A stretch of 36,710 bases of DNA from Rhodospirillales bacterium (GCA_947457845.1 CANGXM010000006.1:1-36710), one strand, 5' to 3'. Positions 1 to 36,710 are shown, numbered from the stretch's first letter. The notes: generated by a model not told the origin, from the sequence alone. Program-made: numbers and translations.

Positions 1-1
1 G

Positions 2-94
2 GTCCAGACCCGCTACATGCAGGTCGAGGCCATGGCCGAGCTCGCCGCCACCGACACCGCCGACCCGATCCAGATCCCACCCCTCGCGGCCTGA
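2..94 (+). CDS. C-terminal end of an unidentified protein (partial)
   Basis: An open frame enters from the left edge and ends at a TGA at 92-94, giving the last 30 residues of a protein. The tail (VQTRYMQVEAMAELA, ending IQIPPLAA) matches no family I recognise. It converges on the methyltransferase-like gene to its right, with about 12 nt between the stops. A recombinase or replication protein would fit the accessory context, but nothing in 30 residues supports that. Confidence 0.4.
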   Translation, partial: VQTRYMQVEAMAELAATDTADPIQIPPLAA

Positions 95-106
95 CCGATG
101 GCCACC

Positions 107-1633
107 TCACGACGCACGCGAATCTCCACCAGCTTGACGGACGTGACCGGACGAAACGATACGGGATGCTATGGAGGTGCCCTTCCTACGCGATGTGGTG
201 GATAACCTTGGAACCCGGTCCACCTCAGGCTCGGGTTCGCCGACAGTTTCCCGACATCCTTCTCCTTTCTTGGCTTCGGGGCCTCTTCGGCGTGCCGCAT
301 CACCTATCTGCAGGTGATGGTTGACCGGCGAGGTGTCCGAGCCGCGGTCGCTGTCCACGCACGGAGCGTCGGCGGGTTCCATCGAGAGAACGGACACGTA
401 GGCGCCAGCCATCGGACAGCCGGTAGGTGCTATCGTTCCGGCCCGGAGCACCGGCGGGTGACCGGCCTGCGACTGCACAAGATGATCCCGCGGAGCCTTC
501 CGCCATCGACAGTGGCCGTGGGTCTCCAGTGTGTCGGAACGACGTGCAAGTCCGGCAACGATGGCGTTTGAGCCCTCCGTCACTCCTCGAAGAGGGTCGT
601 GACCGAGGGACCCGAGCCGCTCCGTGACATCGGTATCGTCGAGCACGAGGTCGACGATCCGACCAGCCGGTGGACAGGTGTCGTCGTCGTTCGCAGCCAT
701 AGGAACAGACATCGCCTTCTCGAACGGCGAAACGATGGTCCCGGAGATGACGTCCGATCGGGCGGGTGCTGTCGAGGCGCTCGCAGCGCATGCCGCAAGT
801 TGCTCGGCGTAGAGGCGGACGAGTTCGGTCTTGCTTATGCTCGGCACCGCTACGCATTGCGCTTTCACACCGCTCCAGTCGATTGCCGCGAGGATCTTCG
901 CGACACGACGGTCGGAGGTCAGGTCTCGGATGAAGTAATGCGACGTCTCGGCACGATCGTCAAAAGCCGTCCTCACGCGGCCGGCGTTGACACCGACGCG
1001 CTGCAAAGACAGGTCCGCGTCCGCTTTGCTCTTGATGAACATGAAGTCCGGATGCGAGCGCGGAAGCACCGGGTCATTGCGGAGCGTCAGGCGCCGTTCC
1101 CAGACCTGGAACACGGCCCGACAGGTCGTCTCGACGCCGTTGAAGACGAACGCCTTCTCGGGGATCACGTGCTCATGCAGCAGGTGAAACTTCGGATCGA
1201 GCTGGCGCCGCATCTGGGGCTTCTGAAGCGTGCATGGGAGAATGAACCCGATGAAGTCGGCGAACTTCGCGGCATGATTGAAGAAGCGAATGGCCCCCGA
1301 GGCATTGCGGCCAAAGGGCGGAGTGCCGATCACGACGACGGGCCCGGCATGAAAGGGCCAAGGCATGTTCCAATCCGCGAAGTCGAGGCATCCGACCTCC
1401 GGCGCCTTCGGATCGACGTCCATGCCGGCGCGAGGGTGAGGGAGTTGGTGAAGAAAGGCGCCTTCGCCGGCGGCTGGATCGATCCAGATGCTGATCTGGA
1501 GGTGGCGAACGAACTGGAGCATCTGGTCGATGCAGTCCTTCGCGACGGCAGGCTTGGTGTAGAACTGACGGAGCGCCTTGGCCCGATCGACAGCCGAAGC
1601 GGTGGTGACGTTTTGTGAGGGTGAGGTGCGCAT
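107..1633 (-). CDS. Orphan DNA N6-adenine methyltransferase-like protein, 508 aa
   Basis: The N-terminal 250 residues resemble an adenine-specific DNA methyltransferase. A QFYTKP segment near residue 23 recalls the region before motif I in type I and IIG enzymes. IWIDPAAGEGAF near residues 49-60 is a DPxxGxG-type SAM-binding motif I. GTPPFG near 103-108 sits where the catalytic (N/D)PP(Y/F) motif IV belongs, but the first residue is Thr, so base-flipping methylation cannot be assumed. The last 220 or so residues are low-complexity, rich in Arg, Ser and Pro, and match nothing I know. The ATG follows AAAAGGA at a good distance. No restriction gene is adjacent. It could be an epigenetic or anti-restriction enzyme of a mobile element, or a decayed copy. 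Confidence 0.65.
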   Translation of the reverse strand: MRTSPSQNVTTASAVDRAKALRQFYTKPAVAKDCIDQMLQFVRHLQISIWIDPAAGEGAFLHQLPHPRAGMDVDPKAPEVGCLDFADWNMPWPFHAGPVVVIGTPPFGRNASGAIRFFNHAAKFADFIGFILPCTLQKPQMRRQLDPKFHLLHEHVIPEKAFVFNGVETTCRAVFQVWERRLTLRNDPVLPRSHPDFMFIKSKADADLSLQRVGVNAGRVRTAFDDRAETSHYFIRDLTSDRRVAKILAAIDWSGVKAQCVAVPSISKTELVRLYAEQLAACAASASTAPARSDVISGTIVSPFEKAMSVPMAANDDDTCPPAGRIVDLVLDDTDVTERLGSLGHDPLRGVTEGSNAIVAGLARRSDTLETHGHCRWRKAPRDHLVQSQAGHPPVLRAGTIAPTGCPMAGAYVSVLSMEPADAPCVDSDRGSDTSPVNHHLQIGDAARRRGPEAKKGEGCRETVGEPEPEVDRVPRLSTTSRRKGTSIASRIVSSGHVRQAGGDSRAS

Positions 1634-1851
1634 GGTCGGTCCTTTTGTATGCAGGGATCGACCGGCAGAATTAGTAAGCTCGAAGACTGACGCACTGAAA
1701 TAAATCCGTGAGATTCCCAGTTGACGAATGGTGATATTCTCCTAACGCGCACGTCGTCATTATCGGCCGCTCCGAAGAGCTGGGGCCGGTGACTGCGTTA
1801 TCCGTGGCGGGACGATGCACCGGAATGTGCAACATAGTCTTCGAGCGACGC
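1634..1851. other. AT-richer intergenic region upstream of the methyltransferase-like gene
   Basis: About 220 nt with clearly lower GC than the surroundings and no convincing gene. It must carry the leader of the minus-strand methyltransferase-like gene; an AAAAGGA ribosome site lies just before its start. The base composition suggests horizontally acquired DNA. I could not fix a promoter with confidence. Confidence 0.4.
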
Positions 1852-2098
1852 TTAGCCCTTCCTCCAGCCTTTCGTGGGCAGCCGTGAGAGGGCATCGATC
1901 GAGACACGCTCACCACTCTGCATCAAGAGGGCGAGCGCCATGACGGCCCAAGGCAGGCGGAAGATCGCCCAGCCGTGGGGCACGGTAAGCCGGAAGAAGA
2001 CAGTCATGGCGAAGATGCCGGGTGCCGACCGGCGTGGCAGATGCCCGAGACGAGACGGACCGGCAGGATGTGGACGACGATCGACGCGCACGCCGCAA
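1852..2098 (-). pseudogene. DoxX-family C-terminal remnant, frameshifted
   Basis: Read on the minus strand, residues ending at the TAA at 1852-1854 include IFAMTVFFRLTVPHGWAIF and LPWAVMALALL. These line up closely with the C-terminus of the intact DoxX gene at 13683-14177 (ILAMTVVIQLTVPEGWTNF and LPWAAMALALV). Upstream, similarity continues in another frame (AACASIVVHILPVRLVSG against AGAAEIVLPALLVVG), so at least one frameshift lies around 2030-2050. The N-terminal half is missing and the fragment abuts the 3' end of the reductive dehalogenase gene. It is not expected to make a functional membrane protein. Confidence 0.75.
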
Positions 2099-5000
2099 CT
2101 AAAGCTCGACGGCGATCTCACCTCCCGCAGTCGCGGCGCGGGAGCAGCACAGCACGACCTTCCGTCGACGCTCGACGTTCGACAGGACGAAGTCGCGGTG
2201 ATCGACCTCTCCGGCGACGAGGGGCGTCGCGCAGACGCCGCAGATGCCGCTCGAACATTTGGTGTCCACGCGGATGCCGACGTCGGCCAGCACGTCGGTC
2301 GCGCTGCGGTCGGCCGGCACCTCCAGGGTGCGCCCGCTCCGGGCGAGACGCAGGATGAAGGGGAAGCTCGCCCTGTCGGCATCGTCGGGAACCGAGAAGT
2401 ATTCCCGATGGAGGGCCTCGTCCGGCCAGCCGTTGGAAACGGCCGCCGCCAGCACACCGTCCATGTAGCGCGCAGGGCCGCACGTGTAGAGGTGCATGCC
2501 CGGCCGGTGGCCGGCGGTGAGGGCCGCGAGATCGGCGCGGTTTCCCTCGTCCGAGAAGTGCGTCACGACTTGTTCGGCCCAGGCGACGGTGCCGAGGTCG
2601 TCGACGAAGGCGGCCGTCGCACGCGACCGACTGGAGTAGTGCAGCGTGAAGTCGCGCCCGAGCGCATGCAGCCGGTGGGCCATCGCAAGCATCGGCGTCA
2701 CCCCGATGCCGCCTGCGAACAGGAGCGATCGGGTCGCATCCTCGACCAGCGGGAAGTGGTTGCGCGGACGCGAGACGAAGACCGGCCGGCCCGGCTGGAA
2801 CACCCGGTGCATCAGACGCGAGCCGCCGCGTCCTTCTGCCTCCTTCTGCACCGCCAGCACGTAGCGCGAGTTATCGGCCGGATCACCGGCCAGCGAATAC
2901 TGCCGCTGGAACTCGGGCGCGATCACCACGTCTACGTGCCCGCCCGCCTCGAACGGCGGTAGGGGCGATCCGTCCTCGGCGACGAGCTCGAAGCGCGCGA
3001 TGTCCGGCGTTTCGTCCACCCGACGGTCGAGCCGGGTGCGGACGACCGGCGGCGGGCCGTCCGGCAGGCGAAACGGCGGCGCGAGCCCGTCCGTTCGGCC
3101 CTCCGCGAGACGCCGCCTGTAGTCCTCGGGCGTCAGGAGCGTCCGATAGCGCGCGATCCCCGCCTCCCGGTCCAGGGGCGCCGTCAGCGGATAGGGCGGG
3201 GGCATCGTGTCGGCGGGATAGACCGCCAGCGTCTGGTCCTCGTGGCGCAGGTCGATGTGGGTGTTGAGGTCCCGCCGGCTGGTCTGGGCGGCCGGGATGT
3301 AGGTCATGGTGGCCGGGTCCATGTCGATGTCCCACCACCAGGCCTTGACCGGGTTCTGCCGTCCGTTGCCGACCAGATCGTCGAGCCGCGCCAGCGCCTT
3401 CGCAGCCCACGGCGCCTTCATGGCGAGCCAGCGGAACGGCGCCTCCTGGAACAGCCCCTCGAGGTTCCACGGGCAGGTTTTCATGCATCGCCCGCACATC
3501 GATCCGGCGTCGTTGGTGATGCGGTAGCGCGCGCACTTCTCCGCGTCCGACTTCCAGATCTCGTAGCCGTTGTACATCACCTTCGGCCCGGCGGTGATCG
3601 CCCCCGACGGGCACTCGCGGGCGCACTTGTTGCAGCTTCCGCAGAACGTCTGGAGGCCGAAGTCGATGGGCTTGTCGTGTGCCAACGGCATGTCGGTGGT
3701 GACCACTCCCGACTTCAGCCGGGGGCCGAGGTAGGGGTTCAGGATCACCTCCCCGATTCGGCTGACCTCGCCCAGGCCCGACAGGAGGAGGAGCGGCGGC
3801 TGAAGCACGTCGCCGTCCAGCGCGGAGTGCACCCGCGCCGAATAGCCGAGCCGCCGGATGTGCTCGGCGACGATCCCGCCCAGCAGCGAGGATCTCAGGT
3901 ACGCGCGCATGCTCTGCGCGGCCGAGATCCAGTCGTCCCCCGACGTGCCCTCCATCGTCTCGTGGCCCTGGTCGACGAGGATGGAGATGGCGTGGCCGTG
4001 ATAGGGGGCGATCGGTGCGCCCGCGGCGTCGTGGGAGTAGTAGGCCCAGTCCGGGCAGCGCGAGATGCCGACCGCGTCTGCGCCCAGGAAGTGCAGCGCC
4101 GCCTTCACGCCGTCGGCGTCGCGGCGCGGGTCGCGCGCGGCCGGGTCCGGGGCCCGGTGGGCGTCCCCCTGCTGCAGGAGGAGCAGGGCCCCGAGCGCCC
4201 GGCGCGAGCAATAGCCGAGCGGGTTGCGCAGCACGAAGAAGCCGTTCTTCGCCTTCTCCTGCACCGCTTTGCCCATGTCGCCGAACAGGGCGCGGGCGAA
4301 GAGGTCGGCGCGCTTGGGAAAGCGCGGGACCCGGGGCTCGTCGACGAAGGTCGTGGGGGTGTCGCGGCGGCGAATCCGCTCGAAAGGCAGGGCCCCGTCG
4401 CGGAACCGGCGTGCGCGATAAGGCAGACGGTTCAGGAGGCCCTTGAACGTGCCCTGCCCCAGCCACCATGACGGCCCGTGGGAGCGCAGCCGGTCGGCGA
4501 GACCGCGGCGCGCCAGCGGCCGGTCGGTCGCGATCTCCAGCGTGGTCGTCACCGCGGCCAGCGCATAGCGGCGACCGCAGTACGGGTTGCGCGCGGACCG
4601 GCCGTCCGGTGCCAGTTCGTTCAGCCCGGCCGAAATCGCCAGCCGCTCCAGGTCCACGTCGGCGCTGGACGCGGTGTGGGCGCGCGCCTCGTGTCCCAGG
4701 ATGCGGATGTAGTTGGCCAACACCACGGCGGCCTCGGCAGCTCGCACGGCCGAGCGCTGATCGCACGTGCCGACGATCCAGTCGGCTCCTGGCTCCCCGG
4801 GGTCCGGCTCCCGCGGATGTTCGACGAGGACCACCAGGACGTGGGTATGGTGGTCGATCGGGCCGGGCCTCGTCGTCGCGGCCTCCTTCACGTCGGCCAT
4901 GATGACGTCGATGCCGGACGAGAAGGTCTTGGTCTGCCCGGTCTCGATCCGTCGCACCAGATCGGCGAGACCCGGGTTGACGATGGGCTCGGCCAGGCGT

Positions 5001-5323
5001 GCCCCCGGCAGGAGGCGGCAGACGCCCACCTGGGTCGCGTCGAAGAAGTGGGCGGCGGCCTTGAGGTGGCGCGTGCGTTCCGCCGGGTCGTCGGGGATGG
5101 GTGCCCGTTTCGTGGCGACCGACCCTTCCCGGATCGCGTCGAGCATCCCGATGAACAGGCCGATGGCACCGGCGATCGTCCCGGTGTCGCCCGAGGCGTC
5201 GAAGTCCGACGCCCGCATCGGCGGAAGCCCGCTCAGGTCGGGCGTCGCGTCCGTCCGCGCGAGGCGCTCCAGCGGATAGGGCCCGAGGTGGACCGGGCGG
5301 TCGCGGGTGGAGAACAGGCGCAT
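2099..5323 (-). CDS. Catabolic reductive dehalogenase fused to an FMN/[2Fe-2S] NAD(P)H reductase, 1074 aa
   Basis: Predicted cobalamin-dependent removal of halogen from organohalides, probably haloaromatics, in the cytoplasm. Residues 1-650 form the dehalogenase. The ferredoxin-like part carries CGSCNKCARECPSG (first Cys about 561) and CGRCMKTCPWN (first Cys about 610) for two [4Fe-4S] clusters. About 760-985 is a phthalate-dioxygenase-reductase-like module with RQYSLAG (flavin) and GGIGVTPM (nucleotide) motifs. A plant-type [2Fe-2S] domain follows (CSSGICGVC from about 1023, then a Cys pair). No TAT signal or membrane anchor gene is visible, unlike respiratory RdhA/RdhB. The architecture matches the self-sufficient type known from BhbA of Comamonas, which debrominates hydroxybenzoates. 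The N-terminal third looks like a degenerate duplicate of the cobalamin-binding core. GAGG precedes the ATG. The family is secure; the substrate is unknown. Confidence 0.93.
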   Translation of the reverse strand: MRLFSTRDRPVHLGPYPLERLARTDATPDLSGLPPMRASDFDASGDTGTIAGAIGLFIGMLDAIREGSVATKRAPIPDDPAERTRHLKAAAHFFDATQVGVCRLLPGARLAEPIVNPGLADLVRRIETGQTKTFSSGIDVIMADVKEAATTRPGPIDHHTHVLVVLVEHPREPDPGEPGADWIVGTCDQRSAVRAAEAAVVLANYIRILGHEARAHTASSADVDLERLAISAGLNELAPDGRSARNPYCGRRYALAAVTTTLEIATDRPLARRGLADRLRSHGPSWWLGQGTFKGLLNRLPYRARRFRDGALPFERIRRRDTPTTFVDEPRVPRFPKRADLFARALFGDMGKAVQEKAKNGFFVLRNPLGYCSRRALGALLLLQQGDAHRAPDPAARDPRRDADGVKAALHFLGADAVGISRCPDWAYYSHDAAGAPIAPYHGHAISILVDQGHETMEGTSGDDWISAAQSMRAYLRSSLLGGIVAEHIRRLGYSARVHSALDGDVLQPPLLLLSGLGEVSRIGEVILNPYLGPRLKSGVVTTDMPLAHDKPIDFGLQTFCGSCNKCARECPSGAITAGPKVMYNGYEIWKSDAEKCARYRITNDAGSMCGRCMKTCPWNLEGLFQEAPFRWLAMKAPWAAKALARLDDLVGNGRQNPVKAWWWDIDMDPATMTYIPAAQTSRRDLNTHIDLRHEDQTLAVYPADTMPPPYPLTAPLDREAGIARYRTLLTPEDYRRRLAEGRTDGLAPPFRLPDGPPPVVRTRLDRRVDETPDIARFELVAEDGSPLPPFEAGGHVDVVIAPEFQRQYSLAGDPADNSRYVLAVQKEAEGRGGSRLMHRVFQPGRPVFVSRPRNHFPLVEDATRSLLFAGGIGVTPMLAMAHRLHALGRDFTLHYSSRSRATAAFVDDLGTVAWAEQVVTHFSDEGNRADLAALTAGHRPGMHLYTCGPARYMDGVLAAAVSNGWPDEALHREYFSVPDDADRASFPFILRLARSGRTLEVPADRSATDVLADVGIRVDTKCSSGICGVCATPLVAGEVDHRDFVLSNVERRRKVVLCCSRAATAGGEIAVEL

Positions 5324-5383
5324 CCTGTCGGCCTCACGATGTCGCGGACGGGGCCTTTCGGCCGATCGGGCTCACGATGCCGA

Positions 5384-5427
5384 CCGGATCGGGACAGGGC
5401 GCCGGGCGACGCCACGCCCCGATCCGG
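5384..5427 (-). terminator. Intercistronic inverted repeat between bug and the dehalogenase gene
   Basis: CCGGATCGGG (5384-5393) and CCCGATCCGG (5418-5427) form a perfect 10-bp stem with a 24-nt GC-rich loop in the 110-nt gap. No T-run follows, so it is more likely an mRNA-stabilising hairpin or partial terminator than a full stop. Confidence 0.5.
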
Positions 5428-5433
5428 CGACCA

Positions 5434-6441
5434 TCACTGCAGCGGACCGGCCGCCGCGATCAGGGGCGCGTAGAACGCCCGGTCCCGGGTCAGCCAGCCG
5501 GCGAGTTCCGCCGGTCCCGTCGGCGTGGGGATCAACGCCGACTGCTCCAGACGTGTCCGCACCTCGGGCTCGCCGAGCGCCTTGACGATCGCCTCGTTCA
5601 GGATGCGAACGGTGTCCGCCGGGGTGCCCGCGGGGGCGAAGACGCCGTTCCAGGCGTTCGTCTCGAGCGCGCCCACCCCCGCTTCAGCGAAGGTCGGCAC
5701 GTCGTCGACCCCCGGCGCGCGCCTCTTGCCCGTCACGCCGAGCAGTCGGACCTGGCCGGCCTGATGCTGTGCGGCGAAGTCCGCCGCGGCGGCGATGCCG
5801 ATCGCGAGCCGCCCGCCGACCAGATCCTGGACGATGGGAGCCCCGCCCCGGTAGGGGACGACCGTCAGCGGGATGCCCATGGCACGCGAGAAGGCGATGC
5901 CGGTCAGGTGCGGAAGGCTCCCCAACGCGGGCACGCCGTAGTTCGCCTGCGATGGGTTGGCCGCGAGCCAGTCCTTCAGGCCGGCGAGCGTCGTCACGCC
6001 GCCGCCGGGACCGGTGAGCGGCCCCGTCGCCAGCCCGGCTGCGAACTCCGAGACCCCCGCCACCGGCGCGAACCCGCCGACCGGATCGTAGCCCGCGTCG
6101 GTGAAGGCGATCGGCGTGATCGCCATGACCGAGGTATTGGCCAGCAGAAGCCGCGACCCGTTCGGCGGTGCCGACTGGACCGTCCGCGCCGCGATCCGCC
6201 CCCCGGCGCCGGACTGGCTGTCGACCAGCACCGTCCGCCCCAGGGTGACGGCGATCCGGTCGGCGATCAGGCGCGCCATGAGATCGGTGGAGCCGCCCGG
6301 CGGAAAGGGCGACAGGATCGTGATCGGCCCCTGGAACGCGAGCGGCGCGCCGCTGCCCTGGGCGCGCACGATCGCAGGGGCCGCGAGGACCGCGATGCCG
6401 CCGGCGAGCAGGACGCGACGGGACGGAGGTTTCGGACGCAT
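5434..6441 (-). CDS. Bug/TctC-family tripartite tricarboxylate transporter substrate-binding protein, 335 aa
   Basis: A periplasmic receptor that would bind an organic acid and hand it to a TctAB-type membrane pair; no such pair lies in this window. The N-terminus has twin-Arg-like SRRVLLAGG and a hydrophobic stretch ending around APAIVRAQ, so it is exported. The mature part starts with the family pattern ITILSPFPPGGSTDLMAR and continues with LVDSQSGAGGRIAA and ANTSVMAITP, typical of Bug proteins. Length is usual for the family. AGGGAGA precedes the ATG. It is the first gene of a two-gene unit with the dehalogenase downstream. The bromoxynil-degrading Comamonas cluster likewise pairs BhbA with a TTT-family receptor, so uptake of the halogenated substrate is the likely role. 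Ligand identity is inferred from context only. Confidence 0.9.
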   Translation of the reverse strand: MRPKPPSRRVLLAGGIAVLAAPAIVRAQGSGAPLAFQGPITILSPFPPGGSTDLMARLIADRIAVTLGRTVLVDSQSGAGGRIAARTVQSAPPNGSRLLLANTSVMAITPIAFTDAGYDPVGGFAPVAGVSEFAAGLATGPLTGPGGGVTTLAGLKDWLAANPSQANYGVPALGSLPHLTGIAFSRAMGIPLTVVPYRGGAPIVQDLVGGRLAIGIAAAADFAAQHQAGQVRLLGVTGKRRAPGVDDVPTFAEAGVGALETNAWNGVFAPAGTPADTVRILNEAIVKALGEPEVRTRLEQSALIPTPTGPAELAGWLTRDRAFYAPLIAAAGPLQ

Positions 6442-6539
6442 GGCGTGATCTCCCTGGATTGTCGTTGTCGTTTCTGCCTTTTCCGCCGGACCGGCGGGTC
6501 CTCTTGGTCTTCGTCGGCCGGACGACGATCTGCCATGAT

Positions 6540-6559
6540 GTCGACCGGCACGCGTCGAC
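6540..6559. promoter_or_regulatory. Paired GTCGAC sites in the bug/marR divergent region
   Basis: Two GTCGAC hexamers at 6540-6545 and 6554-6559 are spaced 14 bp start to start in the 159-bp divergent promoter region. Together they make a 20-bp imperfect palindrome. They might be a second operator, but a GC-rich genome gives this hexamer by chance fairly often. Confidence 0.25.
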
Positions 6560-6585
6560 GACGATCGGTTCGCCGACGCCCTCTT

Positions 6586-6601
6586 TGTTGATGGGTCAAC
6601 A
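6586..6601. promoter_or_regulatory. Putative MarR operator overlapping the marR start codon
   Basis: TGTTGA (6586-6591), a TGGG spacer, then TCAACA (6596-6601) form a perfect 6-bp inverted repeat whose last base is the A of the marR ATG. TTGA/TCAA half-sites are common for MarR dimers. The position would allow direct autorepression, and it leaves no room for a Shine-Dalgarno sequence at this ATG. Confidence 0.5.
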
Positions 6602-7197
6602 TGTCATCATCGGTCTCTCCCGGCAAGACCGGCCGCCGCCGATCGGGTGCAATCGCGACCCCGGGCCTTCCCGATCCGCCGACGGTCGAGAGCACCATTC
6701 TGTTCAAGGACCTGCTGGTGCATCAGGTGGTCGGGTTCGCCACGGGGTTCGTGCAGGCCGTCGCGACGACCTACACGGAGCGCCATGGGGTCGGCCTTCC
6801 GGAACTGCGCATCCTGTTCCTGCTCGCCCGGCTGGGGAGGCTGTCGCCCATCCGCCTCGCCGAACACGCCGGCACCGACCGCGCGACGGTGACGCGCGCT
6901 TTGCGGGCGCTGGTCGATCGCGGGTTCGTCGTGATCCTGGCCGACCCGACCCATCGGCGACGGACGTTCGCGCAACTCACGCCGGAGGGGGCGGCCGCGC
7001 AGGACCGGCTCGCCCGGTTCGCGAGCACGCGGAACGCCTGGATGCGCACCCACTTTTCGGAAGCCGAGAAGGAGACGCTGCTGTCCCTTCTCGGTCGCCT
7101 TGATGCACTGGTCCGGGACCTCGACGGGACGCCCGACGGACTTCCGCCTGGGGATGGCGGCGCATCCGGACGGCCGAACCATGGAACCGACGATTGA
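6601..7197 (+). CDS. MarR-family transcriptional regulator, 198 aa
   Basis: A winged-helix repressor-type protein. A disordered 30-residue N-terminus precedes the usual helical dimerisation segment. The core reads LPELRILFLLARLG, LAEHAGTDRATVTRALRALVDRGFV (recognition-helix region, near residues 90-115) and the wing DPTHRRRTFAQLTPEG. It is divergent from bug and the dehalogenase across 159 bp, so it probably controls them in response to an aromatic acid or its halogenated form. No ribosome site is visible before the ATG; the transcript may be leaderless, or translation may start further in. The family is certain, the ligand unknown. Confidence 0.88.
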   Translation: MSSSVSPGKTGRRRSGAIATPGLPDPPTVESTILFKDLLVHQVVGFATGFVQAVATTYTERHGVGLPELRILFLLARLGRLSPIRLAEHAGTDRATVTRALRALVDRGFVVILADPTHRRRTFAQLTPEGAAAQDRLARFASTRNAWMRTHFSEAEKETLLSLLGRLDALVRDLDGTPDGLPPGDGGASGRPNHGTDD

Positions 7198-7273
7198 CCC
7201 GTTCGGGATCACCGCCCGGGTCCACGGAACAGTCGTCACCCCACTCCCACCTCAATCGGCACAGGAAACGGCA

Positions 7274-7645
7274 ATGAACCGCGCCTTCACGAACATCCTG
7301 TGTATCGACGTCCAAGGGACGGCACGGTTCTACGAGACTTTGCTCGACCTGAGACGGATCGGCGACTACGGCTGGTTCGTCCTGCTCGGCTCGAACGGGC
7401 CATCAGGCTTCGAACTCGGCTTCATCGACAGCAGCCATGAGACGGTACCGACCGCCATGGCGACGACGGCCGGTGGCATCATGCTCACGTTCGTCGTCGA
7501 CGATGTGCGGGCCGTCCATCGTCGGGCAGAGGCGATGAACGCCGAGATCATTCAGGAACCGACCGCTCTCTTCTATGGACAGACCAGGCTGCTGCTGCGG
7601 GATCCGTCCGGCACGGTGGTCGACGTGAGTTCACCCTCGCGATAG
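7274..7645 (+). CDS. VOC/glyoxalase-bleomycin-resistance fold protein, 123 aa
   Basis: A small protein of the vicinal oxygen chelate superfamily, with the typical opening FTNILCIDVQGTARFYETLL and closing LLLRDPSGTVVDVSSP. AGGAAA sits 7 nt before the ATG, which decides this start over longer in-frame options. Members bind metals or hydrophobic drugs, act as dioxygenases or lyases, or serve as simple binding proteins; nothing here fixes the substrate. It lies 76 nt after marR on the same strand and may share its transcript, which raises the possibility of a role linked to the dehalogenase substrate. Confidence 0.85.
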   Translation: MNRAFTNILCIDVQGTARFYETLLDLRRIGDYGWFVLLGSNGPSGFELGFIDSSHETVPTAMATTAGGIMLTFVVDDVRAVHRRAEAMNAEIIQEPTALFYGQTRLLLRDPSGTVVDVSSPSR

Positions 7646-7663
7646 GGCGGCAGCGAGCCTCCG

Positions 7664-8683
7664 TCACCGCTTTGGGGTCGGTGGGCGGCTGACGGTCGTG
7701 TCGACGATCGTGGTGCCACCGCCCTCCGTGGCGACGCGCACCGTGCCGGGACCCGCCTCCTGTATCATGGAGACCCGCCCTTCCATCGGCGTCCGCGCGA
7801 TCTCCGCCGCGACACCGGCCCGGAAGGTGACGGCCGCGACGCTCCCGCGATCCCGGGTCGGAAGGACGATGTCCGGCGTGCCGTCCCCGTCGACATCGCG
7901 GACGACGGCCAGATCGAGGTTCCGGCTGCCGATCACGTGATTGGTGTAGCCGTCGATCCGCGCGACCTCGACCAGCGCCGATCCCGACAGCCGGTAGAGC
8001 CGCAGCGAGCCCGCGAGATGCGGCGTGACCACGGCCGCCACCATGCGCTCGCCGGTCCCCGTGAAATTGCCTACGCCGACGGGATTGATCCAGCGGTTCG
8101 GCTGGCCGATCGCCGGGCTCTCGGCGTGCGGTACGATTCCGTCGGCCCCGATCCGATAGACTGCGAGCGCCGCCCCCGTGTCGAGCCGGCTCTTGACGAC
8201 GATCGCTTCCGGCTCGCCGTCGCCATCCAGATCGTCGAGGCGCACGCGCCGGTCTTCGAACACCGCGTCGGGGTCGAGACGGTGGAGAAGGATCATGCCG
8301 TCGCGTTCGACCGCAAATCCGCCCGCCTCCACCGCGTCGCCGAGGACGCCGTGGGCGTAGCGCAAGGTCGGGTCGACCAGCCATGCGGAGAGGCCGGCGG
8401 CGCGCGTGACCTCGCCGTCCGGGAGACGTTCCGGAACCTGCGCGCTGGCTGGATCGGTCGACGCGATGGCGAAGGAGAGAGCCAGCGACAGCACGAGAAG
8501 GATCAACGGCGGGCACGATCGCGCATCCCACCGCGGTTCGCCCCTGCGGCGATCGGTCGTGTCGTCGGCGGACGCACCGCGCCCTGACCGGCGGCACACC
8601 GTCCCCTTGACGATCTCGCTCGCGAAACGGCGACCTTCGAACCCGGAAATGACCGCGCTCCCTCTCATCATGGAACCGTCCAC
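7664..8683 (-). CDS. Exported FG-GAP/VCBS-repeat protein, 339 aa
   Basis: A secreted beta-propeller-like protein. A hydrophobic segment (PPLILLVLSLALSFAIAS, about residues 58-75) precedes an Ala-Gln cleavage-like site, but about 57 charged residues come before it, so the true start may lie further in. Calcium-loop motifs DLDGDGEPE and DVDGDGTPD mark FG-GAP repeats of the integrin-alpha/VCBS type. It is the last gene of the minus-strand run that begins with the cupredoxin, 52 nt after the outer-membrane-like protein. The function is unknown; such proteins often bind surfaces or other proteins outside the inner membrane. Confidence 0.75.
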   Translation of the reverse strand: MDGSMMRGSAVISGFEGRRFASEIVKGTVCRRSGRGASADDTTDRRRGEPRWDARSCPPLILLVLSLALSFAIASTDPASAQVPERLPDGEVTRAAGLSAWLVDPTLRYAHGVLGDAVEAGGFAVERDGMILLHRLDPDAVFEDRRVRLDDLDGDGEPEAIVVKSRLDTGAALAVYRIGADGIVPHAESPAIGQPNRWINPVGVGNFTGTGERMVAAVVTPHLAGSLRLYRLSGSALVEVARIDGYTNHVIGSRNLDLAVVRDVDGDGTPDIVLPTRDRGSVAAVTFRAGVAAEIARTPMEGRVSMIQEAGPGTVRVATEGGGTTIVDTTVSRPPTPKR

Positions 8684-8735
8684 GCGATCTCGCGACGATC
8701 CCGACCGGCGTGGGCCCCGAACGCAATCCCGTCAC

Positions 8736-9977
8736 TCAGAACAGCACGCGCACGCCCAATTGAACCTGCGTCTCCGTCTGCTCGCGCCGGACGCCGACGA
8801 TCTCCCGCTGAGCCCGGTCGGCATTCACGCGGATCGTCTCGCCGGTCACCCGCAACCAGTCGCGCGGGCGCCAGGTTACGGCCAAGGTCAGCGCATGCCC
8901 GTGCTCGCTCAGCTCCACACGGTTGCGCGGGCCCCGTTCGCGGGTGGCGAACAGGTCGACGCGCCCGGCGAGCCGCCAGTCGCCCTCCTGCCAACCGAGC
9001 AGCAGGTAGCCGGCGTTGAAATCCGTCACGCTCTGTCCCGCCTGCCCTTCAGCCAGCGTCGTGTCGCCCGCCATCGCCTGGGTCAGGAGGGTGAAGGCGT
9101 CGCCCAGGGGCACCTCCGCCCCGACCGACAGGAAGCGGGTGCGCCACGCCAGCTGCCCCTTGGAGGCGTTGGAGTTGGCGAGGTTGTCGTAGGCCAGCAT
9201 CGTCACCCGGGCCGCGTCGTCCCGTGACCAGGTGATCCCGCCATAGACGCCCGGCCGGTCGTCCGCCTCCGAGAACATCTGCGTCGTCTTGGGATTGGGC
9301 GTATTGCTATGGACACCGATCTCGTCGGCCAAGCGGGGGTGTTCGAACAGGCCGGTGAAACGATCGTGCAGACCCCAGCCCTTGTACGCCACCAGAATGC
9401 CCGCGAAGTCGTTCCAGCCGAACACGGCTCCGGTCAGCGTGATCCGGTCGGTTTCGCCTCGCCAGGTGAGCGACACCTCACCCCCTATCGTTCGTAGTTC
9501 CTCGCCCACCCAGCTGTTGATGGCGGACGGAGTCAGGGTCCAAAGCGTGGTCCAGCCGATCCCGTCGTTCTCCAGCGAGACAGGAGGGAAGAACGCGCCG
9601 CCGCGGACGGAGAAGCGCCACGCCGACGTCGACACCGGACGCCAGCGGGCGAACGCCTCGATCGCGTCCACCACCGTGTCCTGGTCCGGGGCGACGCGCA
9701 GGTGCACGGTCGCGCTCACCGACGGCACGGGCCGGACGCTGCCCACGAGGGAGAGTTCCTGCGGGACGGCGAGGAGGCCCGGCGTATCGCCGCCCCCGTC
9801 CCAGCGGAACTTGCCGAGCCCACCGTGCTGCCAGGCCTTTTCCGCACCCGCGCGCAGCAAGCGAAGATCGGCGAAGCCACGGAGGTCGAATTCGGTCGCA
9901 CCGGCGGAGCCAGAGGCGGCCCCGAGCACGAGCATCGAGACAGCGGACAGGATCGGGCGTAAGCGGCCTGGGAGCAC
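8736..9977 (-). CDS. Predicted outer-membrane beta-barrel protein, about 413 aa
   Basis: From the GTG at 9977 the protein has an ideal Sec signal (RPILSAVSMLVLGAASGSAGA), followed by alternating strands rich in Trp, Tyr and Arg. It ends in VQLGVRVLF, a C-terminal aromatic typical of outer-membrane barrels. The GTG lies one base after the stop of the EAL gene, suggesting translational coupling. ATGs at 10019 and 10043 would overlap that gene and lengthen the signal's n-region, and cannot be excluded. I do not recognise a named family. Related gene sets with a cupredoxin and a GGDEF/EAL protein carry an uncharacterised protein at this position. Confidence 0.7.
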   Translation of the reverse strand: MLPGRLRPILSAVSMLVLGAASGSAGATEFDLRGFADLRLLRAGAEKAWQHGGLGKFRWDGGGDTPGLLAVPQELSLVGSVRPVPSVSATVHLRVAPDQDTVVDAIEAFARWRPVSTSAWRFSVRGGAFFPPVSLENDGIGWTTLWTLTPSAINSWVGEELRTIGGEVSLTWRGETDRITLTGAVFGWNDFAGILVAYKGWGLHDRFTGLFEHPRLADEIGVHSNTPNPKTTQMFSEADDRPGVYGGITWSRDDAARVTMLAYDNLANSNASKGQLAWRTRFLSVGAEVPLGDAFTLLTQAMAGDTTLAEGQAGQSVTDFNAGYLLLGWQEGDWRLAGRVDLFATRERGPRNRVELSEHGHALTLAVTWRPRDWLRVTGETIRVNADRAQREIVGVRREQTETQVQLGVRVLF

Positions 9978-9978
9978 G

Positions 9979-12342
9979 TCAGGTGACCAGCGACGGGGTG
10001 GTGGCAGGCCAGCGTCCATCCGCAAGAAACGCGTCGAACGCATCGGGCGGGATCGGTCGGGACATGTGGTAACCCTGCGCGTAGTCGACGCCGACAGCGG
10101 CGAGGTGCTCGAGCGCCCGCGCGTCCTCGACCCCCTCGGCTGTCACGACGTAGCCGAGCGTCCGCGCGAGGTCGGCGATGGTGCGGACGATCGCCTGATC
10201 GTCCACGCTGTCGGCGAGCTTCAGGATGAACGACTTGTCGATCTTCATCTCCTGCACCGGCAACTTGCGCAGATAGGCGAGCGAAGACTGGCCGACCCCG
10301 AAATCGTCGATCGCCAGCGCGACGCCCTGTTCGGCGATGCGCTGCAGGACGGCGATGGCGGCATCCGGCTCGCCCATGATGGCGCTCTCCGTGATCTCGA
10401 TCACCATCCGGTCGGCGGGCAGCCGATTTTCTGCGAGGCTCGCGGCGATGCGTTCGGGTAGCCCGGCGTCGGCCAGATCGCGAGCCGAGATGTTGACGGC
10501 CACCTTGAGGTCGAACCCCTGGTCGCGCCAGCGGGCCGCCTGTGCCGCAGCGGTCGCGATTGCCCAGCGCGAGAGCAGGCGGATCGTCCCCGTCTCCTCG
10601 GCCAGCGGGATGAAGTCGTCCGGCCGCACGAAGCCGCGTGTGGGGTGGAACCAGCGCACCAGCGCCTCCGCCCCCGCGGTACGCCCGGTCGCGGGGACGA
10701 CCTTGGGCTGGTAGAACAGCGTCAGTTCCCCGCGCTCGATCGCGTCGCGCAGTTCGCTCATCAGCGAGAGCCGCTCCGGCCGGTGCGGGTCGTCGGCCGG
10801 GTCGTAGACCGCGACCCCGGTCTCCCTCCGCATCGCCTCGGCCAAGGCCACGTTGGCGAACTTGAGGAGATCAGCGCCGGGCACGTCATGGTCCGGACTG
10901 GCGGAGATGCCAGCGGCGGCGGTCACGTCCAGAGACAGGCCGTCGATGTTCAAGGGACGCTCCAGCGCAGCGACAGCGGCCGTCGCCACGTCGGTCGCGC
11001 GGACGACGTCGACGCCCGGCAGTAGGAGACCCAGCGTGCCGTCGCCGATGCGCGCGATCACCGCTCGGCCGGACGGATCGGTCGCATCGAACGCTGCCGT
11101 CTCAGCGATGCGGTCGGCGGTCGCGGCGATCACGCGGTCGCCCCATCCCTGCCCCAGCGTGTCGACGATCTCCCGCTGCCGGCGCGGCGACAACGCGACC
11201 AGCGCGCAGCGATCGAGATCGGACATCCGCTGAAGGAGGTCGACGCGGTTCGGTAGGCCGGTGGCCGCGTCGTGCGCCGCCTGATGCCGAATGTGGCGTT
11301 CGCGCTCCCGGATCGCCTCGGCCATCCGCGACAGGGCATCGGACAGCTGCCCGATCTCGTCGCCGCGGGCGCTGGCTGCGGGGGGCGTGTAGTCGCCGGC
11401 GGCGATCCGCCCGGCGACTGCGGCGAGGGCACCGAGCGGGCGGGTCACGCCGCGGGCGATCCCGACGGTGCCGACGAGGGCGATCACGAGCCCCACGGCC
11501 GCCAGCCCGACGATCGCGATGGCTAGGTTTCGATAGGGGGCCAATGCTTCCGCCAGCGGAAAGCGCAGCACGGCGATCACCCGTGCGCTGCCGGGGGTCG
11601 TCGCGAGCGCGGTCGCGAGCATGAGCGCGTCCGGTCCAGCACCAGGAGTGACCATGGCGTCCGAGGGGACCGGTGCCCCGGACGCGGGTAATCCGTCGAG
11701 GCTACCCGCAAGCCGGCCGGCGCCGGCGATCGGTTGCCAGGCGCCGCCGCGGTCGAGCGCGAGGCCGATCGAAAGCGGCAGCGGCGATTGCCGCTAAAGC
11801 TCCTCGAGAAGCGCGTCGTCCAGCGGGATGGCGGCGGCGATGTAGGCGATCGGCGTCGGTGCCAGGACGGGCAGTACCACCACCCAGAACGCCGTGTCGT
11901 CCAGGACCACCGTGCTCGCTGCCCGTTCGCCGGCGAAGGCGGCGTCGAGCAGGTCGGGAAACGCGAACTCCACGCCCTCGACGCCTGGAGGGAGGGTGTC
12001 GAGTTCGACCATGCCCTCCAGATTGACCAGAAGCATGCGCGTGGCGCCGACCCGGCGGCCGTGGTTGCGCAGCGCCGACCGGATCGTCGGGCGGTCGTTC
12101 GACGCCACGGCCTGACGCAGCGGAAAGTCCGAGGCCAGGATCTCGGCCCCTTCCGCGATGCGCTGGGTCCGCACGTCCAGTTGCCGCAGGAACAGGTCAG
12201 CGCTGCGACGCAGTTGTTCCTTGCCGTTCTCGATCAGGATGTCGCGTGTGGTCACGTAGACGACGACACCGGTCAGGCCCTGCACGGTCACCAGCGTGAT
12301 CACCAGAAACAACGCCAGCTTGTTGCGCAGTCCGAACCGCAT
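9979..12342 (-). pseudogene. Membrane-bound GGDEF/EAL c-di-GMP protein interrupted by an in-frame TAG
   Basis: One reading frame runs from the ATG at 12342 to the TGA at 9979 (787 codons) but has a TAG at 11794-11796, codon 183. Before it are a transmembrane helix (LALFLVITLVTVQGLTG) and a periplasmic sensor domain ending LLEEL. After it the frame continues without a shift into RQSPLPLSI, a second transmembrane helix, HAMP, a degenerate GGDEF domain (IGDGT in place of GGDEF) and a complete EAL phosphodiesterase domain with EALVRW, IDDFGVGQSS and KIDKSF. An internal ATG at 11655 could restart and yield HAMP-GGDEF-EAL with one membrane helix but no sensor. CAG to TAG is a one-base change. It lies 11 nt after the cupredoxin gene. 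Confidence 0.85.
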
Positions 12343-12353
12343 CGTCGCTCGCT

Positions 12354-13046
12354 TCAGTAGGGGGCGCGCTCCCGGTCGGGACCGCGTCGGCGGTCCGGCG
12401 TCAGGGTGAGTTGCAGGGCCGCGGATCCGCCGGCCGCCGTGACGTCGACGGTGACCTCCGGTTCGCCGCGCCCCGGCCGCAACCGCGGATGCCATACCGT
12501 CACCTTGTACCGCCCGGGCGCTAACCCGTCCAGCCGGGCCCGGCCTTCGGCGTCCGTCGTCGCCGTCCAGGGCGAGTCGGCCACGTACAGGTGGGCGATC
12601 ATGCCGTCGTGGATGTTGCATCCGATCGCCAGCACTCCGGCCCTGTCGAAGACCACTGGGGCGGACACCGCATCGGGCGGGACCAGCATCTCGAACCGGT
12701 TGAGAGGGGAAAACGAATAGACGTGATGGTTGGTCCGGTCGCCATTGCCGAACACGACGCTGCCGCCGACGGGGATGATAGTTAGAAGTGGAACGAACCT
12801 TTCGTTCGTCTGTCCGATCGTCACCGGCGCCGTGGGAACCGTGACGGCCGGCGGTGACCCGCTCTCCGGCCGGACCACGACGACCGCCCCGTCCGCCCCG
12901 TGCCCGCTCGCATCGGTCACCCGAACCGACAGGCCTGCGGCGTTCTGGCTCAGAACGGCTCGCCCGCCGAGCGACCAGTACGCCACGAAGCTCAGGCAAG
13001 CGGTAAAGGCGGCGGAGCTCAGGACGGTCCCGATGGCACGGAGCAT
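12354..13046 (-). CDS. Cupredoxin-like ("methylamine utilization"-type) copper protein, about 230 aa
   Basis: A membrane-anchored or exported protein with an N-terminal hydrophobic segment (IGTVLSSAAFTACLSFVAYW). Its type 1 copper ligands are visible: NHHVYSF (His about 107-108) and GCNIHDGMIAH (Cys 143, His 146, Met 149). The C-terminal 60 residues form a carboxypeptidase-regulatory-like beta domain (GLAPGRYKVTVWHP). I prefer the ATG at 13046, preceded by GGGAA, over the GTG at 13088. It heads a four-gene set with the EAL protein, outer-membrane protein and FG-GAP protein, and follows the bufferin operon by only 55 nt, so copper supply may link the two. It probably transfers electrons or senses redox or copper state; the partner is unknown. 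Confidence 0.8.
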   Translation of the reverse strand: MLRAIGTVLSSAAFTACLSFVAYWSLGGRAVLSQNAAGLSVRVTDASGHGADGAVVVVRPESGSPPAVTVPTAPVTIGQTNERFVPLLTIIPVGGSVVFGNGDRTNHHVYSFSPLNRFEMLVPPDAVSAPVVFDRAGVLAIGCNIHDGMIAHLYVADSPWTATTDAEGRARLDGLAPGRYKVTVWHPRLRPGRGEPEVTVDVTAAGGSAALQLTLTPDRRRGPDRERAPY

Positions 13047-13101
13047 CGTCGCATCGTTCCCGTCTGTTCGCGAATGTCGGTCGGACACGAACCGCGACCG
13101 G

Positions 13102-13647
13102 TCAATCGAGGACCTCGCCCCGCGCCGGGTAGTCCTTAGCGATCACGAAGTCGAGCGCCTGGACGATCTCGGCGAAGGCAGGCCGCGCGAACGGCATCGT
13201 CTGCACTGTCCCGAAGTACAGCGTGCCATCCGGCCGCACCAGGAAAAGGCCTGGCTCGCTGAAGCGCGCCGGCTCCTCGATGCCCGCCGAGGTGGGACCA
13301 CGGCCGGTTGAGAGATAGAGACCCCAGCGTCGCGCATCGTCCAGCCCGAGCCCGTAGCCGACGTCCAGCGCATCGAGCTTCCAACTGGCCTTGGCGCGCT
13401 CCGCCCGATCCGCCTCGTCGCTGCTGATCGCCACCACCTCCACCCCGCGCTCCGCGAGTGCGCCGGTCCGGCCGTTCAGGTCGCCGAGGTACCGCGAACA
13501 GATCGGACAGTGAAGACCGCGGTAGAAGACCACCATCGTAAAGGTCCGCGGGCTGCGCGCCGCCATCGACCAACGTCCGCCGCCGACCAGCGGCACGTCG
13601 AGCGACGGAACCGGTTGGCGGGGAAACAGGGGGGTGAGGGTCGTCAT
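13102..13647 (-). CDS. AhpC/TSA-family peroxiredoxin-like protein, 181 aa
   Basis: A thioredoxin-fold peroxiredoxin with FYRGLHCPICSRYLG; the CPIC pair (Cys 47 and 50) replaces the usual peroxidatic TPVC context, as in the AhpC/TSA subgroup annotated as redoxin. No signal peptide is present, so it is cytoplasmic. GGAG precedes the ATG at 13647. It starts 35 nt after the DoxX gene and is probably the last gene of the bufferin operon, removing peroxides or handling thiol stress during copper exposure. That link is inference from position; reduction of peroxide by such proteins is family knowledge. Confidence 0.85.
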   Translation of the reverse strand: MTTLTPLFPRQPVPSLDVPLVGGGRWSMAARSPRTFTMVVFYRGLHCPICSRYLGDLNGRTGALAERGVEVVAISSDEADRAERAKASWKLDALDVGYGLGLDDARRWGLYLSTGRGPTSAGIEEPARFSEPGLFLVRPDGTLYFGTVQTMPFARPAFAEIVQALDFVIAKDYPARGEVLD

Positions 13648-13682
13648 TGATCGGGCTCCGGAGGGACAGGGGGGATCGTCGC

Positions 13683-14177
13683 TCAATTCCGACGGTCTCG
13701 CATCATCGCCGCATCGATCGACGCCAGCCCGCCGCCGAGCACGACGAGGGCGAGCGCCATGGCCGCCCAGGGCAGGTGGAAGTTCGTCCAGCCCTCCGGT
13801 ACGGTCAGCTGGATGACGACGGTCATGGCGAGGATGCCGAGCGCCGACAGGCGGGTGAGCAGGCCCACGACGAGAAGGGCCGGCAGCACGATTTCGGCCG
13901 CCCCGGCGAGCCAGGCCATGGCGAGCGGCATCGGATAGGGGACCGTGGCGACGCCGAGGTGCAGGCGGAACTCCTCGGTGAAGAGATAGACGACCCCCGG
14001 CGAAAGCGTTCCGAAGCCGTCCCACTTCGTCAGCCCCGAGCGGAAGAACGGCACCGCGAGGGCGATCCGCAGCATCAGCAGCGCCGGCCAAAGCGGCAGG
14101 GCCGCCAGCCGTCCCTCAGCGGCGGCAAGGGTGTTCATCCAAAGGGGACGGGGCGCGGCGTCGGCCGGAACGGTCAT
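13683..14177 (-). CDS. bufD: DoxX-family membrane protein of the bufferin operon (BufD-like), 164 aa
   Basis: A small four-helix inner-membrane protein. LLMLRIALAVPFFRSGLTKW and the C-terminal ILAMTVVIQLTVPEGW with LPWAAMALALVV are typical DoxX. Its ATG overlaps the bufC stop (ATGA at 14174-14177), a sign of translational coupling. In known bufferin (gig) operons a DoxX protein is the fourth component, with an undefined role in copper or gold response. A frameshifted DoxX remnant occurs at 1852-2098. The name follows operon position and family. Confidence 0.88.
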   Translation of the reverse strand: MTVPADAAPRPLWMNTLAAAEGRLAALPLWPALLMLRIALAVPFFRSGLTKWDGFGTLSPGVVYLFTEEFRLHLGVATVPYPMPLAMAWLAGAAEIVLPALLVVGLLTRLSALGILAMTVVIQLTVPEGWTNFHLPWAAMALALVVLGGGLASIDAAMMRDRRN

Positions 14178-14953
14178 GCGGGGTCTCCGAGGGCGGGCGT
14201 GACGGCGACGAAGGCCCCGGCCGACACCAGCCCGACGAGGGCGCGGCCGAAGTCGAAGGCGGGATCGGTGACCGCCGCCGCGGCCTCGGCCAACGGTCGT
14301 CCGGTGAGGACGGCGGCGGCGAAGGCGACGTCGCGGCCCGGCAGGACGTGGACGTCGACCGACGCGTCGGGGCGCACGACCAGCACGCCCTCCCCCCGCC
14401 AGTCGGCGACCGGACCGACCGGATCGGAGCGATGCGCCATCCAGATCGACCCCGCCGGATGGGGCGAGACCACGAGCGAGGTCGCGGGATGCGGGACGAG
14501 GGATGCACCGGCCAGCGCCTCGGGATCGAGGGCGGCGAGGCGGTCGAGGGAGAGCGGGTCCGCGTCGGCGGCGACGTAGGCGCGCATCCACGCGTCGTCC
14601 ACCCGCGCCACGTCGGCGAGGTAGGGGACGGCGTCGGCCGGGCGGAAGTCCGCGACGAAGTCCGGGAACCCCGTCCCGTACTCGTGCAGCAGCGGCGACC
14701 GAGGCCGGTCGATCGCCGCGAAGGTGCGGGCGACCGCGCGGAAGAAGGCATCTCCCACGAGACGCCGAACCGTCGGGAACCGGGCCTCCAGCGCGCCGGT
14801 GAGGGCGGCGGAGACGGTGTTGCGGTGTACGGCGAGGCGTAGCGCGTCGGCATGGCCAGCGGGATCGGCGAGATCCCAGGGGACCGGCCGCGCCGGATCG
14901 AGAAGCGCGCGGGCGAACCGCGCCTCCGTCGAATGGACGTCCGTCCAGGTCAT
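14174..14953 (-). CDS. bufC: BufC-like MNIO partner protein (DUF2063), 259 aa
   Basis: A DUF2063 protein, the partner (RiPP recognition or MbnC-like) of the DUF692 oxygenase. It begins with helical features of the family: ARFARALLDP, LRLAVHRNTV and LTGALEARFPTVRRLVGDAFF. The C-terminal half is a beta-rich domain (SIWMAHRSDPVGPV, VHVLPGRDVAFAAA). The ATG at 14953 overlaps the bufB stop (ATGA), which is better than the in-frame ATG at 14974 inside bufB. It is expected to bind the BufA1 precursor and present it to BufB in the cytoplasm. Confidence 0.9.
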   Translation of the reverse strand: MTWTDVHSTEARFARALLDPARPVPWDLADPAGHADALRLAVHRNTVSAALTGALEARFPTVRRLVGDAFFRAVARTFAAIDRPRSPLLHEYGTGFPDFVADFRPADAVPYLADVARVDDAWMRAYVAADADPLSLDRLAALDPEALAGASLVPHPATSLVVSPHPAGSIWMAHRSDPVGPVADWRGEGVLVVRPDASVDVHVLPGRDVAFAAAVLTGRPLAEAAAAVTDPAFDFGRALVGLVSAGAFVAVTPALGDPA

Positions 14954-15810
14954 GCGGGCACCGCGGCGCCGCACTCAGCCAGAATCGCCCGGTCGGCGCG
15001 GTCCTGCTGCCAGAGAAGCGTCTCCAGCGACGGCACGTCGTTGTCCCACTCGACCAGCGTCGGACGCGGGCCGGCGAGGCGCAGCACGAAGCGGTAAAGC
15101 GCCTCCACCTCCGGCGCCACGGGCGAGCCGTGCGCATCGATCAGAAGGCGCCGGCCCGCCCCGTCGCGCGTCTCGGCATAGCCGGCGAGGTGGATCTCGC
15201 CCACGCGATCCAGTGGGAACCGGCGGATCCACGCCTCCGGGTCGAAGCCGTGGTTGGCGGCGGAGACGACGACGTTGTTCACGTCGAGAAGCAGGCCGCA
15301 GCCCGTCCGATCGGCGATCGCGGCGAGGAACGCCGTCTCCTCCATCGTGTCCTGGGCGAAGCGGACGTAAGTCGAGGGGTTCTCCAGCAGGATTGCGCGG
15401 CCCAGCGTCTGCTGGACCTCGTCGACGTGGTCGACCACCCGTGCCAGCGTCGCAGCCGTGTAGGGCAGCGGGAGGAGGTCGGGCAGATGCTCGCCGCCGT
15501 GGCTCGACCAGGCGAGGTGCTCGGACACGGCGGTGGGGCGGAACCGGTCCACCAGCGCCTTCAGGCGGCCGAGGTGGACGCGGTCGGGCGGGCCCTCGCC
15601 GCCGATCGACAGCCCGACGCCGTGGACCGAGAGCGGCCAGCGCGAGCGCACAGCCTCAAGGTGCCGCAGACGCGGCCCGCCGTCGACCATGTAGTTCTCG
15701 GCGTGGATCTCCACGAAGCCGATCGCAGGCCGCTCGTCGAGGATGCGCAGCACGTGCTCGGCCTTCAGGCCGATGCCGGCGCGCGGAGGCAGGGTCACGG
15801 AGGCGGACAA
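14950..15810 (-). CDS. bufB: BufB-like multinuclear iron oxygenase (MNIO, DUF692), 286 aa
   Basis: A TIM-barrel iron enzyme that modifies cysteines of the bufferin precursor; for characterised bufferins this gives thiooxazole-type heterocycles. The sequence shows PRAGIGLKAEH, FVEIHAENYMVDGG, SVHGVGLSIG, VSEHLAW, LLENPSTYV, LLLDVNNVVVSAANHG, GEIHLAGYAE, DAHGSPV and LVEWDNDVP, which carry the conserved His, Glu, Asp and Asn metal ligands of DUF692. I place the start at a TTG (15808-15810), 8 nt after AGGAG; upstream codons would overlap bufA1 and look unlike the family. The length is then usual. It is coupled to bufC by a 4-nt overlap. Confidence 0.92.
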   Translation of the reverse strand: MSASVTLPPRAGIGLKAEHVLRILDERPAIGFVEIHAENYMVDGGPRLRHLEAVRSRWPLSVHGVGLSIGGEGPPDRVHLGRLKALVDRFRPTAVSEHLAWSSHGGEHLPDLLPLPYTAATLARVVDHVDEVQQTLGRAILLENPSTYVRFAQDTMEETAFLAAIADRTGCGLLLDVNNVVVSAANHGFDPEAWIRRFPLDRVGEIHLAGYAETRDGAGRRLLIDAHGSPVAPEVEALYRFVLRLAGPRPTLVEWDNDVPSLETLLWQQDRADRAILAECGAAVPA

Positions 15811-15846
15811 GGGTGCGTCTCCTGTCGGGGTGCGGGACGGCGCGTC

Positions 15847-15871
15847 GGGGGACCGTCGCCGACGGTCCCCC
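15847..15871 (-). terminator. Hairpin between bufA1 and bufB
   Basis: GGGGGACCGTC (15847-15857) and GACGGTCCCCC (15861-15871) form a perfect 11-bp stem with a 3-nt loop. No U-run follows. It sits 16 nt after the bufA1 stop and before the bufB ribosome site, where it could act as a partial terminator or 3' stabiliser, keeping the peptide in excess over its modifying enzymes. Confidence 0.7.
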
Positions 15872-15886
15872 GGGAACGATCGGGCC

Positions 15887-16183
15887 TCAGCCGCGCGGCA
15901 CGTCGCGAGCGAGGGCCTGGAGCGAGCCCTTGCGGCCGCCCGGCACCTCCATCGTCGCGCACGTGCCCGCCGGCACGACCTTCCAGGCATTGCCCTGGTA
16001 GTCGACGGTCGAGGTGCCGGCACAGGTGGTACCGGGTCCGGCGGCGCAGTCGTTCTTTCCCTTCAGCGCGACGCCGTAACACTTCTCGGTCCCCTGGGCC
16101 TGGACGCCCTCCACGGGGGCCATGGCGAGGGCGGCGGTAGCGAACGAGCCCGCGAGGGCGAGGGCGAGGGTGCGGCGGTTCAT
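15887..16183 (-). CDS. bufA1: Bufferin precursor peptide (BufA1, DUF2282), 98 aa
   Basis: A small exported copper-binding RiPP precursor. A Sec signal (residues 1-29, ending GVQAQ) precedes a core with four cysteines at 35, 46, 54 and 75 in the DUF2282 pattern: [13 protein letters not shown], then [13 protein letters not shown] and PAGTC. In characterised bufferins, cysteines of this set are oxidised by the BufB/BufC pair and the product binds copper in the periplasm. A 23-residue tail follows the last Cys. GGGAGA precedes the ATG. It is first in its operon, behind a SigF-type promoter at 16243-16268. Family and operon make the call firm; the metal is inferred. Confidence 0.93.
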
Positions 16184-16242
16184 GATCGTCTCCCGGTGTT
16201 GATGCCCGGAGCCGATCCGTTCGCCGGCTCCGTGACGTGTTC

Positions 16243-16268
16243 TTCGCGGTGCACGCCGGGATCGTTAC
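16243..16268 (-). promoter_or_regulatory. Putative SigF-type ECF promoter for the bufferin operon
   Basis: On the minus strand GTAACG (16268-16263), 16 nt, then CGAA (16246-16243). This matches the GTAACC-N16-CGAA form known for Caulobacter SigF promoters except at the last base of the -35. It lies 59 nt before the bufA1 ATG. Confidence 0.75.
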
Positions 16269-16336
16269 GCCGCTCTCCGATCCATCACGTCTTCGTGACG
16301 CGCGTACGGACCCGCCAACGGCCATCACCATCGGAT

Positions 16337-16362
16337 GTAACGAACGGCATCGGTCCAGCGAA
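16337..16362 (+). promoter_or_regulatory. Putative SigF-type ECF promoter for sigF (autoregulation)
   Basis: GTAACG (16337-16342), 16 nt, CGAA (16359-16362), identical in both boxes and spacing to the promoter of the divergent bufferin operon. The -10 box ends only 10 nt before the sigF ATG, and GAGGGAGA lies between, so the 5' leader would be very short. Confidence 0.72.
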
Positions 16363-16372
16363 GAGGGAGACG

Positions 16373-16915
16373 ATGGGATCGACCGTCGGGGACGACGCGG
16401 AGATCGCCGACCTGATGCGGGCGGCGAACGCGGGCGATGCGCGGGCCTACGCGACGGCGCTGTCGGCGATCGCCGGGCGCGTGCGCCCCTGGCTCGCCCG
16501 GCGCTGTGCCGGCCGCGGCGTGGACGTGGAGGATCTGGTGCAGGAGACGTTGCTGGCCGTGCATCTGAAGCGGCACACATGGCAACCGGATGCCCCGGTT
16601 ATGCCGTGGGCGCACGCTATCGCCCGGCACAAGCTGGCCGATGCGCTTCGCCGCCGCGGGGCGTCGGTACCGGTCGACATCGACGACCTTGCCGAGACCC
16701 TGCCCGCGCCGACGACCGATCCCTGCCGCGCCGTCGATCTTGCCCGTGCGCTCGGCACGCTCGCCGACCGGCCACGCCGGATCGTCGAGGGCATCGCCGT
16801 CGAGGGCCTGTCGGTCCGCGAGGTGGCCCAGAGGCTCGGCGCCAACGAGACGGCGGTGCGCGTGGCGCTGCACCGCGCCCTGAAGACCCTGTCCGCCCGC
16901 TTCGGGCGATCGTGA
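16373..16915 (+). CDS. sigF: ECF RNA polymerase sigma factor, SigF-like, 180 aa
   Basis: Two-domain ECF sigma factor. Region 2 spans about residues 15-85 (VDVEDLVQETLLAVHLKRHTW, then PWAHAIARHKLADALRR). Region 4 spans about 125-178 (RIVEGIAVEGLSVREVAQRLGANETAVRVALHRALKTL). GAGGGAGA just before the ATG fixes the start. It is followed by an NrsF-type anti-sigma gene and is divergent from the bufferin operon. Both promoters carry the same GTAACG-N16-CGAA element, so it probably activates itself and bufA1-bufD in response to copper or redox stress, as reported for SigF in Caulobacter. Confidence 0.9.
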   Translation: MGSTVGDDAEIADLMRAANAGDARAYATALSAIAGRVRPWLARRCAGRGVDVEDLVQETLLAVHLKRHTWQPDAPVMPWAHAIARHKLADALRRRGASVPVDIDDLAETLPAPTTDPCRAVDLARALGTLADRPRRIVEGIAVEGLSVREVAQRLGANETAVRVALHRALKTLSARFGRS

Positions 16916-16923
16916 GCGATCCG

Positions 16924-17559
16924 ATGCGAACCGACGATCTCGTGAGCGTGCTGGCCGCCGACGCGACACCGCGGCCCGGGATGGAACGGGCGTTCGCCCT
17001 CGCCCTCGTCGCCGGCGCCGTGGCCGCGGTCGGCGGCATGCTCGTGGCGCTGGGTGTCCGCACGGACGTCGGAGCGGCGCTCGAGACGGTGCGCTTTCCG
17101 TGGAAGTTCGTCGTCACCCTCGCCCTCGCGGCGACGGCGGTGGTGGCCGTGCGGCGCCTCGCGCGGCCCGAGACGCGCCCGCGCGACGCACTGCCGCTCC
17201 TCGCGCTGAGCCCGGCGCTCCTCGCGCTGTCCGTGGTGGCGGAACTGGCCGTCGTTTCGGCGGACGTCTGGGCGATGCGTGCGCTGGGCAAGAACGGGCT
17301 TGTGTGCCTGACGGCGGTACCGGCCCTCGCCGCGCTTCCGCTCGTCGCGATGCTCGCCGCACTACGCCACGGCGCGCCGTCGCGGCCGACGATCTCCGGC
17401 GCCGTCGCCGGGCTCGCCTCGGGCGCCCTCGCCGCGACGGCCTATGCCGCGCACTGCACGGACGACAGTCCGCTCTTCGTCGCCCTCTGGTATCCGGCGG
17501 CCATTGCCATCGTGACGACGGCCGGCGCGCTCGCGGGTCGGGTGTTCGCGCGCTGGTGA
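16924..17559 (+). CDS. nrsF: NrsF-type anti-sigma factor (DUF1109), 211 aa
   Basis: An inner-membrane protein with six predicted helices, starting MRTDDLVSVLAADA as in DUF1109/NrsF proteins. Two cysteines stand out, in NGLVCLTAV and in AAHCTDDSP; periplasmic cysteine pairs are thought to sense metal or redox stress and release SigF. A GTG at 16912 overlapping the sigF stop is in frame and could be the real start; the ATG is preferred because family members begin with M(K/R)TDDL. Next gene: a periplasmic thioredoxin 40 nt on. Confidence 0.88.
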   Translation: MRTDDLVSVLAADATPRPGMERAFALALVAGAVAAVGGMLVALGVRTDVGAALETVRFPWKFVVTLALAATAVVAVRRLARPETRPRDALPLLALSPALLALSVVAELAVVSADVWAMRALGKNGLVCLTAVPALAALPLVAMLAALRHGAPSRPTISGAVAGLASGALAATAYAAHCTDDSPLFVALWYPAAIAIVTTAGALAGRVFARW

Positions 17560-17599
17560 GATCCGCATCCCCATCCCACAGACAGACAAGTCCCACACC

Positions 17600-18001
17600 A
17601 TGCAGCGCCTGACCCGCCGCGGCTTCGCCGCCCTCGCCGCCACCACCGCGGCCGCCGCCGTCCTCGCCCGCCCCGCGCTGGCCGCCAGCACGCCCTTCAC
17701 CGCCGACGCCTTCCGCGCCGCCCAGGCCGAGGGCCGGACCGTCATCGTGGAGGTCTGGGCATCCTGGTGCCCGACCTGCCGGGCGCAGACGCCCATCGTC
17801 GAGAGCCTGGTCGCCGAACCGAAGTTCGCCGGGGCACGGGTTCTTCGGATCAACTACGACGTCCAGCGCGATGCGATGCGCGAGTTGAATGCCCGCAGCC
17901 ACGCCACGCTGATCGTCTTCAAGGGCACCGAGGAGCGCGGCCGCGCCACGGGCATCACCGCCCCGCAGGACATCCGTACGCTGCTCGAGAAAGGCCTGTG
18001 A
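17600..18001 (+). CDS. Exported thioredoxin-like protein, 133 aa
   Basis: A periplasmic thiol-disulfide protein. An RRGFAALAATT twin-Arg-like signal ends near residue 29 (ARPALAAS). The active site is WASWCPTCRAQ, followed by the thioredoxin core to about residue 125. The cis-Pro loop appears altered (SHATLIVF), with Thr before the strand where Pro is usual. It lies directly before a CcdA-like protein, which would supply electrons from the cytoplasm. Position behind sigF-nrsF suggests it repairs disulfides or keeps cysteines reduced, perhaps of NrsF or bufferin, under copper stress (inference). Confidence 0.88.
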   Translation: MQRLTRRGFAALAATTAAAAVLARPALAASTPFTADAFRAAQAEGRTVIVEVWASWCPTCRAQTPIVESLVAEPKFAGARVLRINYDVQRDAMRELNARSHATLIVFKGTEERGRATGITAPQDIRTLLEKGL

Positions 18002-18013
18002 GCGGACCCGGAA

Positions 18014-18730
18014 ATGACGACCCTCCTCCTCGGCTATCTGGCGGGCGCGCTTGCGACCTTGTCCCCCTGCGTCCTGCCGCTGGTGCCCATCGTGCTGGGG
18101 AGCGCCATGGGCCAGCATCGCCTCGCCCCCCTCGCGGTGACCGCCGGCCTTGCCGCATCCTTCGCCGGCCTCGGCATAGCGATCGCGCTCGTCGGTTTCG
18201 GCATCGGGATCGACGCGATGGTGATCAGGCCCGTCGCCGCGGTGATGATGATCGTCTTCGGCGTGGTGCTCATGGTCGGCTCGCTCCAGATGCGGTTCGC
18301 CACCGCGGGAGCGAGCCTGACGATGCCGCTGTCCGACCTCGCCGCCCGGTTCCGGCCGGAGGGGCTCTCCGGGCACTTCGCGCTCGGCGCGCTCCTGGGG
18401 GCGGTGTGGGCGCCCTGCACCGGCCCGGTCATGGGCGCCACGCTCGGCCTCGCCGCGCAGGCGGAGACGGCCGGGGGCGCGGCGCTGGTCATGGTGCTGT
18501 TCGCGCTCGGGTCGGCGACGCCGCTCGTGCTGCTCGCCTACGGCTCCCGCAGCCTCGTCGCCCGGCGCCGCGAACGGCTGGCCGCCCTGTCGGCCCGGGC
18601 GAAGCCGCTGATGGGGGTGGCGCTCGTCCTCGTCGGTGCGCTCGTTCTCACCGGCCTCGACAAGGCGCTGGAGGCCGCGTTGACCGAGCGGCTGCCGGAC
18701 TGGTGGGTGGCGCCGACCACGTCGGTGTGA
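18014..18730 (+). CDS. CcdA/DsbD-like transmembrane thiol electron carrier, 238 aa
   Basis: A six-helix membrane protein of the CcdA (cytochrome c biogenesis transmembrane) family. The two redox cysteines lie in the expected motifs, SPCVLPLVPIVLG near residue 20 and APCTGPVMG near 135. It moves reducing equivalents from cytoplasmic thioredoxin to periplasmic thiol proteins. It starts 12 nt after the exported thioredoxin gene, its obvious partner. A strong inverted repeat follows at 18774-18811. Confidence 0.9.
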   Translation: MTTLLLGYLAGALATLSPCVLPLVPIVLGSAMGQHRLAPLAVTAGLAASFAGLGIAIALVGFGIGIDAMVIRPVAAVMMIVFGVVLMVGSLQMRFATAGASLTMPLSDLAARFRPEGLSGHFALGALLGAVWAPCTGPVMGATLGLAAQAETAGGAALVMVLFALGSATPLVLLAYGSRSLVARRRERLAALSARAKPLMGVALVLVGALVLTGLDKALEAALTERLPDWWVAPTTSV

Positions 18731-18773
18731 CGGGACGGCCCGCGCTGTCCGTCCGTGGGGTCGGGCTGGTCGA

Positions 18774-18811
18774 CGGGACAGTCGGACGCTGGCGTGCGAC
18801 CGACTGTCCCG
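18774..18811 (+). terminator. Inverted repeat after the ccdA-like gene
   Basis: CGGGACAGTCGG (18774-18785) and CCGACTGTCCCG (18800-18811) form a perfect 12-bp stem, with a shorter ACGC/GCGT stem possible inside the 14-nt loop. No T-run. Probably the end of the sigF operon. Confidence 0.6.
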
Positions 18812-18863
18812 GCATGCTGTCGAGCCGCGTCGGGTCGAACCGGCGCAGCGGAGGAGGAGCGGA

Positions 18864-19508
18864 ATGACGGCGAGCCTCGATGACCTCGAAGCGTGGCTAT
18901 GGGCCACACCGAACTCGAACCGCGTCTCGATCCTGTTCGAGGAACTGGGGCTGGACTATCGCGTCCACCCGGTCAACATCCGCGCCGGCGAGCAGACGGC
19001 CCCGGCAATCCTGGCGCTCAACCCGTACGGCAAGATCCCCATCGTCGCCTGGCGATCCGAAGGGGTGCGCCATGTCCTATTCGAGTCCGGCGCGATCCTG
19101 ATGCGCTTCGCCGAGCAGGCGGGACGTCTCCTGCCGCCGGACAGCACCGCCCGGGAGGAGACCCTCGCCTGGACCATGGTCGCCCTTACCGGGCTCGGCC
19201 CACTGAGCGGACAGGCCCATCACTGGACAGATCTGGCGCCCGAGAAGCCGGCGGCTGCCGTCCGCCATACCGTGGCGCTCGTCGAGCGGGTCTATCGAAC
19301 GCTCGACGGTCGCCTCGCCGACCGCGAACACCTCGCTGGCGACTACTCGATCGCCGACGTCGCCGCCTATCCTTGGATCGCGCGGAGCCACTGGACCACG
19401 GTTCCCCTGTCCGCCCACCCGAACCTCGAACGCTGGTTCCGTGCCGTCGGGTCGCGCCCGGCCGTCGCACGGGGCATGGACGTCCCGGCGGGCGTCCGCA
19501 TGGCCTGA
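18864..19508 (+). CDS. Glutathione S-transferase family protein, 214 aa
   Basis: A cytosolic GST. The N-terminal thioredoxin-like domain carries WATPNSNRVSILFEELGLDY and the glutathione-binding NPYGKIPIV with FESGAILMRFAE. The C-terminal helical domain ends YSIADVAAYPWIARSHW, the conserved N-capping motif. The Ser/Asn after TPN suggests a Ure2p/YfcG-like member, some of which act as disulfide reductases. GGAGGAGGAG precedes the ATG. The next gene, 50 nt downstream on the same strand, is a peptide-type solute-binding protein, so the pair may be co-transcribed. Confidence 0.9.
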   Translation: MTASLDDLEAWLWATPNSNRVSILFEELGLDYRVHPVNIRAGEQTAPAILALNPYGKIPIVAWRSEGVRHVLFESGAILMRFAEQAGRLLPPDSTAREETLAWTMVALTGLGPLSGQAHHWTDLAPEKPAAAVRHTVALVERVYRTLDGRLADREHLAGDYSIADVAAYPWIARSHWTTVPLSAHPNLERWFRAVGSRPAVARGMDVPAGVRMA

Positions 19509-19558
19509 GACCGGCCGGAACCGACAACGAGACCGACAATCGAAGGAGAGTGTCCGAG

Positions 19559-21139
19559 ATGCCCAGACGTTTGCTGCTCGCGGGGGCGTTGGCCCTGTCG
19601 CTCGCGGGGCCCGCGGCGGCCCAGTCGCCCGATACCCGGGTCCTCCGGGTGGTGCCGTTCGCCGACCTCCAGTCGCTGGATCCGATCGTCACCACCATTG
19701 GCATCGTCCAGCGGCATGCGACGATGGTCTACGACTTCCTGTTCGGGCGTGACGCCAACCAACAGCCCCAGCCGCAGATGGTCGAGAGCTGGGCCCGGTC
19801 GGACGACGGCCGCCTCTGGCGCTTCACGCTCCGGGACGGTCTCGCCTTCCATGACGGCGCACCGGTCACCACCGACGACGTCATCGCTTCGCTCCGTCGC
19901 TGGGGCGCTCGCGATCCCTATGGCCGGCAGATCTTCGCCCTGACCACGGCGCTCGAGGCGGAGGGCCCCAGAACATTCGTCTGGCGACTGTCGGCGCCTT
20001 ACGGGCTGATGCTCGAGGCTCTCTCGAAGTCGGGCGGTCCCGTCCCGGCGATCATGCCGAAACGGATCGCCGAGACCGATCCGACCAAACCGATCACCGA
20101 GGCGATCGGATCGGGTCCCTTCGTGTTCGCCGCCGGAGAGTGGGTTCCGGGATCGAAGGTCGTCTATCGGCGGAACGAGGCCTATCGACCGCGATCCGAG
20201 CCCGCCAGCGGGACGGCGGGGGCCAAGCTCGTGAAGGTCGACCGGGTGGAGTGGCTCAACATCCGTGACCCGCAGTCGGCCGTCCTGGCGCTCAACGCCG
20301 GCGAAGTGGACTATGTCGAGAACCCGTCGACCGACTTCCTGCCGATCCTCCAGGGAGCGGGGATGCGGATCGTGCGGACGGATCCCCTCGGGACGCAGGG
20401 CATGCTGCGCATGAACCACCTGCATCCGCCCTTCGACAATCCGAAGGCCCGTGAGGCCCTGCTCTATCTGGTCGACCAGTCGGCCTATCTACAGGCGATG
20501 TTCGGCAACCCGGAACTCACCGCCGTCTGCCATGCCTTCTTCGTTTGCGGGTCGCCGCAGGAGACGAGCGCAGGCGTGCCCGCCGGGATCGGAAAGGACA
20601 AGGCCAAGGCCCGGCGCCTGTTCCAGGAGGCCGGCTACGACGGTTCGCCTCTCGTCATCCTGCATCCGACCGACATCCAGTTCATGAACGTGGCCACCAT
20701 CGTGCTGGCCGAGGACCTGAAGTCGATCGGCGTCCGCGTCGATCTTCAGGCGATGGACTTCGGCGCCATGGGCGCACGTCGCGCGAACAGGGCGAAGCCG
20801 TCGGAAGGCGGATGGCACATCGGTCTCACCTACTGGCCGGGGCTCAACGTCTCGGATCCGATCGGGAACGTGCCTATGCAGGCGAGCTGCGAGCGGGCGT
20901 GGCCGGGCTGGCCCTGCGACGCCGCCCACCAGGCGTTGCTCGACCGCTATCCGGCGGCGTCGGCGGGGGTGGAGCGCAAGGCCCTCGTCGACAGCATCCA
21001 GGAGAGCGCCTACCGCCTCGTGCCGTACGTGCCGATCGGCCAGTGGTTCGCGCCGGTCGCGCACAGCCCGCGGCTGTCCGGCGTGATCGGGGTGCCGGGG
21101 ACGCTCGTCCTCTGGAACATCGAGAAGGCCGCGCGCTAG
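19559..21139 (+). CDS. ABC transporter substrate-binding protein, peptide/nickel (SBP_bac_5) family, 526 aa
   Basis: A periplasmic receptor of the DppA/OppA/GsiB type. Sec signal MPRRLLLAGALALSLAGPAAAQ; then RVVPFADLQSLDPIVTT, the domain core with MVESWARSDDGRLWRFTLRDGLAFHDG and VDQSAYLQAMFG, and a C-terminus NIEKAAR. GAAGGAGAG lies upstream of the ATG. It converges on the dppFDCB-type operon, which lacks a binding protein of its own, so they almost certainly form one importer. The ligand may be a peptide, glutathione or another small amphipathic solute; the adjacent GST makes a glutathione conjugate possible. Confidence 0.92.
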   Translation: MPRRLLLAGALALSLAGPAAAQSPDTRVLRVVPFADLQSLDPIVTTIGIVQRHATMVYDFLFGRDANQQPQPQMVESWARSDDGRLWRFTLRDGLAFHDGAPVTTDDVIASLRRWGARDPYGRQIFALTTALEAEGPRTFVWRLSAPYGLMLEALSKSGGPVPAIMPKRIAETDPTKPITEAIGSGPFVFAAGEWVPGSKVVYRRNEAYRPRSEPASGTAGAKLVKVDRVEWLNIRDPQSAVLALNAGEVDYVENPSTDFLPILQGAGMRIVRTDPLGTQGMLRMNHLHPPFDNPKAREALLYLVDQSAYLQAMFGNPELTAVCHAFFVCGSPQETSAGVPAGIGKDKAKARRLFQEAGYDGSPLVILHPTDIQFMNVATIVLAEDLKSIGVRVDLQAMDFGAMGARRANRAKPSEGGWHIGLTYWPGLNVSDPIGNVPMQASCERAWPGWPCDAAHQALLDRYPAASAGVERKALVDSIQESAYRLVPYVPIGQWFAPVAHSPRLSGVIGVPGTLVLWNIEKAAR

Positions 21140-21164
21140 CCCGTGGCCGGTCGGGACACCCTCG

Positions 21165-22165
21165 TCAGCCCGCGGCGGCGGCGAGGGGTCCTTCCGCTGC
21201 GAAGTGGCAGGCCACGCGGTGCCCGCCATCGACGTCGGCGAGCGGCGGGTCCCGCTCTGCGCAGATCGGCTGCGCGATCGGGCAGCGGGTCCGGAACCGG
21301 CATCCGCCGGGTGGATCGACCGGGCTGGGCAGGTCGCCCCGCAGCACGATCCGCCCGCTCGCCGTATCCGGATCCGCGACCGGGACCGCGGAGAGCAGCG
21401 ACTTCGTGTACGGATGGCGCGGCCGGGTGAACAGGCGCGTCCGATCCGCGATCTCGACGATCCGGCCGAGATACATCACCGCGACACGGGCGCTGATGTG
21501 CTCGACCACGGCGAGGTCGTGGGCGATGAACAGATAGGCCAGCCCGAACTCCTCCTGCAGATCCATCAGGAGGTTGATCACCTGTGCCTGCACCATCACG
21601 TCGAGCGCCGAGACGGGCTCGTCGAGAACGATCAGCTTCGGCCGAAGCGCCAGCGCCCGTGCGATGCCGATACGCTGGCGCTGACCGCCCGAGAATTCGT
21701 GCGGATAGCGGTCGACCTTCTCCGCGCTGAGGCCGACCCGCCGGAACAGCCGCTCGACCTCGGTCCTGACCTCGCCGGGCGATCCGGTCCCGAAGTTCAC
21801 CAATGGCTCCGCGACCGCCTGTCCCACCGTGCGCCGCGGGTTCAGGGAGGCGAACGGATCCTGGAACACCACCTGCAGCCCGCGCCGCGCGCGGCGCATC
21901 TCCTTGCCCGACAGGGCGCCGATGGACTGTCCGTCGAGCGTCACGGTCCCGGCGGTCGGCTCCACGAGGCGCAGGACCGCGCGACCGACGGTCGACTTGC
22001 CGCACCCGCTCTCCCCCACGAGGCCGAGCGTCTCACCGTGTCCGATCGAGAAATCGACGCCGTCGACGGCCCGAACGACGCGGACGGGCCGACCGAGGAG
22101 CCGGTCGAAGAGACGCGGGCGCAGCGTGAAGTGCTTCACCAGCCCGCGGACCTCCAGCAGCGCGC

Positions 22166-22169
<4 letters not shown>
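21165..22169 (-). CDS. Peptide ABC transporter ATPase, DppF/OppF type, 334 aa
   Basis: ATP-hydrolysing subunit of an oligopeptide-type importer. Walker [11 protein letters not shown]-loop [12 protein letters not shown], signature FSGGQRQR, Walker B LIVLDEP and the switch His in [10 protein letters not shown] are all present. The C-terminal oligopeptide ABC domain has [12 protein letters not shown], which in this family can ligate an Fe-S cluster. Its ATG overlaps the stop of the DppD-like gene (ATGA at 22166-22169). Confidence 0.93.
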
Positions 22170-23178
<1,009 letters not shown>

Positions 23179-23182
<4 letters not shown>

Positions 23183-24054
23183 CGGGTCCGGCTCACGAAC
23201 CGGGGATCGAGCGCGTCGCGGAGCCCGTCGCCGAGGAGATTGACGGCGAGCACCGTCCACGAGAGCGCGATCCCCGGGAAGAGCACGATGTGCGGCGCGA
23301 TCTGGAACACCGTCCGGCCCTCGGCGATGAGGTTCCCCCAGCTCGGTATGGCGGGCGGCGTACCCGCACCGATGAACGACAAGATCGCCTCGGTCAGGAC
23401 GGCGGAGGCGAAGATGTAGGTGCCCTGCACCAGCAGCGGCGCCGTGGTGTTCGGCAGCACGTGCCGGATGAGCAGCAGGTGGAAGGGCGTCCCGGCGGCG
23501 ACCGCCGCCTCCACGAAGGGCTGTTCCTTCAGCGACAGCACGACGCTTCTCACGAGGCGCGCCACACGAGGCACCTCGGAGACGGCGATGGCGACGATGA
23601 CGTTCTGGAGACTGGCGCCGGTCAGCGCGATGAGCGCGACCGCGAGGAGGATCGACGGGATCGCCATCAGCCCGTCCATGACCCGCATGGCCACCGCGTC
23701 GAACCAGCGGACGAAGCCGCTGAGCAGCCCGACGACGAGCCCCGTCGCGATCGCGGCGACCGCTACCCCGAGCCCGACGAGCAGCGAGACGCGAGCGCCG
23801 AAGACGGTGCGGCTGTAGACGTCGCGACCGATGAGATCGGCGCCGAACCAGAACCGCTCGTTCGGCTTTCGTAGCCGGTTCGCCGGAGAGATCGTCTGCG
23901 GGTCGACCGTCCAGAGGAGAGGTGCCAGCGCACCGGCGAGAACGACGACCGCGAGCATGGCGATCCCGATCGCGATCGTCGGATGATCGACGGCGAGGGC
24001 CCGCACCCGCGCGATGCGACCCGGCGCCGGTGTCCGATCCGTCGCGGCGGTCAA
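23179..24054 (-). CDS. Peptide ABC transporter permease, DppC type, 291 aa
   Basis: Inner-membrane subunit with six helices; an N-terminal cytoplasmic stretch precedes [19 protein letters not shown]. The EAA loop is recognisable ([23 protein letters not shown]). The start appears to be TTG, overlapping the DppB stop (TTGA at 24051-24054), a pattern seen elsewhere in this window for bufB. Confidence 0.91.
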
Positions 24055-24992
24055 TACCGGATCCTCGGGTCGAACAGCGCATAGCTGAGGTCGACCAGAA
24101 GGTTGACCAGGACGTAGACGCCGGAGAAAACGAGGATCACGCCCTGGATCACGGGATAGTCGCGTCGGAGGATCGCATCGACCGTCAGTCGCCCCACGCC
24201 GGGGATGTTGAACACCGTTTCGGTGACGACAACGCCGGAAATCAGGAGCGCGAACCCGATGCCGATGACCGTGACGATCGGGACCGCGGCGTTCTTCAGC
24301 GCGTGGCCGACGAGAACGGCGACGGTGGACAGGCCCTTGGCCCGTGCGGTGCGCACGTAGTCCTGGTTCAGCACCTCGAGCATGGAGGCGCGGGTCATCC
24401 TCGCGATCAGCGCGGCGTAGACGATGCCGAGCGCGAACGCCGGCAACGCGAGATGACGCAGGAACGGCTCAAGCCCGTCGGCCAGCGGCCGGTATCCCTG
24501 GACGGGAAAAATCTTGAGCTGGACCGAGAAGAACAGGATCAGGAGGTAGGACAGGACGAAGACCGGCAGGGAGAAGCCCAGCACCGCGAGGCCCATCGCC
24601 AGCCGATCGACGATGCCGCCCGACCGCCATGCGGCGACCACGCCCAGGGGCACCGCGATGAGGACGGCGAGGGCGAGCGCCAACAGCGTGAGCGCGATGG
24701 TCGGCTCCATCCGCTGGAGGATCAGGTCCGCGACCGGGCGGTTGGAGAAGACGGACGTGCCGAGATCTCCGGTCAGCACCGCCCAGGACCATTGTCCGAA
24801 GCGCGTCAGGAACGGCTGGTCGAGGCCGAGGACCACCCGCAGCCGCTCGATGTCCTCCGACGTCGCCTGTTCGCCGGCCAGCACGGCGGCCGGATCCCCC
24901 GGGCTCAGGTAAAGGAGCGAGAATACGATCAGCGCCACGATCGCCATGACCGGTATCGTCGCGAGAAGTCGGGACACGATGTAGGAAATCAT
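24051..24992 (-). CDS. Peptide ABC transporter permease, DppB type, 313 aa
   Basis: Inner-membrane subunit, first gene of the dppBCDF-like operon. [21 protein letters not shown] is the classic DppB start, followed by [12 protein letters not shown] and the EAA loop [24 protein letters not shown]. The C-terminus [13 protein letters not shown] is diagnostic. The ATG at 24992 fits the family better than one at 25058. The ribosome site is weak, and the upstream DNA may have been changed by mobile-element activity. Confidence 0.92.
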
Positions 24993-25324
24993 GCTCGGAA
25001 CGCTGGGCCCGCCCTGAGTCCATTGAGCCGCAGATGGACGTGCCGCTCGCCGACCCATGATCTAGGCCCAGCCGGATCATGCGGCAACCATCCGGCAATC
25101 ACGTCTGCGTCACCACCGATCGGTAGCAAGGCGATATCGATCCTCAGATCCTTGAGATCGACAATCCGCTTGAAATCCCAATTGAGCTGGAGTGATGCGC
25201 CCATTCATCGTGATCGAGAGTGAAAACGGCAGCGACCCGCCGCCATAACGACATAAGCATTCCTGTTCTATCGAGTCCGCTGTCCGTCCACCGCGTCCAG
25301 ACAACACCTCGTCGTTTGGACCGA
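24993..25324. other. Gene-poor stretch between dppB and the IS remnant
   Basis: Lower GC than the rest of the window. It holds several short overlapping frames, none resembling a family I know. It should include the dppB promoter, and the part nearest 25324 may be IS-derived. No other structure seen. Confidence 0.4.
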
Positions 25325-25395
25325 GTGAACCGCCCCGGGTTTGGTGGAGGCATGATGTCTTGGGTCATGCCTCCACCAAACCCGGGGCGGTTCAC
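25325..25395. repeat. 31-bp perfect inverted repeat, resembling two IS3-type ends face to face
   Basis: Left arm 25325-25355 starts GTGAACCGCCCCGGGTTTGG; the right arm 25365-25395 is its exact reverse complement; the loop is 9 nt (TGTCTTGGG). The TGAACCGCCCCGG type of end resembles terminal repeats of IS3-family elements in alphaproteobacteria. No matching 3-bp target duplication is visible (GAG left, CGT right, read outside TGAACC...GGTTCA). It marks the point where transposase homology stops. Confidence 0.75.
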
Positions 25396-26142
25396 GTCCT
25401 TCATCACCCGGGCGACGGTGACCGTGCCGTCGCCGGCGAGACGGTCCACGCAGGTCCGTACCAGGAAGTGAGTGCCCAGTTCCCGGGTCAGGCAGAACAG
25501 CTCGTCGATGTCGGCCTCGCGGTCGCCGACATGCACGCATCGCCCGGGATCATCGCAGAGGGCAGTCGCTTGGCGGACGTTCTCCAGCCACCGGTAGCTC
25601 TCCTTCTCCTCGATCGGCACCCGTGTCGGTTTGATCTTGCGCTTCAGGGCGGCCGTGCCCTTGAACTTGCTGCGCGTCCACACCTTGGCGGCCCCGAGCC
25701 CGAGCGGCAGACCGCCGGTGGTCAGCAAGAGGCTGGAGTGCATCAGGACCCCCGAGACCGTATGCTCCCGGATCCGTCCCGCCTTGTCGCGCCCGCTGTT
25801 CACCTTGTAGGTCATTCCGACCCGCTCGTGCTGGTCGGTGAACTCCGTCGTGTCGTGGGCGACCAGGATCGGGCCGGGCGTGGCGGCGACGCGCTTCCCG
25901 GTCGACATGAAATGGCCCGCCAGGATCTGGTCCTCTCCGATCCGGTCGTTGGAGAAGAACCGGTAAGCAGCCTTCGTGTTTGCCCAGTCCTGGCAGGCAA
26001 ACGGGATCGGCTTCCCCAGGGCCCCGCCCATCTGGCCCAGCAACTGCCGGAGACGGCCTCGCAGCCGCGCGTCCCCCAGCCCGCAACCCTCGACCTCCGC
26101 GTCGATCCAACTGCCACTGCCGCCGCCCACATCTGCCTCCAC
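25396..26142 (-). pseudogene. IS4-family (Tn5-like) transposase, C-terminally truncated
   Basis: About the first 249 residues of a Tn5-type transposase. WIDAEVEGCGLGDARLRGRL, then WANTKAAYRFFSNDRI (DNA-binding domain), AHDTTEFTDQ (first catalytic Asp) and VHVGDREADIDELF (second Asp). Homology stops at ARVMKD, where a palindrome (25325-25395) begins, so the third catalytic residue (YREKWxIE-type Glu) and the C-terminus are missing. The frame runs on to 25144 through unrelated sequence. GTG start at 26142 with GGAGG close by; the true N-terminus may differ. Inactive by itself. Confidence 0.82.
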
Positions 26143-26287
26143 CTCCGGGAAGCAGGATCAACAGCACCAGCATCACGGCGTCATGCCAGGAAACCCGTCA
26201 GCTTCGGACGGATGTGGGTAATTGAAAGCCACGCCGGATGGATACGTTCCTGCTGTCGCTGGACACCTCGTTACGCTGGGTGTCGCC

Positions 26288-28663
26288 CTAACTCGCGAAT
26301 TTGGGTGTCGTTGGACAAGTGTCGGAAACGCTTACCACTGCGGTCGTCCCGCCGGCCAACGACTTGGATTGCCGTCGCAAGGACTTCACTCTCTGGCGGA
26401 GGTCCGGGTCCGAAAGCAGAGCTTCGAAATCCGTCTGCGTCGCACCCATGATAACGTCCTTGATGACGCGCGCATGGCTGAACCGGCTCAACTGACGTTT
26501 CTGGGCACCGATCAGGTTCGACCGCAGATAGGCCTCGTCGGTCACGGTCCCGTTGTGGCTGTGCCCGAGCATCTGCGAACGCAGGGTCAGAGATGCGCCT
26601 TGTTCGGCGAGTTCGCTCGCACCTGTCGTCCGCATCGCATGAAAGTCCATTCCTTTCTGGTAGACACCGAGCGTCCGGCGCAACGCGGTGAACTCCATCG
26701 TGAACTTGTGACTGTAGCGTCCGCGGATCGGTTGCTTTGGCACGTCGCTGAAGAGGAACTCCTCCCCGTGCCGTCGGCGATCATGTGCGAGCGAGACGAG
26801 ACCGAGATCGACGAGGAGCGGGTGGATCACCACGATCCGCGCACTCGAGGTCGTCTTCAGCCGTCGAGGACCGGTACCGCGAAGGCGGAAGCACCAAGTT
26901 CCATCGATCTGCTCGACCTCTGACGGCCGCAAGGCGACGATTTCCTCGAGCCGCATGAAGGATAGGGCGCCGATGAGCGGAACCCAGGTTCGCATGTCCC
27001 GACGCCAGTCGCCGCGCGGCATGCCCTCGTTCCCGCGCCAGCCCTGCCACCATTCTGACGAGAACAGTGTCCGATAGTCGTCGTGCGACCAGACGGTGCG
27101 CGACACCTTTGCGTTGTCCTTGATGTCCGACTTCTTGTAGCCGAGATTTCGGAAAGGGTTCAGGCGCTCGTCGTGGTCCTCCGTCTCGGCGATCACCCGG
27201 AACATCTTCCCCAACGACCGGACGTGCTTCGAGATCGTGCCGAGACTGAGCACGTCGGTGATCCGCGCATGATCCGCATCAGCGAGACCGGCCAGTTCCC
27301 GTGCATCGCGACGCCCATCGCGTAGGGCGGCGGCGATCGCCTCGCGACGTTTGATCGCGACGGAAGGCGCCAGGCCCTTGTAAGGGGGATCGCGATGATT
27401 GGCGGGCAGGCGGGACAGCTTCTCGCGAAATGTCTTCGCCTGGGCTTTCGTGATGATGGACAGCGGGACGTCACCGACGAGCGCGCAGAAGAGGCGGGCG
27501 GCGAGCCGCACGTCGTCGCGGGTCTTCCGCTCACGGATCGAGACGTCCGAGAGGTTCAGGTATCGGCGGACGGCCAGCGAGACCGGATCGTCGATGGACG
27601 GGAGCGCCATCTCGTCGGCTGGCTCGGCCCGATCGACGATCACCAGATCCCGGGTCGCAGCCTTCTCGGGCACCACGGGCGGCGGAGCCGGACGTTGGAT
27701 TTCGAACGGATCCTCGCGGTACCGCATCGCATGGAGCCGGCCGCGCATGGCCTGTTGGCCGAGATAGGCCCAAAGGCGCGTCGTCGGTTCGACGACGAAC
27801 CCCGCATCGTCGAGGATATCGGAGAGGACTGACTCCGCGAGGGCGGCGTCGTCGGCCGCGATGCCGGCCTTGAGCGCCTTCTTTTCCAACGACCGGATAT
27901 GGGTCATCAGGCCACGCTCGTCGGGGCCGACATGATCGGGGCGGAAGCTCGCGATGGTTTCGAGACCGGTCAGGGTGCGCAGGAAGGCTTGGTCGCGCAC
28001 CCAGGTCCCGAGCGCGGATGGAGGCTCAGCCTCGAAATCCCGCAGACGGACACGGCGCGGCAGATCGGCCCCGTCGTCACCCGGACCACCCTCGATGGGC
28101 GGCCATGACGACGGACCGGCATACGCCACGCGGCGGGCGACGCCGGAGACGACGGCCTTCGCGAGCCCGCCGCCCTCGTCGGCCGGATCGTCCCGGTCGA
28201 CGGCTCCGACGTGGACGGAATCGGGGAGAGGATCGGGGGATCCGGTGGTGCCGTCCGCTTCCTGTGGCGCCTTCGACGTCGTCGGCCGGCTCCGGGGATC
28301 GAGAATGCGGGCGGCCGCTCCGGGGGTCCGCAAGAGGTCGCGGATCATCGCATCCATCCGCCGGACTTCGTCCTTCGACGCCTCTTCGATCTTCGCCTGG
28401 CGCGGCATGGTCCTGATCCGTTCGAACATCTCGTCGGTCGCCACGGACAAGCGCAGCGCCAGGCGCTGGGCCGTCGGACGATCCGTCGTCCGAAGCGACG
28501 CGGACATGTGGTCCTGCCCGAGCAGACCGACCAGTGCCTTCGGCACACGACGCCGCCAACGATAGACGGCGCCTCGCCGGATGATGTGCAGGCCCACGCG
28601 ATCGGCTCCGCGATGGGGTTCCGGTCGATCCCCCTTGACGTGTGTCACACCTGTGTGTGCCAC
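26288..28663 (-). CDS. Large tyrosine recombinase (phage/island integrase), up to 791 aa
   Basis: Site-specific integrase. The N-terminus has the DUF6538 pattern (GLHIIRRGAVYRWRRRVP). A long insert of about 200 residues follows, then a SAM-like DNA-binding domain. The catalytic domain holds MRLEEIVALRP (Arg, about 570), LKTTSSARIVVIHP (Lys), HAMRTTGASEL (HxxR, about 673), LGHSH and the nucleophile in DEAYL (about 712). An 80-residue tail follows. GTG at 28663 is the longest start; the GTG before GLHIIRR is an alternative. It starts 66 nt from the 3' end of tRNA-Gln, the usual place for an integrase at its attachment site. Catalytic residues look complete. Confidence 0.9.
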   Translation of the reverse strand: MAHTGVTHVKGDRPEPHRGADRVGLHIIRRGAVYRWRRRVPKALVGLLGQDHMSASLRTTDRPTAQRLALRLSVATDEMFERIRTMPRQAKIEEASKDEVRRMDAMIRDLLRTPGAAARILDPRSRPTTSKAPQEADGTTGSPDPLPDSVHVGAVDRDDPADEGGGLAKAVVSGVARRVAYAGPSSWPPIEGGPGDDGADLPRRVRLRDFEAEPPSALGTWVRDQAFLRTLTGLETIASFRPDHVGPDERGLMTHIRSLEKKALKAGIAADDAALAESVLSDILDDAGFVVEPTTRLWAYLGQQAMRGRLHAMRYREDPFEIQRPAPPPVVPEKAATRDLVIVDRAEPADEMALPSIDDPVSLAVRRYLNLSDVSIRERKTRDDVRLAARLFCALVGDVPLSIITKAQAKTFREKLSRLPANHRDPPYKGLAPSVAIKRREAIAAALRDGRRDARELAGLADADHARITDVLSLGTISKHVRSLGKMFRVIAETEDHDERLNPFRNLGYKKSDIKDNAKVSRTVWSHDDYRTLFSSEWWQGWRGNEGMPRGDWRRDMRTWVPLIGALSFMRLEEIVALRPSEVEQIDGTWCFRLRGTGPRRLKTTSSARIVVIHPLLVDLGLVSLAHDRRRHGEEFLFSDVPKQPIRGRYSHKFTMEFTALRRTLGVYQKGMDFHAMRTTGASELAEQGASLTLRSQMLGHSHNGTVTDEAYLRSNLIGAQKRQLSRFSHARVIKDVIMGATQTDFEALLSDPDLRQRVKSLRRQSKSLAGGTTAVVSVSDTCPTTPKFAS

Positions 28664-28728
28664 GGGGGTTGACGGAGCCCGGTTGCGGGGAGCGAACCCG
28701 TTGAATTTCCAAGGTTTTCAGGGTGGGC

Positions 28729-28803
28729 TGGTTGGGGCGCCAGGATTCGAACCTGGGAATGTCGGTACCAAAAACCGATGCCTTACCGCTTGGCGACGCC
28801 CCA
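28729..28803 (-). tRNA. tRNA-Gln (anticodon UUG)
   Basis: The minus strand begins TGGGGCG and pairs with CGCCCCA at the 3' side, followed by an encoded A-CCA. The T arm has GGTTCGAATCC. The anticodon stem TCGGT/ACCGA encloses the loop TTTTGGT with UUG at 28771-28769, reading CAA (and CAG by wobble). The 3' end faces the integrase gene and is a likely att site. Confidence 0.93.
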
Positions 28804-28841
28804 GCCGCAGGGACGGACAATAGCGATCGGCCGCGCGCGGT

Positions 28842-29720
28842 TCAACGTTCCGCGTTGGCGTCCGACAGGAGCGGACAGGCCGCGGTCCACCAGCCGGGGT
28901 GCGCCCCGCCGAGCGTCGCCGCGGCGCGGCGGGCCGCATCCTCGTCGTCGAAGAGGGCGAAGCAGGTGGCCCCGCTGCCCGACATCCGCGCGATCCGGCA
29001 TCCGTCGAGCGCGTCCAGGCGCTCCAGCACCTCGGCCACGACAGGCAGAAGCGTGACCGCCGCCGCCGTCAGGTCGTTGCGTCGCCGCCCCAGCGCGGCG
29101 CCGAGTGCCGCGACGTTGGGGGGAGCCTCGACCAGCGGATCGGGCGCGGAGAAGAGGCCCGTCCGGGCGCGGAAGACCGCGGGCGTCGGGCAGGCGACGC
29201 CGGGGTTGACGAGGACCATCCAGGCCCGCGGCAGCACGGGCGCAGGATCGAGCACTTCGCCGACCCCGCCCATGTTGACCGCCCGTCCGAGAAGGCAAAC
29301 GGGAACATCGGCGCCGAGCGGCGGCGCCACCCGGGCGAGGACGGGCGCGCCGGGCGGCAGGTCCCACAGTGCGGCGGCGGCCCGCAGCGTTGCCGCGGCA
29401 TCCGCCGATCCGCCCCCGATCCCCGACGCCACCGGGAGCCGCTTGACCAGCCGGATCGCCAGATCGGGCGGACGCCCGAGGCCGTCGGCCAGAGCGCGGG
29501 CGGCCTTCAGGACGAGGTTGTCCCCCTCCCCCGCGAGCCCGTCCGCCATCGGCCCCTCGACCGACAGGGACAGTCCGCGTCCGGCGCGCACCTCCACCGT
29601 GTCGCCGACCCCGGCGAAGGCGACGAGGCTGTCGAGCAGATGGTAGCCGTCGGGCCGCCGGCCGACGACGTGGAGGTGGAGATTGACCTTCGCCCGCGCC
29701 TCGGCGACGGCGACGGTCAC
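28842..29720 (-). CDS. ispE: 4-diphosphocytidyl-2-C-methyl-D-erythritol kinase, 292 aa
   Basis: GHMP kinase of the non-mevalonate isoprenoid pathway; phosphorylates CDP-methylerythritol using ATP in the cytoplasm. EARAKVNLHLHVVGRRPDGYH near residue 8 is the family signature, LPVASGIGGGSADAAATLRA the ATP loop, and MSGSGATCFALF the third GHMP motif. The GTG start overlaps the stop of the TPR gene (GTGA at 29717-29720). TPR-ispE-tRNA order is common in alphaproteobacteria, and this part looks like stable chromosome. Confidence 0.95.
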   Translation of the reverse strand: MTVAVAEARAKVNLHLHVVGRRPDGYHLLDSLVAFAGVGDTVEVRAGRGLSLSVEGPMADGLAGEGDNLVLKAARALADGLGRPPDLAIRLVKRLPVASGIGGGSADAAATLRAAAALWDLPPGAPVLARVAPPLGADVPVCLLGRAVNMGGVGEVLDPAPVLPRAWMVLVNPGVACPTPAVFRARTGLFSAPDPLVEAPPNVAALGAALGRRRNDLTAAAVTLLPVVAEVLERLDALDGCRIARMSGSGATCFALFDDEDAARRAAATLGGAHPGWWTAACPLLSDANAER

Positions 29721-31414
29721 GGGCGGCGGCCAGCGCCGGCGACGTCGCGCGGAATGGACCGGCCGAGCTTCTCGCGGATCTGGGCGATCAGATCCGCCTC
29801 CTCGGCCCGCAGCAGCGCACGCTCCCACTGGAAGCGCGCCTCGCTGTAGCGGCCGACGGCCCAGTAGACGTCCCCCAGGTGATCGTTGATCACCGGGTCC
29901 ATCGCCTTGAGCTCCACCGCCCGCTCCATGTAGCGGACGGCGTCGGCGAGGTTGCCGAGCTTGAAGTGGGCCCAACCGAGGCTGTCCACGATGTGCCCGT
30001 CGTTCGGGCGCAGGCGGACGGCGCGCTCCACCATCTCGCGCCCCCGCTCGAGGTTCTCGCCGCGGTCGATCCAGCTGTAGCCGAGATAGTTGAGCACGTA
30101 GGGCTGCTCGGGGCTCAGCTCCAGCGCCTTCAGGAAATCGGCCTCCGCCTGCGGCCATTGCTTGGAGCGTTCGTGGGCGATGCCGCGGGCGTAGAAGAGC
30201 CCCCAGTGGCGCGGCTCGATCACCGTCGTCCGCTCGAGCGCCCGGGTGTAGGGGCCGACCGCTTCGGCGAATCGCTCCGCCTGCCGGTGGAGGTCGCCGA
30301 GCCGGACGAGGGCGTCGGTGCGGTCGGGGCGCTCCTGCGCCATGGCGGTCAGGGTGTCGCGCGCCTCGTCCTCGCGCTTGAGGTTCGCGAGGCTGTCCGC
30401 GATCCGCAGGCGGCCCGTCCAGGCGAGCGCCGGAACCTCGGCCACCCGGCGGAACTCGACAAGCGCCTCCGTGTGGCGCTTGCGCTGGGTCAGCACGTCG
30501 CCGACGACGAGGCGGGCGAAGGCGAAGTCGGGGCGCAGGTGCAGGGCGATCCGGGCATAGAACAGCGCGGTCTCGTCCGCACCTTCCTGGTCGAGGGCGA
30601 CGGCGAGGTTGAACAGCGCCTCGGCCATCCCCTCGGCCGGCGTCGTCACGATGGGCGTGGTCGCGCCGGGGTCCAACATCCCGCCGGCGTCGCCGGACGT
30701 GGCCATGAACCGCGCGATCGCGGCGTCGGCGTCCGCGGCGCGGCCGGTGCGCCGGTAGAAGCCAGACACCGCCTGCACGACCCGGAGCGCGGGCCCCGCC
30801 TCCAGCGCGGCGGCATAGGATTCCGCGGCCGCGTCGAGGTTGCCGGACTGCTCGCGGATCAGCGCCGTGTGGAGATGCAGGAGCGGCCGCAGCCCGCTCG
30901 TCCGCTCGAGCGGCGCCAGGGCCGCGACCGCCCTGTCGGCGTCGCCGTTCGCGAGCGTCACCCAGGCGTCGAGGAGGGGGTGGAGGAACTGCCCCATGCC
31001 CTCGCGCGACATCCGCCGCATCCGGTCGGCCGCCGGCTCCGCGCGGCCCGCGCGCACGTCCTCGGCGATCTGGAACAGGGTGACGAGTTGGCCCTCGGCG
31101 CCGCCGGCGGAGAGCCGCTCCGCCAGCGTCCGGGCCTCGTCGGTCCGGCCGGCGCCGAGCATCAGGATGAAGGTCCGCTGGAGGAGGACCGGATTGCGCG
31201 GATCGCGCTCCAGCGCCTCGCGCGTGAAGTCCGCGGCCGCGGCCCAGTCGTCCGCCCGCTGGGCCGCCCGGCCGGACAGATAGCTGCCCGACAGCGTCGG
31301 CGCGGCCGGCCCGTCGATCCATTGCACGGCCTCTCCCGCCGCACGGACCTCGCCACCGCCGAGCGCGGCGGCCGAAACGGCCGCCATGAGCGTCCATCGA
31401 ACCCAGGGCATCAT
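29717..31414 (-). CDS. Exported tetratricopeptide-repeat protein, 565 aa
   Basis: Signal peptide [25 protein letters not shown], then TPR helices through most of the length (for example [39 protein letters not shown] and [20 protein letters not shown]). GGAG lies before the ATG at 31414, favoured over 31471 because the signal then begins properly. Located upstream of and coupled to ispE. Probably a periplasmic scaffold for protein complexes; the partner is not evident. Confidence 0.88.
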
Positions 31415-31490
31415 CGCGCGATCTCCGAAACCGAAGACCCGAAGGTAGAGCGCCGGGACCGTCCGGTTCAACCGCCTCCGCAGGATGTGA

Positions 31491-32252
31491 TCAGACGGTC
31501 CCTTCGAGGACCGCCGGACGCTTGCCGAGGATGATCATCCCGAGCACCTCGTCCTTGGTCACGTCGGCGGTGCGGACCGTGCCCACGAGCTTCCCGTTCT
31601 TCATCACGCTGACCCGGTCCGACAGGTCGAAGACGTCGTGCAGGTCGTGGCTGATCAGGAAGATGCCGATCCCCTCGGACTTCAGCTGCTTGATCAGCGC
31701 GCCCACCTGCCGCGTCTCGGCCGGGCCGAGGGCCGCGGTCGGCTCGTCCATGATCAGGATGCGGGCGTTGAAGTGGATCGCGCGCGCGATCGCGACCGCC
31801 TGCCGCTGCCCGCCCGACAGGTTGCGGACCGGATCGTTGATCTTGGTGAAGTTGGGGTTGAGCCGCGCCATCACCTTGCGCGTCTCGCTCTCCATCCGGT
31901 CGTCGTCGAGCGTGCCCCAGCGGGTCAGCAGTTCCCGGCCGAGGAACAGGTTGCCGGGCGCCGCGATGTTGTCGGCCAGAGCGAGGGTCTGGTAGATCGT
32001 CTCGATCCCGTGGCCGCGGGCGTCGGCCGGGCTGCGGATCTCCGCCGGCCGCCCGTCGATCCGGATCTCGCCCTCGTCGGCCCGGTAGGCGCCGGACAGG
32101 ATCTTGATGAGCGTGGACTTGCCGGCGCCGTTGTGGCCGAGCAGACCAACGACCTCCCCCGGCATCAGGTCGACCGACACGTCGTCCACCGCGCGGATGC
32201 CGCCGAAGTGGATGGAGATGTTCTTCATCTCCACCAGGGGCGTGGGGCTCAT
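31491..32252 (-). CDS. Sugar ABC transporter ATPase (XylG/FrcA-like, single domain), 253 aa
   Basis: ATPase of a CUT2 sugar importer. Walker [13 protein letters not shown], signature NLSGGQRQA, Walker [14 protein letters not shown] and switch [13 protein letters not shown]. It has one nucleotide-binding domain only, as in FrcA, whereas E. coli XylG has two fused; it would function as a homodimer. ATG overlaps the permease stop (ATGA at 32249-32252). Last gene of xylFHG-type operon. Confidence 0.92.
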
Positions 32253-33478
32253 CGCCGGCTCCTCTGGTAGATCGTGTCGACCCAGACGGCGAGGATCAGC
32301 ACACCGCCGATCACCACGTTCTGCATCGGCGACGGCAGTCCCAGCAGGATCATGCCGGCCTGCAGGCTCTGCATAATGACGGCGCCCAAAATGGCGCCCG
32401 CCACCGTGCCCACGCCGCCGGCCAGCGACGTGCCGCCGATGACGGCGGCCGCGATGACCGTCAGCTCGTTGAGCGTTCCGATCGAATTGGCCCCGGCGTT
32501 CAGCCGCGCCGCCGCCATGGCCGCGGCGATGCCGGCGAGAAGGCCCATCAGCGCGAAGATCCCGACCGTGACCTTGCGCACGTCGATGCCGGCCAGCTGC
32601 GCGGCCTCGGGGTTGCCGCCGATCGCGAACACGTAGCGGCCGAACCGGGTCGACCGGGTGAGGAAGCCCATGAACAGCGCCACACCGATCACGATCAGCA
32701 CCGGGATCGGGATGCCCTGGGGAATGTCGGTGCGCGGGCGGTAGTAGCTGTTCATCACCATCACGAAGGCGACGACGGCCGCGACCGCGGAGCCGGTGAC
32801 GAGGATTTCGGCCCAGAGGGGGCGCAGCGCGAAGGCGTAGCGCTTGCGCTGGCTCCGGCCCATCACCGCCGCGACGAGGATGAAGGCGATCATCGCCCCG
32901 CCGACGACCCACGACCAGAACGCGCCGATGGCGCCGCGCAGGCCGCCGCCGATGAGCGTGAAGCTGTCGTCCAGCGGGGCGACCGTGCGCCCCTCGGTGA
33001 CCGCCCAGGCGAGGCCGCGAAAGACCAGAAGGCCACCGAGCGTCACCACGAAGGCGGGGACGCCGCGGTAGGCGATCCACCAGCCCTGGAAGGCGCCGAT
33101 CGCGACCGCGACGGCGACGCCGAGCAGCAGCGCCGCGATCCAGTTCCAACCGACGCCGATGGGGAACACCTCGACCATCAGCCAGGCCATGATCATGGCC
33201 ACCACCCCCTGCACCGAGCCGACGGAGAGGTCGATGTGACGGGCGACGATGATCAGCACCATGCCGGTCGCCATGATGGCGATGTCGGCCGATTGGACCG
33301 CGAGGTTCCAGAGGTTGCGCGGCGTCAGGAACGTACCGCCGGAAAGCAGGTGGAAGCCCATCCAGATGACGGCCAGCGCGCCGGCCATGGCGAGGAGGCG
33401 CGTGTCGATCTCGAGCGCGTCCAGGAAGCGCTGGACGGGCGAGCCGGCCGACGGCTTCGGCGCCGCGACGGTGACCAT
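32249..33478 (-). CDS. xylH: Sugar ABC transporter permease, XylH-like, 409 aa
   Basis: Ten-helix-type CUT2 permease. [39 protein letters not shown] is family typical (residues about 50-88), as is the second [22 protein letters not shown] with [22 protein letters not shown]. It lies 84 nt after the binding-protein gene, across a strong hairpin, and is coupled to the ATPase. Symbol chosen because its binding protein closely resembles XylF. Confidence 0.9.
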
Positions 33479-33523
33479 GTGTGTCGTGCCCGTTGGCTCG
33501 GGTGGAACGGTTCCCGGAAGGGA

Positions 33524-33554
33524 CGGGTCCCGGCGGATCGCCCGCCGGGACCCG
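33524..33554 (-). terminator. Strong intercistronic hairpin between xylF and xylH
   Basis: CGGGTCCCGGCGG (33524-33536) and CCGCCGGGACCCG (33542-33554) form a perfect 13-bp stem with a 5-nt loop, 9 nt after the xylF stop. No U-tract. Expected to stabilise xylF mRNA or partly stop transcription, so that binding protein exceeds permease. Confidence 0.75.
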
Positions 33555-33562
33555 GACCCGCG

Positions 33563-34621
33563 TCAGCGGCAGGCCGCCGGCGCGCTGGCGCCCGACACGC
33601 CCTGGCAGACCACGTCCTTCGTTGCCCAGCCGGCCTCGATGACGACGTTGAGGTTCGCCTGGGTGATCGGCACCGGAGCGAGGAACAGCGCGTTCATCGT
33701 CACCTTGCGCGGGCCATCGGCCCAGGTGGTGGCGCCGGGGATGGCGTTCAGCGCCGTCCCGCGGGACAGCAGCACGGCCGCCTCGGCCGCCTTCTTGCCC
33801 AGCTCGCGCGCGTCCTTCCAGACGCTGACCGTCTGCTGGCCGCGGGCGACGCGGTTCAGCGCGGCGCGGTCGCCGTCCTGGCCGGAGACCGGCACCTTGC
33901 CGGCGAGGCCCTGCGCCGCGAGCGCCGCCACGGCGCCACCCGCCGTGCCGTCGTTGGACGCCACGACCGCATCGACCCGGTTGTTGTTGGCGGTCAGGAT
34001 CTGCTCCATGTTCCGCTGCGCGTTCGCCGGCAGCCAGCCGTCGGTGTACTGGTTGCCGACGACCTTGATGTCGCCGCTGTCGACGGCGGCCTTCAGGACC
34101 TCCATCTGGCCGGCGTGCAGGAAGTCCGCGTTCGGATCGGTGGGCGAGCCCTTGATGAAGACGTAGTTGCCCTTCGGCTGGACCTTGAAGACCTCGCGGG
34201 CCTGGATCCGGCCGACTTCCTTGTTGTCGAACGAAATGTAGAAGACGCCGTCGGCCTCGATCAGCCGGTCGTAACCGACGACCGGGATGCCCTCGGCCTT
34301 CGCCTTGGCGACGGCGGGCAGGATCGCATTGTTGTCCTGCGCGAGCACGATCAGCGCCGTGGCGCCGCGGGCGATCAGGCTGTCGATGTCGGACAGCTGC
34401 TTGGTCGGGTTCGACTGCGCGTCGGCGCTGACGTACTCGGCGCCCAGGCGGGTCAGTTCGGCACGGATCGCGGCCTCGTCGATCTTCCAGCGCTCCTCCT
34501 GGAAGTTCGACCAGCTGACGCCGACGACCGTGCGGCGCTGCTGCGCCTCGGCCGACGACCAGCCAACGGTGAGCGCCACGGCGGCCGCGGCCGCCGTGAA
34601 CAGACGACGTGAAACCTTCAT
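33563..34621 (-). CDS. xylF: Xylose-type sugar ABC transporter substrate-binding protein, 352 aa
   Basis: Periplasmic receptor. Signal [26 protein letters not shown]. The mature sequence follows E. coli XylF closely as I recall it: ERWKID near residue 42, [78 protein letters not shown] and [17 protein letters not shown] strong GGGAGGAG precedes the ATG. First gene of the operon. D-xylose is the likeliest ligand, though related pentoses are possible. No xylose-catabolic gene is in this window. Confidence 0.91.
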
Positions 34622-34687
34622 CTCGAAACTCCTCCCGCACGGGGCCCGGGTGGGGCCCGGATCTTCGCTTGGCCGGTCCTGCGAATG

Positions 34688-34703
34688 TTGACCGACAGGT
34701 CAA
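34688..34703. promoter_or_regulatory. Putative operator upstream of xylF
   Basis: TTGACC (34688-34693), GACA, GGTCAA (34698-34703): a perfect 6-bp inverted repeat, 67 bp before the xylF start, in the only intergenic region of the operon. Symmetry and site suit a LacI-, GntR- or ROK-type regulator encoded elsewhere. Confidence 0.45.
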
Positions 34704-34780
34704 ACACTGTCACGACCGTCTCGCGAGATCAATCGGGGGCAGCGTCCGGCCGCGCCAGCCCCCCGACGGGTGAGGTCCCC

Positions 34781-36439
34781 TCACATGTTGGGGTAGCTCG
34801 GCCCGCCGCCGCCCTGCGGGACCCGCCATTCGATGTTCTGGGTGGGATCCTTGATGTCGCACGTCTTGCAGTGGACGCAGTTCTGCGCGTTGATCTGGAA
34901 GCGCGGCGTGCCCTGGTCGTCGCGCACGACCTCGTAGACGCCGGCCGGGCAGTAGCGCTGCGCCGGCTCGTCGAACGTCGGCAGGTTGTAGGCGATCGGG
35001 ATCGACGGATCCTTCAGCACGAGGTGGACCGGCTGGTCCTCCTCGTGGTTCGTGTTCGAAACGAATACGGAAGAGAGCCGGTCGAACGTCAGCACGCCGT
35101 CGGGCTTCGGATAGGCGATCGGCGCGCACGCCGACGCGGGCTTCAGGCTCTCGTGGTCGGCCTTCGCATGGCGCATCGTCCTGGCGAACAGGCGGCCGAG
35201 GCCCAGGTCGTTCGCCCACATCTGGACGCCGCCGTTCAGCGTGCCCATCAGCGACCCCCACTTGAAGCCGGGCTTCACGTTCCGGACCTTCCAGAGGTCC
35301 TCGAACACCCAGCTTTCCTTCCACGCCGCCTCGTAGGCCTCCAACACGTCGTTCGCGCGGCCCCCGGAGACCGCGGCGAAGGCGGCCTCGGCCGCGAGCA
35401 TGCCGGTCTTCATGGCGTTGTGGGTGCCCTTGATGCGCGGCAGGTTCACGAATCCGGCCGCACAGCCGATCAGCGCCCCGCCCGGGAACACCAGCTTCGG
35501 CACGGACTGGAGACCGCCCTCGTTGATCGCGCGGGCGCCGTAGGCGATGCGCTTGCCGCCCTCGAAGAAACCCCGGATCGCCGGGTGCGTCTTGAAGCGC
35601 TGGAACTCGTCGAAGGGCGAGAGGTGTGGGTTCTCGTAGTCGAGGTGGACGACGAAGCCGACGGCCACCTGATTGTCCTCGAGGTGGTAGAGGAAGGAGC
35701 CGCCGTTGGCGCCCTTCGACAGCGGCCAGCCCTGGCTGTGGATCACCAGGCCCGGCTTGTGCTTCGCCGGATCGATCTGCCACAGTTCCTTCAGCCCGAT
35801 GCCGAACTTCTGCGGATCGACGCCGTCTCGCAGGCCGAACCGGCCCATCAGCGACTTGGACAGCGACCCGCGCGCGCCTTCGGCGAAGAAGGTGTACTTG
35901 GCATGGAGTTCCATGCCCGGCGTGTAGGCCGCCGTTCTCTCCCCGTCCCGGCCGACGCCCATGTCGCCGGTCGCCACGCCGCGGACGGCGCCGGCGTCGT
36001 CGAACAGAACCTCGGCCGCCGCGAATCCGGGATAGATCTCGACGCCCAGCGCCTCGGCCTTCGCGGCGAGCCAGCGGCAGACGTTCCCGAGGCTGACGAT
36101 GAAGTTGCCGTGGTTGCTCATCAGCCGCGGCATGGCGACGTTGGGGATGCGGATGGCCCCAACCTCGCTCAGGACAAGGAACCGGTCCTCGGTGACGGGC
36201 GTGCGAAGGGGGCGGTCCGGGTCCTCGCGCCAGTCGGGGAGGAGTTCGTCGAGCGCGATCGGATCGACGACGGCGCCGGAAAGGATGTGCGCGCCGACCT
36301 CGGACCCCTTCTCGATGACGCAGACGGAGATCTCGCCGCCGGCGGCCGCGGCCATCTGCTTCAGCCGGATCGCCGCCGACAGGCCCGAAGGACCGGCGCC
36401 GACGATCACGACGTCGAATTCCATGCTCTCGCGTTCCAT
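34781..36439 (-). CDS. Electron transfer flavoprotein-ubiquinone oxidoreductase, 552 aa
   Basis: Membrane-associated enzyme passing electrons from ETF (fatty-acid and amino-acid oxidation) to ubiquinone. FAD-binding DVVIVGAGPSGLSAAIRLKQ near residue 8; mid-region FAEGARGSLSKSLM, IHSQGWPL and GCAAGFVNLPRIKGTHNAMK; C-terminal [4Fe-4S] ferredoxin domain with YCPAGVYEV and NCVHCKTCDIKDPTQNI. Full length for the family. GGAG before the ATG at 36439. Divergent from a family-4 UDG gene, a neighbourhood frequent in alphaproteobacteria. Confidence 0.96.
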   Translation of the reverse strand: MERESMEFDVVIVGAGPSGLSAAIRLKQMAAAAGGEISVCVIEKGSEVGAHILSGAVVDPIALDELLPDWREDPDRPLRTPVTEDRFLVLSEVGAIRIPNVAMPRLMSNHGNFIVSLGNVCRWLAAKAEALGVEIYPGFAAAEVLFDDAGAVRGVATGDMGVGRDGERTAAYTPGMELHAKYTFFAEGARGSLSKSLMGRFGLRDGVDPQKFGIGLKELWQIDPAKHKPGLVIHSQGWPLSKGANGGSFLYHLEDNQVAVGFVVHLDYENPHLSPFDEFQRFKTHPAIRGFFEGGKRIAYGARAINEGGLQSVPKLVFPGGALIGCAAGFVNLPRIKGTHNAMKTGMLAAEAAFAAVSGGRANDVLEAYEAAWKESWVFEDLWKVRNVKPGFKWGSLMGTLNGGVQMWANDLGLGRLFARTMRHAKADHESLKPASACAPIAYPKPDGVLTFDRLSSVFVSNTNHEEDQPVHLVLKDPSIPIAYNLPTFDEPAQRYCPAGVYEVVRDDQGTPRFQINAQNCVHCKTCDIKDPTQNIEWRVPQGGGGPSYPNM

Positions 36440-36562
36440 GTCCGCTCCACCCGTGCCGCGGGAACGCGCCCGTCCCGCGCCCCCCTGTCGTGCGGTCGAT
36501 CCCGGGCATGACCCGGCGACCGTTCCCGCGTTACAACATATGAGCAGAGGATGCGGGACTCC

Positions 36563-36710
36563 ATGATGGACACGGCGCAACTGATTGCCGCGCTCGCCTG
36601 GCAGATCGAGGCCGGAGCGGACGAGGCCGTCGGCGAGACGCCGACCGACTGGACCGCCCCGCGGGTCGGCCCCGCCACGGCGCCCGTGGCCCGGCGCCCG
36701 CCGGCGGACC
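36563..36710 (+). CDS. Family-4 uracil-DNA glycosylase, N-terminal fragment (runs off the window)
   Basis: Forty-nine residues: MMDTAQLIAALAWQIEAGAD, then EAVGETPTDWTAP and an Ala/Pro linker. The opening (LxWQ-x-EAGADEA-x-GE-x-P-x-D) is typical of alphaproteobacterial type-4 UDG, which has a non-catalytic N-terminus before the Fe-S glycosylase domain. The catalytic part is outside the window. Divergent from ETF-QO with 123 bp between. Start could be either of two adjacent ATGs. Confidence 0.7.
   Translation, partial: MMDTAQLIAALAWQIEAGADEAVGETPTDWTAPRVGPATAPVARRPPAD

Follow-up and report, generated by a model that had tools for sequence, protein, structure and literature searches.

The window analysed here, a 36,710-nucleotide stretch of a Rhodospirillales genome, carries a compact gene set that we read, with a probability of about 75%, as a MarR-controlled catabolic module, in which a self-powered enzyme would dehalogenate an ortho-halogenated 4-substituted phenol taken up with the help of a receptor, and the product would pass to PobA, PcaGH, and PcaDC. 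The module consists of a reductive dehalogenase gene (rdhA), a solute receptor gene, and a divergent marR gene with a palindrome at its start (Table 1). The sequence-only reading had proposed an oxygen-tolerant catabolic enzyme, and the phylogeny, the catalytic residues, and the predicted fold all agreed with this, supporting the assignment of the window protein (RdhA) as a cobalamin-type self-sufficient dehalogenase of that kind. The assignment of function is sound at the family level.

Table 1. Coordinates of the features of the dehalogenase module, counted from the first base of the window.
Feature	Position	Strand	Description and basis
rdhA	2099..5323	-	1074-aa self-sufficient catabolic reductive dehalogenase; TIGR02486, NpRdhA and phthalate dioxygenase reductase matches
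RdhA insert	4865..4993	-	43 aa, codons 111-153, 'SSGIDVIMADV' form; alignment of 87 sequences
Bug/TctC periplasmic solute receptor	5434..6441	-	PF03401, 2.3e-40; signal-like N-terminus read from sequence
Proposed MarR operator	6587..6600		palindrome GTTGATGGGTCAAC; abuts the marR start codon
marR-family regulator	6601..7197	+	PF12802, 1.7e-11; divergent from the receptor-rdhA pair

The rdhA ORF begins with ATG and runs for 1074 codons without an internal stop, and its product exceeded the curated cut-off of the NCBIfam RDH profile TIGR02486 (8.6e-63; 213 bits against 160). The fusion of a dehalogenase with two [4Fe-4S] motifs, a flavin reductase, and a [2Fe-2S] domain that had been read from the sequence was borne out by the profiles and motifs. 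Two cobalamin domains, one vestigial and one functional, are followed by two [4Fe-4S] motifs (C561GSCNKCAREC and C610GRCMKTC; Fer4_16 match at residues 561-620) and by an FMN/NAD(P)H/[2Fe-2S] reductase tail. The tail gave PDR/flavohemoprotein-reductase-like matches at residues ~764-1062 and aligned with phthalate dioxygenase reductase (2PIA) over residues 770-1066 (1.1e-67); it contains the FMN and nucleotide motifs R807QYS and G871GIGVTP and, within a Fer2 match at residues 994-1062, the [2Fe-2S] motif C1023SSGICGVC. Towards the N-terminus, the ORF gave another RDH match, weaker than the first (G000:C6:4514-5089), which corresponds to the predicted vestigial cobalamin domain, a feature described for catabolic RdhAs (JBC 2023, PMC10463259). 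Reading the N-terminus (MRLFSTRDRPVHLGPYPLERLAR) by eye revealed no twin-arginine or hydrophobic leader, and RdhA aligned with NpRdhA starting at residue 1, in line with the earlier claim that the protein has no export signal.

NpRdhA from Nitratireductor pacificus (4RAS, 6ZXU) matched residues 1 to ~740 of RdhA over nearly the whole NpRdhA length (1.6e-172), with 45% identity in the catalytic part. The two share a common fold over ~690 residues, whereas the fused reductase and the 43-residue insert of the window protein are both missing from NpRdhA. The NpRdhA active-site residues F291, S422, M423, Y426, K488, and R552 correspond to F342, S471, M472, Y475, K537, and R601 in RdhA, and all 87 sequences of the alignment, NpRdhA among them, have the same six residues. 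Structure prediction, proposed earlier as a check, gave an AlphaFold2 model (built from a 24-sequence alignment; mean pLDDT 79.9, pTM 0.78) that matched the NpRdhA fold at a TM-score of 0.9: NpRdhA was the top Foldseek match (0.88-0.90, normalised by target), followed by phthalate dioxygenase reductase and the self-sufficient P450 CYP116B46. Several active-site loops of the model had pLDDT values below 50, so that pocket detail lies beyond its reach.

In a maximum-likelihood tree of the cobalamin/Fe-S core that included BhbA, NpRdhA, and the respiratory type, RdhA grouped with NpRdhA and the fusions (bootstrap 100), the fusions were held together at 89, and the subclade of the window protein excluded BhbA (support 92). 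QueG stood apart from all dehalogenases; the grouping with epoxyqueuosine reductases that had been named as the contrary outcome did not occur. An epoxyqueuosine-reductase-like or a respiratory function, in place of catabolic dehalogenation, is thus extremely improbable for the protein. A QueG profile match was obtained, as expected of class III cobalamin enzymes, but it was weak (1.3e-6) and, at 27.6 bits, far under the cut-off of 200; moreover, QueG has no Lys/Arg pair, and the host genome encodes a separate QueG. The respiratory type was likewise rejected, given that no Tat signal was seen, a reductase is fused to the protein, and the tree sets it apart from PceA. The PF13486 (Dehalogenase) profile matched neither the host genome nor any of the control genomes and was therefore uninformative.

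This kind of dehalogenase is already known, as BhbA and JtRdhA have been characterised and the closest relative of the window protein is in a published tree. That relative, from Salinarimonas rosea (locus L001), a genus to which the host is related, was 78% identical along the whole length (support 1.0 on 686 core columns), and an S. rosea RdhA was included in the tree of JBC 2023 (PMC10463259). JtRdhA from Jhaorihella thermophila is reported to have the same architecture as RdhA (no Tat signal, a duplicated cobalamin domain, two [4Fe-4S] clusters, and a PDOR fusion) and, by description, an insert relative to NpRdhA with Y426/K488/R552 kept; unlike the window protein, JtRdhA has been purified and assayed. 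BhbA, encoded on plasmid pBHB of Comamonas sp. 7D-2 (L091), is a full-length fusion with 53% identity and a conserved active site, but it belongs to another clade, carries the insert form LRFNPSALLRQM, and adjoins ligAB; its gene lies on a conjugative plasmid, and the flank examined has no annotated MarR, whereas the window has a divergent marR gene. Membership of the window protein in the BhbA clade was rejected, as it grouped outside BhbA and lacked the LRFNP-type insert, and the window ORFs scanned contained no ligAB.

One scan of species genomes yielded 213 related stretches, 80 of which, each covering the whole query or nearly so, were retained, and eight plasmid records contained a relative covering at least 80%; the family is therefore well populated. 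The rarity implied by the sequence-only reading did not hold, since such enzymes are common in Proteobacteria and their biochemistry has been published. Within the host's own family, rdhA is patchy: no match above the family cut-off was found in 22 genomes, including the single one of the same genus.

In the proposed reaction, a hydride would pass from NAD(P)H to FMN within the 1074-aa enzyme, and electrons would flow via the [2Fe-2S] domain and the two [4Fe-4S] clusters to base-off cobalamin. The reduced cobalt would then strip the ortho halogen, more likely Br or I than Cl, from the 4-substituted phenol, with a proton supplied by Tyr475, which Lys537/Arg601 would activate. JtRdhA, which uses NADPH, removes bromine or iodine from 4-hydroxybenzoates, 3-bromo-4-hydroxyphenylacetate, and phenols, also aerobically (PMC10463259). 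The expected product, a 4-hydroxy aromatic acid without halogen, would be degradable by PobA, PcaGH, and PcaDC encoded on the chromosome. The earlier observation that no ring-cleavage gene lies nearby was true of the contig, where none was detected among the window ORFs scanned, but it does not extend to the genome: other contigs encode PobA (4-hydroxybenzoate 3-monooxygenase; 685 bits), the alpha and beta subunits of protocatechuate 3,4-dioxygenase (PcaG and PcaH), and PcaDC, each scoring over its curated cut-off. The host could thus in principle use a dehalogenated 4-hydroxybenzoate, although the two gene sets lie on separate contigs. A CobN-type cobaltochelatase, the sole cobalamin-synthesis gene examined, was also above its cut-off in the host genome, and a search of the window for a cobalamin riboswitch returned tRNA only. 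A substrate of the 4-hydroxybenzoate type is not assured, because RdhA falls outside the BhbA clade, the sole clade here that neighbours ring-cleavage genes.

The predicted divergent MarR gene was recovered together with a convincing putative operator. S. rosea has an orthologous divergent MarR (~67% identical) in the same place and the same palindrome, although the flanking genes of the two loci differ. At the sensitivity used, a single stretch, 18 bp long (TTGTTGAYGGGTCAACAT), was shared between the intergenic regions of the two loci; its core is the 14-bp inverted repeat GTTGAYGGGTCAAC. The window and the 23-kb S. rosea locus each contained the repeat once, and it was unique in the 4.17-Mb host genome with up to one mismatch allowed. 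Because it lies between divergent genes and is conserved together with an orthologous MarR, the palindrome probably serves as the operator of MarR. Searches around rdhA in the other relatives did not recover it, a few looser matches being located elsewhere and having other sequences, which makes it a trait of the window/S. rosea pair and not of the family. The regulator probably represses transcription in both directions from this site and lets go on binding the halogenated compound. A small ORF of the glyoxalase/dioxygenase superfamily (7274-7645, plus strand; PF00903, 2.2e-9) lies 3' of marR on the same strand.

The Bug receptor gene noted earlier lies upstream of rdhA on the same strand with a gap of 110 bp, and the two are probably co-transcribed. 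A self-contained uptake system was not supported: the periplasmic receptor is present, but no TctA or TctB partner was found among the scanned window ORFs, the four TctA matches of the host genome are on other contigs, and the S. rosea transporter differs. In the periplasm, the acid is probably bound by the receptor and passed to a TctAB permease encoded at another locus. Where the window has TctC, S. rosea carries genes for TRAP DctP and DctM, and TRAP receptors also occur near rdhA in a few other relatives; the transporter at this position is thus exchangeable, TctC for TRAP. The occupation of the same slot by two unrelated carboxylate-type systems suggests an organic acid as the substrate. 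TctC relatives were present in the flanks of just 6 of 62 dereplicated relatives, many relatives have marR directly upstream of rdhA with no transporter between them, and the receptor shares only ~33% identity with its counterpart next to bhbA, all of which would fit a functional unit of marR and rdhA with the receptor gene as an unrelated neighbour. We regard this as unlikely, given the shared strand and short spacing of receptor and rdhA, the position of the proposed operator upstream of the receptor gene, the order marR/transporter/rdhA kept in S. rosea with TRAP, and the TctC gene directly 5' of bhbA on pBHB.

The insert, at residues 111-153 of RdhA, accounts for ~40 extra residues in the fusions relative to NpRdhA and was modelled by AlphaFold2 as two helices and a short loop. 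An insert specific to the fusions and covering the active site was described for the JtRdhA model (JBC 2023, PMC10463259). Two forms were distinguished: the form of the window, typically xxSGIDxIMADx, in 81 of 86 fusions, and an LRFNP/LRLN form, shorter by one residue, in the other five, BhbA among them; the latter is under-sampled, as the window protein was the source of the search peptides, one of which lies in its insert. Among dereplicated loci, ligAB was found in the flanks of four of the five with the LRFNP/LRLN form and none of the 57 with the window form (Fisher p = 9e-6, which overstates independence because the five sequences are mutually related), and pobA in three of five and two of 57, respectively, with unequal flank lengths among the loci compared. 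Two loci of the majority form (L054 and L061) carry a PobA-like gene in the flank, with 51% and 54% identity to pOM-1 PobA, and are exceptions to the association of insert form with ring cleavage. The majority-form loci are linked to regulators and free of ring-cleavage genes in a reading that we offer tentatively, in which the self-sufficient dehalogenases would divide by function into two subclasses, each recognisable by its form of the insert predicted to cover the active site, the BhbA form acting on 4-hydroxybenzoates near ligAB and the majority form, that of the window, on another natural class of ortho-halophenol acids.

It is also possible, if on the unlikely side, that the same chemistry serves defence or salvage, with free bromo- or iodophenols, or some other ortho-halophenol of natural origin, being detoxified and the carbon left unused. 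MarR regulators often have detoxification roles, and the near absence of ligAB and pobA around the large clade of the window protein (0 and 2 of 57 loci) points the same way, as do the activity of JtRdhA on simple iodophenols and 2,6-dibromophenol (PMC10463259) and the conversion of 2,6-dibromophenol by a Roseobacter enzyme (PMC13101508). Against this, a carboxylate-type transporter, TctC here and TRAP in S. rosea, lies between the regulator and rdhA, and the host genome encodes enzymes for the use of 4-hydroxybenzoate.

The module is carried on a probable integrated genomic island (window 1-28803). Positions 28726-36658 were collinear with the same-genus genome, with collinearity ending 3 bases past the 3' end of tRNA-Gln (28729-28803), and a Phage_integrase-domain ORF (26288-28663) abuts this tRNA. 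The 12 kb around the tRNA-Gln of the same-genus relative contained no match to window 1-28725, and a 20-kb part of the window gave scattered matches to that whole genome, mostly to ABC-transporter genes. A search for a duplicated attachment site derived from the tRNA-Gln 3' end recovered no repeat of at least 18 bases covering it within the window, and the genome contained no second exact copy; position 1 is the end of the contig, and the far end of the island was not located. Within the same region, an ORF for an MbnB/TglH/ChrH-family RiPP-modification enzyme (14950-16023, minus strand; PF05114, 7.3e-100) adjoins a DoxX-domain ORF (13683-15137, minus strand), and the two (13683-16023, minus strand) are possibly a metal-related RiPP operon. 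A 143-bp stretch just 3' of rdhA (1892-2034) is 78% identical to 13711-13853 within the DoxX ORF and looks like a truncated DoxX relic.

Beyond the features first read from the sequence, the analysis adds a putative operator, an exchangeable transporter, a genome-level pathway, and two insert forms. The window holds an intact, well-delimited dehalogenase of the oxygen-tolerant, self-sufficient type in a lineage whose same-family relatives lack one. Because its putative operator is conserved and has no second copy in the genome, the regulator would lead directly to the natural inducer and, through it, to the substrate, and the two insert forms provide a simple hypothesis on what may determine the substrate range of the family.
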